A program made the translations under genes and the position numbers. The notes beneath the pieces were generated by a model. The model did no database searches. It worked only from the letters and a program-made list of their open reading frames with translations, and was not told the origin of the DNA. A DNA stretch of 64,000 bases from Brevundimonas subvibrioides. Lineage in GTDB: Bacteria > Pseudomonadota > Alphaproteobacteria > Caulobacterales > Caulobacteraceae. The stretch is taken from contig NCEB01000021.1 of the NCBI GenBank assembly GCA_002280475.1, positions 1-64,000 of the forward strand, in the 5' to 3' direction. Of the stretch, positions 1 to 64,000 are shown in pieces (position 1 is the first letter of the stretch; each line of letters starts with the position of its first letter).

Positions 1-1
1 C

Positions 2-631
2 TGGTGGCTGGCCGGCCGCATCCTGCCGCCGACGGCGACGCTGGTTCTCGGCGCGGCGCTGGCGCTCGGTCTGGCTGCCGCCCTCGGCCTGTTCCAGCCG
101 CTCAGCCCGAACCTGAGAAGCGGCGTCGCCCGCGTCGCCGGCCTGGCGGCCGCGACCTGGGGCCTGTTGCTGCTGGTCGGGCTCAGTCTCGGGGCGGACG
201 ACCCGTGGCGCCCGCTCGAACCCCTGGCGCGGTCCACGGGCGCCGCAGCCCCCGCGCCGGTCGAGACCGCGGCTGTCGTGCTCGATCAGGCGGCGCTGGA
301 CCGAGCCGTCGCCGATGCCGGCGCCCGCGAACGTCCCGCCTTGGTCTATTTCACCGCCGACTGGTGCGTCAGCTGCGGTGTGATCGAGCGCACCGTGTTC
401 GAGGATCCCGCTGTCATCGCCGGCCTTTCGAACACCGATCTGATCAAGGTCGACGTCACGCGCAGCACGCCCGAGGCGCGCGCGCTTCTCGAGCGGCACG
501 GGGTGGTCGGGCCGCCGACGATGATTTTCCTGTCGCCCTCGGCGACCGAAGCGCCGGGTAGCCGGCTGATCGGAGAGATGTCGGCCGAAGACGTCGCCTC
601 CGCCCTGCAGAGCGCCGGAGCCGCCGCATGA
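2..631 (+). CDS. dsbD: DsbD-type thiol:disulfide interchange protein, C-terminal part
   Basis: The reading frame is open from the window edge, so the N-terminus is missing. What remains is the end of a membrane domain (two hydrophobic stretches) followed by a periplasmic thioredoxin-like domain with the motif FTADWCVSCG and the partner segment ERTVFEDPAVI, typical of the gamma domain of DsbD/ScsB. The family moves electrons from cytoplasmic thioredoxin across the inner membrane to periplasmic thiol proteins. Its stop overlaps the start of the next thioredoxin-fold gene by four bases, so it probably supplies reductant to the two following Dsb/Tlp-like proteins. The internal ATG at 167 is not the true start, because homologous sequence continues upstream of it. 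Confidence 0.85.
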   Translation, partial: WWLAGRILPPTATLVLGAALALGLAAALGLFQPLSPNLRSGVARVAGLAAATWGLLLLVGLSLGADDPWRPLEPLARSTGAAAPAPVETAAVVLDQAALDRAVADAGARERPALVYFTADWCVSCGVIERTVFEDPAVIAGLSNTDLIKVDVTRSTPEARALLERHGVVGPPTMIFLSPSATEAPGSRLIGEMSAEDVASALQSAGAAA

Positions 632-1422
632 ACGCCATCACCCTGGGCCCGCTCGTCCTCTCGGGCGAACGGTTCGCCATCATCGCGGGCGTGTTCGTCT
701 TCATGATCGGCGCCGGACTGCTGGCCAGCCGTGTCAGCCCGCGTTTCAACCTGTGGAGCACCGTCCTGGTCTTCGCCGGTCTGGCGGCCGCCCGCCTCGG
801 TCACGTGGCGACGCACTGGGAGTATTTCGGCGCCGACCCGTGGCGGGCGCTCGCGGTCTGGCAGGGCGGGTTCAGCTGGATCTGGGTCGCGCCGGTCGTG
901 ATCCTGGCCACGATTCTGCTGCTGCGCACCACGCGCGAACGCGCTTGGGCCATCGCGCCCGTGCTGGTCAGCGCCCTGGTGTGGACAACCGCCCATCAAC
1001 TGGCGTCGGCGACGGAGCCCATGGCGCCGCCCCCCCTGACGCTGGCGGCATTGGACGCTCCGGCCATCGACCTCTCCGCTCCGGGCGACCGGCCTACGGT
1101 GATCAATCTCTGGGCCACCTGGTGTCCGCCCTGCCGGCGAGAGATGCCGGCCTTGGCCCAGGCCGAAAAGGCTCATCCAAACGTGCGCTTCCTCTTCGTC
1201 AACCAGGGCGAGGGCGAGGCCGGCGTTCGCGCCTTCCTGAAGAGCCAGGGGCTGGCCCTCGACAATGTGCTGTTCGACGAGGCCATGGCGGTGCCGCGCC
1301 ACTACGGCACGGCCGGCATTCCGGTGACCCTGTTCCTCCACGCCGACGGCCGCCTGGCCAAGGCGCACATGGGGGAAATCGCCCCCGAACAGATCGCGAC
1401 GGAAATCGCGCGTCTGAACTGA
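628..1422 (+). CDS. Membrane-anchored TlpA-like thioredoxin
   Basis: This 264-residue protein has three to four hydrophobic segments in residues 1-125 and then a TlpA/ResA-like thioredoxin domain with the redox motif WATWCPPCRREM (CPPC) and a cis-proline region GTAGIPVTLFL. The N-terminal membrane part vaguely recalls a truncated prolipoprotein diacylglyceryl transferase fold; that resemblance is only an impression. The domain should face the periplasm and reduce disulfides, for instance in cytochrome or oxidase maturation. It overlaps dsbD by ATGA, which supports co-translation and electron supply from DsbD. The exact substrate cannot be read from the sequence. Confidence 0.82.
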   Translation: MNAITLGPLVLSGERFAIIAGVFVFMIGAGLLASRVSPRFNLWSTVLVFAGLAAARLGHVATHWEYFGADPWRALAVWQGGFSWIWVAPVVILATILLLRTTRERAWAIAPVLVSALVWTTAHQLASATEPMAPPPLTLAALDAPAIDLSAPGDRPTVINLWATWCPPCRREMPALAQAEKAHPNVRFLFVNQGEGEAGVRAFLKSQGLALDNVLFDEAMAVPRHYGTAGIPVTLFLHADGRLAKAHMGEIAPEQIATEIARLN

Positions 1423-1444
1423 CCTCTCGCCTCACGGAGCTTCC

Positions 1445-2119
1445 ATGAACCGCACCCTTGTCCCCGCCCTCGCCGCCGTTCTGGCGCTCGCCGCCTGTGG
1501 CCCCGCCGACGCCGACAACGTCGCGGCGCCCGCCAGTCCCTCCGCCGCGTCAGGACAGGACATGCCGCCGATCGCCCAGGTCGGCTTCAACGACCTGCTG
1601 CGGGATCCTGCCGCGCCCTTTATCGGCGCCGAAAACGCCGACGTGACCATCATCGGCTTCGTCGATTACAACTGCCCCTACTGCAAGAAAATGCAGCCCG
1701 AGATCGACGGCCTGCTGAAAGCGGACCCCAGGGTGCGCGTGCTCTACAAGGACTGGCCGATCTTCGGCGATGTGTCGGAAGCCGCCGCCCGCACCGCCTT
1801 GGCGGCGGGCTATCAGGGCAAGTACGAGGCCGTCCACAACGCCTTCATGCTTTCGCCGTCGCGCATCGGCGATCAGGCGGACATCACGCGCCTGGCGCAG
1901 TCGGCGGGCGTGAACATGGCGCGCCTGACCCAGGATCTGGCAAATCATGGGGCGGAGATCGACGCGGTGCTGGAGCGCAACAACCGCGAGGCTGCGGCCC
2001 TGGCCCTGCAGGGCACGCCCGCCTTCATCATCAACGGCAATCTGATCCCCGGCGGCATGCCCCAGGCGCAACTGGAGGCGGTGATCGGTCGTATTCGTTC
2101 CGGACAACCGCTGCGCTGA
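1445..2119 (+). CDS. DsbA-family lipoprotein thiol oxidoreductase
   Basis: The 224-residue product starts with a lipoprotein signal (LALAACG, Cys at about residue 19) followed by a thioredoxin fold of the DsbA/DsbG/Com1 kind with active site VDYNCPYCKKM and the cis-Pro segment LQGTPAFIING. It is predicted to sit in the periplasm, anchored to a membrane. In this family CPYC proteins introduce or isomerise disulfides. The gene lies 22 bases after the TlpA-like gene and is preceded by a purine-rich site (cacggagctt), so these three genes look like one thiol-redox operon. Whether it oxidises or isomerises is not decidable here. Confidence 0.85.
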   Translation: MNRTLVPALAAVLALAACGPADADNVAAPASPSAASGQDMPPIAQVGFNDLLRDPAAPFIGAENADVTIIGFVDYNCPYCKKMQPEIDGLLKADPRVRVLYKDWPIFGDVSEAAARTALAAGYQGKYEAVHNAFMLSPSRIGDQADITRLAQSAGVNMARLTQDLANHGAEIDAVLERNNREAAALALQGTPAFIINGNLIPGGMPQAQLEAVIGRIRSGQPLR

Positions 2120-2127
2120 GACCGACC

Positions 2128-3555
2128 ATGACCGCCCTGACCCTGCTCCAGCTGAACGATCTGCACGGTTACCTCGAGCCGCATCCCGAACTGGTGCGCG
2201 CCGAAGGCGGCTGGCGGTTCGAACGGCTGGGCGGGGTCGCCCGCATCGCCCGCATCTTCGAAGAGGCGCGCGCCGAAGGTCCGTGCCTGACCCTGGACAA
2301 CGGCGACACCTTCCACGGCACGCGGGTCGCCGTGGCCAGCCGGGGCGAGGCGCTGGTCCCGATCATGAACGCCCTGAAGATCGACGCCATGACGGCGCAC
2401 TGGGAATTCGCCTATGGGCCGGCAGGCTTCAAGGCGCTGGCGTCGAGGCTTGACTATCCCGTCCTGGCCGCCAACGTCTTTCGCAAGGACGACGGCGCGC
2501 CGATGTTCGACGGGCGCCGCATCTTCGAGCGCGGCGGCCTGCGGATCGGCGTGATCGGCCTGGCCTGCCCCATCGTCGACAAGACCATGCCCCCGGCCTT
2601 CTCCGAAGGCGTGCGCTTTGAACTGGGGGTGACCGAGGCCCGCGAACAGTTGCAACGCCTCCGCGAGGAACAGGTCGATGTGGTCGTGCTGCTATCGCAC
2701 CTCGGCTTTCCGCAGGACCTGAAGCTGGCCGCCGAGACGCCGGGCCTGGACGTGATCCTGAGCGGCCATACGCATAACCGCCTGCACGAACCGGCCCGCG
2801 TCGGCGACACCCTGATCATCCAGTCGGGTTGCCACGGCGCCTATGTCGGTCGCCTTGATCTGGAGATTGCAGACGGCCGCGTGTCCCTGCGGCGGCATCG
2901 GCTCATTGCCGTGGACCCTGGCCCCGAAGATGATCACGTCGCCGGCCTGGTGGAGACGGCCCTGGCTCCCGAGCGGGAGCGCATGGCGCGGGTCGTCGGC
3001 CGCACGGCCGTTCCCCTGCACCGCTACGGCATGGCCAGCGCGCCCATGGACGACGCCCTCCTGGCGGCGATCGCCAAGGCGGCCGAGGTTGAGATCGCCT
3101 TCTCCAACGGCTGGCGCTACGGCGCGCCGGTCGCGCCGGGCCCGGTCACCTTGGGAGACCTCTACAACATCGTGCCGATGAACCCGCCGATCTCGCGCAC
3201 GACGCTGACCGGAGCCGAGCTAAAGGCCATGCTGGAAGAGAATCTGGAACGCACCTTCGCTGCCGACCCGTACGAACAGATGGGCGGCTATATCAAACGC
3301 TGCCGGGGCCTGACGGCCTTCGTCAAGCTCGAGAACTCGAAGGGGCGGCGCCTCGACCGCCTTCTGGTCGGGGGCCTGCCCGTCGAGCCGGATGCGGATT
3401 ATCGGGTCGCCTTCATTACCGCTCAGGGCGTGCCGGAGCGTTACGGCCGCGATCGCCAGACGCTGGACATATCCGCTGTCGAAGCGCTGGAGACCTGGTT
3501 CGCCGGTCAGACGCCCGGCGAGCCCGACCTGCCCGCCAGCGTTCTGATCATCTGA
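2128..3555 (+). CDS. SoxB/5'-nucleotidase family metallophosphoesterase
   Basis: The 475-residue protein has an N-terminal calcineurin-type domain with metal-binding motifs LNDLHGYLEP, LDNGDTFHGT, LLSHLGF and LSGHTHNRLHEP, then a C-terminal 5'-nucleotidase domain (NIVPMNPPISRTTLTG). The usual GNHEFD motif is replaced by TAHWEFAYG, which I recall as the form in thiosulfohydrolase SoxB rather than in true nucleotidases. No signal peptide is visible, whereas SoxB is periplasmic and longer, and no other sox genes are present. It may be a cytoplasmic SoxB-like enzyme or a nucleotidase/UDP-sugar hydrolase relative. It begins eight bases after the DsbA-like gene. Confidence 0.7.
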   Translation: MTALTLLQLNDLHGYLEPHPELVRAEGGWRFERLGGVARIARIFEEARAEGPCLTLDNGDTFHGTRVAVASRGEALVPIMNALKIDAMTAHWEFAYGPAGFKALASRLDYPVLAANVFRKDDGAPMFDGRRIFERGGLRIGVIGLACPIVDKTMPPAFSEGVRFELGVTEAREQLQRLREEQVDVVVLLSHLGFPQDLKLAAETPGLDVILSGHTHNRLHEPARVGDTLIIQSGCHGAYVGRLDLEIADGRVSLRRHRLIAVDPGPEDDHVAGLVETALAPERERMARVVGRTAVPLHRYGMASAPMDDALLAAIAKAAEVEIAFSNGWRYGAPVAPGPVTLGDLYNIVPMNPPISRTTLTGAELKAMLEENLERTFAADPYEQMGGYIKRCRGLTAFVKLENSKGRRLDRLLVGGLPVEPDADYRVAFITAQGVPERYGRDRQTLDISAVEALETWFAGQTPGEPDLPASVLII

Positions 3556-3566
3556 AGGACCACCCG

Positions 3567-4184
3567 ATGGACCCCGCCGCCGCCCGCGACTTCTGGAACA
3601 GCCGTTACGACCGCCAGGACTATCTGTTCGGCGAAGCCCCCAACGCCTTCCTCGCCGCCCAGGTCGACCGCCTGAAACCGGGCATGACGGCGCTGGCCGT
3701 CGCCGACGGCGAGGGGCGCAACGGCGTATGGCTGGCCGAACAGGGCCTGAGCGTCACGACGACGGACATCGCCCCGCGCGCGATCGAGAAGGCCCTCGCC
3801 CTTGCCGGGCGACGGGGCGTCGCACTGGACGCCCGATTGGCGGACCTGGACACCTGGGCCTGGCCGAAAGCCGCCTTCGACGTCGTGGTCGCCGTCTTCA
3901 TCCAGTTCGCGCCGCCGTCCCGGCGCGACCGCCTCTTCCGTCGCATGAAGGCGGCGGTGAAGCCCGGCGGCCTGATCCTGCTGCAAGGCTATCGTCCCGA
4001 ACAGATCGGCTACGGCACCGGCGGCCCGGGGCAGGTCGAGAACCTCTATACCGAGGCGCTGCTGCGCGACGCCTTCGCCGAATTCGACATCCTCCATCTC
4101 GAAAGTCACGACAGCGATGTCTCGGAAGGCCCAGGCCACAGCGGCCGGTCCGCCCTCATCGACCTTCTCGCCCGCCGTCCCTGA
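3567..4184 (+). CDS. Class I SAM-dependent methyltransferase (TehB/TPMT-like)
   Basis: This 205-residue cytoplasmic protein opens with FWNSRYDRQDYLFGEAPN, a sequence typical of small TehB or thiopurine-methyltransferase-like enzymes. The SAM motif I is degenerate (ALAVADGEGRNGVWLA), followed by VTTTDIAP, the motif IV region DVVVAVFIQF and KPGGLILLQGY. Such enzymes methylate small chalcogen, thiol or metalloid substrates in related families, which would fit the sulfur-rich context, but the substrate is unknown. It starts 11 bases after the metallophosphatase with a ggaccaccc spacer and looks co-transcribed. Confidence 0.78.
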   Translation: MDPAAARDFWNSRYDRQDYLFGEAPNAFLAAQVDRLKPGMTALAVADGEGRNGVWLAEQGLSVTTTDIAPRAIEKALALAGRRGVALDARLADLDTWAWPKAAFDVVVAVFIQFAPPSRRDRLFRRMKAAVKPGGLILLQGYRPEQIGYGTGGPGQVENLYTEALLRDAFAEFDILHLESHDSDVSEGPGHSGRSALIDLLARRP

Positions 4185-4208
4185 TCCAACCCCACCCGGA
4201 GCCTTCTG

Positions 4209-4733
4209 ATGAAAACCGTCTTCCTCGCGCTCGCCCTGGCCGCCTCGCTGGCGGCCTCTCCGAGCTTCGCCCAGGCCGTCGCCGGCTACGGCGGCTTCAA
4301 ACCCCTGCCCGAGGCCGGCGAACAGGCCGACGCCTCGCGCACCTACCGGGTCATCTTCGATGTTTCCCAGGGCGGGCCCGACGACAAGCCGCTGAAAGGA
4401 CTGGATCGCGTGGCGCGGCTGACGAACATGCTTGAGGCGGGCGGCGTGGACGTGACGCATCGGCAGATCGTGGTCGTGCTTCACGGCGCCGCGACGCCCG
4501 CCATCCTGTCGGACGCCGCATGGGCCGCCCGGGGCAAGGGCGCGGTCAATCCGAACAGCGCTCTGGTTCGCGCCCTGATCTCGGCCGGCGTGCAAGTCCG
4601 GATCTGCGGTCAGGCCATGACCGGAAACTCAATTTCAGAGTCGGAGCTGGAGGCGGGCGTGGCCGTGGACCTGGCTGCACTGATGACGGTGATCCACCAC
4701 CAGCAGGCCGGATACGCTCTGATTGTCGGTTGA
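4209..4733 (+). CDS. Exported DsrE-family protein
   Basis: The 174-residue product has a clear signal peptide (residues 1-22, cleavage after ASPSFAQA) and a DsrE/DsrF-like domain with the sequence RVIFDVSQGGPDD, QIVVVLHGAATPAIL and a late Cys in VRICGQAM. DsrE-like proteins carry or transfer sulfane sulfur through a Cys, or are structural relatives without that activity. The periplasmic form is common next to sulfur-oxidation and cytochrome genes. It is the last gene before a 97-base gap with a candidate operator, so it closes the first operon. A second DsrE-like gene without signal peptide occurs at 17922. Confidence 0.75.
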   Translation: MKTVFLALALAASLAASPSFAQAVAGYGGFKPLPEAGEQADASRTYRVIFDVSQGGPDDKPLKGLDRVARLTNMLEAGGVDVTHRQIVVVLHGAATPAILSDAAWAARGKGAVNPNSALVRALISAGVQVRICGQAMTGNSISESELEAGVAVDLAALMTVIHHQQAGYALIVG

Positions 4734-4773
4734 CGGCCAAGGATAGGCTCAGGTTTTCCTGTTCATCAAAACT

Positions 4774-4792
4774 ATTAGTTTGCGTAAGTATG
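4774..4792. promoter_or_regulatory. Candidate SqrR/BigR-type operator before the first peroxiredoxin gene
   Basis: The AT-rich stretch contains a full copy of the half-site AAGTATG at 4786-4792 preceded, at the same five-base spacing, by a weaker left arm ATTAGTT (4 of 7 positions agree with CATACTT). The perfect version of this element, CATACTT-N5-AAGTATG, lies in the divergent promoter at 10652-10670 next to the ArsR-family regulator gene. Both sites precede a peroxiredoxin or persulfide-dioxygenase-like gene, so a shared regulator is a reasonable inference. It sits 39 bases upstream of the peroxiredoxin start, within a likely promoter. Confidence 0.45.
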
Positions 4793-4830
4793 TAACTAAG
4801 TGTTGGGTGAAGACCTCAAGGAGATATTTC

Positions 4831-5481
4831 ATGACCGGACTTCCCCGCCTCAACGAACCCGCTCCCGACTTCAGCGCCCGCACGACCCACGGCGATCGCA
4901 GCCTGGCCGACTATCGCGGCAAATGGCTGATCCTCTTCTCCCATCCCTCGGACTTCACCCCGGTCTGCACGACCGAATTCATCGGTTTCGCAAAGCATGC
5001 GGACGAGTTCGCCGCGATGAACTGCGAACTGCTGGGACTTTCGATCGACAGCATCTTCTCCCACCTGGCCTGGACCCGGAACATCAAGGAAAAGTTCGGC
5101 GTCGAAATCCCCTTCCCCATCATCGAGGATCTCAAGATGGAAGTGGCCGAGGCCTACGGGATGATCCATCCCGGCGCGGCGGACACCTCGGCGGTTCGCG
5201 CCACCTTCCTCATCGATCCGGAAGGCAAGCTGCGCGCCATGGTCTACTATCCGATGAGCAATGGGCGCAGCATCCAGGAGTTCGTGCGGCTGCTGACGGC
5301 GCTGCAGACGTCCGACGCCAACGGGGTGGCGACGCCGGAGAACTGGCGCCCCGGCGAACGCGCCATCGTGCCGCCGCCGAAGACCGCCGCCGCCGCCGAG
5401 GCCCGCGCCGCTGAGGGCTATGAATACACGGACTGGTATTTCTCGACCCGGGAGTTGCCGGAACCGACCAGGGCCGCCTGA
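4831..5481 (+). CDS. 1-Cys peroxiredoxin (Prx6/AhpC-TSA family)
   Basis: The ATG at 4831 is chosen because it follows a good ribosome site (aaggagat) and begins the conserved domain; a longer frame from 4780 would run through the promoter. The 216-residue protein has the peroxidatic motif HPSDFTPVCTTEF with Cys46, the Prx6-type segment SIFSHLAWTRNIKEKFGVEIPFPII and the C-terminal dimerisation part PENWRPGERAIVPP. No resolving Cys is evident. It should reduce peroxides or, in this context, react with hydrogen persulfide species. A paralogue lies at 9946-10605. A 13-base-pair hairpin separates it from the persulfide-dioxygenase-like gene downstream. Confidence 0.9.
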   Translation: MTGLPRLNEPAPDFSARTTHGDRSLADYRGKWLILFSHPSDFTPVCTTEFIGFAKHADEFAAMNCELLGLSIDSIFSHLAWTRNIKEKFGVEIPFPIIEDLKMEVAEAYGMIHPGAADTSAVRATFLIDPEGKLRAMVYYPMSNGRSIQEFVRLLTALQTSDANGVATPENWRPGERAIVPPPKTAAAAEARAAEGYEYTDWYFSTRELPEPTRAA

Positions 5482-5489
5482 CTTAGATC

Positions 5490-5519
5490 AACGTCGGACC
5501 GTGCGGACGGTCCGACGTT
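5490..5519 (+). terminator. Perfect 13-bp hairpin between peroxiredoxin and metallo-hydrolase genes
   Basis: Bases 5490-5502 and 5507-5519 are perfectly complementary around a GCGG loop, eight bases after the peroxiredoxin stop. The sequence after the stem is only weakly T-rich, so it could be a terminator, a partial terminator that lowers expression of the downstream gene, or an mRNA-stabilising structure. Confidence 0.6.
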
Positions 5520-5551
5520 TCGCTTCCGCCCGACATTCGCTGGAGAGTCCC

Positions 5552-6451
5552 ATGCAGATCATCGAGCACGGCGGCGCGCGCATCGCCGCGTTGCACGACA
5601 AGAAAACCGGCAGCTGGCAATATGTGGTGTCCGATCCGGTCAAACGCGCGTGCGCCATCATCGACCCGGTCTGGGACTTCGACGAAAAGGCCGCGGCGAC
5701 GTCCACCCGCAACGCGGACGCGATCCTTGCGTATGTCGCGGCCGAGGGCCTCACGGTCGAATGGATCCTGGACACCCATCCCCACGCCGATCACTTCTCG
5801 GCCGCGCCCTATCTGAAGGACAAGCTCCAGGCGCCGACAGCGATCGGCGAGAAGGTCGTGGGCGTCCAGAAGCTCTGGAAGGAGATCTACGGCCTGGGGG
5901 ACGACTTGCCGGTTGACGGTCGCCAGTGGGACAAGCTGTTCGCGGCCGGCGATGCGTTCCGGGTCGGCGATCTGCCGGCCCGGGTCCTGTTTTCGCCGGG
6001 CCACACGATGGCGTCGATCACCTACGTCATCGGTGAAAACGCCTTCGTCCACGACACCCTGATGATGCCCTACGCCGGCACGTCGCGCGCCGACTTTCCC
6101 GGCGGCGATTCCAGGGCCCTGTACCAGAGCATCCAGGACATCCTGGCCCTGCCGGAAGAGACCGGGGTCTTCGTCGGTCACGATTACGGCCCGGATGGAC
6201 GCGAACCGGCCTGCTTCAGCACGGTGCGAGAGCAGAAGACCGACAACGTCCATGTCGGCGGCGGACGCGACGAGACGGATTTCGTGCGTTTGCGTGACGA
6301 CCGGGACGCCACCCTCCCCCTGCCCAACCTGATGCTCTACGCCCTGCAGGTGAACATCCGCGGCGGCGTGCTGCCGCCGCCGGCGGCCGACGGGCGCGTT
6401 TATTTCAAAATACCGGCCAATCGCTTCGCGCCGCCAAAGGAGACCCCCTGA
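5552..6451 (+). CDS. Persulfide dioxygenase-like MBL-fold metallo-hydrolase
   Basis: The start at 5552 follows tggagag and matches the domain start. The 299-residue protein carries the metallo-beta-lactamase signature THPHADHFSAAPYLK, SPGHTMASITYVIG, VHDTLMMPYAGTSRADFPGG and VGHDYGPDG, the pattern of ETHE1/BLH-type persulfide dioxygenases. These iron enzymes oxidise glutathione persulfide to sulfite. The extended insert EKVVGVQKLWKEIYGL and the final motif VNIRGGVLPPP are the BLH-type features. A paralogue is at 10707. The stop overlaps the next start by one base, so the binding protein downstream is in the same transcript. Confidence 0.82.
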   Translation: MQIIEHGGARIAALHDKKTGSWQYVVSDPVKRACAIIDPVWDFDEKAAATSTRNADAILAYVAAEGLTVEWILDTHPHADHFSAAPYLKDKLQAPTAIGEKVVGVQKLWKEIYGLGDDLPVDGRQWDKLFAAGDAFRVGDLPARVLFSPGHTMASITYVIGENAFVHDTLMMPYAGTSRADFPGGDSRALYQSIQDILALPEETGVFVGHDYGPDGREPACFSTVREQKTDNVHVGGGRDETDFVRLRDDRDATLPLPNLMLYALQVNIRGGVLPPPAADGRVYFKIPANRFAPPKETP

Positions 6452-7221
6452 TGCGCCTGTCCGCACTCGCCCTCGCCGCGCTCGTGGGATTAACCGCCTT
6501 CCCGGTTGAAAGCCGGACAGCCGATCCGCTGCACGTGTACGGCCCCGGCGGACCGGCGCCCGCGCTGCGCGAGGCGGCCGGGGCGTATGAGGCCCGCACC
6601 GGTCGGGCCGTGGAGGTCGTCGCCGGGCCGACCCCGCAATGGCTGGATCGGGCCAAGGCCGATGGCGATGTCATCTTTTCGGGGTCGGAAACGATGATGA
6701 CGGACTTTGTCGCCGCCCTGGAAGGGCGGATCACGGCCGAGGCGGTCGAACCCCTCTATCTGCGCGTCTCTTCAGTCCTCGTCCGGCCGGGCAATCCCGG
6801 GGACATCGATGGCCTTGAGGATCTTTTCCAGCCGGGCCATCGCATCCTGGTCGTCAACGGCGCCGGCCAGAATGGCCTCTGGGAGGATATGGCGGGCCGG
6901 ACCGGAGACATCGGCAAGGTTCGCGCCCTGCGCCGGAACATCGTCGTCTACGCCCGCAACAGCGCCGAGGCGCGTCAGGCCTGGATCGATGATCCGACCC
7001 TGGACGCCTGGATCATCTGGGGGATCTGGCAGACCGCCAACCCCGACCTGGCCGAAACGGTCGAGGTGGAAGAGCCCTATCGCATCTATCGCGATGCCGG
7101 CGCTGTCGTGACGACGATCGGCCGCGAGGACCCGGACGCGCAACGATTTCTGGACTTCCTGAAGTCCGAAGACGGCGCCGCCATTTTCGCGCGCTGGGGC
7201 TGGCGGACCGGCCAACCTTAA
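6451..7221 (+). CDS. Periplasmic solute-binding protein, type II fold
   Basis: This 256-residue protein has a signal peptide (residues 1-24, ending near VESRTA) followed by a molybdate/Fe-type binding-protein fold (DPLHVYGPGGPAPALREAA, VIFSGSETMMTDFV, the C-terminal EDGAAIFARWGW). It should bind an oxyanion or similar small ligand in the periplasm. No permease or ATPase gene is adjacent, so it may work alone, partner a distant transporter, or act as a sensor or chaperone domain. Its ATG shares a base with the stop of the persulfide-dioxygenase-like gene, which suggests a sulfur oxyanion ligand, but that is inference from context. Confidence 0.7.
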   Translation: MRLSALALAALVGLTAFPVESRTADPLHVYGPGGPAPALREAAGAYEARTGRAVEVVAGPTPQWLDRAKADGDVIFSGSETMMTDFVAALEGRITAEAVEPLYLRVSSVLVRPGNPGDIDGLEDLFQPGHRILVVNGAGQNGLWEDMAGRTGDIGKVRALRRNIVVYARNSAEARQAWIDDPTLDAWIIWGIWQTANPDLAETVEVEEPYRIYRDAGAVVTTIGREDPDAQRFLDFLKSEDGAAIFARWGWRTGQP

Positions 7222-7233
7222 GCCTGCCTTAAG
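7217..7233 (+). promoter_or_regulatory. CTTAAG-N5-CTTAAG response-regulator-type box
   Basis: Two CTTAAG hexamers are spaced by CCTGC, giving an 11-base repeat period. This is the layout of boxes for PmrA/QseB-like OmpR-family response regulators ((C/T)TTAA(G/T)-N5-(C/T)TTAA(G/T)). A nearly identical copy occurs at 23985-24001, with the same CAAC flank. It overlaps the stop of the binding-protein gene and ends 23 bases before the L,D-transpeptidase start, so either that transcript is nearly leaderless or the site acts as a repressor site. Confidence 0.5.
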
Positions 7234-7256
7234 GTGAGCGACGCGGTGTCGGTCTC

Positions 7257-8753
7257 ATGGTCCATCCGCGCGCACCGCTTTTCAATCGTCGCAGGCTGCT
7301 TGCAGCTGCGGCTGCGCCGCTGCTGGCCCCGACGGCGAGCTGGAGCTTCGCGGCGGCGGCGGCCTCATCGGATATTGAAGCCCTCTCGGCCGCCTTCTAT
7401 GCGGCGCGGGGCGGACGTCCAGCCTGGTCGGGGCCGGCGCGCGAACAGGCCGCTCGAGCGCTGGCGGTCGCGGATCGGCACGGTCTCACCGCGCCCGAGG
7501 TCATGGCGCTTGAGGAACGCGAACTGACGCACGCAGTTCTGACGCTGGCCGAGGCACTGGCGCATGGTCGGGTCGATCCCGCGACAGTCGAGACGCTCTG
7601 GGAGATGGATCGCAATCGCATCGATACGCCGCCTCTGCTGGCGCGCGCCGTCGACGACGGAACCCTGGCGCAGGTCATGGCGGGTCTGGCGCCGCAGGAC
7701 CGAGGCTACCAAGGCCTTTGCGACGGCTATCTCCGTTACCGGACGATCGCCGACCGCGGCGGTTGGCCGGCGTTCGCCCCCGGCGCGACGATCGAACCCT
7801 TCGCGCGCGACAGCCGTATTCCGGCCGCCCTGCCGCGGCTGCGGGTCGAGGGCGATCTGAGCGACGCCGCTGCTGCGATGGTGGACCCGGCTTCGGACGA
7901 ATACGGGTCCGTCCTTCAGGAGGCGATGCGGGCGTTTCAGGTGCGGCACGGCCTCGAGGCGGACGGCCGCGTCGGTCCGGCGACCCAGCGCGCCCTGACC
8001 ATCTCGGCCGAAGATCGCGCCCGTCAGATCGCGCTGAACCTGGAACGCCGCCGGTGGCTCAAGCGCGACGTCGCGCCCGAACGGATCGAGGTCAACACCG
8101 CCGCCTCCATCATGGTCTATTGGAAGGACGGTCGACCGGTTCATTCGGCCCGCGTGGTGTCCGGCGACGCAGACAATGCGACGCCCAGCCTCGAACGCCC
8201 CTTCGCGTCGGTCGTCGCCAACCCGCCCTGGACCGTGCCGATGTCTATCGCGAGACGGGAGATCCTGCCGCGTGGCGCGGCCTATATGCGCGCCCGCAAC
8301 ATGACGATCCAGAACGGCATGGTGGTTCAACGGGCGGGGCCCAACGCAGCGCTGGGCCAGGTGAAGTTCGAACTGCAGGACAGCTACGCCATCTTCCTGC
8401 ACGACACGCCTTCTCGCGGCGCCTTCGAGCAAAGCTTCCGCCATCTCAGTCACGGTTGCGTGCGGGTGCAGGACGCCGTCGGCTTCGCGCGTCTTCTGCT
8501 GGCGCCCGATCCCCAGCGGCTCGCCCGCTTTGACGCCGCGCTGGACAGCGGCGAAACACTGCGTGTGGCGACCGGGCGCCCCATCGATGTTCGCCTGCTT
8601 TACTGGACGGCCTTCCTGGACGGTCAGGGCCGCGTGGCGTTCCGCGACGACATCTACCGACGGGACGTCCGTCTGGCGGAAGCGCTCGGCATCGCGCTTT
8701 CGCTGCCCCGGCCAGACAGCCGGCGCGCCGGGACTGACGACGTCGGTCCATAG
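7257..8753 (+). CDS. L,D-transpeptidase with peptidoglycan-binding domain (YcbB-like)
   Basis: The 498-residue protein has a Tat-like signal (FNRRRLLAAAAAPLLA), a long N-terminal scaffold region, a PG_binding_1 motif (VLQEAMRAFQVRHGLEADGRVGPATQRAL, about residues 219-248) and a YkuD catalytic domain with SHGCVRVQD containing the nucleophilic Cys (about residue 400) and upstream FLHDTPS. Enzymes of this form make 3-3 cross-links in peptidoglycan or attach proteins to it in the periplasm. It follows a CTTAAG-type regulatory box and is not obviously linked to the sulfur genes, so it may answer to an envelope-stress two-component system. Confidence 0.88.
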   Translation: MVHPRAPLFNRRRLLAAAAAPLLAPTASWSFAAAAASSDIEALSAAFYAARGGRPAWSGPAREQAARALAVADRHGLTAPEVMALEERELTHAVLTLAEALAHGRVDPATVETLWEMDRNRIDTPPLLARAVDDGTLAQVMAGLAPQDRGYQGLCDGYLRYRTIADRGGWPAFAPGATIEPFARDSRIPAALPRLRVEGDLSDAAAAMVDPASDEYGSVLQEAMRAFQVRHGLEADGRVGPATQRALTISAEDRARQIALNLERRRWLKRDVAPERIEVNTAASIMVYWKDGRPVHSARVVSGDADNATPSLERPFASVVANPPWTVPMSIARREILPRGAAYMRARNMTIQNGMVVQRAGPNAALGQVKFELQDSYAIFLHDTPSRGAFEQSFRHLSHGCVRVQDAVGFARLLLAPDPQRLARFDAALDSGETLRVATGRPIDVRLLYWTAFLDGQGRVAFRDDIYRRDVRLAEALGIALSLPRPDSRRAGTDDVGP

Positions 8754-8801
8754 AACCAAATCTCGCCTGACCTGTTCTGGAAAAAAGAAGGGAGACGGCC
8801 G

Positions 8802-9032
8802 ATGACTCTGCCCAGGGGCCTGAGAACGCCAAAACGCGTCGCGTTCGCCATTCCGATCCTGGCGATTACGCTCGCGGCGATCATGGTGATCGGCTTCGCA
8901 TTGGCCCACCTGCTCGTGAAGGGCAATCCGTCGCCGGAGGAGCTCCATGCGCGACAAGCGGCGAAGGGCATGGAGGTCAAGGATCGCGAACCCTATGGCC
9001 TGGAAGACTTCACCGAGCCGCAAGAGAAATAG
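8802..9032 (+). CDS. Small single-pass membrane protein
   Basis: This 76-residue protein has one membrane helix (about residues 14-37, FAIPILAITLAAIMVIGFALAHLL) and a charged C-terminal tail. A good ribosome site (gggagac) lies eight bases before the ATG. I do not recognise a family. It lies 48 bases after the L,D-transpeptidase gene and is probably co-transcribed; a role at the envelope is possible but unproven. Confidence 0.6.
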   Translation: MTLPRGLRTPKRVAFAIPILAITLAAIMVIGFALAHLLVKGNPSPEELHARQAAKGMEVKDREPYGLEDFTEPQEK

Positions 9033-9109
9033 GGATTGCGCCCGTAGATCGGGACGCGCCGCCCCGCGCCGTCGCTGATCGGCGGCGATACGCGCGGCAG
9101 GGAAACAAA

Positions 9110-9505
9110 CTACTCCGTGGTGCGCCCATCGAAATGCTCGTGGTCCGCCGAGGCCGCATCCACCGTGGCGTGAACCGTCGCGTCGAGATGCTCCGGCGGA
9201 CCGTAGAGGGTGTAGAGCCGAAGCGGCTCGGAACCCGTGCTGACAACATTGTGGCGCGCGCCCTGAGGCACGATGACGCCGTCGTCCGCCTTCACGGCAT
9301 GGCGAGCGCCGTCGATCCAGATTTCGCCCTCGCCCGCCTCTATGCGGAAGAACTGGTCACGGTCGTCATGGACCTCTTCGCCGATCTCCTGGCCCGGCGG
9401 AATGGCCATGAGGACGAGCTGCAGATTGCGGCCGGTGTAGAGAACGCGGCGAAAGTCCGTGTTCTCCTCGGTCAGACGTTCAATGTTGTCGACGAAACCC
9501 TTCAT
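9110..9505 (-). CDS. Cupin-domain protein
   Basis: The 131-residue protein is a single small cupin with the motif EVHDDRDQFFRIEAGEGEIWIDG (His, Asp, Glu positions) and GVIVPQGARHNVVSTG. Such short cupins bind a metal and often act as dioxygenases, isomerases or ligand binders. It is the last gene of a minus-strand group after the SqrR/BigR-like regulator and a peroxiredoxin, 24 bases downstream of the regulator stop, so it probably belongs to the sulfur or peroxide response. The substrate is unknown. Confidence 0.8.
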   Translation of the reverse strand: MKGFVDNIERLTEENTDFRRVLYTGRNLQLVLMAIPPGQEIGEEVHDDRDQFFRIEAGEGEIWIDGARHAVKADDGVIVPQGARHNVVSTGSEPLRLYTLYGPPEHLDATVHATVDAASADHEHFDGRTTE

Positions 9506-9529
9506 GACACCCGTCCCTTTGTGGTCGAT

Positions 9530-9949
9530 CTAGCGGCGCGCGGCGGGCGACACGCGCGCGAACTGCGCCGTGTCGCCCCGCGGACGCCCTCCCGGCGGGG
9601 CGTCGCGGGCGGCGCTTCGCGCTCGGTCCGTCTTCAACCCCCCGCAGAAGATATCGTAGAGCATGCCCATGATCGCCTCGGCCCGCTCGTCGGCGATGGA
9701 GTAATAGATCGAGCGCGACTGCCGGCGGGTCTTCACCAGTCCATACTGGCGCAGCTCCGCCAGTTGCTGGGACAGCGCGGGCTGCCGGATGCCGAGATCC
9801 GCTTCGAGCTGGCCGACGGATCGTTCCTCCTCGGCGAGATGGCACAGGATCAGCAGGCGGTTGGCGTTGGCCAGTTGACGCAACAATTCGGCAGCCTGGG
9901 GGGCCTTTTCCTTGAGTTGCTCCATGACGTCGCCGTGGTCTTCGGTCAT
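9530..9949 (-). CDS. ArsR-family persulfide-sensing repressor, SqrR/BigR-like
   Basis: From the ATG at 9949 the protein has 139 residues with an ArsR winged helix (ELLRQLANANRLLILCHLAE, RQPALSQQLAELRQYGLV, SRSIYYSI). Cys36 and Cys102 are 66 residues apart, the same separation as the tetrasulfide-forming pair in SqrR and BigR, which derepress target genes when persulfides cross-link the two cysteines. The C-terminal 35 residues are a disordered Arg/Pro/Ala tail not typical of the family. Its start overlaps the stop of the divergently regulated peroxiredoxin by four bases. It likely represses its own operon and the sqr operon through the palindrome at 10652-10670. Confidence 0.85.
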   Translation of the reverse strand: MTEDHGDVMEQLKEKAPQAAELLRQLANANRLLILCHLAEEERSVGQLEADLGIRQPALSQQLAELRQYGLVKTRRQSRSIYYSIADERAEAIMGMLYDIFCGGLKTDRARSAARDAPPGGRPRGDTAQFARVSPAARR

Positions 9950-10605
9950 GCGCCGCGCTCGCGATAGTACCACGGCGCCTCGCCGTCCCCGTCGGCGATG
10001 GCGTCGTCCAGCGTCGTGGCGGCCGGCTCGAGAAGCGGATCGCCCGGCGACCAGCCGGCCGGCGTCGAGGCCTGGTCACGGTCGGAGACCTGCAGCGCCG
10101 TCACCAGACGCAGCAGCTCATCCACCGAGCGACCGATATTCATCGGATACCAGCTGATCGCGCGCACGATCCCGTCGGGATCGATGACGAAGGTCGCGCG
10201 GACGGTCGCGCTGTCGCTGGAGCCGGCGTCGACCATCCCGAACGCATGGCCGATGGCCATGGACGGATCCTCGATGATCGGGAACGGCACCTTCACGCCG
10301 AACCGCTGATGGATGTCCTTGAGCCAGGCCAGGTGGGAATAGAGACTGTCCACCGACAGGGCCAGCAGGTCGCAGCCCAGCGCCGCGAAGCCGTCGGCCT
10401 GACGCGCCAGGGCGATGAATTCGCTGGTGCAGACCGGGGTGAAATCGGCCGGGTGGGAGAACAGGACCAGCCAGCGCCCCCGATAGTCGCTCAGGCGCTT
10501 TTCGCCCTGGGTCGTGCGCGCCGTGAAATCCGGGGCGACATCGTTGAGACGAACCGCACGCGGGCTGCCAACGGCTTGGGGCTGGGCGTTATCCGAAGTC
10601 TGCAT
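9946..10605 (-). CDS. 1-Cys peroxiredoxin (second copy)
   Basis: This 219-residue protein is a paralogue of the one at 4831, with the active site HPADFTPVCTSEF (Cys59), SLYSHLAWLKDIHQRFGVKVPFPII and GWSPGDPLLEP. A 15-residue N-terminal extension is present. It is the first gene of the minus-strand group peroxiredoxin, regulator, cupin, and is divergent from the persulfide-dioxygenase-like gene across 101 bases holding a palindromic operator. Placement with an SqrR/BigR-like sensor suggests a role against persulfides or peroxides formed during sulfide oxidation. Confidence 0.9.
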   Translation of the reverse strand: MQTSDNAQPQAVGSPRAVRLNDVAPDFTARTTQGEKRLSDYRGRWLVLFSHPADFTPVCTSEFIALARQADGFAALGCDLLALSVDSLYSHLAWLKDIHQRFGVKVPFPIIEDPSMAIGHAFGMVDAGSSDSATVRATFVIDPDGIVRAISWYPMNIGRSVDELLRLVTALQVSDRDQASTPAGWSPGDPLLEPAATTLDDAIADGDGEAPWYYRERGA

Positions 10606-10651
10606 GAAATCGAGCCTAGGGGTTCATTCCGTTCGACGCCAGCATAGAATA

Positions 10652-10670
10652 CATACTTGCACGAAGTATG
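10652..10670. promoter_or_regulatory. Palindromic operator CATACTT-N5-AAGTATG
   Basis: A perfect 7-base inverted repeat (10652-10658 and 10664-10670, spacer GCACG) sits in the 101-base divergent promoter between the peroxiredoxin/regulator group and the metallo-hydrolase/sqr operon. The region is AT-rich against a GC-rich background, as expected for promoters bound by SqrR/BigR-type regulators. The same half-site occurs upstream of the other peroxiredoxin gene at 4786-4792. Binding by the adjacent ArsR protein is an inference. Confidence 0.6.
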
Positions 10671-10706
10671 AATAGGTATATCTATCAGGCCGAATGGAGA
10701 CCCGGC

Positions 10707-11648
10707 ATGCCCACGCCTGATACCGATCCCGCCCGCGACCACGCCGAAGACATCGTGCGCGGCGCGATGGCCGATCCCGCCCAACGCCCCGTCGTTCGGT
10801 CGTTCTTCGACGAGGCGACCGGCACCGTCAGCCACGTCGTTCGCGATCCCGCCTCCAACGCCTGCGCCATCGTCGACAGCGTCATGGACTACGACGCGGC
10901 CGCGGGCCGCACCTCGCACGCCTCGGCGGACGCGCTGATCGACTTCGTGAAAACGGAAGGTCTGGTGGTCCAGTGGCTGCTGGAAACCCATGCCCACGCC
11001 GATCATCTGTCCGCGGCGCCGTATCTTCAGGAGCGGCTGGGCGGCCAGCTCGCCATCGGCCACGGCATCCTTCGCGTGCAGGAGGTCTTCGGCAAGGTCT
11101 TCAATGAAGGCAGTGATTTCCGCCGCGACGGCAGCCAGTTCGACCAGCTGTTCGACGACGGAGACCGGTTCCGGATCGGCGGGCTCGAGGCGACGGTCCT
11201 GCATGTGCCGGGCCACACCCCCGCCTGTCTGGCCTATGTCATCGGCGATGCGATCTTTCCCGGCGACACCCTGTTCATGCCCGACTACGGCACGGCCCGG
11301 TGCGACTTTCCGGGCGGCGACGCCCGCACCCTGTATCGCTCGATCCACCGTCTGACATCCTTGCCTGACCAGGCGCGCGTCTTCCTCTGCCATGACTACA
11401 AGGCGCCGCCGGGTCGCACCGAGTTCGCCTGGGAGACGACCGTCGGCGCCCAGCGCACCGGCAACATCCACGTCCGTGACGGCGTCACCGAGGACGAATT
11501 CGTGGCCATGCGCACCCAGAGGGACGCCACCTTGTCGATGCCCAAGCTGCTCCTGCCGTCGGTGCAGGTGAACATGAACGGCGGTCGCCCGCCCGAACCG
11601 GAAGCCAATGGGGTTCGTTACCTCAAGGTTCCGCTGAACGCCCTGTGA
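10707..11648 (+). CDS. Persulfide dioxygenase-like MBL-fold metallo-hydrolase (second copy)
   Basis: The start at 10707 follows tggaga and leads into the domain; the frame upstream crosses the operator. The 313-residue protein has THAHADHLSAAPYLQ, VPGHTPACLAYVIG, PGDTLFMPDYGTARCDFPGG and LCHDYKAPPG, the BLH/ETHE1 persulfide-dioxygenase pattern. It leads the long operon with PmpA/B-like transporters, a DUF442 protein and sulfide:quinone oxidoreductase, and should turn the persulfide made from sulfide into sulfite in the cytoplasm. The DUF442 domain that is fused to BLH in other bacteria is encoded separately here at 12547. Confidence 0.87.
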   Translation: MPTPDTDPARDHAEDIVRGAMADPAQRPVVRSFFDEATGTVSHVVRDPASNACAIVDSVMDYDAAAGRTSHASADALIDFVKTEGLVVQWLLETHAHADHLSAAPYLQERLGGQLAIGHGILRVQEVFGKVFNEGSDFRRDGSQFDQLFDDGDRFRIGGLEATVLHVPGHTPACLAYVIGDAIFPGDTLFMPDYGTARCDFPGGDARTLYRSIHRLTSLPDQARVFLCHDYKAPPGRTEFAWETTVGAQRTGNIHVRDGVTEDEFVAMRTQRDATLSMPKLLLPSVQVNMNGGRPPEPEANGVRYLKVPLNAL

Positions 11649-11661
11649 GGTCCGACTCCTG

Positions 11662-12096
11662 ATGCTCGCCCCCCTGCCCTTCGTCTGGCCGCTGACCGGC
11701 GGTCTGCTTGTCGGCCTCTCCGCCGCCCTCTACCTCCTTCTGAACGGGCGGGTGGCGGGCGTGTCCGGCCTGACCGCCGCCGCGACCGGCCTGTCGCGAG
11801 GCGCGCCCCGCACGCTCGGTCTCGGCTTCATCGCCGGTCTGCTGGGCGGCGCGGCGCTCGCCGCCGCCTTCGTGCGACGCCCCGAACTGCAGGTCACGTC
11901 CGACATCGGATTGCTGATCCTGGGCGGGCTGATCGTCGGCTTCGGCACGCGCTGGGGCTCGGGCTGCACCAGCGGTCACGGCGTCTGCGGCCTCGCCCGC
12001 CTGTCGCCGCGCTCGATCGTCGCCACCGGCGTCTTCATGGCGGTGGCGGCCCTGACCGTTTTCATCACGCGGCATGTGATGGGAGGCCTGGCATGA
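11662..12096 (+). CDS. YeeE/YedE-type sulfur transporter, first half (PmpA-like)
   Basis: The 144-residue membrane protein has four hydrophobic segments and the signature GSGCTSGHGVCGLARLSPRS. That Cys-containing motif is the mark of the YeeE/YedE (TsuA/PmpA) family, in which cysteines relay thiosulfate or sulfane sulfur across the inner membrane. The gene is half the length of a full YeeE and is overlapped by four bases by its partner, so the two make the complete transporter. Position between the persulfide dioxygenase and SQR genes supports a role in moving reduced sulfur. Confidence 0.85.
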   Translation: MLAPLPFVWPLTGGLLVGLSAALYLLLNGRVAGVSGLTAAATGLSRGAPRTLGLGFIAGLLGGAALAAAFVRRPELQVTSDIGLLILGGLIVGFGTRWGSGCTSGHGVCGLARLSPRSIVATGVFMAVAALTVFITRHVMGGLA

Positions 12097-12512
12097 CCCG
12101 GCTCATCGTCGCCGTGCTCTGCGGGGTTCTTTTCGGCGCCGGGATGGTGGTCTCGGATATGATCAACCCGGCGCGGGTGCTGGCCTTCCTCGACGTCGCC
12201 GGCGCGTGGGATCCGTCCCTGGCCTTGGTGATGGGCGGCGCCCTGATCCCCTCGGCCATCGCCTATCTGATCCGCCGCCGAATGGATGCGCCCGTCACGG
12301 CTGACGCCTTCCATGTGCCTGAAAGCCGCAGGATCGATCTGCCGCTGGTCGGAGGCGCGGTGCTGTTCGGCCTCGGTTGGGGCCTCGTCGGCCTTTGTCC
12401 GGGTCCGGCCCTGGCCGCCCTGACCACAGGGGCGTGGCAGGCCTTCGTATTCGTCGGGGCGCTCGTGGCCGGCATGGCGCTGTTCCGCCTCACCCTTGAT
12501 CGCCAAGCCTGA
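12093..12512 (+). CDS. YeeE/YedE-type sulfur transporter, second half (PmpB-like, DUF6691)
   Basis: This 139-residue membrane protein has about four hydrophobic segments and the second-half motif FGLGWGLVGLCPGPALAAL with the conserved Cys. It pairs with the preceding gene through an ATGA overlap. In Agrobacterium and Xylella-type BigR operons similar split YeeE/YedE proteins accompany the persulfide dioxygenase; here the arrangement is conserved. The transported species (thiosulfate, sulfite or persulfide) is not fixed by sequence. Confidence 0.85.
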   Translation: MTRLIVAVLCGVLFGAGMVVSDMINPARVLAFLDVAGAWDPSLALVMGGALIPSAIAYLIRRRMDAPVTADAFHVPESRRIDLPLVGGAVLFGLGWGLVGLCPGPALAALTTGAWQAFVFVGALVAGMALFRLTLDRQA

Positions 12513-12546
12513 ACCCCATCAAAAAAAGCACCAGGGAGACCCGACC

Positions 12547-12969
12547 ATGGATATCCGCCCCCTCGACGAGACCCTTTCGGCTTCGCCACAGATCGCCCCG
12601 GAAGACCTGCCCGCCCTCGCGGCCAAGGGATTTCGAGCCGTGATCTCCAACCGCCCCGATGGCGAGAGCCCCGACCAGCCCAGCGCGGCCGAGCTGCGGG
12701 CCGCCGCCGAAGCGGCCGGCCTCGCCTTCGCGCACGTGCCCGTGGTGGGGGGCGCGATTTCCGATCAGGACGTCGCCGACTTCCGCGAGGCTCTTGCAAC
12801 CCTTCCCGAGCCGGTCCTCGGCTTCTGCCGCACCGGCACGCGAACCACGACCTTGTGGGCGCTGGCCCGGGCCGACGGCGGCGACGCCGACCAGCTGATC
12901 GCCCGAGCGAAGGAGGCCGGCTACGACCTGGCCGCCCTTCGTCCCCGCATGACGGGAGGCCGCGCATGA
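12547..12969 (+). CDS. DUF442/TIGR01244 sulfurtransferase-phosphatase domain protein
   Basis: Start 12547 is preceded by a cagggagac ribosome site; the 140-residue protein begins MDIRPLDETLSASPQI. It has a dual-specificity-phosphatase-like fold with the loop FCRTGTRTTT (Cys-x4-Arg type), the domain that is fused N-terminally to the dioxygenase in BLH proteins. It probably handles sulfane sulfur (sulfurtransferase) rather than phosphate. Here it is a free-standing gene and overlaps the sqr start by ATGA. Confidence 0.83.
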   Translation: MDIRPLDETLSASPQIAPEDLPALAAKGFRAVISNRPDGESPDQPSAAELRAAAEAAGLAFAHVPVVGGAISDQDVADFREALATLPEPVLGFCRTGTRTTTLWALARADGGDADQLIARAKEAGYDLAALRPRMTGGRA

Positions 12970-14243
12970 GCGCCCAGTTCGCGCCGCTGGACTCCTGCGA
13001 TGTCCTGATCGTCGGCGGGGGGGCGGCCGGCCTCGCCACCGCCGCCAGCCTGCTGCGTCGCCGGCCCGGCCTCGACGTGCGGATCGTGGAGCCGTCGGAA
13101 CATCACTACTACCAGCCGGGGTGGACCATGGTGGGCGCGGGCGTCTTCAAGCCGCAGCGCACGCAGCGGCGCACGGAAGACCTCATCCCCAACGGCGCAC
13201 AATGGGTCCGCGGCGCGGTGGCCGCCTTCGACCCGGCCCACGATCGCGTCGAGCTGACCGATGGCCGCTGGATCGGCTACCGCATGCTCGTGGCCGCGCC
13301 AGGACTCAAGCTCGACTGGGGCGCCATTCCGGGCCTGGCGGAAACGCTCGGGCGCAACGGGGTGACCTCCAACTACAGCTACGAAACGGCGCCCTACACC
13401 TGGAAGCTGGTCCAGGCGATGCACAGCGGGCGGGCGATCTTCACCCAGCCGCCGATGCCGATCAAATGCGCCGGCGCCCCGCAAAAGGCCATGTACCTGT
13501 CTGCCGACCACTGGCGGGACCAGGGCCGGAACGACATCAAGATCGAGTTTCACAACGCCGGGCCGGTGCTCTTCGGGGTGAAGGAATACGTTCCGGCGCT
13601 GATGGAGTACGTGCGGAAATATCAGATCGACCTCAATTTCGGCTCCAGGCTGACGGCGGTGGACGGGCCCGCGCGGACGGCGACCTTCACGGTCGCCGGG
13701 CCGGACGGCGAGGCGCGTCAGGAGCGGCGCGAATTCGATTTCCTTCATGTCTGCCCCCCGCAGACCGCGCCGGACTTCGTCCGTGAAAGCGCGCTGGCGG
13801 CCGAAAGCGGCTGGATCGAAGTCGACGACGCCACCTTGCGTCACAAGCGGTTCGAGAACGTCTTCGGCCTCGGCGACGCCTGTTCGGCCCCCAACGCCAA
13901 GACGGCCGCCGCCGCGAGAAAGCAGGCGCCGGTCGTGGCCGAAAACCTGCTGTCCGTCCTGGACGGAAAGCCGGTGCGCGCGGTCTACGACGGTTATGGC
14001 TCCTGTCCGCTCACGGTCGAGCGCGGCAAGATCGTGCTGGCCGAATTCGGGTACGGCGGAAAGATGCTGCCCAGCTTCCCGAACTGGCTGATCGATGGCA
14101 CGCGGCCCAGCCGCCTGGCCTGGCTGCTCAAGGCCGAGGCGCTTCCGGAGATCTACTGGTCCGGGATGCTGCGCGGCCGCGAGTGGATGGCCGCGCCCCA
14201 GCACGTCGATCCGGCGACCCTGCTTCGCCCCGCTGTCGCCTGA
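12966..14243 (+). CDS. sqr: Sulfide:quinone oxidoreductase
   Basis: The 425-residue flavoprotein starts with a dinucleotide-binding motif (DVLIVGGGAAGLATAASLL) and has HHYYQPGWTMVGAGVF, the redox-Cys segment IKCAGAPQKAMYL and a second Cys in FLHVCPPQTAPDF, the pattern of SQR. FAD-bound SQR at the membrane oxidises sulfide, passes electrons to quinone and releases persulfide or polysulfide. Its product feeds the dioxygenases at 5552 and 10707, and its electrons can leave through the cytochrome bd encoded downstream. The ATG overlaps the preceding stop. The C-terminus (LPEIYWSGMLRGREW) should be the membrane-contact part. Confidence 0.93.
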   Translation: MSAQFAPLDSCDVLIVGGGAAGLATAASLLRRRPGLDVRIVEPSEHHYYQPGWTMVGAGVFKPQRTQRRTEDLIPNGAQWVRGAVAAFDPAHDRVELTDGRWIGYRMLVAAPGLKLDWGAIPGLAETLGRNGVTSNYSYETAPYTWKLVQAMHSGRAIFTQPPMPIKCAGAPQKAMYLSADHWRDQGRNDIKIEFHNAGPVLFGVKEYVPALMEYVRKYQIDLNFGSRLTAVDGPARTATFTVAGPDGEARQERREFDFLHVCPPQTAPDFVRESALAAESGWIEVDDATLRHKRFENVFGLGDACSAPNAKTAAAARKQAPVVAENLLSVLDGKPVRAVYDGYGSCPLTVERGKIVLAEFGYGGKMLPSFPNWLIDGTRPSRLAWLLKAEALPEIYWSGMLRGREWMAAPQHVDPATLLRPAVA

Positions 14244-14251
14244 GCCCGATC

Positions 14252-15046
14252 ATGGACCTGTCCCCGCTCCAGTACGGCCTCGGCGCCGGCGCCGGCTCGA
14301 TCGTCGGCTTTTCCCTTGGCCTTGTGGGCGGAGGCGGGTCGATCCTCGCGGTTCCGCTGATCGTTTATCTGGTCGGCATCAAGGACCCTCACCTCGCCAT
14401 CGGCACCAGCGCCTTCGCCGTCGCGGCGAACGCCTTCGCCAATCTGCTGAACCATGCCCGACACGGCACGGTGAAATGGAAGATCGCCGGCGTGTTCGCC
14501 CTCGCGGGCGTTCTGGGCGCGTTCGGGGGTTCGACGCTCGGCAAGGCCGTCGACGGCCAGAAACTGCTGGCCCTGTTCGCCGTGCTCATGCTGATCGTCG
14601 GCGGCCTTATGCTGCGAGGGCGCTCGGCCTCGGGCGACCCGGACGTGGTGTTGACCAGGGGCAATGCGCCCAAGCTTCTGGGAACGGGCGCCGCGACCGG
14701 GATCCTGTCGGGCTTCTTCGGCATCGGCGGCGGTTTCCTGATCGTCCCCAGCCTGATGTTCGCCACCCGCATGCCGATCTACTACGCCGTCGGCTCCTCA
14801 TTGGTCGGCGTCACCGCCTTCGGCCTGACGACGGCCCTGAACTACGCGCTCGACGGATGGATCGACTGGCCGCTCGCGGGCGTGTTCGTCGCGGGCGGGG
14901 TTCTGGGCGGCCTCGTCGGCGCCCGGCTGGCCAAAACGCTGTCGGGTCGCAAGGGGATGCTGAACACCGTCTTCGCAACCCTGATCTTCGTGGTGGCGTT
15001 TTACATGCTTTACCGCAGCGCCGGCGCGCTCGGCATTTTCGGTTGA
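14252..15046 (+). CDS. TauE/SafE-family sulfite/organosulfonate exporter
   Basis: The real start is 14252, eight bases after the sqr stop; a longer frame upstream overlaps sqr. The 264-residue protein has about eight membrane helices with the repeated family motifs GLVGGGGSILAVPLIVYL and GFFGIGGGFLIVPSLMF. TauE/SafE proteins export sulfite or related anions. In this operon it would remove the sulfite formed by persulfide dioxygenase. The gene is followed five bases later by the oxidase operon part. Confidence 0.9.
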   Translation: MDLSPLQYGLGAGAGSIVGFSLGLVGGGGSILAVPLIVYLVGIKDPHLAIGTSAFAVAANAFANLLNHARHGTVKWKIAGVFALAGVLGAFGGSTLGKAVDGQKLLALFAVLMLIVGGLMLRGRSASGDPDVVLTRGNAPKLLGTGAATGILSGFFGIGGGFLIVPSLMFATRMPIYYAVGSSLVGVTAFGLTTALNYALDGWIDWPLAGVFVAGGVLGGLVGARLAKTLSGRKGMLNTVFATLIFVVAFYMLYRSAGALGIFG

Positions 15047-15051
15047 CCGCC

Positions 15052-16479
15052 ATGGAACTTGACGCCGTTCTTCTGGCGCGAATGCAGTTTGGATTCACGA
15101 TCGCCTTTCACATCGTCTTCCCGGCGTTTTCGATCGGGCTGGCGAGTTATCTGGCGGTGCTTGAGGCGCTGTGGCTGAGAACCGGCCGCGAGCTCTATCT
15201 GAACCTGTTCAAATACTGGCTGAAGGTCTTCGCCGTCGCCTTCGGCATGGGCGTCGTGTCCGGCCTGGTCATGTCCTATCAGTTCGGCACCAACTGGTCG
15301 GTCTTCTCGGACAAGGCCGGCCCCGTCATCGGCCCTCTGATGGCCTATGAGGTGCTCAGCGCCTTCTTCCTGGAGGCCGGCTTCCTCGGCGTCATGCTGT
15401 TCGGCCTGGACCGGGTGGGCAAGAAGCTTCACTTCCTGGCGACCCTGATGGTCGCGATCGGCACCTTCGCCTCGGCTTTCTGGATCCTGTCGGTGAACAG
15501 CTGGATGCAGACGCCGCAGGGCTACGCGATCAACGAGGTCGGCCAGTTCGTTCCGGCCGACTGGTTCAAGATCGTCTTCAACCCCTCCTTCCCCTATCGC
15601 CTCGCCCATATGCTGCTGGCGGCCTACCTCACCACCGGCCTGGTGGTCGGCGCGGTCGGGGCCTGGCACCTGCTCAGGGACCGGACCAACAAGGGCGCGC
15701 GCAAGATGTTCGCCATGGCGATGGGCATGATCGTCGTGGCGGCGCCGGTGCAGATCTTCATCGGCGACCTGCACGGCCTGAACACCCTGGAACATCAGCC
15801 GGCCAAGGTCATGGCCATGGAAGGGCATTTCGAGAGCCATCCCGACGGGGCCCCGCTGATCCTCTTCGGCCTGCCTGACCGCGAGGCCGCCACGGTGCAC
15901 GGCGCCGTCGAGATCCCCAAGCTGTCGTCCCTGATCCTCAAGCACGATCCAAATGCTCCGCTGGCGGGTCTGGACACCATCGACCGCGCCGACTGGCCGC
16001 CGGTCGAGATCGTGTTCTGGTCGTTCCGCATCATGGTCGGCCTGGGCATGGCGATGCTGTTGCTGGGCCTCTGGGGTCTGTACGCCCGCCTTCGCAAGCG
16101 GCTTTACGATGCGCCATGGCTGCACCGGTTCGCATTGCTGATGGGACCGATGGGCTTCGTCGCCGTGCTTTCCGGCTGGATCACGACGGAGGTCGGCCGG
16201 CAACCCTGGACCGTCTACGGGCTGCTGCGGACGGCCGACAGCGCCGCCCCCCTCGATGCGCCCGCGGTGGCCAGTTCACTGGTGGCCTTCGCCCTCGTCT
16301 ACTTCGCGGTGTTCGGAGCCGGGGTGTTCTACATCCTGAGGCTCATGAGCCACGCTCCGCACCGCGACGAACCGGGCGTCGCCGAAACGCCGATCCGCGC
16401 CGCCGGGATCACGCCGGCCCCGGGCATCGATCCCGATCGGCCGATTCCGACCGGCGAGGAGAGCGACGATGAACGTTGA
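15052..16479 (+). CDS. cydA: Cytochrome bd-type quinol oxidase subunit I (CioA/CydA)
   Basis: The 475-residue product begins MELDAVLLARMQFGFTIAFHIVFPAFSIG, with the conserved His of haem b595 in the first helix, and contains the quinol-oxidase sequences GLVMSYQFGTNW, NPSFPYRLAHMLLAAYLT, GDLHGLNTLEHQPAK and GRQPWTVYGLLRT. The quinol-binding loop is short, as in cyanide-insensitive CIO oxidases. Cytochrome bd is poorly inhibited by sulfide, so location behind sqr and tauE fits electron disposal during sulfide oxidation. It overlaps subunit II by 11 bases. Confidence 0.95.
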   Translation: MELDAVLLARMQFGFTIAFHIVFPAFSIGLASYLAVLEALWLRTGRELYLNLFKYWLKVFAVAFGMGVVSGLVMSYQFGTNWSVFSDKAGPVIGPLMAYEVLSAFFLEAGFLGVMLFGLDRVGKKLHFLATLMVAIGTFASAFWILSVNSWMQTPQGYAINEVGQFVPADWFKIVFNPSFPYRLAHMLLAAYLTTGLVVGAVGAWHLLRDRTNKGARKMFAMAMGMIVVAAPVQIFIGDLHGLNTLEHQPAKVMAMEGHFESHPDGAPLILFGLPDREAATVHGAVEIPKLSSLILKHDPNAPLAGLDTIDRADWPPVEIVFWSFRIMVGLGMAMLLLGLWGLYARLRKRLYDAPWLHRFALLMGPMGFVAVLSGWITTEVGRQPWTVYGLLRTADSAAPLDAPAVASSLVAFALVYFAVFGAGVFYILRLMSHAPHRDEPGVAETPIRAAGITPAPGIDPDRPIPTGEESDDER

Positions 16480-17470
16480 TCTGACCCTGGTCTGGGCTGG
16501 TCTGCTGGCCTTTGCGGTCTTCGCCTATATCGTCATGGACGGTTTCGACCTCGGCGTCGGCATCCTGTTTCCGACGCTCAAGGCGGGCGACGAGCGCGAC
16601 AAGGCGATGAACTCCATCGCTCCGGTCTGGGACGGCAACGAAACCTGGCTGATCCTGGGCGGCGGCGGTCTGTTCGCCGCCTTTCCCCTGGCCTATGCGG
16701 TGATCATGCCGGCGGTCTACACGCCGATCATCGCCATGCTGCTCGGCCTTGTCTTCCGCGGCGTGGCTTTCGAGTATCGCTGGCGCACCGTGCGGGCCAA
16801 GCCGGTGTGGGACATCGCCTTCTTCGGCGGGTCCCTGCTCGCGGCCTTCTCCCAGGGCGTGACCCTCGGCGCCATTCTCCAGGGCGTCGAGGTCGCGGGA
16901 CGCGGATATGGCGGCGGCTGGTGGGACTGGCTCAGCCCGTTCAGCCTCCTGACCGGCTTCGCGGTCGTCGTCGGCTATGCCTTGCTCGGGGCAACCTGGC
17001 TGAACCTGAAGACGGAAGGCGCCCTTCAGGCTCACGCCCGTCGCCAGGCGTGGAGACTGGGCCCCGCCACGCTCCTCATGATCGGCGCCGTCAGCCTCGC
17101 CACCCCGTTCCTCGACGGCGACTATGCGCGCCGCTGGTTCGACTGGCCGGGCGTTCTGCTGACGGCCCAGGTGCCTTTGCTGGTCCTCATCATGGCGGGC
17201 GGCTTCTTCTGGACCATGCGCCGAGGCCACGAACTCTGGCCGTTCCTGTTGTCGCTGGGCCTCTTCGCCGTCACATTCGCGGGGCTGGGGGTCAGCGTCT
17301 TCCCCTATGCGGTGCCTGACGAAATCACCTTGTGGGAGGCCGCCGCACCCGCCTCGAGCCAGCTGTTCATGCTGGTCGGCGCCCTGATCCTCATTCCCAT
17401 CATCCTCGCCTACACCGCCTATGCCTACTGGGTGTTCCGCGGCAAGGTCGGCGACGACGGCTATCACTGA
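16469..17470 (+). CDS. cydB: Cytochrome bd-type quinol oxidase subunit II (CioB/CydB)
   Basis: This 333-residue polytopic protein has the family start VWAGLLAFAVFAYIVMDGFDLGVGIL, then APVWDGNETWLILGGGGLFAAFP and a C-terminal helix pair. It forms the heterodimer with the preceding subunit in the inner membrane. The start lies inside the end of cydA and the stop overlaps a small third gene, indicating coupled translation of all three subunits. Confidence 0.95.
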   Translation: MNVDLTLVWAGLLAFAVFAYIVMDGFDLGVGILFPTLKAGDERDKAMNSIAPVWDGNETWLILGGGGLFAAFPLAYAVIMPAVYTPIIAMLLGLVFRGVAFEYRWRTVRAKPVWDIAFFGGSLLAAFSQGVTLGAILQGVEVAGRGYGGGWWDWLSPFSLLTGFAVVVGYALLGATWLNLKTEGALQAHARRQAWRLGPATLLMIGAVSLATPFLDGDYARRWFDWPGVLLTAQVPLLVLIMAGGFFWTMRRGHELWPFLLSLGLFAVTFAGLGVSVFPYAVPDEITLWEAAAPASSQLFMLVGALILIPIILAYTAYAYWVFRGKVGDDGYH

Positions 17471-17586
17471 TGCCGCCCCGTCTCCGACAAGGGTTCTGGT
17501 TTGTCGCGCTCTGGGCCCTGGGCGTCGGCGTTCTCGGCGTCGTGGCCTATCTTCTGCGCGCCGTCCTGACGCCGGTGCTCACATAA
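17470..17586 (+). CDS. DUF2474/CydX-like small oxidase subunit
   Basis: A 38-residue single-helix protein (MPPRLRQGFWFVALWALG then a hydrophobic run) starts in the ATGA overlap with the cydB stop. Small proteins of this size and position (CydX in E. coli, DUF2474 in CIO-type operons) stabilise the haem centres of cytochrome bd. It lies inside a longer frame that has no other support. Confidence 0.75.
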   Translation: MPPRLRQGFWFVALWALGVGVLGVVAYLLRAVLTPVLT

Positions 17587-17652
17587 CAATGCAACCTCGT
17601 TACCGCGCCAGCCCTTATGGTGAGGTCCGGCTCCATCCAGAAAGAGAAGCTC

Positions 17653-17898
17653 ATGTCTTTCGCGCGTTCGGGATTCGCCCAGTTCATCGCCAGCGGCGCG
17701 GGTCGGCTGCTGCGGATCGTCGCCGGTCTCGGCCTGATCGCCTGGGGCTACACCATGCGGGACGCCAGCGGGGGCGTGGCCCTGATGGTCGTCGGTCTGG
17801 TCCCCCTGCTGGCCGGCGTATTCGACCTCTGTCTGATCAGCCCCTTGCTCGGCGGGCCGCTGAGCGGTCGTCGCATCCGTTCGGCGCGTCGGCTCTGA
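17653..17898 (+). CDS. DUF2892/YgaP-like inner-membrane protein
   Basis: Start 17653 follows aaagagaag. The 81-residue protein has two membrane helices (LLRIVAGLGLIAWGYTM and GVALMVVGLVPLLAGVFDLCLISPLLG). The ending LISPLLG is typical of the DUF2892 family, the membrane part found in rhodanese protein YgaP and as a separate protein near sulfur-oxidation genes. It may help assemble or anchor a sulfurtransferase; it is near, not fused to, the rhodanese at 19852. Confidence 0.75.
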   Translation: MSFARSGFAQFIASGAGRLLRIVAGLGLIAWGYTMRDASGGVALMVVGLVPLLAGVFDLCLISPLLGGPLSGRRIRSARRL

Positions 17899-17921
17899 AC
17901 CCATCACGAAGGCAGTAGCCC

Positions 17922-18371
17922 ATGACCGCGCTCAAGACCGCCTCCGCCGCAGGCGCGCGGGCGACGTCGCTCGCCACAGGATCGGCTTCGGCGCAAACGC
18001 CGTCTTCGATCCGCTTGATGGCCGTCTTGACCACTGCCGATCCCGAGACCCAGTTCATGGCCCTGACCCTGCTCAAGAGCAGCGGCGTCGATCCCCGCCA
18101 GATCCGAATTCTCCTCTGCGGGCCAGGCGGTGATCTGGGGCTGAAGCTCCCTGCAGAGGCGTCGCCACCGACCTTTGGCCCCGCATCGCGCACGGCCCGG
18201 GCGCTGTTGGCGGAGCTGGACGAGCAGGGAGCGACCATAGAGGTTTGCGCCATCTATTTGCCGGCAAGACGCTCGGATCGATCGATCCTGATGGATTCGA
18301 TCGGGGTGGCGTCTCCCATAGACATCGGGCCCATCCTTGCGGACCCCGCGGTCCGGGTCCTGACGTTCTAG
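17922..18371 (+). CDS. DsrE-like protein
   Basis: The 149-residue protein has no convincing signal peptide and contains SIRLMAVLTTADPETQFMALTLLKSSG, RILLCGPGGDLGLK and IEVCAIYLPAR, which fit a DsrE/DsrF-like fold with Cys in CGPGGD and EVCAIY. Such proteins transfer sulfur from cysteine to cysteine in the cytoplasm. It may accept sulfane sulfur from the SQR pathway. The N-terminal 28 residues are low-complexity and may not all be translated (an internal start at about Met33 is possible). Recognition is moderate. Confidence 0.62.
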   Translation: MTALKTASAAGARATSLATGSASAQTPSSIRLMAVLTTADPETQFMALTLLKSSGVDPRQIRILLCGPGGDLGLKLPAEASPPTFGPASRTARALLAELDEQGATIEVCAIYLPARRSDRSILMDSIGVASPIDIGPILADPAVRVLTF

Positions 18372-18421
18372 GCGCCATTGGGCGAACCTTTCGTCACACA
18401 GACACGATCGAGGCCATCCGC

Positions 18422-19270
18422 ATGAACCAGACCCAGCCGCCTCTCACTTCGGACCCGGCCGAAAACTGGGCGGGCGAAATGGGCGCGCGCTGGCTCGCCC
18501 ATATCGAAACGTTCGAAGGGATGATCGCGCCGATCGGGGCGGCCTTGATGGACAGGGCGAGCCTGACCGCCGGCCAGAGAGTCCTCGACGTGGGTTGTGG
18601 AGGCGGCGTCACCACCATGGCGGTCGGTCCTCGGGGCAGCGCGCTCGGTCTTGATATATCGCCCGGCCTTATCGCCCGAGCGCGCCAGCGGGCCGAGACG
18701 GCGGGGGTGTCGAATGTCAGTTTCCGGTGCGCCGACGCCGCCGAAAGACAGCCCGAAGGGCCCGTCTTCGAGCGCGTGATCTCCCGGTTCGGCAGTATGT
18801 TCTTTGCCGAGCCCTACGCCGCCTTCGGCAATCTGCACGATACGATCCGCCCCGGCGGCCGCCTTGATCTCGCGGTCTGGGCGGCCCCTCGCGAGAACCT
18901 CTGGATGTCGGCCATGGTCGCGGTCGTGCGCGACCACATCGACCTTCCCCGGCCCCAGCCGCGAGCCCCGGGTCCTTTCGCCTTCGAGGATCCGGACTAT
19001 CTGCGGGACGTGCTCGAGACCTCCGGTTTCCGCGACATCGCCTTCGAGGCCTGGAGCGCGGACGTGCCCTTCGCAGGTCCGGGCGCCGCATGCGCTGACG
19101 CCGTGGCCTTCGCCCTGGACGGCATGGCCTTTCGAGACAAGGTCGCGGCGCTCACGGCGCGAGAACGGGCGAAGCTTTCTCAGGCGCTCGGCGCCTTCTA
19201 CGAGGGATGCGCCACGCCGGACGGGATCCGGATGCCGGCCAAGGCCTGGTTGGTGCAGGCGGCCGTCTGA
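18422..19270 (+). CDS. Class I SAM-dependent methyltransferase (UbiE/arsM-like)
   Basis: From the ATG at 18422 the protein has 282 residues with SAM motif I VLDVGCGGGVTTMAV, LGLDISPGLIARAR, FRCADAAE and GRLDLAVWAAP. The N-terminal NWAGEMGARWLAHIETFEGM pattern is common in small-molecule methyltransferases. Substrate unknown. It overlaps the following ICMT-like gene by ATGA; two methyltransferase genes in succession at the end of a sulfide operon suggest methylation of thiols or lipids, which is only a suggestion. Confidence 0.8.
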   Translation: MNQTQPPLTSDPAENWAGEMGARWLAHIETFEGMIAPIGAALMDRASLTAGQRVLDVGCGGGVTTMAVGPRGSALGLDISPGLIARARQRAETAGVSNVSFRCADAAERQPEGPVFERVISRFGSMFFAEPYAAFGNLHDTIRPGGRLDLAVWAAPRENLWMSAMVAVVRDHIDLPRPQPRAPGPFAFEDPDYLRDVLETSGFRDIAFEAWSADVPFAGPGAACADAVAFALDGMAFRDKVAALTARERAKLSQALGAFYEGCATPDGIRMPAKAWLVQAAV

Positions 19271-19788
19271 TGCGTCCGGAGCACCCCTCACGGCAGCGGG
19301 ACGGCGACTTGGGGTCCGCTCCCAACCGCCTCCCCTGGCCGCCGATGATCTACGTCGCCGCGACCATCCTTGCCGTGGCCGCGAACCACCTTCGGCCGTT
19401 GCGGCTGGACATGGATCCGACGTTCCTGCGCGCCCTCGGCGCGGCGCTGCTGGCGGTGGGCCTTGGCCTCGACGTCTGGGCCATGATCACCATGTCCCGA
19501 TGCCGAGCCAATATCCTGCCACATCGCGCCGCCACGGCCCTGGTCACGACAGGCCCGTTCGCCTGGTCCAGAAACCCGATCTATCTGGGAAATACCATAG
19601 CACTGATGGGAGCCAGCCTCGCTTTCGCCAACCCGTGGTTGATGCCCGCGGCGATCATCGCGGCGTTTGCCGTGCTGCGCCTGGCGATTCTGCGCGAGGA
19701 AGTTCATCTCGCCATGCGGTTCGGCACGGCATGGGACCGCTATCGCGGACGAACGGCGCGCTGGTTCGGCAAAACCGGCGATCGTTGA
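19270..19788 (+). CDS. Isoprenylcysteine carboxyl methyltransferase-like (ICMT/PEMT) membrane protein
   Basis: The 172-residue membrane protein has helices at about 25-45, 50-70 and 105-135 and the family motif GPFAWSRNPIYLGNTIALMG, ending with LAMRFGTAWDRYRGRTARWFG. Bacterial ICMT-family proteins methylate thiols, lipids or other small substrates with SAM at the membrane. The start overlaps the preceding methyltransferase stop. It is the last gene of the plus-strand run before a convergent rhodanese gene. Confidence 0.8.
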   Translation: MRPEHPSRQRDGDLGSAPNRLPWPPMIYVAATILAVAANHLRPLRLDMDPTFLRALGAALLAVGLGLDVWAMITMSRCRANILPHRAATALVTTGPFAWSRNPIYLGNTIALMGASLAFANPWLMPAAIIAAFAVLRLAILREEVHLAMRFGTAWDRYRGRTARWFGKTGDR

Positions 19789-19851
19789 CGCGAGCCGAGA
19801 TCATAGACCCCCGCGATCCGGCGTCTGGAAATCAGCCGGTAGCGCGGTGGT

Positions 19852-20241
19852 CTAGGTCGGCGCCAGCGCGCGATAGGCCTTCAGCCCGCCTTCGATATAT
19901 TTTGCATTTTGATAGCCCATCGCCCGCAACGTATCGGCGGACAGGGCCCCTCGATTGTTGACGTTGCAGTAGCACAGGATGGTCGTGTCCAGATCGGGGA
20001 TGGCCGCCTCGATGTTCATCTCGAGCTTGCCACGGCTGACGTTGACCGCGTTCGCGATGTGATCGGCCGCATGCTCATCCGGATCCCGAATATCGAGGAC
20101 GACCGCACCAGCGGCCATGTGTCGGTCGACGTCGGCCGGCGCTACGGCGTCAACGCGTTTGCGCGCGGCGTCCGCGAGTTCTGAAAACTTCTTGGTGTAG
20201 GCCATTGGACTTCCCGCGGACTGCTGTTCAGGTTCATTCAT
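19852..20241 (-). CDS. Single-domain rhodanese
   Basis: The 129-residue protein (ATG 20241; a start at 20205, giving MAYTKKFSEL, is also plausible) has VVLDIRDPDEHAADHIANAVNVSRG and the active-site loop LCYCNVNNRGALSADTL with the catalytic Cys followed by a loop ending in Arg. Rhodaneses move sulfane sulfur from persulfides to acceptors such as glutathione or cyanide. It is convergent with the sulfide operon and may be a separate transcript. The loop CNVNNRG is a normal six-residue rhodanese loop. Confidence 0.85.
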   Translation of the reverse strand: MNEPEQQSAGSPMAYTKKFSELADAARKRVDAVAPADVDRHMAAGAVVLDIRDPDEHAADHIANAVNVSRGKLEMNIEAAIPDLDTTILCYCNVNNRGALSADTLRAMGYQNAKYIEGGLKAYRALAPT

Positions 20242-20291
20242 TCTAGCCCGCTTCCCCAAGGCCAGGCCATTCCAACATCAGGCCATTTGTC

Positions 20292-20313
20292 GCGTCCGAC
20301 GGGGATCGGACGC
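20292..20313 (-). terminator. 8-bp hairpin after the DUF3422 gene
   Basis: Bases 20292-20299 and 20306-20313 pair perfectly around a six-base loop, 67 bases beyond the DUF3422 stop on the minus strand and before the rhodanese start. No T-run follows, so a factor-dependent or weak terminator is most likely. Confidence 0.4.
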
Positions 20314-20379
20314 AGCGACGACGCGGATGCGCCCTCACTCCAGAAAAAACCCCAAGACGAAAAATGAGCGGCACGTCCA

Positions 20380-21651
20380 TCAAGGCTTTCGCATGAAGCG
20401 GGCTGCCGGAGCATGGTCCAGACGGCGCATCTTGAGCAGGAGGTAGAGCCAGACCAGGCCGACAACAACGGGAAGAGCGACCGCCTGAGCCAGATCCGGC
20501 GACATGCCCAATCGGGTTGCGGACGGTTTGATGACATAGGCCAGGATACCCAGAGCGTAGTAACTCACCGCCACCACCGACAGCCCTTCGACAAGGTGTT
20601 GCAGCTTCAGCTGACGTGACGCGGTCTGCTCGACCGAAGCGAGCAGGGCCGTATTCTGGGCCTGGACGCGCAGTTCGATGCGCGTACGCAGAAGCGCCGT
20701 GGCGCGCTCCAGTCGGGTCGCCAGGGCCTCCAGCCGGTCAGCGAAGGCGAGGCACGTGCGCGTGGCCGGCGTCAGCCGGCGATCGATGAAATCGTCGAGC
20801 GGCTGATAGCCTTCCACCGGCGCGCAGGCGAGGTCGCGCAGACGGTCGGACACGATGCCGGCGTAGGCCTTCATGGCGCCCAGGCGAAAGGCGGTCGCCG
20901 CGGTCAGATCGGCGACCTCGGCGCCGAGACGACTGATCTCGTCGAGCATAGCCTCCTCGTTGCGGGTGTCGGTCAGGCGTTTGGAGACGCCGACCAGATC
21001 CGCCTCCATCCGGTCAAGGCGGCTGGATTCGGCCTGCACCACAGGCAGCGCCAGCAAGGCCATGTTCCGGTAATTTCCGAGCTCCTGCACGCGTTGCACG
21101 AGCCGTCCGAGATCGGCGGGATGAGAGCCCCCCGCAGCGACCACGAAACGCCCCCAGCCGTCCGCGTGCACCTTGAAATCCGACCAGATGCGCGCATGGC
21201 CCTGCCGGCCGCTGATGACCTCCTCGGGGTCGAGCGCCCTCACCGCCGCGCCGACTGCGGCTTCGTCGGCTCCGACGACGATCTTGACCGCGCGGATGAC
21301 CAGGCCGGGCGAGCCCTCAAGCCAGGCGCGACCCCGGGCGTCGTGCGCCTCCGGGTCAAAGGGAGCGCCATCGCCTTCTGTGATCAGCGTCGATGTCGAC
21401 GCCTCGCTGTGCCTTTCCCAGATCCAGTGCTCCTTCCCGCCGAGCGCGCCGCGCGCGTGGCGTTCGAACACCTGACTTTCGTCGGTCGCCGCGGCGAGGT
21501 CCTGCACGCCTCGACGCTCCTCCTCCCGGTCAATCGGTTCGACAAGCCGGACCACCTGGGCAAGGCGGCAAGGCGCCGTAAGGGGCGGGAGGCGACGGAG
21601 ATGCATTTCGGAGACGATCCGGTCCCGCATCGGATGGTTAGTCAGTTCCAC
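20380..21651 (-). CDS. DUF3422 family membrane-anchored protein
   Basis: The 423-residue protein has the DUF3422 layout: an N-terminal part (NHPMRDRIVSEMHLRRLPPL, HWIWERHSEASTSTL), a coiled-coil-rich middle (residues about 215-345) and two C-terminal helices (LSVVAVSYYALGILAYVI, ALPVVVGLVWLYLLLKM). The function is unknown in the literature I know; it is common in alpha- and betaproteobacteria. It is divergent from the orphan oxidase subunit gene across about 100 bases containing several inverted repeats. Confidence 0.85.
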   Translation of the reverse strand: MELTNHPMRDRIVSEMHLRRLPPLTAPCRLAQVVRLVEPIDREEERRGVQDLAAATDESQVFERHARGALGGKEHWIWERHSEASTSTLITEGDGAPFDPEAHDARGRAWLEGSPGLVIRAVKIVVGADEAAVGAAVRALDPEEVISGRQGHARIWSDFKVHADGWGRFVVAAGGSHPADLGRLVQRVQELGNYRNMALLALPVVQAESSRLDRMEADLVGVSKRLTDTRNEEAMLDEISRLGAEVADLTAATAFRLGAMKAYAGIVSDRLRDLACAPVEGYQPLDDFIDRRLTPATRTCLAFADRLEALATRLERATALLRTRIELRVQAQNTALLASVEQTASRQLKLQHLVEGLSVVAVSYYALGILAYVIKPSATRLGMSPDLAQAVALPVVVGLVWLYLLLKMRRLDHAPAARFMRKP

Positions 21652-21720
21652 CGCGCCGCTCCACGATTACAACGATTACCTAACTATGAGACAGTCATTG
21701 AACCATGACACTATCTCGCT

Positions 21721-21735
21721 TACACTACCAGTGTA
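21721..21735. promoter_or_regulatory. Palindrome TACACT-N3-AGTGTA before the coxI-like gene
   Basis: A perfect six-base inverted repeat lies 18 bases upstream of the oxidase start, next to a TATCTATAG stretch that could be a -10 element. Upstream lies another inverted repeat (GTCAT-N6-ATGAC, 21694-21709). The layout suggests a repressor or activator site controlling the orphan oxidase subunit; no regulator gene is adjacent. Confidence 0.4.
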
Positions 21736-21753
21736 TCTATAGAGGCGTGAACG

Positions 21754-23391
21754 ATGACGGACGCGACGACGCACGGCGGCGGGACACCGGGATTCTGGTC
21801 CCGCGCGCTGCAATCGACCAATCACAAGGACATCGGCCTGCTGTATCTGGTGTTCGCGGGACTGGCCGGATGCTTCTCCATCGCGGCCACCGTCCTGATC
21901 CGGCACGAGCTCCTCCAGCCCGGCCTGCAGCTCTTCACGGAAGGGTCGTGGCTAAGCCAGGTTGGTCTTCTCGACAGCAAACACGGCTACAATGTCGTGG
22001 TCACCTTCCACGGCGTGTCGATGATGTTCTTCGTCGTCATTCCCGCCCTGTTCGGAGCGTTCGGCAACTACTTCACGCCGATCATGATCGGCGCCCCGGA
22101 CATGGCGTTCCCCAGGCTCAACAACGTGAGCTTCTGGCTGTTCGTGGGCGGATTCACGCTCCTTCTCCTCTCCCCGCTTGTGGACGGGGGGCCCGGTAAC
22201 GGAGCCGGGACCGGCTGGACCATCTACCCTCCTCTTTCGGTCATGGGGCACACCGGTCCTGCATTCGATCTGGTGATCTTCGCCATTCACATGTCCGGCG
22301 CGTCCTCGATCCTCGGCTCGATCAACATCATCACGACCATCCTCAACATGCGCGCGCCGGGCATGACCTTGCACCGCATGCCCCTGTTCGCCTGGGCCAT
22401 GCTGGTCACCGCCTTCCTGCTGCTGTTGTCCCTGCCGGTGCTCGGCGGCGCGATCACCATGCTGCTGGCGGATCGCAACTTCGGCACGAGCTTCTTCGCG
22501 CCGGCCGGCGGCGGAGACCCGGTGATGTTCCAGCACCTGTTCTGGTTCTTCGGACACCCGGAAGTGTACATCATGATCCTGCCGGGCTTCGGCCTGATCA
22601 GCCACATCATCTCGACCTTCTCCGGCAAGCCCATCTTCGGCTATCTGGCGATGGCCTACGCCATGGTCGCGATCGGGGTTCTCGGCTTCGTCGTCTGGGC
22701 GCACCACATGTACACGGTCGGCATGTCGGTGAATCTGCGCGCCTATTTCATCGCGGCCAGCATGGTCATCGCGGTGCCGACGGGGGTGAAGGTTTTCAGC
22801 TGGATCGCCACGATGTGGGGCGGCTCGATCGCGTTCAAATCGCCCATGCTCTTTGCCATGGGCTTCGTGTTGGTCTTCACCATGGGCGGCGTGACGGGCG
22901 TCGTCCTGGCCAATGCGGGCATAGATTACAGCCTGCACGACACCTATTACGTCGTGGCGCACTTCCACTTCGTCATGGCGCTCGGCGCGGCCTTCGCCAT
23001 CTTCGCCGCCATCTACTACTGGCTGCCCAAGATGATCGGGCGGATGATTCCGGAGTGGGCCGCGGTGGTGCACTTCTGGACCTTCTTCGTCGGCTCCGTG
23101 ATCACCTTCTTCCCGCAGCATTTCCTCGGACTGCAGGGCATGCCGCGCCGCTACGTCGATTACCCGGATGCCTTCGCGCTGTGGAACTACGTTTCGAGCC
23201 TCGGCGCCTTCCTGGCGCACGGGTCCTTCGTCTGGTTCCTTGGGCTGATGGCCTGGACGGTGTTCGCCGGACGCCGCGCGCCGGATAACCCGTGGGGCGC
23301 GGGCGCCACGACCCTGGAGTGGACGCTTTCGTCTCCGCCGCCCTATCACGCGTTCGATACCTTGCCCGTCGTCAAGGCGGACGAGCACTGA
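21754..23391 (+). CDS. ctaD: aa3-type cytochrome c oxidase subunit I (orphan)
   Basis: The 545-residue protein has the hallmarks of haem-copper oxidase subunit I, A family: [35 protein letters not shown] (haem a ligand region), [18 protein letters not shown] with the D-channel Glu and the His-Tyr pair, [10 protein letters not shown] with the two CuB histidines, and [19 protein letters not shown] with the haem a/a3 histidines. All key residues are present. Unusually, no genes for subunits II and III or for haem-a assembly are nearby, so it must borrow partners encoded elsewhere or act as an alternative subunit I. It is followed at once by a DUF2244 gene. Confidence 0.93.
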
Positions 23392-23966
23392 TGCGGGCGG
23401 GGCCGACCGCGTCCGGACTGAGACCTCGCCCCGGCGTCGCGACAACGGTCGCCGTGGAGTCCCGGCCAGGAGATCACGAACGTGACGGCGTTCGCACCGG
23501 CCCGAACCCCTCCAGTCGAACGGCGACCGTGATCGAGCTCAACGAAAGGCGTTCGGCGCCGGTGCGGACGGCCGTCGCCATGGTCGTCGTGTTTTGCGGG
23601 CTTGCCCTGCTATCGACGCTTCGGTTCCCCCGGCCCGTCCTGTGGCCGATCCTGGGCGCGGTCGCGATCTATCTTCTCCTCTTCGTGGCGCTGTCGGCGG
23701 CCTTTCTGAGCCGACCCCGAACGCGCGAGCGTATCGAGATCGACGGTCCCAGGCTGACCGTCGAATCGTCCAGGGGCCGGACCGTGGTGCGACGGGACTG
23801 GCGCACGCCATGGACGGTTCTTGACGCTTATGATGACGGAGAGGACGACGTCCGGCTCTGGCTTGTCAGCGGCGATCAAAGGGTTGCGATCGGCAGACAT
23901 GTCGGCGTGCAGGCGCGTCGTGACGCGGTCGCGAGCCTGGAGGCGCATCTGAGCCGCGGCGGTTAG
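23391..23966 (+). CDS. DUF2244-like membrane protein
   Basis: The 191-residue protein starts in an ATGA overlap with the oxidase stop. It has a disordered N-terminus of about 45 residues, two helices (VRTAVAMVVVFCGLALL and LWPILGAVAIYLLLFVALSAAFL) and a soluble tail with RIEIDGPRLTVES and VRRDWRTPWTVL. The two-helix plus beta-tail pattern is that of DUF2244, often encoded next to cytochrome oxidase genes in alphaproteobacteria. A role in oxidase assembly is possible but not known. Confidence 0.65.
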   Translation: MRAGPTASGLRPRPGVATTVAVESRPGDHERDGVRTGPNPSSRTATVIELNERRSAPVRTAVAMVVVFCGLALLSTLRFPRPVLWPILGAVAIYLLLFVALSAAFLSRPRTRERIEIDGPRLTVESSRGRTVVRRDWRTPWTVLDAYDDGEDDVRLWLVSGDQRVAIGRHVGVQARRDAVASLEAHLSRGG

Positions 23967-23984
23967 CGGCCCGCGTCCGGCAAC

Positions 23985-24001
23985 CTTAAGGCTGGCTTAA
24001 G
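23985..24001 (+). promoter_or_regulatory. CTTAAG-N5-CTTAAG response-regulator-type box upstream of the porin gene
   Basis: Two CTTAAG hexamers spaced by GCTGG, with the same CAAC flank as the box at 7217-7233. The downstream hexamer could replace the -35 element, with a candidate -10 (ACAAAAT, 24021-24027) about 20 bases further. This fits activation by a PmrA/QseB-like response regulator. The regulator is not encoded in the window. Confidence 0.55.
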
Positions 24002-24086
24002 CTGCGCCCGCCTTCCTGGGACAAAATGCCGGAGAGCCCTTGAACCTTCATCCGAATTCCCTGGACCGGCGTCGGGGTCGTCCCCG

Positions 24087-25400
24087 ATGCTGACGCCGCT
24101 TCTCCTGAGCGGCGCGATCGCCGCGGCTGCACCGGCCGCGCAGACCGACGACCCATGGCGCGTGTCCGGTTCGGTAAGGGCGCGGGCGGAAGCGATCTCG
24201 GGCCAGTTTCGACCCGCGGCCGAGCCCAACGACACGGCCGTGACCACGCGCCTGACGCTGGCGGCCGAACGCGACTTCGGTCGCCTGACCCTCGGCGGCG
24301 AGGCATTCGATTCGCGCGCCTTCGGCCAGGGTCCGCGTTCGTCGGTCGGGACCGGCGAGGTCAACGCGCTGGAACTGGTCCAGGCCTACGTAGCCCTTCG
24401 CCTCGATCGCGAGGGCGAGCAGACGGTTCAACTCGGCCGGTTCACCATGGATCTGGGATCCAAACGCCTCGTCTCGCGCCAGAACTTCCGCAACACCACG
24501 AACGCCTACACCGGCGCGCGCCTCGACGCGCCTCTCGCCGCCGGCGATCTGACGGCCTTCTGGGTCATGCCCCAGGTTCGGTTGCCGGACGACAGGGCCG
24601 GCATCGAGGACAACAGGATCGCGTGGGATCGCGAGGATCCGGATCTGCAGTTCGCCGGCGTATTCTGGAGCCGCGACCTCGGCGGGCGTCGCTCTCTGGA
24701 GCTCTATGTGTACGGATTGATGGAACGCGACGACACCGCGGTTCAGACCCGCAACCGACGCCTTGCGACGCCCGGATTTCGCTGGCGCCAGGCGGCGGCC
24801 GTCGGCGAGTGGGATGTCGAGGTCGAAGCCGCGGCGCAAGCCGGTCAGGTCCGCCGCTCCACCGCACCCGGCGATCTCCAGGACGTGGACGTCGCGGCGG
24901 GCTTTGTCCACATCGAGGCGGGGCGCACCTTGCGGCATGGCTGGTCGCCGAGACTGGCCGCCCAGTTCGACTATGTCACCGGCGATGGGGGCCAGGGCGA
25001 TTACGGCCGGTTCGACACCCTGTATGGTGCGCGCCGCTTCGAGTTCGGCCCTGCGGGCCTCTACGGCCCGGTTTCGCGCGCGAACGTCGTGTCCCCCGGC
25101 GTTCGCCTTGAGGCGAAACCCACGCGACGGCTGGACGGCTTCGTCGCCCTGCGCGGCCTCTGGCTCGAGGATGCGCGCGACAGTCTCGGCGCGACAGGGA
25201 TCATAGATCCATCCGGCGCCAGTGGCCGCTTCGGCGGGGCGCAGATCGAGGCGCGCGTCCGCTACAGGGTGACGCCTGACGTCATTCTCGAAGGCGGCGG
25301 CGCCCGGCTTTTCAAGGGCCGCGCCCTCACGGACGCGCCGAACGCCCCCTCGCAGGGAGACACCGCTTATGGCTATGTGGACGTGACCTATGCCTTCTGA
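24087..25400 (+). CDS. Outer-membrane porin of the alginate-export type
   Basis: The 437-residue protein has a short signal peptide (cleaved near AAAPAAQ) followed by alternating beta-strand patterns ending in an aromatic residue (YGYVDVTYAF), the C-terminal signal for outer-membrane insertion. The pattern DDPWRVSGSVRARAEAISGQFRP and ELVQAYVALRL matches alginate-export/AlgE-like porins, which in many bacteria carry substrates other than alginate. It is 16 bases upstream of the cbb3-type oxidase operon and may be co-transcribed with it; a role in uptake of anions such as thiosulfate would fit but is inference. Confidence 0.7.
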   Translation: MLTPLLLSGAIAAAAPAAQTDDPWRVSGSVRARAEAISGQFRPAAEPNDTAVTTRLTLAAERDFGRLTLGGEAFDSRAFGQGPRSSVGTGEVNALELVQAYVALRLDREGEQTVQLGRFTMDLGSKRLVSRQNFRNTTNAYTGARLDAPLAAGDLTAFWVMPQVRLPDDRAGIEDNRIAWDREDPDLQFAGVFWSRDLGGRRSLELYVYGLMERDDTAVQTRNRRLATPGFRWRQAAAVGEWDVEVEAAAQAGQVRRSTAPGDLQDVDVAAGFVHIEAGRTLRHGWSPRLAAQFDYVTGDGGQGDYGRFDTLYGARRFEFGPAGLYGPVSRANVVSPGVRLEAKPTRRLDGFVALRGLWLEDARDSLGATGIIDPSGASGRFGGAQIEARVRYRVTPDVILEGGGARLFKGRALTDAPNAPSQGDTAYGYVDVTYAF

Positions 25401-25415
25401 GGGAGCCATCGCACC

Positions 25416-27020
25416 ATGTCGGTGACCATCGGCCTGCTTCTGGCCCTCAGCTTCCTCGTGTCCCTGCTGGCCCTGGCGTTCCTGATCTGGGCGGTGACGA
25501 ACCGGCAGTTGCAACTGCATCAGGGCCAGGCCTATACGGTCTTCACCCCCGGCGAGGCCGGCACGCCGGACGACGCGACCCTTCCCGGCGACGACGCCCA
25601 GTCCGTCGGACCGCATCACTATGATGCCGAGCGCGAGGGCATCGATGCAGTGTCGCGCCGGCCCGTCATGATCCTGATCGGCAGCGGCATCGCCTGGCTG
25701 GCCATCGGCTCGATCTTCGGCCTGATGGCCTCCCTGAAGCTGCACTGGCCGGACTGGCTGACCGACGTCGCCCCGTTGACCTTCGGCCGGGTTCGCACGC
25801 TCCACCTCAACCTGGTAATCTACGGCTGGCTATCGATGACCGGCATCGGCGTGGCGCTATGGATCGCCCCGCGCATCTTCCACACCGCGCTGCGCCATCC
25901 CCGACTGCCGGTCATCGGGGCCGTGCTCTGGAATATCGCCGTGGCCTGTGGCGCCCTGGCGATCGCCTCGGGCTGGACAGACGGCGAGGAATGGCTGGAA
26001 ATCCCCTGGCAGATCGACGGGCTGCTGGCCCTGGCCGGCGCCTTCTTCGTCTGGCCGCTTCTCCATACGGCGCTGCGGCGCAACGTGGACCACATCTATG
26101 TGACGGGCTGGTACTACCTCGGAGCCCTGTGCTGGTTCCCTGTCCTGTTCTTCATCGCCAACCTGCCCGGCATTCACTCAGGCGTGCAGGAGGCGACGGT
26201 CAACTGGTGGTTCGCCCACAATGTCCTCGGGCTCTGGCTGACCCCCCTGGGGGTGGGCGCCGCCTACTATTTCATTCCCAAGATCATCGGCAAGCCGATC
26301 TACTCCTACAGCCTGTCGCTGCTCGGCTTCTGGGCGCTGGCGCTGTTCTACAGCCAGGTCGGCATCCATCACCTGATCGGCGGCCCTGTGCCGACCTGGG
26401 TGGTGACCCTGTCGATCGTCCATAGCGTGATGATGTTCGTGCCGGTGATCGCCGTGGCCATCAACCAGCATGTCACGGTCGCCCGCAACCTGTGGGCCTT
26501 CAAGGCGTCGATCCCGCTGCGCTTCGTCTCCCTGGGCGCCCTGATGTACACGCTGGCGTCGTTCCAAGGCTCGATCGAAGCCCTTCGCGCGGTCAACACG
26601 GTGACCCATTTCACCCAGTACACGGTCGGCCACGCCCATCTCGGCGCCTACGGCTTCGTGTCCTTCGTGCTGTTCGGCGCGGTCTACCATATGGGGCCGC
26701 GGCTGACGGGGCGGCAGTGGCCCGCCCCCGCCCTGATCGCGGTCCACTTCTGGCTCGTGGTGGTCGGCTTCGCCATCTACTTCTTCGCCCTGACCATCGG
26801 CGGCGTTCTGCAAGGTCTGGCCATGCTGGACGCGACGCGGCCCTTCGCCGACAGCGTCACGGTTCTGGCGCCCTATCTCGAAGCCAGATCCGTGGGCGGC
26901 GCCCTGATGACGCTCGGCCATCTCATCTTCGCCGGGCATTTCGTCGCCCTGCTGGCCCAGGGACGCGCGCCCCACGCGACCACTGCCCCCACGGACACCG
27001 TCCCGGCGACCCAGGCATGA
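25416..27020 (+). CDS. ccoN: cbb3-type oxidase subunit I with N-terminal CcoS-like segment
   Basis: The 534-residue protein has haem and copper ligand regions of CcoN: RTLHLNLVIYGW (haem b), NWWFAHNVLG (CuB His), KPIYSYSLSLLGFW (Tyr expected to cross-link), QVGIHHLIGG (two CuB His) and YTVGHAHLGAYGF (haem ligands). It is a divergent CcoN. Residues 1 to about 50 form an extra helix followed by WAVTNRQLQLHQGQAYTVF, closely like the small copper-insertion protein CcoS (FLWAV...GQ/D...GPAYRIL pattern), so the protein looks like a CcoS-CcoN fusion. Its stop overlaps ccoO by four bases. Terminal oxidase, inner membrane. Confidence 0.88.
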   Translation: MSVTIGLLLALSFLVSLLALAFLIWAVTNRQLQLHQGQAYTVFTPGEAGTPDDATLPGDDAQSVGPHHYDAEREGIDAVSRRPVMILIGSGIAWLAIGSIFGLMASLKLHWPDWLTDVAPLTFGRVRTLHLNLVIYGWLSMTGIGVALWIAPRIFHTALRHPRLPVIGAVLWNIAVACGALAIASGWTDGEEWLEIPWQIDGLLALAGAFFVWPLLHTALRRNVDHIYVTGWYYLGALCWFPVLFFIANLPGIHSGVQEATVNWWFAHNVLGLWLTPLGVGAAYYFIPKIIGKPIYSYSLSLLGFWALALFYSQVGIHHLIGGPVPTWVVTLSIVHSVMMFVPVIAVAINQHVTVARNLWAFKASIPLRFVSLGALMYTLASFQGSIEALRAVNTVTHFTQYTVGHAHLGAYGFVSFVLFGAVYHMGPRLTGRQWPAPALIAVHFWLVVVGFAIYFFALTIGGVLQGLAMLDATRPFADSVTVLAPYLEARSVGGALMTLGHLIFAGHFVALLAQGRAPHATTAPTDTVPATQA

Positions 27021-27637
27021 ACCGCGTCATCCCTCTCGGCATCCTCGCCCTCGCCATCCTGGCCTTCGCCACCCTGATGCTCGTGATCCTGCCGGGCATC
27101 CAGATCCGCACCGAGGCGCCAACGCCCGGTCTGCGACCGTATAGCGAGGCGGAGCTGCGGGGCCGCGCCGTCTACGTTTCGGAAGGCTGCGTCTATTGTC
27201 ACAGCCAGCAGCCGCGGTCGCTGGACCAGGCGCCGGACGGCGAGCGCGGCTGGGGCCGCGCCTCCGTGGCCTCCGATTATTTCTATGACCAGCCTCACCA
27301 GCTGGGGACCATGCGGACCGGTCCCGATCTGCAGAATGTCGGGGCCCGATTGCCAAGCGAGGCCTGGCACATGACCCATCTCTATCAGCCGCGGGCCCTC
27401 TACGACTGGAGCGTGATGCCCGCCTATCCCTACCTGTTCGAGGTCAAGGACAAGGCCGCGCCGGGTGATGTCGTGGTGGCCCTGCCCGAACGCTATGCGC
27501 CCGAAGGCAAGGTCGTGGTCGCGAAGCCTCGCGCCAGAGACCTCGTGGCCTATCTGCGCAGCCTGGACCGCACCTTCCCCGCCCCCCCGACCGCCGTGCG
27601 CGACGATGGCTACAGCGAGCAGGGCGAGCCCCGATGA
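27017..27637 (+). CDS. ccoO: cbb3-type oxidase mono-haem subunit II
   Basis: The 206-residue protein has an N-terminal membrane helix (residues 6-27) and a class I cytochrome c domain with CVYCH at residues 58-62, followed by QQPRSLDQAPDGERGWGRASVASDY and GTMRTGPDLQNVGAR with the Met ligand region, all typical of CcoO. It accepts electrons from the c-type cytochromes encoded next and passes them to CcoN. Overlaps on both sides show translational coupling. Confidence 0.92.
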   Translation: MNRVIPLGILALAILAFATLMLVILPGIQIRTEAPTPGLRPYSEAELRGRAVYVSEGCVYCHSQQPRSLDQAPDGERGWGRASVASDYFYDQPHQLGTMRTGPDLQNVGARLPSEAWHMTHLYQPRALYDWSVMPAYPYLFEVKDKAAPGDVVVALPERYAPEGKVVVAKPRARDLVAYLRSLDRTFPAPPTAVRDDGYSEQGEPR

Positions 27638-28863
27638 TCCGCCGCAAGCGCACGCAAGCCGCTCCGCCTGACGGGCCCGAGGAGACGTTTGAGCCTTACG
27701 AGGAGTTCCGCCGCATTCCGCTGCCCGTCTACTGGATCGCCATCGCTCTGGCGATCTGGGGCGCCGTCACCCTGTGGGACAACGCCCAGGCGGTCGGCGT
27801 CGGCCGGCAAGAACGCGCCGAACAGATCGAGGAGACGCCCGCCGCGGCCCTGAACAGCGGCGCGCAGATTTTCGAGGCGCGCTGCTCCACCTGCCATCAG
27901 CCCAACGCCGTCGGGGTGCGAAGCGCCATTCCGCCGCTGGCGGGCTCGCGCTTCGTCGCCGCTGACCCTGCGGTCGTGGTGCAGATCCTGCTGCACGGAA
28001 TAGACGGTCCCATCGATGTCGGGGGCCGGACCTTCGATGCGCACATGCCCAGCTTCGCCAGCGTCCTGTCCGACGCCGAACTTGCGCGGGTGGCCACCCA
28101 TGTGCGTCAGACTTGGGGCGGCGACCGGCAGGAGATCACGGCGGCCTTCGTCAGGGTGCAGCGGGCCCGTTTCGCCGGTCGCGGGGCCTGGCGCGGGGGC
28201 GAGGAGCTGGCGCGGGTCGTCGATCCCGCCCTCGGCCCCCAGCCTTCCGCCGGCCCGGCGGTGATTTCGGCCTTCGCCGACCCGGCCGTGCTGCGTCTGG
28301 TCAACCAGGGCCGGGGCGAAGCCTGGGCCTGCTCGTCCTGTCACGGGGCCGCAGGCCAGGGCGGAGCGAACATTCCCCGGCTCGCGGGCCTGCCGGAAGG
28401 CTACATCGTCAAACAGCTGCAGGATTACGTGACGGGTCGACGGCGCAACGAGTCGATGCAGACGGTCGCCGGCGCCCTCACCGACGCGGAAAGACGGGGT
28501 CTGGCGCGATATTACTCAGGCCTGCGGGCTCCCTCGACGGCGAAACCCGAGCTCGGCGGCGACGTCTCCCGCGGCGAGCAGCTGGCGCTTTACGGCGACT
28601 GGTCCCGAAACCTGCCGGCCTGTTTCAGCTGTCACGGACCCTCGGGTTTCGGCGTCGCGCCCGGCTTCCCCTCCCTCGCCGCCCAGCACCCCGCCTATAC
28701 CGCCTCCCAGCTGGCGGCCTGGGTCGGCGGCGGCCGAAACAACTCGGACGTCCAGCTGATGAACGAGGTGGCGCGCAACCTGTCCGACGCCGATCGCCGG
28801 GCCGTCGCCGATTATCTTGCAACCCTGCCCCCCGTCCCGGCCGTTACGCAGGAAAGGCGATAG
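27634..28863 (+). CDS. Membrane-anchored tri-haem cytochrome c (CcoP-like role)
   Basis: The 409-residue protein has one N-terminal helix (about residues 32-48) and three haem-binding sites: CSTCHQ at residue 84, then CSSCHG and CFSCHG in two further class I cytochrome domains (about residues 225-320 and 320-405). Classical CcoP has two haems, so this is either an extended CcoP or an unrelated three-domain cytochrome serving the same role. It follows ccoO directly with an ATGA overlap and precedes the TsdA-like gene, so it probably links thiosulfate oxidation to the oxidase. Confidence 0.85.
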   Translation: MIRRKRTQAAPPDGPEETFEPYEEFRRIPLPVYWIAIALAIWGAVTLWDNAQAVGVGRQERAEQIEETPAAALNSGAQIFEARCSTCHQPNAVGVRSAIPPLAGSRFVAADPAVVVQILLHGIDGPIDVGGRTFDAHMPSFASVLSDAELARVATHVRQTWGGDRQEITAAFVRVQRARFAGRGAWRGGEELARVVDPALGPQPSAGPAVISAFADPAVLRLVNQGRGEAWACSSCHGAAGQGGANIPRLAGLPEGYIVKQLQDYVTGRRRNESMQTVAGALTDAERRGLARYYSGLRAPSTAKPELGGDVSRGEQLALYGDWSRNLPACFSCHGPSGFGVAPGFPSLAAQHPAYTASQLAAWVGGGRNNSDVQLMNEVARNLSDADRRAVADYLATLPPVPAVTQERR

Positions 28864-28865
28864 CC

Positions 28866-29894
28866 ATGGATGATGACGCCAAGCCCTCCCCCACCCCCCG
28901 CGACAATCCAGGAAAGGGGTTGTTCGCCCGTGACCTGATCTACGCGGTGGGCGGCGGCTTCGCCCTGTTCGCGATCGCCGCTTTCGCCTTCGACGCCGGC
29001 TGGCTCCGGGACCGCAAGGCGGGAGAGGCGGACGGAGACCAGGACGTTCAGGCGGCGATGTTTCAGCCGCCGCCCGACAGCGCCATTCCCGACGGTCCCG
29101 AGGGGGACGCGATCCGGCGCGGACAGGCCATTTTCATGAACACCTCGGCCAATGCGTCAGATTTCGTCGGCAACAACCTCTCCTGCTCCAACTGTCACCT
29201 CGACGGCGGTCGTCGCGCCAATTCGGCTCCGATGTGGGCGGCCTGGACGGTCTACCCGAAATACCGGTCCAAGAATAAGCAGATCAACACCATGGAAGAC
29301 CGGGTAAAGGGCTGTTTCACCTATTCGATGAACGCCCAGCACTCGCCGACCGGCGGGCCGCCCCCCCCGGGGCACGACGTCTACAAGGATCTGCAGATCT
29401 ACATGCACTGGCTCGCCACCGGGGCGCCCACGGGCGAGGACATGGAAGGCGCGGGCTACCCCGAACTCGAGATGACCTCGGCCGGCTATGACCCGGCCCG
29501 CGGCGCGCAGGTTTACGCGGCGAATTGCGCCGCCTGCCACGGCGGCGACGGTCAGGGCCAGTACGACATCAACGGCCGGCCGGTCTTCCCGGCCCTCTGG
29601 GGACCCCGATCGTACAACTGGGGAGCCGGCATGGCGCGCGTGAACACCGCCGCAGGCTTCATCAAGGCCAACATGCCGCTCGGCCAATCCAACCGGCTGA
29701 GCGACCAGCAGGCCTGGGACGTGGCCGCCTACATCAACAGCCACGAGCGCCCCAGGGATCCCCGCCAGACCGGAACGGTGCAGGAGGCCGCGCAGAAAAA
29801 CCATGGCGGCGAAGAGACCTACTATGGGCGAACCTACCAGGGCCGCCTGATCGGGGTCGGCACGCCTGAGCCGACCTCGCGCGCGCGCCCTTGA
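28866..29894 (+). CDS. TsdA-like membrane-anchored di-haem thiosulfate dehydrogenase
   Basis: The 342-residue protein has one N-terminal helix (about residues 22-46) and two haem sites, CSNCH (107-111) and CAACH (221-225). The segment NLSCSNCHLDGGRR, then TVYPKYRSKNKQINTMEDRVKGCF with Cys150, matches TsdA, where an equivalent Cys is the unusual axial ligand of the active-site haem. TsdA joins two thiosulfates to tetrathionate or does the reverse. TsdA is normally soluble in the periplasm; this one is anchored and encoded inside an oxidase operon, which suggests direct electron delivery. A SoxA-like cytochrome is the main alternative. Confidence 0.78.
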   Translation: MDDDAKPSPTPRDNPGKGLFARDLIYAVGGGFALFAIAAFAFDAGWLRDRKAGEADGDQDVQAAMFQPPPDSAIPDGPEGDAIRRGQAIFMNTSANASDFVGNNLSCSNCHLDGGRRANSAPMWAAWTVYPKYRSKNKQINTMEDRVKGCFTYSMNAQHSPTGGPPPPGHDVYKDLQIYMHWLATGAPTGEDMEGAGYPELEMTSAGYDPARGAQVYAANCAACHGGDGQGQYDINGRPVFPALWGPRSYNWGAGMARVNTAAGFIKANMPLGQSNRLSDQQAWDVAAYINSHERPRDPRQTGTVQEAAQKNHGGEETYYGRTYQGRLIGVGTPEPTSRARP

Positions 29895-32224
29895 GCCTCG
29901 ACCGTCGCCAGCAACTCTTCGCCGTCGAGGGCCTGTTCTGCGGCGGCTGCGCCCGGGGCCTGGAACGTCGGCTGAGCGACACGCCCGGCGTCGTCCTGGC
30001 CCGCGTCCACCATCTGTCCGCCTCGGCCCTGGTGCGATGGACGCCCGGGCGCTGCGACGTCGAGCGTCTTGGCGCGATCGTGCGCCAGGCCGGCTACCGC
30101 CTGATCGAACGCGTCGATCCGCAGGACGCCGTCGACCGGTTCGACGGTCAGGTCCGCCAGCTGACCCTCAGGCTCGCGGTCTCGGCGGCGTTCGGCATGT
30201 GGTCGATGGCGGCCGCGATCGTGCTCTATGTCACGCCCTCTCTGGCGCCCCATGTCGCCTGGGCCCTCGCCCTCGCCAGCGGCGTCCTGGCCCTGCCTGC
30301 GCTCATCTACGGGGGTTGGGACATCGGTCGCATGGCGATCAGATCCATAAAACTGCGCGCGCCGGGCCTCGACCTGCTGGTTTCGGTCGGCGTGTGCGGC
30401 GCCGTCGCGGCCTCGGCGGTCCAGCTTCTGGCCCATGATCGCCATGTGTATTTCGACACGGCAGTCATGCTCGTCACCCTGCTGCTGGCGGGACGCCTGG
30501 TCGAGACGCACATCCGGCGCGGCGCGGCCCAGGCCGTCGTGGCCATGGGCCGGCTTTTCGACGACACCGCCTCGGTGTGGAGAGGCGCCGAAGGCTGGCG
30601 AGACACGCCCGGCTCGGATCTGCGGGTCGGCGACCGCGTGCGGATCGCCGCCGGCGGCGTCGCCACCGTGGATGGGCTGATCGAAGCCGGCGAGAGCCGT
30701 CTCAACGAAGCGGTCCTGAACGGCGAGTCCGCGCCGCGCCCGGTCGGTCCCGGAGATCGGCTCAGCGCCGGCGCCGTCAATCTGGACCGGGCCGTCGAGG
30801 TCACGGTGGATCGTGAGCCGGGAGACCGGGACGTCGACCGCATGGGCGGCCGGGTGGCTGTCGAACTGGCGGCGCGGGGCGCGAGCGAGGACCGGATCGC
30901 CCGTCTGGCCGGTCGGCTCACTCAAGCTCTGCTGGCGTCCGCCGCCCTGGTCCTGCTGGCGACCCTCGCGCTCACAGGCAACCTCGGCGAGGCGCTGATG
31001 CGGGGTCTGGTCCTGCTTCTGGCCGCCTGTCCCTGCGCGCTGGCGCTGGCCGCCCCGCTGGCGCAGGCGCGGCTGGCGACGACGGCGGCCCGCCACGGCC
31101 TGCGCTTCTCCGATCCCGGCGTGGTCGAGCGTCTGTCCGGCCTGCGCGCGGTGATCCTGGACAAGACCGGCACCCTGACCATGGGCCGCCCGTCGGTCGT
31201 CGCCGTCGTTCCCCGACCCGGCTGGACGTCCGAGCAGGTGCTGGTTCTCGCGGCGCGCGCGGAGACTGGAGTCGCCCATGCCCTGGCGCGGGCGATCGTC
31301 GCCGCCGCGCCGATCCTGAATGGGGTCGGAACCGGCGGACGCCGCCTCGATCGGGGCGCCGAGACGACCCTGGCTGACGGGACCCACATCCATGTCGGCG
31401 GCGCCCCGGGCGACCAGGATCAAACCCGCCTTCGCGTGACGGTCGACGGGCGGACGGCCGGCGATCTGATCCTCGCCGACGCTCTTGACCCCGGCGCCGT
31501 GGAGGGCGTGGCGCGGCTCAGGCGCCGGGGTCTGCGCGTCGTCATGGCGACCGGCGACGCCGAGGGGCCCGCCCTGGCCGTCGCCCGGCAGATCGGCCTG
31601 GACAGGGCGGCCGTCCACTACGGCTGCACGCCCGCGGACAAGGCCGACCGGGTTCGTGAGCTCCCCGGTCCCGTGCTCTTCGTCGGCGACGGGGTCAACG
31701 ACGCTCCAGCCCTGACAGCCGCCGCCTGCGGCGTCTCGGTCGCTCGAGCGCATCCCTCGGCGACGGCCACCGCGGCCATCGCCATACTTGAAGGCGGTCT
31801 TGAGCGGGTCGACGTCGCGTTGACGCTGGCCGCCGATACACGGCGCATCATCCGTCAGAACATCGTCCTGGCCGTCGGCTACAACGTCGTGGTCCTCCCC
31901 CTGGCGGCTCTCGGGCTCCTGACGCCCCTGGGCGCCGCGGCGGCCATGACCGCCAGCTCCCTGCTGGTCATGCTGAACGTCTTGCGTCCCCGCGCGGCAG
32001 GCGGGCTCGCCGCGACGACCCTCGACCGGGGCGGGAGCAGACCGATGTCGGCGGTCAGCCGGTCGGTCGGTCCCGTCTTCAGCCGACAACCTGCCGACCT
32101 GGAGTTGTCATCCGCCAAGCGGCCCCTTGGGTCCGCAGGTCCCGTTCCTGGCGGCGTAACCCCGGTTCCGCCAGGACAACGTCATGCCCTGAATCGACAA
32201 TCACGGCCGCGGCCGACAAGATGA
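29891..32224 (+). CDS. ccoI: CcoI-type copper-transporting P1B ATPase
   Basis: The start is a TTG that overlaps the preceding stop. The 777-residue protein has an N-terminal heavy-metal domain with FCGGC, eight membrane segments, the ion-site motif AACPCALAL (Cys380, Cys382), the phosphorylation site DKTGTLT (Asp424) and the hinge VGDGVNDAPAL. CcoI-type pumps export copper for insertion into cbb3 oxidases, which fits this operon. The last 60 residues (after VLRPRAAGG) are a disordered Pro/Arg-rich tail without family support and overlap a convergent broken LuxR gene, so the true family-like end is near 32000. Confidence 0.88.
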   Translation: MSLDRRQQLFAVEGLFCGGCARGLERRLSDTPGVVLARVHHLSASALVRWTPGRCDVERLGAIVRQAGYRLIERVDPQDAVDRFDGQVRQLTLRLAVSAAFGMWSMAAAIVLYVTPSLAPHVAWALALASGVLALPALIYGGWDIGRMAIRSIKLRAPGLDLLVSVGVCGAVAASAVQLLAHDRHVYFDTAVMLVTLLLAGRLVETHIRRGAAQAVVAMGRLFDDTASVWRGAEGWRDTPGSDLRVGDRVRIAAGGVATVDGLIEAGESRLNEAVLNGESAPRPVGPGDRLSAGAVNLDRAVEVTVDREPGDRDVDRMGGRVAVELAARGASEDRIARLAGRLTQALLASAALVLLATLALTGNLGEALMRGLVLLLAACPCALALAAPLAQARLATTAARHGLRFSDPGVVERLSGLRAVILDKTGTLTMGRPSVVAVVPRPGWTSEQVLVLAARAETGVAHALARAIVAAAPILNGVGTGGRRLDRGAETTLADGTHIHVGGAPGDQDQTRLRVTVDGRTAGDLILADALDPGAVEGVARLRRRGLRVVMATGDAEGPALAVARQIGLDRAAVHYGCTPADKADRVRELPGPVLFVGDGVNDAPALTAAACGVSVARAHPSATATAAIAILEGGLERVDVALTLAADTRRIIRQNIVLAVGYNVVVLPLAALGLLTPLGAAAAMTASSLLVMLNVLRPRAAGGLAATTLDRGGSRPMSAVSRSVGPVFSRQPADLELSSAKRPLGSAGPVPGGVTPVPPGQRHALNRQSRPRPTR

Positions 32225-32500
32225 GGGCGGCGGGTTCCGGAACGGACAGGCGCTGGTCTTGAGCCAGGGGACGCAATGCGTCGGCGGCGATCAGGGCCGA
32301 AACCTCCGGCTTCTGTACAGAAGTACGCCCAACTTGGCGCACGCCTTCTCGATATAACTGTCGACGGTTCGCGGAGAGAGCCCGACGATCTGGCCGATGT
32401 CCGCAGAACTCTTCCCGCGACTGACCCAGAGTAGACATTCAGCTTCGCGGCCGCTCAGAAGCGCGACCGGGCGGCGTTCCGCGTGACGACTGGGCTCCAT
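32079..32500 (-). pseudogene. Frameshifted small LuxR-type helix-turn-helix protein
   Basis: From ATG 32500 (ribosome site ggagag) the frame reads ALLSGREAECLLW, SSADIGQIVGLSPRTVDSYIEKA and AKLGV, a GerE/LuxR DNA-binding domain. It then leaves the family sequence (LLYRSRRFRP) and stops at 32291. The expected continuation RTSVQKPEVSALIAADAL follows in another frame that stays open to 32079. Comparison with the intact relative at 44230 (LGVRTRIQAVACLAV) places the shift at about 32324-32330, consistent with loss of one copy of a GTAC tetramer. As written the product lacks the last helix of the domain. Confidence 0.65.
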
Positions 32501-33003
32501 GACACTCTCCGCTTCCGGTGATCACATGCACGGTGTGCGGGAATCAACAGTCGGGCAACGACAGTGAATTGCGGGGCTCCCGCCAGTTTTTTGCGGAGGA
32601 GCCGCCTGTTCCGCAGCGCGAAGACGCACTTGCTCCCGGTTGGGGGTCGCCCTAAAGCGCCCCGGTCGGGCGCCGTGAGATAGGCGCACAGCTTGAGCCG
32701 GGGCCTGTCAAAGCGACAGGGGCGTCGCTTTGAGCCGAAGCAGCGGGCCTCGCGATCGCAGAGGATTCCAACGCCCGACCCCTCCGGCTTGCACCGCGAT
32801 TCCGTTTGATTCATGCTGGTCTGGCCGACGCTTGCGTTGGTGGGGCCTGGAATCCCCTGTGCGATATCAAATCATCGACGGCGTCGCGCTTCCGCGCGGA
32901 TGCCCGTTCCCGACGCCCGACGGCGCGCGCCTGCGCACCTGTCCTGGGCTGTGTGGACGCGTCTGGGTTCCGGACCCTCTCGTCGAGAGGCCGGAGAACC
33001 GTG
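32501..33003. other. Gene-free stretch upstream of the FecI-type sigma factor
   Basis: Open frames in this 503-base stretch have no recognisable protein features and composition unlike their neighbours. It contains short inverted repeats (for example TGCGG at 32590 and CCGCA at 32609-32613) and must hold the promoters of the LuxR-like pseudogene and of the sigma factor. I see no clear -35/-10 pair and no RNA gene. Confidence 0.5.
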
Positions 33004-33492
33004 GTGACCGATACGAAGCAGCTAGGGATGGAGGCGCAGGACGGTATCAACCGTCTCTATCGGCGCTATGCCGCCTGGCTGGGTCGTCGCTTGCGCGCCC
33101 ACCTCGACGCCGATGCCGCAGCCGATGTCGTTCAGGAGACCTATATCCGCGCCGCGCCCTATGCCTTGGACGACATCCGCCACCCGAAGGCCTTTCTGCT
33201 CAAGATCGCGCTCAATCTGGTCCGTGATGAGAGCCGGAAAGAAGGCCGACGGCGGCGGGATCGGGCGTTTCAGCGACCGGCCGAAGCCGAGGCGGCTCCC
33301 CAGTTCGATCAGGTTCTGCTCGAGCAGGTGATCCGGTCCATGCCGCAACTCTACCGCGACGTCTTCGTCTTGAGCCGCTTTGGCGGTATGACCTATCCGG
33401 AGATCGCCCAGTCGTTCGGGATCAGCGTAAAAACGGTGGAATGGCGAATGTCCAGGGCGCTCGAGTACTGCGCGTCTCGGCTGGACTTGTAG
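33004..33492 (+). CDS. FecI-type ECF sigma factor
   Basis: A GTG start at 33004 is chosen because GGAGA lies six bases upstream; ATG 33028 is an alternative. The 162-residue protein has sigma region 2 (YRRYAAWLGRRLRAHL, DVVQETYIRA) and region 4 (MPQLYRDVFVLSRFGGMTYPEIAQSFGISVKTVEWRMSRAL). FecI-type factors are held by FecR and released by a signal from a TonB receptor. The order sigma, FecR, TonB receptor, isopeptidase is the import and sensing arm of proteobacterial lasso-peptide loci. Targets probably include the receptor and perhaps the biosynthetic operon. Confidence 0.9.
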   Translation: MTDTKQLGMEAQDGINRLYRRYAAWLGRRLRAHLDADAAADVVQETYIRAAPYALDDIRHPKAFLLKIALNLVRDESRKEGRRRRDRAFQRPAEAEAAPQFDQVLLEQVIRSMPQLYRDVFVLSRFGGMTYPEIAQSFGISVKTVEWRMSRALEYCASRLDL

Positions 33493-33501
33493 GCAAGACG
33501 G

Positions 33502-34488
33502 ATGACGATCGAGGCTGAAGCCGAAATCAGGCGCAAGGAGGCTGCGGAATGGTTCAGCAAGTTGAACCAGCGCCAGGTCACGACCGCCGACATCAGGGAC
33601 TTCAGCGACTGGCGCCGGGATCCTGAGAACGCCCGCGCCTTCAGTCGCCTTGAGGCGATGTGGGATGCGGCCGGCACGCTCGCGAAGAGCCCTGGGATGG
33701 CGGCGCTCACGGAGGACGCGACGAAACGGGCCAGCCAGCCCACGCCCAGCCGACGAAGGAGTCCTTCCGGCCGCCTGGTCCCGCTCGGAGCGGCGGGCGC
33801 GATCGCCCTAGCGCTGGCAGTGGGAAGCTGGTCGTGGTGGTCCGCCCAACGCCCGGACGTCTACGACACCGCCATCGGTGAGCAGCGTACGGTCCGGCTC
33901 GAGGACGGCTCACGCATCATTCTCGACACGGCCTCTCACGTCACGGTTCGCTTCACCGACGCCCGTCGCCTGGTCACGCTCGCCTCCGGACGCGCCATGT
34001 TCGAGGTCGAAGGCGACGCCGCGCGGCCTTTCCTCGTGCAGGCGGGTGACACCGAAGTCACCGCCGTCGGGACCCGGTTTGACGTTCGGCGATCGGGCTC
34101 GGGGGCGCGTGTCGTCCTGGTCGAAGGGCGTGTCGATGTCCACAAGCCCTCATCGACCGATGCGCAGTGGACCCTCGCGCCCGGCCAGGAAGTCACGACG
34201 TCCGCGCGGACGCCCCGGGTCGTTGCGGTCAATGTCCCGGCCGAGACCAGTTGGACGGTCGGACGGCTCACCTTCGAGAACACGCCGATCGCCGCGGCCG
34301 TGGCGGAGGTGAACCGCTACAGTTCCAAGCCGATAGAGCTTCGCGATCAACGCATCTCGTCGATCCGCGTCAGCGGCGTGTTCAACGCCGGCGACGTCGA
34401 CGGCTTCGTCGCCGCCCTGCGCGATCTCTATCACCTCGAGGCCGTAACCGCAGCCGACGGTCACGTGATCCTCTCCGCGCCGGCTTGA
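33502..34488 (+). CDS. FecR-family anti-sigma/sigma regulator
   Basis: The 328-residue protein has an N-terminal cytoplasmic DUF4880-like domain (RRKEAAEWFSKLNQ, FSDWRRDPENARAFSRLEAMW), one membrane helix (about residues 93-113, LGAAGAIALALAVGSWSWW) and a periplasmic FecR domain (VRLEDGSRIILDTASHVTVRF, AGDTEVTAVGTRFDVR) with a C-terminal STN-like part (PIAAAVAEVNRYSSKPIELRD). It receives the signal from the receptor STN domain and controls the adjacent sigma factor. It starts nine bases after the sigma gene. Confidence 0.92.
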   Translation: MTIEAEAEIRRKEAAEWFSKLNQRQVTTADIRDFSDWRRDPENARAFSRLEAMWDAAGTLAKSPGMAALTEDATKRASQPTPSRRRSPSGRLVPLGAAGAIALALAVGSWSWWSAQRPDVYDTAIGEQRTVRLEDGSRIILDTASHVTVRFTDARRLVTLASGRAMFEVEGDAARPFLVQAGDTEVTAVGTRFDVRRSGSGARVVLVEGRVDVHKPSSTDAQWTLAPGQEVTTSARTPRVVAVNVPAETSWTVGRLTFENTPIAAAVAEVNRYSSKPIELRDQRISSIRVSGVFNAGDVDGFVAALRDLYHLEAVTAADGHVILSAPA

Positions 34489-34579
34489 AAATAATCTGCG
34501 CGCGGACTTAGGGGATGCCCCGCGACCCAACGTCTCCTCCCCGCCCCGCAAAGCCGCGGGTAGAAAAGAGGGGGAGATC

Positions 34580-37531
34580 ATGGGCCACAGATTCACTTCA
34601 ACCGCGCTCGCCGCGCTCATGCTGGGTGTCGCGACGCCGGTCATCGCGCAATCGACCGCGGCCGTGCGGACGTTCAGCATCGGAGCCGGTCCGCTTGAGC
34701 GCAGCCTGCCGGTGTTCGCCCAGCAGAGCGGCCTTCAGATCCTCTATCCGAGCGCACTCGTCACCGGCCGCCAGGCTCGAGCCCTCACCGGCGACTACAC
34801 CCCGGAGGCCGCGCTCGCGGAGCTCCTGCGCGGGACCGGCCTGACCTATCGCCAGAGCCGTCCGACGGTCTTCGTGCTCGTTGATCCCTCGGCCCGCGCC
34901 GAAGTCGAACCGGAAGCGACGCAACTTGAGGAAGTCGTCGTCACGGGCACCTATCTGCGGGGGGCGGAGAGCCCGTCGCCGGTCACGGTGATCACCCAGG
35001 ACGACGTGGCGCGGCAGGGTCGCGCGACGGTCGCCGAGACGCTCGCCGCCTTGCCGCAGAACTTCACCGGAGCTGCCTATGAGGGCTCGGCGGGCACGGG
35101 GGCCGACCGCACAAGCCGCAACTCCGCCTATGCGACCGGGGTCAACCTGCGGGGTCTTGGGGCGGACGCGACCCTCGTTCTGGTCAACGGCCGGCGGATC
35201 GCCGGCACCGGCAGCGCCGGCGACTTCTCGGACATCTCCAATCTTCCCAGCAGCGCAATCGCCCGCGCGGACGTGTTGCTCGACGGCGCATCGGCCCTCT
35301 ACGGCGCGGACGCGGTCGGCGGCGTGGTCAACATCATCCTGAAATCCCGCTTTGACGGCGCCGAAAGCCTGGTGCGCGTCGGGGGCACGAGTGAAGGCGG
35401 GGCCGAGGAGACCCTCCTGTCCCACAGCGGCGGCTTCAACTGGTCCAGCGGCGGCCTCATCGCAGCCTATGAGTTCCATGACCGGGGCGAGTTGCGCGCC
35501 GCCGACCGTCGCGCGACCGCGAGCGCGGACTTGCGACCGCTGGGCGGCTCGGACTGGCGCTTCTTCTACGCCGCGCCGGGAAACCTCATGGCGTTCGATC
35601 CGGTCAGCGGATCCTACGAACCGACCTACGCCATCCCCCGCAGTCAGAACGGGGTGGGCCTCGCGCCGGGAGACTTTCGACCCGGCGAGGTCAACCTGAC
35701 CAACCAGATGGAAGGCCAGTGGAGCCTGCCCCACCAGCGCCGACACAGTGTGTTCGTCGCGGGCCGGCAGGACCTTCCGGGCGGCTTCAGTCTGGACGGC
35801 GACCTTCGCTACACCGATCGAACCTACAACCAGGACTCGGTGGCCGACATCGGCATCCTGTTCGTGACGCCGGACAATCCATTCTTCGTGCCGGTGGCGG
35901 GCGAGCCGTATCAGGAAATCGCCTATTCCTTCGTCAACGACCTGGGACCGAGTCGTGACGAAGGCTTCTCCCGCAGCATCGGCGGCGCGTTCGGGATCGA
36001 GGGCGAACTCGCCGGCTGGAACCTCGCGGCCTATCTGAGCGGCGGCCGCGAGACCACCGGCCTCACGGCCTCGAACCGGGTGCAGACGACCCATCTCGAC
36101 GAGGCCCTTGGCGCGACGCCCGATGATCCGTTGACCGCATTCAACCCGGCGGTCGACGGCTATTTCAACCCTTATGGCGACCCCGCCGCCCATGGCGCGG
36201 CTCTGTTGGCCTTCATCGGGTCCGGCTACCTTCGGTCCGAGAACATCAGCACGGTCGGCTCCTTCAACCTCAAGGCTGACAGCGTGCTCCTCGCTCTGCC
36301 GGGCGGCGACCTGCGCATGGCCGTGGGTATCGACTATCGCCAGGAGCGCTTCGAAACGTCCGGGGAGAACTTCATCTCCGGCGCAGCGCCGCGCATCGCG
36401 GCTTCGACGGCGTTCGAGCGTGATGTCTCGGCCGCCTTCGTTGAACTGCGCGCGCCGCTGGTGGGCCCCGGCAACGCCCGGCCCGGCCTCGAACGGCTGG
36501 AGCTGTCGCTCGCCGGTCGTATCGAGGACCATGAGGGGATCGGCCAGACCAGCAATCCCAAGGTCGGCGTCCTCTATAATCCAACGCCCGACCTGCTGCT
36601 GCGCGCCAGCTACGGGACCTCGTTCCGCGCCCCGTCGCTGAGGGAGTTGAACAGCGCCTACCGGCTCGGCCCGGTGTTTCTCGATCGCGCCGGCGCCAAT
36701 GTGATCAGCATCGTCCAGTACGGGGGCAACCCCGACCTGATCCCGGAGACGGCGGAGTCCTGGACCGCAGGTTTCGTCTGGACGCCTGCCGCCGCCGAAG
36801 GGTTGCGGATAGAGGCCGGCTGGTTTCGGACGACGTTCGAGGACCGGATCGCGACCCCCGTCGCGGAGAATCTGATCAACGCCCTGAACGACCCGACACT
36901 GGCGCCCTTCATCCGGTACGTGAGCCCCGGCTCCAATGCGGACGACCTAGCCTATGTCCAGTCCCTGCTCAGCCATCCGGGGAACTACAATCCGAACGTC
37001 TTCCCGGCGACCGCCTACGGCGCCGTGATCGACAACCGGTACGTCAACGCCTCGGCTGTCGAGGTCGAGGGGCTCGATCTTTCCACACGCTATCGCTTCA
37101 CCCTGGGGTCGGACGACATCTCGCTCGATGCGACCGTGACGCATCTCCTCACCAACGACCGGGCGGTCACCGCCACCTCCCCCACCGAGGACTTGCTGGG
37201 CGCACCGAACTTCCCGGCGCGCTGGCGAGGCCGCTTCAGCGGCCAGTGGATTCGCGGCCCGCTCACGCTCGGTGGCGCGCTCAATCACGTCAGCGGAGGA
37301 CGGGATCCGGTCAACGGTCACGGGATCGACGACTGGATCACTCTGGACGGCCAGGTCCGCTACGACATCGACAGCGGATGGGCCGAAAATCTTTCGCTCA
37401 CCCTCAACGTGCTGAACCTGACCAATGAGGAGCCGCCCTTCTACGATGCTCCGGCGGGGATCGGGTACGACGCCGCCAACACCAATGTGCTCGGCCGGCA
37501 GGTCTCGCTTCAGCTCGTCAAGCGCTGGTGA
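34580..37531 (+). CDS. TonB-dependent receptor with STN signalling domain
   Basis: The 983-residue protein has a signal peptide (residues 1-25), an STN domain (about 30-105, FSIGAGPLERSLPVFAQQSGLQILYPSALV), a plug (LEEVVVTGTYLRGAESPSPVTVITQDDVARQGR) and a long 22-strand-type barrel ending in VSLQLVKRW. The STN domain makes it a signal transducer to FecR as well as an importer. In lasso loci with isopeptidases, receptors of this sort are thought to take up the organism's own lasso peptide. Location between fecR and the isopeptidase gene supports that ligand; a siderophore is the alternative. Confidence 0.9.
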   Translation: MGHRFTSTALAALMLGVATPVIAQSTAAVRTFSIGAGPLERSLPVFAQQSGLQILYPSALVTGRQARALTGDYTPEAALAELLRGTGLTYRQSRPTVFVLVDPSARAEVEPEATQLEEVVVTGTYLRGAESPSPVTVITQDDVARQGRATVAETLAALPQNFTGAAYEGSAGTGADRTSRNSAYATGVNLRGLGADATLVLVNGRRIAGTGSAGDFSDISNLPSSAIARADVLLDGASALYGADAVGGVVNIILKSRFDGAESLVRVGGTSEGGAEETLLSHSGGFNWSSGGLIAAYEFHDRGELRAADRRATASADLRPLGGSDWRFFYAAPGNLMAFDPVSGSYEPTYAIPRSQNGVGLAPGDFRPGEVNLTNQMEGQWSLPHQRRHSVFVAGRQDLPGGFSLDGDLRYTDRTYNQDSVADIGILFVTPDNPFFVPVAGEPYQEIAYSFVNDLGPSRDEGFSRSIGGAFGIEGELAGWNLAAYLSGGRETTGLTASNRVQTTHLDEALGATPDDPLTAFNPAVDGYFNPYGDPAAHGAALLAFIGSGYLRSENISTVGSFNLKADSVLLALPGGDLRMAVGIDYRQERFETSGENFISGAAPRIAASTAFERDVSAAFVELRAPLVGPGNARPGLERLELSLAGRIEDHEGIGQTSNPKVGVLYNPTPDLLLRASYGTSFRAPSLRELNSAYRLGPVFLDRAGANVISIVQYGGNPDLIPETAESWTAGFVWTPAAAEGLRIEAGWFRTTFEDRIATPVAENLINALNDPTLAPFIRYVSPGSNADDLAYVQSLLSHPGNYNPNVFPATAYGAVIDNRYVNASAVEVEGLDLSTRYRFTLGSDDISLDATVTHLLTNDRAVTATSPTEDLLGAPNFPARWRGRFSGQWIRGPLTLGGALNHVSGGRDPVNGHGIDDWITLDGQVRYDIDSGWAENLSLTLNVLNLTNEEPPFYDAPAGIGYDAANTNVLGRQVSLQLVKRW

Positions 37532-37537
37532 TCGCCC

Positions 37538-39919
37538 ATGCGCATGGTCGTTGTGGCCCTCGCGGGCCTGCTTGCCGCGGCGTGCCCCTCGTCGGCCCGG
37601 TCGGACCCGCTCACGGTGGACGTCATTCTGGCCCTCAAGAGCTTCGGCCGGGTGGCGATCGACCCGTCCGGGGAGGTGGCGGTCTTCGAGGAACGGCGCG
37701 CCCGAAGCGACCTCCCTCGTCATGATCTGGAGGCCGAGGGCGCCATCCGGTACGCCCGGCTCTACCGCATCGACCTCGACGTCTCCGACCGCCCGCGTCC
37801 GCTCCTGGCGATGGAGGAGGACGCCGGCTATTCCATCGGCGCCTTTTCGCCGAGCGGCCGGCGCCTGGCCGTGTTTCGGCTCAGGAACGACGAATGGCGG
37901 TTGGGGCTCGTCGAGATCGCGACCGGGCGCGTGGTCTGGACCGAGGTGGCGCCGGACCTCGGCCTTTGGGGCCGGTCCCTCGAGTGGCTGACGGACGACG
38001 CCCTGGTCGTTTTGGGCATGCCTGACGGGGCGCTGCCCCCGCGACTGGCCGGCCCCCGCGCCGAGCAGGCGCGCCTGCTGGCGCTGAGGGCGGCCGCGAC
38101 GGCGGGGTCCGCGGCCGCGATCACGGTGGGTGAGGACGGCGCGCCGGAGGCCTTGTCGCCGCGACGTCTGTCGCGGATCGACGCCATCACCGGCGCGGCG
38201 GCCGCGATCGCCGACGGCCCGTTCCTCGACCTCGAAACCTCTCCGGACGGGCGATATGCCGCGCTTCTCCTGGACGGTCCGCTCCTGCCGCCTCCCTCCG
38301 CCGACACGGCGACCGAGGTGCGTCGCGCCCGGGGGCTGCAGATCGTCGACCTGATCTCCGGCTCCGCCGTACGGCCATCCGACGCCCGCAACATCTCGAC
38401 CAGCCTTCTGGTTTGGTCGCCGGCGTCCGACGCCCTTCTGGTGGCGGCAATCGACGAAGAGCCGGCCCGGCTCCTGACCATCGCCCCAGACGGCGCGACG
38501 CGGGACGTGACGCCTGCCGGGGCACGACCGACAACGCCGATCGATTTCCAAGGCATGGCGACAGCCGAGGGCGGCTGGTTGGGCGGAACTCCGATCTTCA
38601 AGGGCCGATCCGGATCCAGGGAGGGCTGGTTCTTCGCCGACGCCGACGCCTCGCCTCTGACAGGCCTGTCCCCGGACGCCCGGCTCCTCGCCGAAGGAGG
38701 GTCTGCGGTTCTGTTCAACAGCGGCGGTCACGTCGTGCGATTTGACGCCGACCACGGGCACGCAGATCTCGGCCCCGCCGCATCGGCCGCAAACCCCCGC
38801 GGTCCGTTCGGATTGCGGGCGCAGAGCGGTTCTCTGAAAGCCGCCTTCGCCGTGGTCGCGCGTGGCGACGGACGCCTGTGCCAGGTCTGGGTCGACCCTG
38901 ATGCCGGCTCCCGATGCGTCGCGGCGACGCCCGGAGCCGCGATCAGTTGGAGCGGGGGGATCAGCCTCGATCGGGGCGCCCTGGAAGATGATCCAAACGC
39001 TCTGCGCCTGCAACGCGGCCAACGCCGAGAGGTGGTCTGGCGGCTGAACTCCGAACTCGACCGGATCTCGGTCGCGGCCCCTCGGCGGATCGCCGGCGTC
39101 GGCGGCGCCGGCGGCTGGCTCTATCTGCCGTCGAACCCGACGGCGACACCGCCCGTGATCGTGGTGCCCTATCAGGGCGAGTCGTACCCCGCTCCGCCGT
39201 GGTGGATGCGGCGGGAGTCCACCAGCCTGTCCATGGCGCCCCAGCTGATGGCGGCGGCCGGCTACGCCATCCTCGTCCCGGACCTTCCGGCGACTCCGGA
39301 ACCGGCGGACGGCCTCGCCCATCGCATCCTGGCGGTCGTCGACGCCGCGGCGGCGGAGGGCCTGGTTGATGCGGAGCGGATCGGCTTGTGGGGCTGGAGC
39401 TTCGGCGCCTGGTCCGCGGTGATGAGCGCGGCGCAGTCTCCTCGCTTCGACGCCGTGGTGGCGTTGAACGGGCCAATGAATTTCTCGACCGTCATCGGAG
39501 ACGTGGGATCGACGCTGCGCCTCGACGGCGGGCATGCGCTCGCCGCGGCGGCGAGTGCGCGTTGGCTGGAATCCGGCCAGGCCGAGATGCGGGACGCCTA
39601 TTGGCGAGCGCCCGACCGGTATCGCCGCAATAGCCCGTTCGAGCAGGCGGACCGCATCGTCGCGCCGACGCTTCTCGTGGTGGGCGAGTACGATCTGATG
39701 CTCGGTCAGTCGGAGCAACTCTACGGCGCCCTGCACCGTCTGAACCGGCCCGTCGCCCTGACCCTCCTCATCGGCGAGGAACACGGCCTCAGGAGTCCGG
39801 GGAATATTCGGCTCTACTACGACCAGATCCGGAGCTGGTTCGACCGATACCTCATGGGGTCCGGCGGTCCAGCCGTTCCCGCCAGCGACGCACCCACGCC
39901 TCCGTCAGGGCCAGACTGA
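37538..39919 (+). CDS. Lasso peptide isopeptidase (AtxE-like, prolyl-oligopeptidase family)
   Basis: The 793-residue protein has a signal peptide (residues 1-22), a beta-propeller-like N-terminal half and an alpha/beta-hydrolase half. The catalytic set is visible: GLWGWSFGAWS with Ser621, GEYDLMLGQSEQ with Asp719 and GEEHGLRSPGN with His749. Isopeptidases of this family cut the macrolactam of lasso peptides and linearise them. Position directly after the TonB receptor and convergent with the lasso cyclase gene makes this identity likely over a general dipeptidyl peptidase. The last 68 bases overlap the end of the cyclase gene on the other strand. Confidence 0.85.
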   Translation: MRMVVVALAGLLAAACPSSARSDPLTVDVILALKSFGRVAIDPSGEVAVFEERRARSDLPRHDLEAEGAIRYARLYRIDLDVSDRPRPLLAMEEDAGYSIGAFSPSGRRLAVFRLRNDEWRLGLVEIATGRVVWTEVAPDLGLWGRSLEWLTDDALVVLGMPDGALPPRLAGPRAEQARLLALRAAATAGSAAAITVGEDGAPEALSPRRLSRIDAITGAAAAIADGPFLDLETSPDGRYAALLLDGPLLPPPSADTATEVRRARGLQIVDLISGSAVRPSDARNISTSLLVWSPASDALLVAAIDEEPARLLTIAPDGATRDVTPAGARPTTPIDFQGMATAEGGWLGGTPIFKGRSGSREGWFFADADASPLTGLSPDARLLAEGGSAVLFNSGGHVVRFDADHGHADLGPAASAANPRGPFGLRAQSGSLKAAFAVVARGDGRLCQVWVDPDAGSRCVAATPGAAISWSGGISLDRGALEDDPNALRLQRGQRREVVWRLNSELDRISVAAPRRIAGVGGAGGWLYLPSNPTATPPVIVVPYQGESYPAPPWWMRRESTSLSMAPQLMAAAGYAILVPDLPATPEPADGLAHRILAVVDAAAAEGLVDAERIGLWGWSFGAWSAVMSAAQSPRFDAVVALNGPMNFSTVIGDVGSTLRLDGGHALAAAASARWLESGQAEMRDAYWRAPDRYRRNSPFEQADRIVAPTLLVVGEYDLMLGQSEQLYGALHRLNRPVALTLLIGEEHGLRSPGNIRLYYDQIRSWFDRYLMGSGGPAVPASDAPTPPSGPD

Positions 39920-41567
39920 GCAGTTGCGAATGCCCGCCGCGCCACAGCAGGGCGTCCCGGGTGAGGCGGTCCTCCAGGCCCGGATCGATCAACCCCGCCT
40001 CCGCCAGGGCGCCGCCGAGCAGATAGTCGCGCAGGAAAGCCAGGTGCGCGGCGACCGCGCCGCCATAGTAGGCGCCCAGTTCGCCTTTCGAGCGGCGGTC
40101 AAGGATCGATGATGGAAGGACGTCCGCGAAGGCGGCGCGCGCCGCAGCCCGGTCGCGCCCGCCCCAAGTCAGATCGACCGTCGAAATGGCCAACCCCGCC
40201 TCCATCACAGGCTGGCTCAGCAACGGATTGACGCAGGGACCAAGCCGACTGCGGAGCGCCGGCCCCTGAAAGGTCTGGCAGAACGCCAAGGCCGACATCT
40301 GGATCGCCTTGGCTGGCGGGACGTTGGCCAGATCGTCCAGCCAGGGATGGTCCCAAACGGCGCGATGGCGGACTTCGTCGCGCCAGTCCCGGGCGAGGGC
40401 CGTCGGCCACACGGAGCGCCGCAGCCATCGCGCGAGCCGATGCAGGATCGCTGCGCGCGCCCGGCCTCGACGCTCCCAAATCTCATCCACGGCGATCAGG
40501 AGGCTCGGCATCTGGAAGAAGACGGCGTCGCCTCCCTGCCCTGTCAGCGAGCCCCAGGCGCCCATCGCCTCGATCCGGTCGGCGATGTCGTCGTTGTAGT
40601 CGGGATCGATGTCGTTGGCCGCCGGCCTGAAGGTTTCGGCGCAGGCCGCCAGACGGGCGGCGTCGAGCCTGAGGCCGTCGCGGCGGACTTCCGTCAGCGT
40701 GAAGACGTGCCGCCCCGCGACCGCCCGGGCGTAGGCCCGTTCGTCGCCCTCCGGCTGATCGACGTAGTGGTTGACCCAGGCGGCCACGCTCCGGCGCTGA
40801 TCGGCGGTCAGGACGCCCGCCACGATGGCGGAGTCCAGTCCGCCGCTGACTTCGGCGATCCAGCGCCTGTCGCCCGCCAGCGCCCTCACCGACCCTTCCA
40901 CCGCCCCCCTAAGGTCCGGAGGCGGCCGCGAGGCGCGGTCTCGATAGAGGTCCGCAGGCCGCCAGATCTGATGCGCCCGGTTGACGCCCTCCCCGATGAC
41001 CCGCAGCTCGCCGCCGGCGACGGCCTCCAATCCAGTCAGGGCCAGCCGATGACGATGCTCGCCGGGGCGGTCCACCAAGGCAGCGACCGCGCCCCAATCC
41101 AACGCGATCCCGTCGGGCAGCCAAGGGTCGATGACGGCCGCAGCGCTCGTCGAGATCAGGGTCACGCCGGCCTTGCGCCAGACGACACAGTCCAGGGCGC
41201 CGGACGGGTCGCGGAGCACCGCGACGTCGCCTTCGACCCGCCGGACCAACAGGTATCGCCCCCAATAGCCCGCGCAAATGGCGCGTGCATGCGCCGCATT
41301 GAGACGCCGGCATCCCAGGGCGCCCCGGGCTCGCGGCGACAGCGCATGGCCGTCGCCGTCGTAGACCTCGCCAATCAGCACGCCGTGCCCGTCCAGCCCC
41401 CGCACGGCCTCCAGCCGTCCACCGGTAGGAGCGAACACCTGGATGAAGGGGTCGTGCGACTTGCGCGACCAGCCGGCCCGGCTCAGGCGCTGTCGAACGG
41501 GCGCCACCAAGGCGTCGAGCGCGGCCGGCGTGTCACCCACGAGAATGATTGCGCAGTCCGCCGCCAC
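39852..41567 (-). CDS. Lasso peptide cyclase (protein C, asparagine-synthetase-like)
   Basis: The 571-residue protein has a degenerate glutamine-amidotransferase-like N-terminal domain without an N-terminal catalytic Cys and an asparagine-synthetase domain with the ATP motif IAEVSGGLDSAIVAG (SGGLDS at 241-246) and LTGQGGDAVFFQ. Protein C activates the side chain of Glu or Asp at ring position 7-9 with ATP and closes the macrolactam onto the new N-terminus. It starts one base after the B gene ends, so B and C are translationally coupled. The convergent overlap with the isopeptidase gene is unusual. Confidence 0.92.
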   Translation of the reverse strand: MAADCAIILVGDTPAALDALVAPVRQRLSRAGWSRKSHDPFIQVFAPTGGRLEAVRGLDGHGVLIGEVYDGDGHALSPRARGALGCRRLNAAHARAICAGYWGRYLLVRRVEGDVAVLRDPSGALDCVVWRKAGVTLISTSAAAVIDPWLPDGIALDWGAVAALVDRPGEHRHRLALTGLEAVAGGELRVIGEGVNRAHQIWRPADLYRDRASRPPPDLRGAVEGSVRALAGDRRWIAEVSGGLDSAIVAGVLTADQRRSVAAWVNHYVDQPEGDERAYARAVAGRHVFTLTEVRRDGLRLDAARLAACAETFRPAANDIDPDYNDDIADRIEAMGAWGSLTGQGGDAVFFQMPSLLIAVDEIWERRGRARAAILHRLARWLRRSVWPTALARDWRDEVRHRAVWDHPWLDDLANVPPAKAIQMSALAFCQTFQGPALRSRLGPCVNPLLSQPVMEAGLAISTVDLTWGGRDRAAARAAFADVLPSSILDRRSKGELGAYYGGAVAAHLAFLRDYLLGGALAEAGLIDPGLEDRLTRDALLWRGGHSQLLSLALTEAWVRRWRERLDRRTP

Positions 41568-41568
41568 C

Positions 41569-42234
41569 TCAGATCACCAGGATCGGCCGATAGACGGTTA
41601 GGGTTTCCGGCGCCTCGCTGACGCACTGGTCGCCACTCTGCAGCCAGCAATGGGCGAGAAAGGGGAAGGTGCGGACCCCGAACACCCAGTCCGCGTCCAG
41701 ATCCGCCGCATTGACGAAGCGCAGCAGCAGCTCTGCTTGGAGAAGACAGGCGCCGGTCCAGGGGGCCAGCGGGAGCAACTGGCGGAACACCTCGACCCGC
41801 GCCGCGAGCGCCTCGGGATCCGAACGGCGGCCGCCACGCCGGGCGTATCGGCGGCTGAGCTCCAGAAGCGTCGGCCGGCGCCGCACCGCGTCGATCCAAA
41901 TGAAGGCGAACGTGGCCACGTCCCGCAGCGTCGGCCGGATCGGCGGCTGAGCGGGCAGGCGGGCAGACGGCAGGGCCGGCGGCGGGATTCGATCGTCCGG
42001 CGCCGACGTGGGGTGCAGCAGCTCTTCGGCCGCAAGGCGAAGAAGCTCCTCCATCGACCCCCGAACTTGCCGACCGTCGATCCGGAGATCGCCGCACTCC
42101 GGCAAGCAAAGATAGTCGTCTTCAGCGAGATCGAGCAGGACCAGATCGGCGCCGACGCGGACCGCGTGTATCCCCTCCCCGAGCCACCCGCAGTCAGCAT
42201 CGGGCGCCCCATCGGCGAGAAGCGCGTCAGTCAT
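41569..42234 (-). CDS. Lasso peptide B protein (RRE plus leader peptidase domain)
   Basis: The start at 42234 (ribosome site ggggtg) is preferred, giving 221 residues; an upstream ATG at 42366 would add a 44-residue disordered extension. Residues 20-75 (GIHAVRVGADLVLLDLAEDDYLCLP) resemble the PqqD-like leader-binding RRE, and residues 105-221 are the transglutaminase-like McjB peptidase with probable Cys163 (WTGACLLQAELLLRF), His195 (FLAHCWLQSG) and Asp202. The usual HAWVE motif is replaced by HCWLQ. The enzyme removes the leader after the conserved Thr-x of the precursor, releasing the Ala1 amine for cyclisation. Confidence 0.9.
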   Translation of the reverse strand: MTDALLADGAPDADCGWLGEGIHAVRVGADLVLLDLAEDDYLCLPECGDLRIDGRQVRGSMEELLRLAAEELLHPTSAPDDRIPPPALPSARLPAQPPIRPTLRDVATFAFIWIDAVRRRPTLLELSRRYARRGGRRSDPEALAARVEVFRQLLPLAPWTGACLLQAELLLRFVNAADLDADWVFGVRTFPFLAHCWLQSGDQCVSEAPETLTVYRPILVI

Positions 42235-42416
42235 CCTCACCCCGCGGGCCGGTTGAGATCGAGGGTCGGTTTGAGGTCCAGATGTCGGCCTCGCCCGCCT
42301 CGCGTGCAGTTCCGCGCCATCCCGAGGCGCAGAAGCCGATGGATCGTGGACTTTGACATCAGTCATCTCCCTGTTTGCGGCGAAAGGCGGCCGAGCCGCC
42401 CTCCAAGACGCCCGGC

Positions 42417-42441
42417 GGGGCCGTCCGAAGCGGGCGGCCCC
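42417..42441 (-). terminator. GC hairpin directly after lasso precursor 2
   Basis: GGGGCCG (42417-42423) pairs with CGGCCCC (42435-42441), with an inner three-pair stem CCG/CGG. It begins seven bases after the precursor stop on the minus strand. A stem here can stop part of the transcription or protect the precursor mRNA 3' end, so more precursor than processing enzyme is made. Confidence 0.5.
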
Positions 42442-42447
42442 TTGGAG

Positions 42448-42573
42448 TCATTCCGGCGGCATCGTCCAGTGGCGGGCCGGGTTCAGTTCGGTGAACGGGC
42501 CCATCAGGATCGCCCGGGTCAGCCGACGGGCGGCCCCCAGACGCAGGACGCGCGTCTTGGTTTGGATCTTCAT
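42448..42573 (-). CDS. Lasso peptide precursor 2
   Basis: A 41-residue gene too short for ordinary gene calling, with ribosome site ggagag nine bases before ATG 42573. The leader is MKIQTKTRVLRLGAARRLTR, with Thr at the second-last position as required by B-type peptidases. The predicted core has ring segment AILMGPFTE (Ala1 joined to Glu9) and tail LNPARHWTMPPE. An Ala1/Glu9 nine-residue ring is known from caulonodin-type lasso peptides. His15 and Trp16 of the core (HW) could serve as plug residues. It shares 41-residue length, leader motifs and ELNP with precursor 1 and is clearly its tandem paralogue. Confidence 0.85.
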   Translation of the reverse strand: MKIQTKTRVLRLGAARRLTRAILMGPFTELNPARHWTMPPE

Positions 42574-42640
42574 GGATCCTCTCCTGTGTCAGGACTGGCC
42601 TCTGGTTGCGGCGTCCGGGGCGAGGCCGGGCCCGGACGTC

Positions 42641-42660
42641 CGGGCCGCCGAAGCGGCCCG
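42641..42660 (-). terminator. UUCG-capped hairpin directly after lasso precursor 1
   Basis: On the minus strand CGGGCCGC-TTCG-GCGGCCCG forms a perfect eight-pair stem with a C(UUCG)G tetraloop, an extra-stable RNA loop. It starts five bases after the precursor stop. It is most likely an mRNA stabiliser or partial terminator between precursor 1 and the rest of the operon. Confidence 0.55.
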
Positions 42661-42665
42661 TCCGG

Positions 42666-42791
42666 TCATTCGCTGGGCGGAATGGTGTACTTCAGCACCG
42701 GATTCAGCTCGTCGAACTCGCCGCGCGAGACCGCGCGGGTCAGGGTGCGGGCGGACCCGAGGCGCACGAGGCGCGAGGTTTTCTTGGTCAT
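42666..42791 (-). CDS. Lasso peptide precursor 1
   Basis: The 41-residue gene starts at ATG 42791 after a good ribosome site (aggagac); a longer frame to 42854 is not needed. The leader is MTKKTSRLVRLGSARTLTR with the Thr-Arg end. The predicted core has ring segment AVSRGEFDE (Ala1 joined to Glu9; Asp8 is a less likely acceptor because only Glu9 is conserved in the second precursor) and tail LNPVLKYTIPPSE. Lys15/Tyr16 are candidate plug residues. It lies 69 bases after the GntR gene and is followed by a UUCG hairpin. Confidence 0.87.
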   Translation of the reverse strand: MTKKTSRLVRLGSARTLTRAVSRGEFDELNPVLKYTIPPSE

Positions 42792-42860
42792 GGTCGTCTC
42801 CTGTTTTGAAGGTCGACAAAACGTCGACGACGAACCATCAGCGCCGGAAAGCAAATCGAT

Positions 42861-43439
42861 TCAAACTATATTCCGCGTATACTTTGACTGATCTGGATCG
42901 ATACGCCTGACGCGGGACGCGAGACCCGTCGCGGCGATCCGCCAGCGCGCGTAATAGGCCTCGACGTCGCTCGCCGGCTCGGGACCGGCCGCCGCTTCCG
43001 TCGGGCCGTTCAGGCGTCTGAGCGGCGCCAGGCGACGGCGCACGCGAACGAGGCTTTCGATCAAAGGCTGGTTGTCACAGGCGCCGACCAGGTCGTCGAT
43101 CCACGCCTCGACGGACTCATCCGAACCGTCTCGGGGTTGAGTCGCCGGAGCATAGAGCGCTGCAAGCCGGACATGGGCGGCCTCGAGGTCCAGCAAGCCC
43201 AGAACGTCCTCCAGGGGAGCCGCGCGGGTGAAATAACCGAGACCGCGGCGATCCTCGACAAGGCCTTCGCCGCACAGTCGGGACAGGGCTTCCCGCACCG
43301 GGCTGGTGCTCAGGCCGAGCGAAGCGGCGATGTCCACCACGGAGAGGTGCTGTCCGGGAGCCAGGCCGTCCTCGAGCGCGGCGCGCAGGCTGGCGAGCGC
43401 CATGCCGAAGGGATCGCGCTGCCTCACGGCCGCCTCCAA
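42861..43439 (-). CDS. GntR-family transcriptional regulator
   Basis: The 192-residue protein has a GntR winged helix (about residues 12-75: LRAALEDGLAPGQHLSVVDIAASLGLSTSPVREALSRLCGEGLVEDRR) and a short, mostly helical C-terminal domain of the FCD type that is reduced in length. It is the first gene of the minus-strand run that continues with the two lasso precursors, B and C, so it may control them and itself. The effector is unknown; a peptide fragment or degradation product of the lasso peptide would be an attractive but untested ligand. Confidence 0.85.
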   Translation of the reverse strand: MEAAVRQRDPFGMALASLRAALEDGLAPGQHLSVVDIAASLGLSTSPVREALSRLCGEGLVEDRRGLGYFTRAAPLEDVLGLLDLEAAHVRLAALYAPATQPRDGSDESVEAWIDDLVGACDNQPLIESLVRVRRRLAPLRRLNGPTEAAAGPEPASDVEAYYARWRIAATGLASRVRRIDPDQSKYTRNIV

Positions 43440-43515
43440 GCCACGCTGTGATGCAGATCGACGACCGGCATGCTTCGGGTCGATCGTGTCACGCCGCGCC
43501 TCCTATACTGTCGTC

Positions 43516-43530
43516 CGCAAGAAACTTGCG
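43516..43530. promoter_or_regulatory. Palindrome CGCAAG-N3-CTTGCG between gntR and the XRE gene
   Basis: A perfect six-base inverted repeat in the 224-base divergent region between the GntR gene and the XRE-type regulator. The surrounding 100 bases are clearly more AT-rich than the genes. It is a candidate operator for the GntR or XRE protein and hence for the lasso operon. Confidence 0.45.
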
Positions 43531-43663
43531 TCATAGCCGCAGCTTTTATGCTGTTGATCTTTATCGACTTTCATTTGACGCATGGCTGAGTCATTTTTCA
43601 ACCTGTAGGGGTGAACCTAAGTTCGTAACGCGTGATGCCGACGGCGAGGGAGTAAACCGAGAG

Positions 43664-44161
43664 ATGGACGCCCGGCACACCCCGTCGACGAATGCGGTGC
43701 TCTCCTCGAGCCTGCGTCTGATCCGCTCTCACCGGCGGATGCGGTCGATCGACGTCGCTCAGGCCATGAACATGGCGCTTCGGTCCTACGAGCATTTCGA
43801 GTCCGGTGCGGGGCGAATCAACATCGAACGCATTCACCGCTTCGCGGAGGTGACGAACAGCGATCCGCACGGGATTCTCGCGGCCCTCGCCCTCGGGTCC
43901 CCCGCCTTCGCCTTGCGGTGCGCCGACAACAAATTGGCCACCATCCTCGCCGTGGCGCTGCAGGAGTTCGATGAGGAGGCCGGAGACGCCATCGCTGATC
44001 TCGACGCCCGGCCGATCATCAACACCTTCACCAGGATGTTCAGGGATCTCGCGGATCAGTCCGTCAAGCGCGACACCGAGGCAGACGCGTGGCTCGAGCA
44101 ACGGCGGAGCAGACTGTTAGCGCCCGATCGAGAGGACAGCGGGACCAACAACGGCGGCTGA
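43664..44161 (+). CDS. XRE-family helix-turn-helix regulator
   Basis: From ATG 43664 the protein has 165 residues with a Cro/CI-type helix-turn-helix (LRLIRSHRRMRSIDVAQAMNMALRSYEHFESGAGRINIERIHRFAEVTNSDPHGIL in pieces, about residues 15-72) and a helical acidic C-terminus. It is divergent from the gntR-lasso operon. It may be an additional regulator of the lasso locus or belong to the conjugative element that follows. The upstream part of the longer open frame is promoter region. Confidence 0.75.
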   Translation: MDARHTPSTNAVLSSSLRLIRSHRRMRSIDVAQAMNMALRSYEHFESGAGRINIERIHRFAEVTNSDPHGILAALALGSPAFALRCADNKLATILAVALQEFDEEAGDAIADLDARPIINTFTRMFRDLADQSVKRDTEADAWLEQRRSRLLAPDREDSGTNNGG

Positions 44162-44229
44162 GACCGCCCAGCGGTACCCCGTCCCGGTCGTAGAGTTACG
44201 GTGGGAAGGTCCCGGACTGGCGCGCGGCC

Positions 44230-44520
44230 GTGATTTCCCGGCTGGATTCGGTGATGAAAGCGCACCCCTCCCTTTCCGCGGCGTCTTCCGCCCCGGGGCT
44301 CGAGGCCCTGACAGATCGGCAGCGCGAATGCCTGCAACTCGCCGCCACCGGATTGACCTCATCGGGCATCGGCGAACGGCTCGGACTCTCCCCCAGGACA
44401 GTCGATGAGCATCTGATGACGGCCTGCAGCGTCCTCGGCGTGCGGACGCGCATTCAGGCCGTCGCCTGCCTGGCGGTGGCCGCCCGACGCGCCGACGAAC
44501 CCCGCAGCTTCCTACCGTAG
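44230..44520 (+). CDS. Small LuxR-type helix-turn-helix regulator
   Basis: The 96-residue protein (GTG 44230, or ATG 44254 giving MKAHPSLS) is little more than a GerE DNA-binding domain: ALTDRQRECLQLAATGLTSS, IGERLGLSPRTVDEHLMTA and VLGVRTRIQAVACLAV. It lacks a sensor domain. It is the intact relative of the frameshifted copy at 32079-32500; the two flank the lasso locus. Targets are unknown. Confidence 0.78.
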   Translation: MISRLDSVMKAHPSLSAASSAPGLEALTDRQRECLQLAATGLTSSGIGERLGLSPRTVDEHLMTACSVLGVRTRIQAVACLAVAARRADEPRSFLP

Positions 44521-44596
44521 ATCTCCGACGGGGCGCTCGCGGGTCGCCGCCGCCGGCCTGATCCGATGGGATGGCGGCGGTTCCTGGAGGCCCCCC

Positions 44597-45217
44597 ATGC
44601 TCGACCTCGCGTTCGTTCTCGCCCTCTCGCAAAGCTGCGCGCCCTCGGTGGCGCCCCAGACCCTTGCGGCGATCGCGCACGTCGAGAGCCGGTTCGATCC
44701 CTTGGCGATCGGCGTCAATCGCAACGGCGCCCGCCCCGCTCGAGCGCGTAATGCGACGGAGGCCGCGACGACGGCCCGTCGGCTCCTGAGCCGCGGCGCC
44801 AACCTCGATCTCGGGCTGGCCCAGATCAACAGCGACAACCTCGGCTGGCTGGGCCTGACGGTCGAAGACACCTTTGATCCCTGCCTCAACCTGCGGGCCG
44901 CGGCGACGGTCCTTCGCGCGGGCTACCGGCTCGCCGGCGAGACTCCGGCGCATCGTCAGTCCGCCCTGCGCGTCGCCCTGTCCCGCTACAACACCGGGGA
45001 CGCCCGGCGGGGATTCCGCAACGGCTACGTCGCCAAGGTCGAGCAGGCTGCGGTCGACTTGAACCTGGCCGCCCCGCTAGCGGCGACCGCCGTCGAACCG
45101 TCCGACGCGCGCCTTCCAGAACCGTCGCTCCCGAACGCCCCGCCTGCCGCCTGGGACGTGTTCGCGCGCGGGCCCGTGCGGGTCGCCTTTTCCACTTCCG
45201 TCGACCGGAGCCACTGA
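44597..45217 (+). CDS. virB1: VirB1-like lytic transglycosylase
   Basis: The 206-residue protein has a short hydrophobic N-terminus and an SLT domain with IAHVESRFDPLAIGVN (catalytic Glu), LGLAQINSDNLGWLGL and ALSRYNTGD. VirB1 opens peptidoglycan locally so that the conjugation channel can be built. It opens the virB operon and its stop overlaps virB2 by one base (TGATG). Confidence 0.9.
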   Translation: MLDLAFVLALSQSCAPSVAPQTLAAIAHVESRFDPLAIGVNRNGARPARARNATEAATTARRLLSRGANLDLGLAQINSDNLGWLGLTVEDTFDPCLNLRAAATVLRAGYRLAGETPAHRQSALRVALSRYNTGDARRGFRNGYVAKVEQAAVDLNLAAPLAATAVEPSDARLPEPSLPNAPPAAWDVFARGPVRVAFSTSVDRSH

Positions 45218-45528
45218 TGTTTCGTCCCCTGACCCTTTCACCGTTCCCGCGTCACGCCGGTGCTGCGGCCTGCATCGCGCTGGCCGCCACCTGTCTGTCG
45301 GCGCAGCCGGCGCTCGCCTCGGCCAACGTCGAAGGCCTGCTCCAGAACGTCGTCGACATGCTCACGGGCAATACGGCCCGCCTGCTTGCCGTGCTGGCGG
45401 TCGTGGTCGTCGGCATCCTGTGGATGTTCGGCCTGTTCGACCTGCGCCGGGCCGCGATCGTCGTGCTCGGCATCGTCGTGGTCTTCGGCGCGGCCGAGAT
45501 CGTCAATCTGATCACGGGCGGCGCCTGA
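45217..45528 (+). CDS. virB2: VirB2-like pilin
   Basis: A 103-residue protein with a long signal sequence (cleavage near QPALASA) and two helices (RLLAVLAVVVVGILWMFGLF and AAIVVLGIVVVFGAAEIVNLI), the build of VirB2/TrbC pilins. It forms the conjugative pilus. Position between virB1 and virB3 agrees. Confidence 0.88.
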   Translation: MFRPLTLSPFPRHAGAAACIALAATCLSAQPALASANVEGLLQNVVDMLTGNTARLLAVLAVVVVGILWMFGLFDLRRAAIVVLGIVVVFGAAEIVNLITGGA

Positions 45529-45710
45529 TGACGGCCGCCGCGCCCTGGCTGTGGATCGGGTCGGCGTCGGCCTTTCTCGCCCTCTGTCTGATGCTCGGCC
45601 TGAAGCTTATCTCGCCCAAGCGGTTCGCCCAGATCCTCGCCGGTCTCGGCTCGGGGCTGACCATCGGCCTGGCCCTGTCGCGCCTGTCCGCGGGAGGCCC
45701 CCATGGCTGA
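45528..45710 (+). CDS. Small two-helix membrane protein in the virB operon
   Basis: A 60-residue protein starting in an ATGA overlap with virB2, with helices WLWIGSASAFLALCLMLGL and FAQILAGLGSGLTIGLALS. It overlaps virB3 by eight bases. I know no VirB homologue; it sits where standard VirB operons go straight from B2 to B3. It may be a second pilin-like or a channel accessory protein. Confidence 0.65.
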   Translation: MTAAAPWLWIGSASAFLALCLMLGLKLISPKRFAQILAGLGSGLTIGLALSRLSAGGPHG

Positions 45711-46038
45711 CGAACGCCTGACCGAGGATCCGCTGTTCCTGGCCTGCACGCGGCCGGCGATGATCCTGGGCGTGCCCATGGAGGCGATGGGCGTCAACGT
45801 CATCGTGTCGGGCGTCGTCTTCCTCGTCGGCGGCAGCCTGCTCTATCTGCTCGTCGCCCCGGCCCTGCACCTGGTGTTCCGGGCGATCTGCCGGGCCGAC
45901 CACAACGCCTTCCGGCTGCTCTTCGTCTATGTCGACACCAAGGGCCGGTCGCGCAATACGGCGCTCTGGGGCGGGAGCTCGGCGTCGCCCCTCCCCCTGG
46001 TCCGCCGCTATCGTCTGGCGGAGCTGTCCCGTGGCTGA
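45703..46038 (+). CDS. virB3: VirB3-like inner-membrane protein
   Basis: The 111-residue protein has the VirB3/TrbD pattern: LTEDPLFLACTRPAMILGVP, then two helices (MGVNVIVSGVVFLVGGSLLY) and FRAICRADHNAFRLLFVYVDTK. It is needed for pilus assembly with VirB4, whose GTG start lies inside its last codons. Confidence 0.9.
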   Translation: MADERLTEDPLFLACTRPAMILGVPMEAMGVNVIVSGVVFLVGGSLLYLLVAPALHLVFRAICRADHNAFRLLFVYVDTKGRSRNTALWGGSSASPLPLVRRYRLAELSRG

Positions 46039-48406
46039 GGGCGGAGTTGCTCCGGCGCGGCTGCGGCGCGAGGCCGACGCCCGGCCGCACCTGCCCTACG
46101 CCCGTCACGTCTCGGACCATGTGGTGGCGCTCGACAGCGGCGCCCTGATGATGGTGTTCCAGATCGACGGCGCCAGCTTCGAGACCGCCGACGCCCGGGA
46201 CCTCAACGACTGGCACGTCAAGCTCAACCAGGCCTGGCGCAATCTCGCCGACGACCGTCTGGCGGTCTGGCACCATGTGGTGCGACGCCCGGTCGAGCTG
46301 GAGCGCTCGGCCGGCTACCGCTCGGCCTTCGCCGGGGAGCTCGGCGCCCTTTACGACGACCGTGTCGCGGGACGGCGGCTCTGGATCAATGAGCTGTTTG
46401 TCACCCTCGTCCTGCATCCGGGTCGGGACGCCGGCGACCGCGTCGCGGCTTTGGCGAAACGCCTGAAGGCGGCGCGGCGCAACGACGCCGAGGTCGAGTT
46501 CGCCCATATCCAGAGGATCGAGGAGGCCGGGCGCGATCTGGTCCAGTACCTCGGGCGCTATGCGCCGCGCCGTCTGGGTCTCTACGAGCGTGCTGGCCTG
46601 TGGTTCTCAGAACCGATGGAGGTCATGCGGCTGGTCCTGACCGGGCGCCGGTCGTCGGTCCCGATCGTGTTCGGCCACCTCGGTTCGGCGGTCTACACCG
46701 TGCGCGCTATCTTCGGACGCGAGACCCTCGAGCTGCGCGACGCCGCCGAGGCGCGCTACGCCGGCGTCCTGGCCATCAAGGAATACCCGGCCACGACGCG
46801 GCCCGGTCTGTGGGACGAGCTGCTGAGCGTCCGCTTCGGCTTCGTGATCAGCCAGTCCTTCGCCTTCCTGTCCAAGGCCTCGGCCCGCGCGGTGATGGAG
46901 CGCAAGCAGAACCAGATGGTCTCGGCGCGGGACCGCGCGGCCTCGCAGATCACCGGCCTGTCGGACGCGCTCGACGACCTCGTCAGCAACCGCTTCGTCA
47001 TGGGCGAGCACCAGGCCTCGATCCTCGTGCATGGCGACACCCCGTCGGCGCTGGCCGATCACCTGTCCAAGGCCCGCGCCATCCTCGCGGACTCCGGCCT
47101 CGTCGTGGCGCGCGAGGATCTGGGCCTGGAAGCGGCGTTCTGGTCCCAGTTCCCCGGGGCCTTCGCCCGCCGCACCCGGCCGGCCGCGATCACCTCGCGC
47201 AATTTCGCGGCCCTGGCGCCCTTCCATGCCCATCCGGTGGGCAAGGCGCGCGGCAACCACTGGGGCGACGCGGTCGCCGTGCTGCGCACCACGGCCGGCT
47301 CGCCCTTCTGGTTCAACTTCCACGTCGGCGATCTCGGCCACACCTTCATCTGCGGGCCTTCGGGGTCGGGCAAGACCGTGGTCCAGAATTTCATGCTGGC
47401 GCAGCTGGAGCGGTTCGACGCCCAGCAGCTCTTCATCGACAAAGACCGGGGCGCCGAGATCTTCGTGCGCGCCTGCGGCGGGACCTATCTCGCCCTGCGC
47501 AACGGCGAACCGACCGGCTTCGCCCCGTTCAAGGCCCTCGCCCCCAGCCCCGCCAACCGCGCGTTCCTCGTCCGCCTGGTCCGGACCCTCGTCGCGCGGC
47601 CGGACCAAACCCTGACGGTGCCCCAGGCCCGCGCCATCGATCAGGGCGTGGCCGCGCTGGAGGCCCTGCCGCGCGAACGGCGATCCATCGCCGCCCTGCG
47701 CAGCCTGCTCGGCCAGGGCGATGCCGGCGGCGTGGGCGCGCGGCTGGAGCGCTGGCAGCGCGGCGGCCCGCTTGGCTGGGTGCTCGACAATGACGAGGAC
47801 GCCCTCAGCCTGGAGGCCCGCTTCGCCGGTTTCGACATCACCCAGGTGCTCGACCATGACGAGGTCCGTACGCCGGCGATGTTGTATCTGTTCCATCGCA
47901 TCGCCGAGCGGGTCGACGGCCGTCGCCTGGTGCTCGACATCGACGAGTTCTGGAAGGTGCTGGGCGACCCGGCCTTCACGGAACTGGCCCAGGACGGGCT
48001 CAAGACCTGGCGCAAGCAGAACGCCCTGATGGTGTTCGGCACCCAGTCCCCTGCCGACGCCCTGCGCTCCCCGATCGCCCACGCCATCCTCGAACAGTGC
48101 GCGACCAAGATCTTCCTGCCCAACGCCCACGGCCAGGCGCGCGACTACATCGACGGCTTCGGCCTCACCCAGGAGGAGTTCCGACTGGTGCGCGAGGTCC
48201 TGACCCCGGAGTCGCACCGTTTCCTGGTCAAGCAGGGCCACGACAGCGTGGTCGTGGAACTGGACCTGAGCGGCATGGACGACGCCCTGTCGGTCCTGTC
48301 CGGCCGCACCGAAACCACCGCCCTGCTCGACCGCCTCCGCGCCGAGGTCGGCGACGACTACGCGCTGTGGCGCGATCCCTTCCATGACCAGAGGAGGTTC
48401 CTGTGA
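46031..48406 (+). CDS. virB4: VirB4-like conjugation ATPase
   Basis: The start is GTG 46031, eight bases inside virB3. The 791-residue protein has the CagE/TrbE N-terminal domain (LPYARHVSDHVVALDSGALMMVFQ) and a C-terminal ATPase with Walker A GPSGSGKTVVQNF, Walker B LVLDIDEFWKVL and TQSPADALRSP. It powers pilus formation and substrate transfer at the inner membrane. Confidence 0.95.
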   Translation: MAEGGVAPARLRREADARPHLPYARHVSDHVVALDSGALMMVFQIDGASFETADARDLNDWHVKLNQAWRNLADDRLAVWHHVVRRPVELERSAGYRSAFAGELGALYDDRVAGRRLWINELFVTLVLHPGRDAGDRVAALAKRLKAARRNDAEVEFAHIQRIEEAGRDLVQYLGRYAPRRLGLYERAGLWFSEPMEVMRLVLTGRRSSVPIVFGHLGSAVYTVRAIFGRETLELRDAAEARYAGVLAIKEYPATTRPGLWDELLSVRFGFVISQSFAFLSKASARAVMERKQNQMVSARDRAASQITGLSDALDDLVSNRFVMGEHQASILVHGDTPSALADHLSKARAILADSGLVVAREDLGLEAAFWSQFPGAFARRTRPAAITSRNFAALAPFHAHPVGKARGNHWGDAVAVLRTTAGSPFWFNFHVGDLGHTFICGPSGSGKTVVQNFMLAQLERFDAQQLFIDKDRGAEIFVRACGGTYLALRNGEPTGFAPFKALAPSPANRAFLVRLVRTLVARPDQTLTVPQARAIDQGVAALEALPRERRSIAALRSLLGQGDAGGVGARLERWQRGGPLGWVLDNDEDALSLEARFAGFDITQVLDHDEVRTPAMLYLFHRIAERVDGRRLVLDIDEFWKVLGDPAFTELAQDGLKTWRKQNALMVFGTQSPADALRSPIAHAILEQCATKIFLPNAHGQARDYIDGFGLTQEEFRLVREVLTPESHRFLVKQGHDSVVVELDLSGMDDALSVLSGRTETTALLDRLRAEVGDDYALWRDPFHDQRRFL

Positions 48407-49128
48407 GAGCCCGCATTCCCTTCGCCGCCGCCGCCGCCCTCGTCCTCGCCTGCGCGCCGGCCGTCCAGGCGCAGCAGATTGTCCACGACCCCCGGGCCCT
48501 GGCCCAGATGGTCGAGGAGGCCCGCACCACCCTTGAGCAGCTGAGAGCGCTGCAGACCCAGATCGAGCAGGGCCAGCAGCTCTTCGACAGCCTGAACGAT
48601 CTGTCCGGCGTCAACGCCCTGGCCGGCGAGCTCGGCCTGCCGGCGGTGCGCAATCCACTGCCGGACATGCGCGCCTTGCGCGCGGCGGCCGACGGCGATC
48701 TGTCCGCGCTCGGCGATCTGGCCGACCGGGCCGACGCCATCCGCCGCGACACCCGGCTCTACACGCCGCCGGCGGGCGATCCGGGCTCGGCGGAGGCCTA
48801 TTATCGCGACAGTCTCGAGCGCGCCGGCGCGCGGACCGCGCGGGATCTCGCCATCGGCGAAGCCGTCGGCGGCGCGGCGGATCGCCGCCTGCAGGGTTTG
48901 GAGACGCTGCGCTCCGCCCTCGACACCGCGCCCAACGCCCGCGCCGTCATGGACCTGGAAGCCCGTCTCGCGGCCGAACAGGCCCTGATCCAGAACGAGC
49001 AGGTTCGGCTGCAAGGTCTCGCCCTGACCCAGGCGGCCGAGGCGCGCCTCGAGGAGCAGCGCGCCCGGGAACGGGCCGAGGCCGCCCGGGCGGCCCGCAT
49101 GGACGTCTACGAAAGGGCGTTCCGGTGA
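48403..49128 (+). CDS. virB5: VirB5/TrbJ-like minor pilin protein
   Basis: GTG start with a strong site AGGAGG. The 241-residue protein has a signal peptide (cleaved near PAVQAQ) and long coiled helices (LAQMVEEARTTLEQLRALQTQIEQG, later LEARLAAEQALIQNEQVRLQGL), as in TrbJ/VirB5. It is a pilus-tip or adhesion component in the periplasm. The GTGA overlap with virB4 shows coupling. Confidence 0.88.
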   Translation: MRARIPFAAAAALVLACAPAVQAQQIVHDPRALAQMVEEARTTLEQLRALQTQIEQGQQLFDSLNDLSGVNALAGELGLPAVRNPLPDMRALRAAADGDLSALGDLADRADAIRRDTRLYTPPAGDPGSAEAYYRDSLERAGARTARDLAIGEAVGGAADRRLQGLETLRSALDTAPNARAVMDLEARLAAEQALIQNEQVRLQGLALTQAAEARLEEQRARERAEAARAARMDVYERAFR

Positions 49129-49349
49129 AACGGTCCGCGCTGCTCGTCGCTCTCGGCCTCGTCGGCTGCGGGGCGACCGACCGGACCGCTGAAGACTTCG
49201 CCGCCGATCCCGAAGCGGCCGAAGCGGCCGAAGCGGTCGTGGCGGCATGCGACGCCGGCCGCATCAACCACGAATGCGAGGCGGCGCGGCGCGGTCTGGC
49301 CGACGCGCGGCGCGAGGCGCGGATGCGCGCCTATGAGCGGGCCTTCTGA
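49125..49349 (+). CDS. Small lipoprotein, entry-exclusion (TrbK/EexN)-like
   Basis: A 74-residue lipoprotein with lipobox LGLVGCG, then an acidic Ala/Glu region with two Cys (VVAACDAGRINHECEAARRGLADARREARMR in pieces). Placement between virB5 and virB6 and size match EexN/TrbK proteins, which stop the same element entering twice. GTG start overlapping the previous stop. Confidence 0.65.
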   Translation: MKRSALLVALGLVGCGATDRTAEDFAADPEAAEAAEAVVAACDAGRINHECEAARRGLADARREARMRAYERAF

Positions 49350-49360
49350 GGAGCCCGACG

Positions 49361-50281
49361 ATGAGCTTTCGCGTCTTCGAGCCCAGCTACGACTTCATCG
49401 ACGAACGGCTCAACGTCTTCCTCGGCGACCGTCTGTCGTCGGTGATCGCCGAGATCGAGGGACCGCTGCGCATCGCCTTGGTCCTCTATGTCGTGCTCTA
49501 CGGCGTCGCCATCCTGAGGGGCGCGATCAGCGAGCCGGTGATGGACTTCGCGGCGCGGTCGCTGAAGCTGGCCTTCCTGTACTTGCTGGCGACCACGGCC
49601 GCCTATTCGACCTTCGTCACCGAGCCGTTGTTCACCGGCCTGCCCAACGCCCTGACCCGGGCCGTCAGCGGCGCGGATACGCCGAGCGTCGGCGCGGCCT
49701 TCGACCAGTTCTTCGCCTATGCGGCCTGGTTGGGCGAGGACATCTCGCGCGACGGCTCGGCGTTCAATCCCGGGCCCTGGGTGGTTTCGGCGGCCGTCTT
49801 CATCATCGGCGCCCTGGCCGCGGCCCTCGGCTTCGGCGTTGTGCTGGTGGCCAAGCTGGCCCTGGCGCTGCTCGTCACCCTCGGCCCCATCTTCATCGCC
49901 TGCGCCCTGTTCGACGCCACCCGCCGCTTCTTCTTCGGCTGGCTCAGCCAAGCGGTGAACTATCTCGTCCTGTTCGCCCTGATCATCGTCATCTTCCAGC
50001 TGGTCCTGTCGCTCGTGCGCGACCAGTGGGGCGCGATCCAGGGAGCCGACCCGATGATCGGCGGGCTGATCTTCATCGCCCTGTGCCTGCTCGGGGCGAT
50101 CTTCTTTCTGCAGACCCCGGCCATCGCCGCCGGAATCGCGGGCGGCGCCAGCGCCGGCCTCGCCGACTTCGCCAACGCCGCGGCCCTGGGCGGGAGCGGC
50201 TCCGGCCGGTCTCAAGGTCCGCAAGAAGCCAGCCGCCAGCCGCCCAGGGGCGGCGGCGCCATCCGACCGAGAGGCGCCTGA
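49361..50281 (+). CDS. virB6: VirB6/TrbL-like polytopic channel protein
   Basis: The 306-residue protein has at least six helices and the VirB6 start FEPSYDFIDERLNVFLGDRLSSVIAEIEGPLRI, with the central GPIFIACALFDATRRFFFGWLSQAVNYLV motif. It forms part of the inner-membrane pore. The C-terminal 40 residues are Gly/Arg/Pro-rich and cytoplasmic or periplasmic. Confidence 0.9.
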   Translation: MSFRVFEPSYDFIDERLNVFLGDRLSSVIAEIEGPLRIALVLYVVLYGVAILRGAISEPVMDFAARSLKLAFLYLLATTAAYSTFVTEPLFTGLPNALTRAVSGADTPSVGAAFDQFFAYAAWLGEDISRDGSAFNPGPWVVSAAVFIIGALAAALGFGVVLVAKLALALLVTLGPIFIACALFDATRRFFFGWLSQAVNYLVLFALIIVIFQLVLSLVRDQWGAIQGADPMIGGLIFIALCLLGAIFFLQTPAIAAGIAGGASAGLADFANAAALGGSGSGRSQGPQEASRQPPRGGGAIRPRGA

Positions 50282-50282
50282 C

Positions 50283-50477
50283 ATGATCTATCGCTCCCTC
50301 CTGTTCGCCGGCCTGATGCTGCTGGGCGCCTGCGCCCACCGGGGTGATCCGGCGTTGCCGACCTGCGACGGCTCGGCCCGGCGGCCCGCCAATCCCCACG
50401 GATCGGTGCTCGCGCCGCAGACCGATGCCCCATCGGTCCCCGAGGCCGTAAGCTCGGACACGGGAGGCTGCGCATGA
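50283..50477 (+). CDS. VirB7-like small lipoprotein
   Basis: A 64-residue protein with signal and lipobox (LMLLGACAH), a Pro-rich tail and Cys residues near residue 28 and the end (DTGGCA). In size and place, just before virB8, it matches VirB7, the lipoprotein that stabilises VirB9 through a disulfide. Identity rests mainly on position. Confidence 0.6.
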   Translation: MIYRSLLFAGLMLLGACAHRGDPALPTCDGSARRPANPHGSVLAPQTDAPSVPEAVSSDTGGCA

Positions 50478-51157
50478 GCGGCGTCCCCTCCTCTGAACTG
50501 AAGCGCTACTTCACCGAGGCGCGACGCTGGGACCAGGACCGTCTGGCCTCGGCACTCCGGTCCCGACGCTTGGCCTGGTCGGCCGCCGCCTTGGCCACGG
50601 GTCTAGCGGTGATCGCGACCGGCGCGGTGGCGATGCTGACCCCGCTGAAGTCCACTGAACCCTTTGTCATCCGGGTGGACCAGGCGACCGGCGCGGTCGA
50701 CGTCATGCGCGGCCTTTCGACCGAGGATGGGCCCGTCCGCTACGACGAGGCCGTCAGCAAATATTTCCTCGGCCAGTATGTGCGCCAGCGCGAGGGCTAC
50801 CTCGATCCGGCCGCCGAGGACGCCTTCCGGCTCGTCTCCATCCTGTCGACCCCGGCCGAACAGCGGCGCTGGGCCGATCTGTTCCGCGGCTCCAATCCCG
50901 CCAGTCCGCAGAACCTCTACGGCCGCGACGGCGAGGCCATCATCTCGATCCGCGCCATCGGCTTCATCAACGACGGCGTCGCCAACGTCCGCTTCCACCG
51001 CACGGTCCGCCAGGCCCAGCAGACGGTGGAGAGCGACTGGATCGCCACCATCGCCTTCACCTACACCCGCGCGCCGATGTCCGAGCCGGACCGGCTGAGG
51101 AACCCCCTCGGCTTCCAGGTGACGTCCTACCGCGCCGATCCGGAGGTCATCCGATGA
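50474..51157 (+). CDS. virB8: VirB8-like inner-membrane scaffold
   Basis: The 227-residue bitopic protein has a helix at about residues 33-55 and a periplasmic NTF2-like domain (PFVIRVDQATGAVDVMRGL, YDEAVSKYFLGQYVRQREGY, NVRFHRTV). It starts in an ATGA overlap with the VirB7-like gene. VirB8 nucleates the channel assembly. Confidence 0.93.
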   Translation: MSGVPSSELKRYFTEARRWDQDRLASALRSRRLAWSAAALATGLAVIATGAVAMLTPLKSTEPFVIRVDQATGAVDVMRGLSTEDGPVRYDEAVSKYFLGQYVRQREGYLDPAAEDAFRLVSILSTPAEQRRWADLFRGSNPASPQNLYGRDGEAIISIRAIGFINDGVANVRFHRTVRQAQQTVESDWIATIAFTYTRAPMSEPDRLRNPLGFQVTSYRADPEVIR

Positions 51158-51981
51158 GACGCCCGTTTTCCCTCCTGCCCCTGGTCGCCGCCCTCGCCCT
51201 CGCGACCCCGATCGCGGCGCAGGCCCCGCTGGATCCGCGTATTCGCGAGCTGACCTATGATCCGGCGGCCGTCTACCAGATCGCCGGGGCCTTCCGGACG
51301 GCGACCCAGATCGTCTTCTCGCCGGAGGAGACCATCCGCCATGCGGCCATCGGCGACAGCGTCGCCTGGGAGGTGGCCGCCGAAGGCTCGGTGCTCTTCC
51401 TCAAGCCTCGGGAACGTCATCAGGCGACCAACCTGCTGGTCGTCACAGAGCGCGAGGGCGCGGTCCGGCACTACGCCTTCGAGCTGCTCGCCCGCGAGGC
51501 CGGCGACCGGACGGCGATCGCCTATCAGGTCCGGTTCCGCTACCCGGCCGACGAACAGGCCCAGGCGGCCCGCGCATTGGCCCTCCAGGCCGAGGCCGTG
51601 GAGCAACGCCTCATCGGACTGGAGCTGGAGCGCGGGGTCGTCGAGGGGACCCGCAATCTGGCCTGGTCCGCCCAGGGCGACGCCGCCTTGCAGCCGAGCG
51701 AGGTCAGCGACAATGGCCGCTTCACTGTGCTGCGTTTCCCTGGCGTCCAAGCGCTACCGGCCGTGTTCGAGGTCGGGGAGGACGGATCGGAGCGCCTGAT
51801 CCCCTACGATGTCCGCGGCGAGTTCGTGGTGATCCACGGCGTGACGCGGGGTCTGCGGCTGAGGCGGGGCCAGTCGGTCCTGTGCCTGTTCAACGACGCC
51901 TATGACCGCCGCGGAGTCGGCGTGGGCACCGGGACGGCCTCGCCGGTCGTCGATCGCACGCCCCTCGGAGGCCGGTCATGA
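51154..51981 (+). CDS. virB9: VirB9/TrbG-like outer-membrane core protein
   Basis: The 275-residue protein has a signal peptide (residues 1-22) and the VirB9 pattern: PRIRELTYDPAAVYQIAG, ATQIVFSPEETIRHAAIGDS, ATNLLVVTERE and a C-terminal domain with YDRRGVGVGTG. It forms the outer ring with VirB7 and VirB10. ATGA overlaps on both sides. Confidence 0.94.
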   Translation: MRRPFSLLPLVAALALATPIAAQAPLDPRIRELTYDPAAVYQIAGAFRTATQIVFSPEETIRHAAIGDSVAWEVAAEGSVLFLKPRERHQATNLLVVTEREGAVRHYAFELLAREAGDRTAIAYQVRFRYPADEQAQAARALALQAEAVEQRLIGLELERGVVEGTRNLAWSAQGDAALQPSEVSDNGRFTVLRFPGVQALPAVFEVGEDGSERLIPYDVRGEFVVIHGVTRGLRLRRGQSVLCLFNDAYDRRGVGVGTGTASPVVDRTPLGGRS

Positions 51982-53102
51982 GCGCGCCCGATCCCACGCC
52001 GCCGGCTGACGCGCCTCGCCCGCCCTCCGCTCCGGCCGATCGCGGCGTCTCGCCGATCGCCGGACGGCTCGGCGGTCGTCAGGGCAAGGTCATCACCCTG
52101 GCCGCCCTGGCCGTCGGATGCGGCGTCTTCCTGATCGCCAGCTGGGATCGCGGCGACGCCGGCGACGCCGAACCGGCCCGTCGCGACGAGCCCGCCCGGC
52201 AGACGACGCCGTTCGAGCCCGCCCGCCGCGAAGCCCCGCCCCTGCTCAGCGACGCCGCCGTCGATCCCGACGCGCCGACCCTGACCGGCGAAGAGGCCAT
52301 CCCGCCTCTGGAGGCCGCGCCCCGGGATCCGGCGACATCCCGTTCCGGCCCCAGTCCGGCGGAACAGCGCCGCGCCTTGGCCGAAAGCGCCCGACGCGCG
52401 CCCGTCCTCGCCTATAGCCGGGCGGGCGGCGGCCAGCCGGGCGCGCCGTCGATCTTGACGACGCCGACGCCTCTAGGCGAACCGACGTCGCTCGACCAGT
52501 TGCGACAGGTCACCCCCGTGGGCCAGACCCGCGCCGGCCGCCTGCCGGACCGCAACCTGCTGGTCACCGCGGGGACCAGCGTGCCCTGCGTCCTGCAGAC
52601 GGCCCTGGACAGCACCACGCCCGGCTATGTGACCTGCGTCCTGCCGCGCGACGTCTGGTCCGACAACGGCGCCGTGGTCCTGATGGAACGCGGCACCCGG
52701 GTTCTGGGCGAGTATCGCGGCGGGCTTCAGCAGGGCCGGCGCCGGCTGTTCGTCCTGTGGACCCGGGCGGTGACCCCGACCGGGGTGGCCGTCGCCCTGG
52801 CCTCCCCGGCCGCCGACGCCCTGGGCCGATCGGGGTTCGACGGCGTGGTCGACACCCATTTCTGGGACCGGTTCGGCGGCGCCCTGCTGCTCTCCATCGT
52901 CGACGACGGCGTCTACGCCGCCGCCGGCCGCAACGACGGCGCCTCCTCCATGGCCCGCGTCCCATCCGATGCGGCGAGCGTCGCCCTCCAGGGTTCGGTC
53001 GAAATCCCGCCGACGCTGCGCAAGGGCCAGGGCGCCGAGGTGTCGATCTTTGTGGCCCAGGACCTGGATTTCTCCGGGGTTTATCAGCTGCGACCCCGGT
53101 GA
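51978..53102 (+). CDS. virB10: VirB10/TrbI-like core protein
   Basis: The 374-residue protein has a short cytoplasmic Pro-rich end, one helix (about residues 36-53), a Pro/Ala-rich periplasmic spacer and a conserved C-terminal barrel domain (LVTAGTSVPCVLQTALDST, GYVTCVLPRDVWSDNGAVVLMERGT in pieces, GQGAEVSIFVAQDLDFS). It spans both membranes and senses ATP use by VirB4/VirB11. Stop and virB11 start share a base. Confidence 0.94.
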   Translation: MSAPDPTPPADAPRPPSAPADRGVSPIAGRLGGRQGKVITLAALAVGCGVFLIASWDRGDAGDAEPARRDEPARQTTPFEPARREAPPLLSDAAVDPDAPTLTGEEAIPPLEAAPRDPATSRSGPSPAEQRRALAESARRAPVLAYSRAGGGQPGAPSILTTPTPLGEPTSLDQLRQVTPVGQTRAGRLPDRNLLVTAGTSVPCVLQTALDSTTPGYVTCVLPRDVWSDNGAVVLMERGTRVLGEYRGGLQQGRRRLFVLWTRAVTPTGVAVALASPAADALGRSGFDGVVDTHFWDRFGGALLLSIVDDGVYAAAGRNDGASSMARVPSDAASVALQGSVEIPPTLRKGQGAEVSIFVAQDLDFSGVYQLRPR

Positions 53103-54109
53103 TGGACGACACCTCGGTCCTGGATCACTACCTCGCGCCGATCCGCCCCTTTCTGGAGCCGGCGGCGGTGACCGAGGTCGTCATCAACCGGCCCGGCGAG
53201 GTCGGGGTCGAGGCGGACGGCGCCTGGCGCTGGACGGAGGCGCCCGAACTGACCGAGGCTTGGCTGCGCACCCTGGCGGTGGCGGCCGCGGCCTACACCC
53301 GTCAGGACGTCGGCCCCGAACAGCCGATCTGTTCGACCACCCTGCCCGGCGACGTCCGCTGCCAGATCGTCCTGCCGCCGGTGGCGGCGGACGGCGGCCT
53401 CTCCCTGACCCTGAGAAAGCCGTCGCGCCGCCGTCTCGGCCTGACGGAGTTCGCGGCGGCCGGCCTGTTCGACGAGGTCGCAGACGCCCAGGCGGACGCC
53501 ACGGACCTCGTCGACGCCGAACTGATCCGTCTGCGGCAGGCGGGCGACTGGCCGGCCTTCCTCACCCTGGCGGTCAACGCCCGGCGCAATATCCTGATCT
53601 CGGGCGCGACCGGATCGGGCAAGACGACCCTGGCCAAGGGGCTGATCGAACTCATCCCGGGCCATGAGCGCCTGCTGACCATCGAGGATACCCGCGAATT
53701 CGTGGTGCCGCACCGCAACGTCGTCCATCTGGTCTATTCCAAGGACGGACAGGGGCTGGCCAGGATCGGACCCAAGCAGCTTCTGGAAAGCGCCCTGCGC
53801 ATGCGCCCGGACCGCATCCTGTTGCAGGAACTCCGCGACGGCACGGCCTTCTTCTATCTGCGCAACGTCAACTCGGGCCATCCGGGGTCGATCACAACCG
53901 TGCACGCCGATTCCGCCGCCCTGGCCTTCGAACAACTCACCCTGCTGGTGCGGGAATCCGAAGGCGGACGCGACCTGCCGCGCGAGGACATCCGCGCCCT
54001 GCTGCATCTGCTCGTCGACGTCGTCATCCAGATGAAGAAGGTCGACGGGCGCTTCCGCGTGACGGAGGTCTGGCATGACCCGGCTCGCAAGCGCCAGCCC
54101 GGGGGCTAG
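53102..54109 (+). CDS. virB11: VirB11-like secretion ATPase
   Basis: The 335-residue hexameric ATPase has the N-terminal domain (LEPAAVTEVVINRPGEVGVE), Walker A ISGATGSGKTTL, the Asp box TIEDTREFVV, Walker B RILLQELRDG and the His box GHPGSITTVHAD. It switches the channel between pilus building and DNA transfer. Its end overlaps the virD4 start by 35 bases. Confidence 0.95.
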   Translation: MDDTSVLDHYLAPIRPFLEPAAVTEVVINRPGEVGVEADGAWRWTEAPELTEAWLRTLAVAAAAYTRQDVGPEQPICSTTLPGDVRCQIVLPPVAADGGLSLTLRKPSRRRLGLTEFAAAGLFDEVADAQADATDLVDAELIRLRQAGDWPAFLTLAVNARRNILISGATGSGKTTLAKGLIELIPGHERLLTIEDTREFVVPHRNVVHLVYSKDGQGLARIGPKQLLESALRMRPDRILLQELRDGTAFFYLRNVNSGHPGSITTVHADSAALAFEQLTLLVRESEGGRDLPREDIRALLHLLVDVVIQMKKVDGRFRVTEVWHDPARKRQPGG

Positions 54110-55892
54110 GGCGGCGGCGGTCGCCCTTGGCGGCCTGGCCGCCTTGAGCCTTCTGGCCGGCCTCGCCATCCTCATCGCCCTGGTCGGTCTCGGCCAGTTC
54201 TCCGACACCGTAGACCCGGCCCGGGTCCCCGGCTGGTTCTGGTATTACCGCCAGGATCCCGAGGTGCGCCGCTGGCTGACCGTCGGCGTCTCGGTTTCGG
54301 CCCTGGTCGGCGCGGTTCTCGTCGCGGCCGTCCTGCTCGCCCGGCGTCGTCCCCTGCACGGCGCCGCCCGCTGGGCCTCGGGGCCGGAACAGCGGCGCGC
54401 GGGGCTGCGGGCGCACCGCGGCATCGTCCTGGGGCGTGGCGACGGCGGCTTTCTCATCGCCGACGGTCCCGAGCACGTCATGCTCTACGCGCCCACCCGC
54501 ACCGGCAAGGGCGTCGGCGTGGTCATTCCCAACCTGCTGGCCTGGCCGGACTCCGTGGTCGTGCTGGACATCAAGCGCGAAAACTTCCTCGCCACGGCAG
54601 GCTATCGCGCCGAGGCCGGCCAGACGGTGCATCTGTTCGATCCCTTGGCGCGGGACGGCCGCACGGCCCGCTTCAATCCGCTGGGCCATGTCGATCGCAC
54701 GGACCCGATCGCGGTGGTGGACGAACTGCAGCGCATGGCGGTGATGCTGTTCCCGGTCCACGAACGGGCCGACCCTTTCTGGGCCGAGGCGTCGCGAACC
54801 GGCTTCATCGGCGTCGGCGGTTACGTCGCGGCCACCGCCGAACGCCCCTTCACCCTCGGCGAGATCTTCCGCCAGCTCACCGCCGGCGACGCCCGTGCGC
54901 GGCTGCCCCGGATCCTCGCGGCTCGGGAACAGGAGGGTCGCCCCCTCCCCGGACCGGTCGTGGCCGCGCTCACCGACTTCACCAGCTCCAGCGAGAACAC
55001 ATTCGCCTCCGTGCGCCAGTCGATCACCACCCGGATGGGGCTATGGCTCAATCCGCGGGTCGACGCCGCCACCGCCGCGTCGGACTTCGACCTGCGCGAC
55101 CTGCGCGGCGGCCGTCTCTCCCTTTTTCTGGGAGCCACGCCGGACAACATGCTGCGGATCCAGCCGCTCTACGCCCTGCTCTTTCAGCAGCTGGTCGATC
55201 TGAACAGCCGCGCCCTGCCCGGCCCCGCCGACCGACCCGCCCTGGTCGTCCTCGACGAGTTCGCCCGTCTCGGGCCGGCGCCGGTCCTGGCCCACGCCTT
55301 CGCCTGGGTCGCCGGCTACGGCCTGCGGCTGTTGGCGGTGCTTCAAAGCCCCTCGCAGCTGAGGGCGATCTATGGTCCGGACGTCGCCGAGGAGGTGATG
55401 ACCAACTGCGGGGTCGAGATCGTCTTCGCGCCCAAGGAGCTCAAGATCGCCCAGGAGCTCAGCGATCGGCTGGGCGCCTATACGACGGACGGCCGCAGCC
55501 GCAGTCGGCCGACCGGGCTCAGCCCGGGTCGGCGCAGCACGACGGTCTCCGATCAGCGTCGTGCTCTGATGCTGCCCCAGGAGCTGATGCAACTCCCGCA
55601 GACGGCCTTGATCGTGCTGAAGGCCGGCCTGCCCCCGGTCCGTGGCCGGAAGATCGCCTATTTCCGGGAGCGCGTCTTCCAGCGCCGACTCCGGCCTGCC
55701 CCCGATCTGGCGCCGGTCGCCGCGCCGGCATCGCCCCCCGCTCTGGAAGAGGATCCCATGGATTTCGACGTCATCGCGCGCGCCTTCGCCGCCGAAGGCC
55801 TGCCGCCGCCTGAGGTAGGGGCGAATGAAGACGCCGTCGGCGCCTGGCTGGACCGGGTCGTCGATACGGCCCTGCTGGAGCGCGAACCGTGA
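54075..55892 (+). CDS. virD4: VirD4/TraG-like coupling protein
   Basis: The 605-residue protein has two N-terminal helices (about residues 12-38 and 74-92), Walker A YAPTRTGKGVGVVIPNLL, Walker B ALVVLDEFARLGP and AVLQSPSQLRAIYG. It brings the relaxase-DNA complex to the channel at the inner membrane. It ends in an acidic, flexible tail. The following gene overlaps it by four bases. Confidence 0.95.
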   Translation: MTRLASASPGARAAAVALGGLAALSLLAGLAILIALVGLGQFSDTVDPARVPGWFWYYRQDPEVRRWLTVGVSVSALVGAVLVAAVLLARRRPLHGAARWASGPEQRRAGLRAHRGIVLGRGDGGFLIADGPEHVMLYAPTRTGKGVGVVIPNLLAWPDSVVVLDIKRENFLATAGYRAEAGQTVHLFDPLARDGRTARFNPLGHVDRTDPIAVVDELQRMAVMLFPVHERADPFWAEASRTGFIGVGGYVAATAERPFTLGEIFRQLTAGDARARLPRILAAREQEGRPLPGPVVAALTDFTSSSENTFASVRQSITTRMGLWLNPRVDAATAASDFDLRDLRGGRLSLFLGATPDNMLRIQPLYALLFQQLVDLNSRALPGPADRPALVVLDEFARLGPAPVLAHAFAWVAGYGLRLLAVLQSPSQLRAIYGPDVAEEVMTNCGVEIVFAPKELKIAQELSDRLGAYTTDGRSRSRPTGLSPGRRSTTVSDQRRALMLPQELMQLPQTALIVLKAGLPPVRGRKIAYFRERVFQRRLRPAPDLAPVAAPASPPALEEDPMDFDVIARAFAAEGLPPPEVGANEDAVGAWLDRVVDTALLEREP

Positions 55893-56467
55893 AGACGCCT
55901 GACGCCGCCGCGCCGTCCAACCGCCTCGGCCCCGCGCCGGGCCCGGCCGGGTCGCGCCGCTCCATCACCAAGGGCGACGTGCCCGAGGGGGTGCTGGACC
56001 GCTATCTGGTCGAGCGCGACCTGCGAGGACGGCCCGAACGCTTCTTTCGCGATCATCGCGCGGCCGAGCCGATGTTCCGCGACCGCGGCCGCTCGCTCGT
56101 CTCCAACCAGGCATACCCCGACGCCGTCATCGACATGCTCAAGATCGCCCGCCACCGCGGCTGGGAACAGGTTCGGGCGTCCGGCGATCCGGCCTTCCGT
56201 CGCGAGGTCTGGATTCAGGCTCAGGCCCTGGGACTGGAAGTGCAGGGTCATCGACCGCGCGAGCGTGATCGGCAGGCCGCCGGCGAGCCACGCCGCCAGA
56301 CCTCGCCGGATCTCGGGGCGCGGCTCGACCGCGCCGCCGTGGTGGTGCGGGCCCTCATCGCCGATCCGGCCGCTCAAGCCCGCCTGATGGCCCGCGCCCT
56401 GACCCGGGCCGCCGAGCGGGCTCCGCAACCGGAGCAGATCCGCGAGCAGCGAACCCGATCCCGGTGA
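55889..56467 (+). CDS. LPD7-domain protein linked to virD4
   Basis: The 192-residue soluble protein contains AYPDAVIDMLKIARHRGWEQ, then SGDPAFRREVWIQAQALGLEVQGHRP, the pattern of the LPD7 domain (polyvalent-protein-associated domain 7), which is usually part of large relaxase proteins of alphaproteobacteria. Here it is a stand-alone gene coupled to virD4 by an ATGA overlap. It may help to load DNA or relaxase onto the coupling protein. Function not known. Confidence 0.7.
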   Translation: MKTPDAAAPSNRLGPAPGPAGSRRSITKGDVPEGVLDRYLVERDLRGRPERFFRDHRAAEPMFRDRGRSLVSNQAYPDAVIDMLKIARHRGWEQVRASGDPAFRREVWIQAQALGLEVQGHRPRERDRQAAGEPRRQTSPDLGARLDRAAVVVRALIADPAAQARLMARALTRAAERAPQPEQIREQRTRSR

Positions 56468-56539
56468 CCGGACGCCAGACCTGTTGATGATCGGACAACT
56501 CCGATTGACTGGCCTCGATGTTCGTCCTTTGTTCTTCTC

Positions 56540-56743
56540 ATGCCTGTCCGAAAGAAAGTCCTGGTCGAGTGGCAAACAGCGGGGCCGCGCCGGTCCTACT
56601 TCGTGCGCCCCGGCTCCCGATCGAGGCCCTGGATCTGGTTCAAAGACGGTCACATGCCCCATTTCGACGAACCGACAGCCTGGTTCATCGTCGAAAAGCG
56701 CGGCAGCTACTGGGTGGCGGTCGAACGGGCCGATCAACCCTGA
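56540..56743 (+). CDS. Small basic protein of unknown function
   Basis: A 67-residue protein rich in aromatic and basic residues (KVLVEWQTAGPRRSYFV, RPWIWFKDGHMPHFDEPTAWFIVEKRG). No family recognised and no strong ribosome site; regular alternation of aromatic residues suggests a small beta-barrel or SH3-like fold. It lies between the conjugation operon and the SRAP gene. Overlapping frames on the same strand are less protein-like. Confidence 0.5.
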   Translation: MPVRKKVLVEWQTAGPRRSYFVRPGSRSRPWIWFKDGHMPHFDEPTAWFIVEKRGSYWVAVERADQP

Positions 56744-56796
56744 AGACCCTGTTCCGGTGCTTTTGGTATTCGGCCTGACTGTGCCACGCTGGCGGC

Positions 56797-57528
56797 ATGT
56801 GCAACCTCTACAGCCTGTCTAAGCATATCACGGCGATCCTCCAGATGGTCGCCGCCATGACCAAGGACATCGGGAATTTCGGCCCGATGCCGGCGGTCTT
56901 CCCCGACTATTCGGGGCCGATCCTTCGCGGCCAGGCTGATGGCTCCCTGCTGCTCGCCCGGGCCCGTTGGGGCATGCCGAGCAGCCGGAAGGCGCTGCTC
57001 GAGGCGGCCACCAAGCGGGCCGACAAGTTGCGGACGAAGGGAAAACCCTTCGATTTCGACGATCTGCTGCGGATGGAGCCCGACAAGGGCACCACCAATA
57101 TCCGCCGCACCGAGAGCCGGCACTGGTGGCCCTGGCTTGCTCCGGAGAACCGATGTCTGGTCCCCTTCACGGCCTTCAACGAACCCGATCAGGTCAATCG
57201 TGGGGACAGCGTCTGGTTCGCCCTGGGCGAGGATCTTCCCCTCGCCTTCTTCGCCGGCGTCTGGACCCCTCACGCCTGCGTTCGGATGATCAGCAAGGGC
57301 TGGGAGGAGCTGGACGCCTACGGCTTCCTGACGACGGACGCGAACGCCGACGTGGCTCCGTTTCATCCAAAGGCGATGCCTGTGATCTTGCGAACCGCGG
57401 AAGAGCGCGACGTCTGGATGCGGGCCCCGTGGGACGAAGCCAAGGCCCTTCAGCGGCCGCTGCCGACGGGCGTTCTGACCATTGTCCAGCGCGGCGGCAA
57501 GGCGCATGGCGAAGACGCCATTTCCTAG
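56797..57528 (+). CDS. SRAP/HMCES-family abasic-site crosslinking protein
   Basis: The 243-residue protein starts MCNLYSL, putting the catalytic Cys at position 2 as needed for covalent capture of abasic sites in single-stranded DNA. Further motifs are [36 protein letters not shown] and [14 protein letters not shown] with the conserved His. On a conjugative element it could protect single-stranded DNA during transfer. Its last four bases overlap the end of the next gene on the opposite strand. Confidence 0.92.
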
Positions 57529-58367
57529 AAGCGGTTCTTCAGCAGCGGCGAGACCGAAAAGGTTGGAAACCACAGCCCGCCCCTCACCCTGTTCATCAGC
57601 TCCCAGTACATGCCGAGCGCCAGGGGATCGCGGATCTGCGTCGGAACGTCGAAGCTATAGTCCCCGTCGAACCGGTCGCCGCTTCGCCAGGCCCGCGCAT
57701 ATTCCGGCGAGAGATAATCGAACAGCGCCCTTCTGATCTGGTCCAGGAATTCGCCGATGGTGCTGGCGTGATAGGAAAACACGTCCGTGTAGAACCAGTC
57801 CTGGAAGTTGGGCAGGGCCCGATAGACCATCCCTTCGTCGACGACATGGCCGTGCCGCGCAAGCATGGCCTTGATCTGTTTCACCCGGGCGTCGAGCCGG
57901 GAGAAGTTGTGCTTGTTGGCGTCGCCCACGACCTTGAGCATCCAGACCCGCGAGACGCGCAGGTCCAGAGACAAGTCCAGTTCCGGGAGCCAGACCGCCG
58001 GACAGTGGCATTCCGCGTTCAGCCAGTCGGCGAAGCTAGAGGCCGCGGCGGCCAGGCCTGACGCCTCGGCGCCGAATTGCGGCTGGCGGCAGATGGCCTC
58101 GAGATAGAAGAGATAGGTACGGTCAGTCTCCCGCGTGGCCTGTCCCGAGGGCCCAAAGGCGAAAGGCAGGGCGGCCTGTCTCGGCTGAGCGAGAAAGTCG
58201 GCCAGCAGGATCGCGAAGATCCGTTTGTGCGATCCGGACTTGAACACCAGATTGGTGGGGCGCGAGGTCACCGGATACTGAAAGACCTCCAGGTTGACCA
58301 TGTCGTCGATCATGTCCCAAACGGCCTTCAACAGGATGGCCTCCTGCTCGACGCCGGCATAGGCCAT
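57525..58367 (-). CDS. Unknown protein, third gene of the AbiE operon
   Basis: From ATG 58367 the protein has 280 residues and starts two bases after the AbiEii stop, so it is co-transcribed with the AbiE pair. It is soluble and mostly helical, with features such as [36 protein letters not shown] and [21 protein letters not shown]. No catalytic motif that I recognise is present. It may be a third component or a passenger in this defence or toxin-antitoxin module. The frame upstream of 58367 overlaps abiEii and is not coding. Confidence 0.7.
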
Positions 58368-58369
58368 CG

Positions 58370-59383
58370 TCAGGCCGCACCGGCGTTGACGCGCCGGGCG
58401 ATATCCTCGCAGGCCTCCATCAAGGCCTCGAAGGGTTCGGCATCCGCCTCTAGCAGACCGTCCTCGACCATTCGGCGATAGTCGTCTCCGAGGGCCTCCA
58501 AGCATGCGCCTTCCGGTTTCAGCCTCAGACCGCCGGCGATCGCCCGACCGTAGTCGATCTCCTCGCCGTCGACGGTCGCGCGGAAAAACATGGCCTTGTG
58601 CCGCGCAACCGCCTCGGCCACGTCGCGGTCCGCGATCGCGGTCTCGACGAAGCCGGCGGCGTCCAGACGGGCCAGATCATGCCAATGGCGAGAGAAGCGG
58701 TCTCCCCGCAGTCGGCCCTGCGCGCAGTATACGTGGGCGGCGGTGGCCTTCTCCCAGAAGGTTCGCTCGGCAGCCATCACGCGCGGCGTGGCGGTCGGGA
58801 ACTCGACGCCTGCCAGGTGGGCGGCAGCATCGCAAACTACAGGACGCGGCGCGCTGGGCTCGCCCGTCGCGCGGGCGCCGAACTCGAGCATGACGCTGGG
58901 CGAGACATAGCCCGTTCCCTTGCTCGTCGGCGCATAGTCCACGAAGGCCTTAGCGCCCTCGATCCGGACCACGGCGGCGACGCCGTCCGCGGCTAGGCGC
59001 GCTTCGAGCATCGGTCGAACCTCGCCCTCGACCCACAGCGGCAACAGCCGCTCCACCTCGCGGGTCCAACGTCGCTCTTCGGCGCGAGTCTTCGGAACGG
59101 GATCCTCGGCCGCACCGGCCAGGTCCGGGAGGAGCCGGCGGATGTCGTAGGTCAGGTCGATGTCTTCCGAGAACCGCTGAATGACGTCATAGGCCTTGGA
59201 CAGGGAGGTGCCGCCCTTGAAGACCAGCCCCTCGCCAAGCGGCGCCTCAAACAGGGCCCGAAGCGCCCAGACGACCCAGACGTCCTTCTCCAGCAGGTGA
59301 GCGGGACGTCCGGACTCGGCCGCCGCCGTCGCGAGGGCGTCGATCCGGTCCTCGGCGGAGAGCTGCAGGAAGACGTCAGACAT
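58370..59383 (-). CDS. AbiEii-type nucleotidyltransferase toxin
   Basis: The 337-residue protein has LEKDVWVVWALRALF and the nucleotidyltransferase core VFKGGTSLSKAYDVIQRF (57-63 GGTSLSK) with SEDIDLTYD (acidic pair at 74 and 76), then a long helical domain. AbiEii toxins arrest growth on phage infection by modifying tRNA or other targets; the family pairs with an AbiEi antitoxin, encoded just upstream with an eight-base overlap. Confidence 0.9.
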   Translation of the reverse strand: MSDVFLQLSAEDRIDALATAAAESGRPAHLLEKDVWVVWALRALFEAPLGEGLVFKGGTSLSKAYDVIQRFSEDIDLTYDIRRLLPDLAGAAEDPVPKTRAEERRWTREVERLLPLWVEGEVRPMLEARLAADGVAAVVRIEGAKAFVDYAPTSKGTGYVSPSVMLEFGARATGEPSAPRPVVCDAAAHLAGVEFPTATPRVMAAERTFWEKATAAHVYCAQGRLRGDRFSRHWHDLARLDAAGFVETAIADRDVAEAVARHKAMFFRATVDGEEIDYGRAIAGGLRLKPEGACLEALGDDYRRMVEDGLLEADAEPFEALMEACEDIARRVNAGAA

Positions 59384-59969
59384 GCGCCGCCTGACTGACC
59401 GAACGCGCCAGCCAACTCGGCAGACGCGGCCCGACGGACACGAGTTCGCCGAACTCCGAAGGCCCCAGCTTTCGCTTCAGGGTTTCGAGCGCCATTCCGG
59501 CCTTGTCCGGCCCGAGCCAGGCCAGGGCGCGAACCGCCTCGCCGGCCGGACGATCGGCCAGGAGCAGCTGCCATGCGGGCGCGTGCTGGAACTCCACCGT
59601 CTGCTTTCCGACGCTGAAGGTGCGGCTTCTCCCATTGGTCAGATAGACCATGCGGATCGGCACCTGGGTGGTCAGACCCAGGGCGTTGGCCGCCGCCGCA
59701 CCGTTGGAGGCGACGACCTCGCCGCGCTGTTCGCTCACGGCGCGCACCACCTTCTCGACCGAGGGGGTGCGAGAGCCGAACCGGCTTTCGAGCGGGCGCA
59801 TGTAGACGCCGCGACCGGCGCGCATGAGCCGGCCCCGGCGAACCAGCCGCGACAGGGCCTGGTCCACCGCCGCGCGCGTGCCCAGGTGCAGCAGCGACTT
59901 GGCGGCGATCGGCGCGCCTTCCGGCAGCGTCGAGGCGCGCTCCATGATCTGATCAGCGAGTACTTGCAT
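59376..59969 (-). CDS. AbiEi-type antitoxin and autoregulator
   Basis: From ATG 59969 the protein has 197 residues with a winged helix (AKSLLHLGTRAAVDQALSRLVRRGRLMRAGRGVYMRP) and a C-terminal antitoxin domain (EVVASNGAAAANALGLTTQVPIRMVYLTNGRSRTF in pieces). AbiEi proteins bind inverted repeats in their own promoter. A perfect ten-base inverted repeat lies just upstream at 59979-60010. A longer frame to 60059 would run through this operator and is rejected. Confidence 0.88.
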   Translation of the reverse strand: MQVLADQIMERASTLPEGAPIAAKSLLHLGTRAAVDQALSRLVRRGRLMRAGRGVYMRPLESRFGSRTPSVEKVVRAVSEQRGEVVASNGAAAANALGLTTQVPIRMVYLTNGRSRTFSVGKQTVEFQHAPAWQLLLADRPAGEAVRALAWLGPDKAGMALETLKRKLGPSEFGELVSVGPRLPSWLARSVSQAAHV

Positions 59970-59978
59970 GACAACCTC

Positions 59979-60010
59979 AGTGTCAGAAATATAGGATAAC
60001 TTCTGACACT
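59979..60010. promoter_or_regulatory. Perfect inverted repeat upstream of abiEi (probable operator)
   Basis: AGTGTCAGAA (59979-59988) and TTCTGACACT (60001-60010) are perfect inverted copies with a 12-base AT-rich spacer that can carry the -10 element (TATCCTAT-like on the minus strand). It ends nine bases before the antitoxin start. Autorepression by AbiEi is the expected use. Confidence 0.75.
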
Positions 60011-60048
60011 TCGCAAACACGATGACGGCGAGGACAATGAAGGACCAC

Positions 60049-61044
60049 CTAACGCTCACGGGTCCGACCGGGGTCGCGCTGTGTCTCGGCTCTCTGTCGC
60101 AGCGCCTGATCCCGCGTCATTGGCGCCGGTCGCTCCCGCACGAACCGCTCCACCAGAGCGGCAAGGGCGCGGTCCCCGGCCCGCTCGGACCGCGATAGAC
60201 GCAGGGCCTCGACCACCAGGACGCGCCGGATAGCCAACTCGCGCGTACGGATCGCCTCCAGCCACGGCGCATCGGCTCCGCCTGTGGTCAGCGCCGCGCG
60301 ATAAGCGGCGGCGAGCACCTCGGGCAGAGGCCCCTGCCCCGCGGCGAACCGTTCCCGCATCTTGCGCACCGGGATCCGTTCGGCCTTGCGGGTCACGCCC
60401 CGCGCCCGGCGTGGCGTCGCCTCGGCCTCGATGGACCGGTCGCGAAGAGCGCGCGCGAACCCTTCTCGCCAGGTCTGCAGGTCCGCCTTGCGCGGATTCA
60501 ATCGCTCGCCGTCCCGCCCGAGCCTTCGCAACGTCAGATGAACATGGGGGTGCCGGCCTTCGTCATGCAGTGCGAAGACATAGGGAAAGCGTTCGCCGAA
60601 GGTTTCGGCCGCGAAGGCCCGCGCCGCGTCATGCAGGCGGACGGCGTCGGTTCCGGCCGGCATGCTCAGGATGATCGACAGGCTGATCGAGGCGTCCCGT
60701 CTGCGCCCCGGCTCGAGCGCAAACTCCTCGGCCCAGTCGCGGGCCAGATCCCGCACCCGCCCACGCCCCTCCAGTCGCTCCCCGTCGGGGCCCTCCAGCG
60801 CCAGGGCGCCGTTGCGACTGATGTAGTCCAGGTGCGCTTTCAGATGGGCGCCGTCCCGGGTCCGACCGGTGATCTTCACCATCACCTCGGGCGCGCGGCG
60901 GGCCACCCGCGCGAACCGGGCGGACGGATCGCCGCCGCCCCCGCGAGCCGGCCGCAGCACCGCGGGCGTGATCCGGGCGCGACGGATATCGACGGGCGGC
61001 CGCAGCACCTCCTCGAATCCGCGCGATGACCGGAAGTCCGTCAC
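60049..61044 (-). CDS. VirD2/MOBP-type relaxase
   Basis: The 331-residue protein has APEVMVKITGRTRDGAHLKAHLDYISRNG with a candidate catalytic Tyr73 and the metal-binding histidine cluster ALHDEGRHPHVHLTLR (His160, 165, 167, 169), the relaxase motif III. It nicks one strand at oriT and stays bound to the 5' end. It overlaps mobC by four bases and lies on the far side of mobC from the nic-like sequence at 61601-61608. Its length is short for a full VirD2, without a long C-terminal domain. Confidence 0.88.
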   Translation of the reverse strand: MTDFRSSRGFEEVLRPPVDIRRARITPAVLRPARGGGGDPSARFARVARRAPEVMVKITGRTRDGAHLKAHLDYISRNGALALEGPDGERLEGRGRVRDLARDWAEEFALEPGRRRDASISLSIILSMPAGTDAVRLHDAARAFAAETFGERFPYVFALHDEGRHPHVHLTLRRLGRDGERLNPRKADLQTWREGFARALRDRSIEAEATPRRARGVTRKAERIPVRKMRERFAAGQGPLPEVLAAAYRAALTTGGADAPWLEAIRTRELAIRRVLVVEALRLSRSERAGDRALAALVERFVRERPAPMTRDQALRQRAETQRDPGRTRER

Positions 61045-61562
61045 GAGGCCGGCGCCCAGTAGGCGAGATTGCCCTCGAAGGCCTCGCCGAGCGCTTCGAC
61101 CCAGGCCGAGATTTCCGCCTGAAAGGCGCCGAGTTGAGCCAACTCCAGATCCAACACAGCGCCGTCCATCACGGCGGTGTTCAGGGCCCGGGCGATCTGG
61201 TTGACGTTCACGCCGATCCGCCTCAGCTCACGGCGCACCTCGATCAGGGCCAGAGCTTCGGGCCGGCTGAACTGCGGCCGATCGTGCAGGCGCCGGCGGA
61301 TGAGCGCCGCGCTCCATTGGGTTCGGGACAGGCCCATCGCGGCCGCCTCGACCTCGAGGAGGCGCAGGTCCGCTTCGCCCAGACGCAGGGTCAGCTTGCC
61401 CGACCTGGCAATGGGCGGCCGCCCCTCCGGCGCCGGCAGGGCCGCCTGGGCGGCGCCTTCCACGAGCCGCCGCAGCAGCCGCGAGCGTCCGCCCTGACCG
61501 GCCGCGGCGGCGTCGAACCGGCGGATCAGATCGGGCGAGAGGCGAAGGGTGATGCGGTCCAT
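61041..61562 (-). CDS. mobC: MobC-like mobilisation accessory protein
   Basis: The 173-residue protein has a ribbon-helix-helix-like start (MDRITLRLSPDLIRRFDAAA) and the MobC core ALIEVRRELRRIGVNVNQIARALNTAV. MobC-type proteins bind oriT and help the relaxase to open the strands. Its start is 11 bases from an inverted repeat and about 40 bases from the nic-like site, so it is well placed to bind oriT. Confidence 0.88.
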   Translation of the reverse strand: MDRITLRLSPDLIRRFDAAAAGQGGRSRLLRRLVEGAAQAALPAPEGRPPIARSGKLTLRLGEADLRLLEVEAAAMGLSRTQWSAALIRRRLHDRPQFSRPEALALIEVRRELRRIGVNVNQIARALNTAVMDGAVLDLELAQLGAFQAEISAWVEALGEAFEGNLAYWAPAS

Positions 61563-61572
61563 CGGAGAGGGG

Positions 61573-61610
61573 GTCTGTCAGACATTGCCGGCGCAAAGCC
61601 TATCCTGCCC
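61573..61610 (+). other. oriT: Probable oriT core with MOBP nic site
   Basis: CCTATCCTGCCC at 61599-61610 contains TATCCTG/C, the nic consensus of MOBP relaxases such as RP4 TraI, and as far as I recall all 12 bases agree with the RP4 site. The plus strand would be cut between 61607 and 61608. A short inverted repeat GTCTG-T-CAGAC is at 61573-61583. The location in the leader of the mobC-relaxase operon is the expected one. Confidence 0.72.
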
Positions 61611-61720
61611 TAGACCGTCACCACCTTCGCCCCGTAGACCTCCGGTGCTGCCCGCCCTCCCCTCGGCGTCCGAAGCCGGCCGCTCGCCCGCCGCCCTGAA
61701 GGGCGCCCCAGCCGGACGGA

Positions 61721-62833
61721 TTAAAGCTTCACGCGACGGTAGCCCACGCCATCGACGAAGCCTGCGGCAAGGCATCCTTCGCGCACGAACCCGGTTCGCG
61801 TTCCATTGGAGTACATGCGGCCGTCCCGCCGATACTGCAGAAACCGGGGCCAGCGGACGGGCCGCGCCCGGAGGGACTCGGTGTGCACAAGCACTTCTCC
61901 TTCGGCCTGCGGAAGGATGTCGGCCAGGGGTCGTGCTTCGTACCGGATGTGCTCGCCGATGGCCTGATCCCGAACGGCATAGGTCGTACGATGTCGCGGG
62001 TCCCGGCGGTGGGGAGCCGTCTCCCTCGCGGCTTCCGCAATGGCCTCCCGGCCGTCCCACCTCCTGAAATAGAGGTTAGCCGCGCAGTTCAGGATCTGAT
62101 GATCGTTGAGCGCCCGGACGTCCTCGTCACGTCTCAGCTGGACCACGCCTCCCCGATGCGGAACGGAGTAGACGTTCGGGTCGTGGAGGACGGCGAGAAG
62201 CTCCGGAGACAGCGGCAACAGCATGATCGCGCCCCCGCTCCGCACACCGAACGCCAGGCCCTCCGCTCGAGGGTTTTGCAGATGCCACCGATTGGTGAGA
62301 ACCGCCGGATCGTCGGACGTCACGAAGGGCGTCGCGGTTCGGTTCCGGACCAGCGTCACCTGCAGGTCGTCCACGATTTTCATCGACCGTGCGTAGAACA
62401 GCATCGCCCCTTGGACCGCCTCGAGCATCACGGTCTTCGGATCGAACGCCTCCCCCTCAGGCAGGACGCCCGGGAGCTGCGCCAGCGCGGCCGCGATCTG
62501 ACTGGCGCTGACGGACGCCGCCTCGGTCCGGAGATGCTGGAGAAGGACAAACCGGCGAAGCACGAGGCGATCAAGACCGGTCGGCTCCGCCGCCTGGGTG
62601 ACCAGACGTTGGATTGCGGAACCATAGGCGCCTTCGATGGTCTGGATGGCTGTCTCCAACTGCCTGTCCTGTCCGTACAGATAGTCGTGGGAACACTGCT
62701 TTCTCACCGCAGCGTTCGGAATGGCGCGGTCGGCGTCGAGATTGAACAGGTGAATGGCCTTGCCTTCGCCATCGACGGAGAACGGCTTCAGATGAGCCTT
62801 CGGGACGAAATGTTGGTTCTTGTTGTCCGCCAT
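61721..62833 (-). CDS. DUF4238 family protein
   Basis: The 370-residue soluble protein starts MADNKNQHFVPKAHLKPF, the mark of DUF4238 (QHxxPxxxLxxF), followed by GKAIHLFNLD, VTSDDPAVLTNRW and AIMLLPLSPELLAVL. The biochemical role is unknown; members are often encoded in accessory and defence-rich regions. The gene lies between oriT and ardC, in the segment that would enter a recipient first, if the nic orientation is right. Confidence 0.85.
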   Translation of the reverse strand: MADNKNQHFVPKAHLKPFSVDGEGKAIHLFNLDADRAIPNAAVRKQCSHDYLYGQDRQLETAIQTIEGAYGSAIQRLVTQAAEPTGLDRLVLRRFVLLQHLRTEAASVSASQIAAALAQLPGVLPEGEAFDPKTVMLEAVQGAMLFYARSMKIVDDLQVTLVRNRTATPFVTSDDPAVLTNRWHLQNPRAEGLAFGVRSGGAIMLLPLSPELLAVLHDPNVYSVPHRGGVVQLRRDEDVRALNDHQILNCAANLYFRRWDGREAIAEAARETAPHRRDPRHRTTYAVRDQAIGEHIRYEARPLADILPQAEGEVLVHTESLRARPVRWPRFLQYRRDGRMYSNGTRTGFVREGCLAAGFVDGVGYRRVKL

Positions 62834-62882
62834 CGGCGCCCCCTGATCGGAGGCTGACGCAAGCTGAAGCCGGAGGCCAGCC

Positions 62883-63593
62883 TCATTCGGTCTGCAGCCC
62901 CTGCAGCCAGGCGAGGGCGCGCTGGGCGTGGGCGGCGGCCGAGAAGATGAACCGCTTGTCGTCGCGCAGAACCTCCAGCCACGAAGCCAGATAGGCGGCG
63001 TGATCCTCGCGCGGCTCCAGGGCCAGCCCGAGATCGGCGCAGAGGAAGGCGGCGCCGAGTTCGGCCACCAGCTCTTCCCGGGCGTAGCCGACGTCTCCGT
63101 GTCGGCGGCGACCGAAGTCGCGATCGAGCCGGCTGGGGTGGCGGGTCCAGTGCGTCAGCTCATGGCCGAGCGTGGCGTAATAGGCTTCCGGATCGCGGAA
63201 ACTCTCGAACACCGGCATCTGCACGAAGTCGGGTCCGGGCGCATAGAAAGCGCAGCCGCAACCGGTGTCGTCATCGTCGGTGCGGACCTTTTGGTCGGCA
63301 TAGACCACCGTGGAGCCCTTTTCGCCCTTGCGCACATGAGCGTCCAACGCCAGCGCCTGGCGGAAGGTCATCCAGGTCGAGGACTGGAAGCCTCGGGCTG
63401 CGGCCTCGCCCCACAGCAGGACGACGTTGATGCCCTGATAGGGCGCGCCATCGTGCCGGAGGGGTCGGCTGACGCTTCCGGAAGCGGCCCAGGGCTGGGA
63501 CCAGGGCCGGACGCCGGCCTCGAGTCGAGCGACGATCTGGTCGGTGATGCGGGTGTAGAGATCGGGACGTGAGGGGTCGTTGGGGCGCGACAT
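62883..63593 (-). CDS. ardC: ArdC-like antirestriction protein, internally shortened
   Basis: The 236-residue protein has the ArdC N-terminal single-stranded-DNA-binding domain (LYTRITDQIVARLEAGVRPW, WMTFRQALALDAHVRKGEKGS) and the zincin-like part with ATLGHELTHWT (His144, Glu145, His148) and EELVAELGAAFLCADLG. Between residues about 104 and 116 the usual stretch of roughly 65-70 residues (with the NVEQIDGLP-type motif) is missing: the sequence passes from VVYADQKVRTDDD to FYAPGPDFVQMP. ArdC protects incoming DNA from restriction. Whether the short form is active is uncertain. Confidence 0.88.
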   Translation of the reverse strand: MSRPNDPSRPDLYTRITDQIVARLEAGVRPWSQPWAASGSVSRPLRHDGAPYQGINVVLLWGEAAARGFQSSTWMTFRQALALDAHVRKGEKGSTVVYADQKVRTDDDDTGCGCAFYAPGPDFVQMPVFESFRDPEAYYATLGHELTHWTRHPSRLDRDFGRRRHGDVGYAREELVAELGAAFLCADLGLALEPREDHAAYLASWLEVLRDDKRFIFSAAAHAQRALAWLQGLQTE

Positions 63594-63625
63594 GGCGGCC
63601 TCCTCAGATGGGATTTGAAGAAGGG

Positions 63626-63652
63626 GCGGCGGCGCTGCCTCAGCGCCGCCGC
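63626..63652 (-). terminator. 12-bp hairpin between the DUF736 and ardC genes
   Basis: Bases 63626-63637 and 63641-63652 pair perfectly around a CCT loop, seven bases after the DUF736 stop on the minus strand. No T-run follows. It probably ends or stabilises the DUF736 transcript, making it more abundant than ardC. Confidence 0.55.
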
Positions 63653-63658
63653 GCTCGA

Positions 63659-63955
63659 TCAGCGGGACCAGATCAGGCTGTGCCCGCCGTCGATCTCGAC
63701 CAGGGAGGCGTAGATCGGAGCCGGGAAGCTGGGGTCGTCGAGCTTGACCGACAGGTAGTCGCGGTTCTGCTGGCTCGTCTTCTTCCAGGCGGCGCCGAAC
63801 TCGGTCTGACCGGAGAAGATGCGGAAGTCGGGAGCCTTGTCGTCGGTCTTCTCGTTGGCCCGGAGCTGGGCCGCCTTGACGTTGAGGGTCAAGGTCTTGA
63901 TCGAACCGCTGTAGCTGCCGTCCGCTTGCTGGGTGAAGGCGCCGATGGTGGCCAT
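63659..63955 (-). CDS. DUF736 family protein
   Basis: ATG 63955 after AAGGAG gives a 98-residue protein [20 protein letters not shown], then [41 protein letters not shown], the complete DUF736 pattern. These small beta-rich proteins are very common on conjugative elements of alphaproteobacteria; a single-stranded DNA or chromatin-like role has been guessed but not shown. It leads the ardC group and probably is highly expressed. Confidence 0.9.
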
Positions 63956-64000
63956 GGTGGTCTCTCCTTGCTGTCGGGCCACGCCTGCCGCGGCCTCGAT

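Follow-up and report, generated by a model that had tools for sequence, protein, structure and literature searches.

Two predicted lasso peptide precursors of Brevundimonas subvibrioides as counterparts of caulonodins VI and VII, beside a probable isopeptidase and a receptor with a signalling domain

The window, a 64,000-nucleotide (64 kb) stretch of Brevundimonas subvibrioides DNA, carries two short minus-strand genes, A1 and A2, directly upstream of lasso B and C genes. Together with their neighbors they form a predicted lasso peptide cluster with the following features.

42861..43439, minus strand: GntR-family regulator (PF00392), syntenic and immediately upstream of A1; start codon uncertain
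42811..42834, minus strand: operator-like GTCGAC-N5-GTCGAC between the GntR gene and A1, a candidate GntR site
42666..42791, minus strand: precursor gene A1; leader MTKKTSRLVRLGSARTLTR, core AVSRGEFDE-LNPVLKYTIPPSE, predicted ring Ala1-Glu9
42641..42660, minus strand: intergenic hairpin after A1, CGGGCCGC-TTCG-GCGGCCCG
42448..42573, minus strand: precursor gene A2; leader MKIQTKTRVLRLGAARRLTR, core AILMGPFTE-LNPARHWTMPPE, predicted ring Ala1-Glu9
42417..42441, minus strand: intergenic hairpin after A2, similar in near relatives by eye
42237..42359, minus strand: A3, a precursor-like ORF of 40 codons; leader MSKSTIHRLLRLGMARNCTR, core GGRGRHLD-LKPTLDLNRPAG, with Gly1 and an acid at 8
41569..42234, minus strand: B, a fused RRE-like leader-binding part (assigned from position and sequence only) and cysteine protease; ATG at 42234
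39852..41567, minus strand: C, asparagine-synthetase-like putative lasso cyclase with an SGGLDS motif; GTG start at 41567
37538..39919, plus strand: S9 serine peptidase, a probable lasso isopeptidase; N-terminus signal-peptide-like by eye
34580..37531, plus strand: TonB-dependent receptor with an STN signalling domain (Pfam matches)
33502..34488, plus strand: FecR-like anti-sigma factor (domain matches)
32806..33492, plus strand: FecI-like ECF sigma factor (domain matches)

A1 runs from an ATG at 42791 to a stop ending at 42666, and A2 from an ATG at 42573 to a stop ending at 42448. Each has 41 codons, with AGGAG placed 6 nt (A1) or 7 nt (A2) 5′ of the ATG. The cores, AVSRGEFDELNPVLKYTIPPSE for A1 and AILMGPFTELNPARHWTMPPE for A2, contain Glu9 and lack Cys, and both leaders terminate in LTR, with Thr at leader position -2. 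This threonine is invariant across a 15-row precursor alignment, and a role for it in lasso precursors is treated in passages of PMC7549694. The original prediction had described two 41-codon minus-strand genes with good ribosome sites, LTR leaders and Ala-initial cores, and its coordinates and translations are confirmed. Its inventory is sound for A1 and A2 but overlooked A3, as well as a further lasso cluster elsewhere in the genome, on a different contig.

The window was scanned for ORFs of 30-60 aa in which GxA[RK]x[LMC]T[RQ] is followed by 7 or 8 residues and then [DE]. The scan returned A1 (plus one internal start of A1), A2 and A3, and there were 0 matches in 60 dinucleotide-preserving shuffles of the 64 kb. 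Because the pattern was written after the ORFs had been seen (C was permitted on account of A3), this control shows rarity rather than prediction. Both precursors fall below every NCBIfam and Pfam cutoff searched. Comparison with curated lasso precursor models yielded no assignment: against NF033521 (lasso_leader_L3) A1 scores 12.4 bits for a cutoff of 19 and A2 has no match, and only 3 of 15 aligned precursors match this model at E ≤ 1. In our judgement, curated lasso precursor models cover part of the class only.

B matches NF033537 (lasso B2) at 64.5 bits, above the cutoff of 33, and also PF13471. The McjB protease triad is Cys-His-Asp. Cys163 and His195 of B are invariant in all eight aligned proteins. 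Twelve positions beyond this His the window has Glu, and L015, L016 and L034 have Gln. Asp occurs there only in the distant L097 and L098, with Glu or Gln in the other six; Asp is what the Caulobacter-type locus and the second cluster, both described below, carry at this position. A structure model of B (pLDDT 74.2), a protein class for which an RRE and a transglutaminase-like fold are expected, matched nothing in the PDB at E ≤ 0.001, with only weak TbiB1 and cysteine-protease matches. C exceeds the PF00733 cutoff, and its hits to curated lasso cyclase models stay under their cutoffs (NF033561, 86.3 of 300 bits; NF033535, 15.6 of 525 bits); by homology and context, we file it as a putative asparagine-synthetase-like cyclase.

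Caulonodins VI and VII are reportedly known from Caulobacter sp. K31 (through Zimmermann, in 2014). From what holds for the family in general, their ring is expected to span residues 1-9. A Caulobacter-type genome (G269, genus g13) encodes the precursor pair MTKTKTRLIRFGSAKRLTR-AGTGVLLPETNQIKRYDPA and MTSPKYRLIRLGSAKSLTR-SGIGVLFPEPNMVRRWD. The first core, AGTGVLLPETNQIKRYDPA, stands after LTR and is identical to the caulonodin VI sequence given in Table 1 of PMC12427821, and the second differs at 2 positions from caulonodin VII (SGIGDVFPEPNMVRRWD in a table of PMC12427821); on these grounds we take the genome to be Caulobacter. Its locus has XRE-like and GntR matches, then A-A-B-C, S9 and receptor, the same gene order as the window, along with a FecR-like ORF read by eye. 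The receptor appears as two overlapping frames, through either a sequence error or a broken gene, and there is no T4SS match on the 12 kb contig.

A1, A2 and the two caulonodins align without gaps and match at positions 1, 9, 11, 15 and 16 (Ala/Ser1, Glu9, Asn11, a basic residue at 15 and Tyr/Trp16). Position 16 is Tyr in A1 and caulonodin VI and Trp in A2 and caulonodin VII. Given this register and the shared positions, A1 is the counterpart of caulonodin VI and A2 that of caulonodin VII. The loci are also alike in their LTR leader ends, gene order and two precursors per B/C pair. They differ in that A1 and A2 have longer tails (cores of 21-22 residues versus 17-19), Gly5 and Phe7 in the ring, and a PP(S)E end; between the loci, B is ~38% and C ~35% identical.

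The comparison upholds cleavage between LTR and Ala and Ala1-Glu9 rings of the caulonodin type, both claimed originally, as the homologous precursor carries the exact caulonodin VI core after LTR. The alternative cut before Gly5, raised at the same time, is disfavored: it would leave a 5-residue ring, and the caulonodin VI junction is LTR-Ala. That A1 and A2 are lasso precursors cleaved and cyclized in this way is well supported by sequence homology. The contrary idea that they are ordinary small proteins or chance ORFs, to which the shortfall against every curated family cutoff lends itself, is scarcely credible beside the empty shuffles, the conserved Thr-2 and leader motif, the intact gene pair beside B/C in most related loci and the homology to the exact caulonodin VI precursor.

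The choice of acid acceptor was examined in a core set drawn from the window and all loci, consisting of ORFs led by a Shine-Dalgarno sequence, 30-60 codons long, containing GxA[RK]x[LMC]T[RQ] and having cores of 14-28 residues; ORFs that lacked such a ribosome site, or whose cores were shorter or longer, were excluded, uncounted. An acid was no selection criterion, yet all 54 distinct cores have one at position 9 (47 cores) or 8 (seven: five A3-type and two from L061). Loci entered the set through their resemblance to C or to an entire precursor, and close relatives among them are dependent evidence. Acid frequency is 0.87 at position 9 and at most 0.39 at any other position; the Asp1 and Caulobacter core groups have little in common beyond the leader.

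A1 itself carries both D8 and E9. Closure at Asp8, giving an 8-residue ring like that predicted for A3-type precursors, is therefore conceivable, D8 being adjacent to E9 and an acid at 8 replacing that at 9 in the seven cores above. In other A1-type cores, however, position 8 is A, L, V, I or still D while position 9 is always E, and caulonodin VI, in the same register, has P8-E9. We consider an Asp8 ring very improbable and favor Glu9, the acceptor named at the outset.

The suggestion that the two peptides form a distinct subfamily is not supported in that form, since E9 and N11 are common to caulonodins VI and VII and E-L-N is found in nearly all A1/A2-type cores (one has E-M-N). With E-L-N spread across the lineage, the proline of ELNP and the PP(S/T)E end mark a clade rather than a subfamily. 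Relaxed specificity of the B/C pair, also proposed, is plausible, but the caulosegnins offer a precedent for several products per B/C pair. Three caulosegnins with 8- and 9-residue rings come from one enzyme set, according to passages of PMC13352647. Caulosegnins I-III of Caulobacter segnis resemble the present system in combining several precursors and mixed 8- and 9-residue rings with one enzyme set, and differ from A1/A2 in their Gly1 cores and other sequences (table in PMC12427821).

A3 sits between A2 and B and has the same build as A1 and A2. The window copy retains Thr-2 and D8, and from its sequence it may still give a product. Across the four closest copies (window, L005, L004 and L018) A3 has a pN/pS of 1.92; in the same four loci A2 has 0.19, and A1 has 0.74 on very few changes (3 distinct sequences). 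Thr-2 has become Met in two of the four A3 copies and residue 1 is Arg in one. A3 is absent from the A2-B gap in L006, L008, L009 and L011, and looks intact in L015, L016 and L032 (GKGGEFVE, GADGEFVE). Based on the pN/pS value, the two losses of Thr-2 and the Arg1 copy, A3 is probably the decaying remnant of a precursor whose core began with Gly1 and closed an 8-residue ring, although the value may also reflect diversifying selection. A third functional product is unlikely, given no sign of purifying selection among the window copy and the three copies closest to it.

How widespread is the pair? Relatives of C occur in 15 records, from Brevundimonas lenta, vesicularis, albigilva, aurantiaca, huaxiensis and variabilis, another strain, and metagenome bins; near-duplicates are among them (e.g., L011/L012, L013/L014 and the MAGs L006/L010/L017). 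A1 and A2 are both intact in 13 of the 15. In L014 (B. aurantiaca) A2 is interrupted by an internal TGA, and in L007 (B. albigilva) other DNA takes the place of A1, A2 and the 5′ end of B. All loci but L007 (14 of 15) have GntR, matches to both precursors, and the T4SS side. The receptor is likewise found in 14, and the contig of L018 ends before its position.

At E ≤ 0.001 the precursor profile matches 71 of 390 family genomes. Below E 1e-12 its matches fall in 20 of the genus's 131 genomes and in two from other genera; the remaining 49 genomes have weaker matches, part of which were inspected, and these include other lasso precursors. Near-identical clusters in genomes G242 and G324 were considered as horizontal transfer to other genera; they sit on contigs of 550020 and 114104 nt, the same lengths as two MAG records (L017 and L009), and are not counted as transfer because misbinned Brevundimonas contigs are an equally likely source.

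Within the ELNP clade, core pN/pS is 0.12 for A1 (9 distinct sequences) and 0.03 for A2 (11 distinct sequences), compared with leader values of 1.05, which rests on few changes, and 0.46, respectively. These figures are sums over equal-length pairs with no correction for kinship. The core, which is the future product, is the constrained part of both precursors, and the leaders drift. Over all clades core values are 0.75 (A1) and 0.58 (A2); since cores differ more at that scale, the constraint is lineage-wise.

On the other side of the cluster, the FecI, FecR, receptor and S9 genes lie on the plus strand, convergent with C. Aligned over 790 columns, the window S9 protein and its counterpart in the caulonodin VI locus share 33% identity. 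Among NCBIfam models the window protein is matched best by that of the AtxE2 isopeptidase, NF033523, at 50.2 bits far below the cutoff of 400, and all 6 aligned S9 proteins, that of the caulonodin VI locus included, match this model at E ≤ 0.001. S621 (in GWSFG), D719 and H749, which we take to be the Ser-Asp-His triad of S9 peptidases, are invariant in the six. Sequence-profile searches of the PDB placed AtxE2 (E 1.2e-7) below many other S9 enzymes, and a fold search with a structure model (pLDDT 66.8) returned general S9 enzymes first and the sphingopyxin isopeptidase SpI-IsoP 14th. The protein is thus best called isopeptidase-like only, a probable assignment from sequence. In the MAG locus L004 the S9 gene (7652-10030, minus strand) has a stop at residue 790 of 793, which is probably harmless.

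No ABC transporter family was detected among 28 window proteins scanned with Pfam. Passages of PMC7549694 state that most proteobacterial lasso clusters without an ABC transporter have an isopeptidase, and that a D (transporter) gene is a sign of possible antibacterial activity. Lasso isopeptidases act on threaded peptides only (PMC13352647), and an isopeptidase and a TonB-dependent receptor adjoin A-B-C in astexin/benenodin-type clusters (passages of PMC11006600, where a siderophore-like role is also said to have been proposed). The present cluster resembles the astexin/benenodin type in these respects and differs in core sequence, as astexins and benenodins have Gly1 and Asp at 8 or 9 (table in PMC12427821). 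From its gene content, the cluster has the usual alphaproteobacterial layout of isopeptidase-like S9 protein and TonB receptor, here with FecI/FecR. Upstream of FecI, positions 21754-32224 of the window hold genes for a cbb3-type oxidase and for a heavy-metal P-type ATPase.

In an alignment of 17 Brevundimonas-type loci the first GTCGAC of the operator-like element is present in 16 and the second in 12, as judged by eye. The hairpin after A1 is not exceptional (81-nt stretch, z -1.53; 13 of 200 shuffles as stable), and for that after A2 (71-nt stretch) z is -2.90, with 1 of 200 shuffles as stable. These hairpins may set the ratio of A to B/C; astexin-1 production strategies listed in a table of PMC7549694 include hairpin removal. 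A promoter and terminator scan of 42200-43000 found none.

Taken together, we consider it highly probable (roughly 0.87) that A1 and A2 are class II (Cys-free) lasso precursors, corresponding in Brevundimonas to caulonodins VI and VII and matured by B and C. B would bind the leader motif R[LV][VL]RLGxARxLTR and cut after LTR, and C would then close the ring by bonding the Ala1 amino group with the Glu9 side chain, the tail being threaded through it. The products so predicted would have monoisotopic masses of 2442.243 Da (A1) and 2389.171 Da (A2). From the caulonodin VI/VII register, residues 15-16 (K-Y in A1, H-W in A2) would act as the plug holding the tail in place, a proposal weakened by the lack of a basic residue 15 in the A1-type cores of L015, L016 and L034 (Leu or Glu). 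The released peptides would be retaken by the dedicated receptor, sensed via FecR/FecI and opened by the S9 enzyme. We favor uptake or signalling because no ABC exporter was found and an isopeptidase-like S9 enzyme, a signalling TonB receptor and FecI/FecR lie alongside. From gene content and literature, we give such a role, as opposed to that of an ordinary antibiotic, about even odds.

The opposite flank of the cluster bears on this question, and carries one further set of genes.

44597-55892 and 58370-61044: genes of a conjugative-type T4SS (from VirB1-like to VirD4), followed by those of an AbiEii-family nucleotidyltransferase and of a relaxase

Pfam matches cover VirB1-like, VirB6, VirB8, VirB9, VirB10, VirD4 and the relaxase, and three further window genes we presume to be VirB2, VirB3 and VirB4. 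VirB1-VirB4 adjoin the lasso cluster in 14 of 15 loci. Comparison of the window with L015 (B. huaxiensis) reveals XRE, VirB2, VirB3 and VirB4 that are 92-96% identical, with LuxR at 80% and VirB1 at 85%, whereas GntR, A1, A2, B, C, S9 and the receptor are only 53-75% identical. For L013 the order is reversed relative to L015, with VirB4 at 80% and C at 72%. In trees of 14 loci, L015 groups with the window and its allies (support 0.995) when the flanking genes VirB2, VirB3, VirB4 and XRE are used, and with L016 (support 1.000) when the cassette genes GntR, B, C, S9 and receptor are used. This conflict points to apparent replacement of the whole lasso cassette of L015 by recombination.

So, are the peptides weapons? 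Cassette exchange beside a T4SS could reflect competition between strains, the peptides being antibacterial and the receptor serving uptake by rivals or tolerance. The conflicting trees of L015, the adjacency of T4SS genes in 14 of 15 loci and the VirD4 and relaxase genes of the window are compatible with this, as is antibacterial MccJ25, which enters cells via the siderophore receptor FhuA (passages of PMC11006600). The scanned window proteins, however, include no ABC transporter, the D-type sign of possible antibacterial activity mentioned above, and near-frozen cores would be more in keeping with a matched receptor than with an arms race. We regard the weapon explanation as unlikely.

A bolder and still doubtful possibility is that the peptide pair is self-recognised, its cores locked to their own receptor and isopeptidase, and that exchange of the cassette beside the T4SS generates species chemotypes. 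If so, AVSRGEFDE.../AILMGPFTE... and AVDEGDYAE.../AVDEGDFAE... would be alternative chemotypes comparable to matched siderophore-receptor types. The core types are not strictly alternative, as genome G125 has both the AVSRGEFDE type (L028) and, on a separate contig, a third type, AGVLGEFIE (L052).

The second lasso cluster of the same genome lies at ~9234-11524 of contig C17 (G000:C17; L003 / L098). Its precursor joins leader MTTPLIRLVSLGSARALTR to core DLIGGAYTELNVFDSREPAGV, with a predicted Asp1-Glu9 ring, and flanking ORFs read by eye as VirD4- and VirB11-like. Asp1 is an unusual lasso N-terminus; it is found in 21 of the 54 distinct cores. Among the entries examined in the review table of PMC12427821 there is no Asp1 core.

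Brevunsin, from Brevundimonas diminuta, is the one Brevundimonas lasso peptide met in those parts of the open PMC literature that were searched. In the locus L086 / L099 (G012) the core after LTR is DGMGEEFIEGLVRDSLYPPAG, and the review table prints brevunsin as GDMGEEVIEGLVRDSLYPPAG, 3 differences in 21 from this Asp1-type core of the same genus. Two letters may have been transposed in the table, which would make brevunsin an Asp1 lasso peptide, or the strains may differ; the pattern EEVIEGLV occurs in 0 of 131 genomes of the genus. Brevunsin is akin to the Asp1 type of the second cluster and unlike the A1/A2 type, and on sequence it was rejected as a close relative of A1 and A2. Of six peptide strings (four from A1/A2 and two of the brevunsin type), none occurred in the open PMC papers searched.

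As predicted from their precursors, the A1 and A2 peptides are new relatives of caulonodins VI and VII, not a new kind of molecule. Chemically, they would extend the caulonodin VI/VII type to longer tails. The A1/A2 system bears on the role of proteobacterial lasso peptides that are accompanied by isopeptidases and TonB receptors, with near-invariant cores and drifting leaders across Brevundimonas species, its own receptor, FecI/FecR and a peptidase. The natural variants, in which one or both precursors are lost or, in one case, the cassette has apparently been swapped, provide clean comparisons for an uptake or signalling function.
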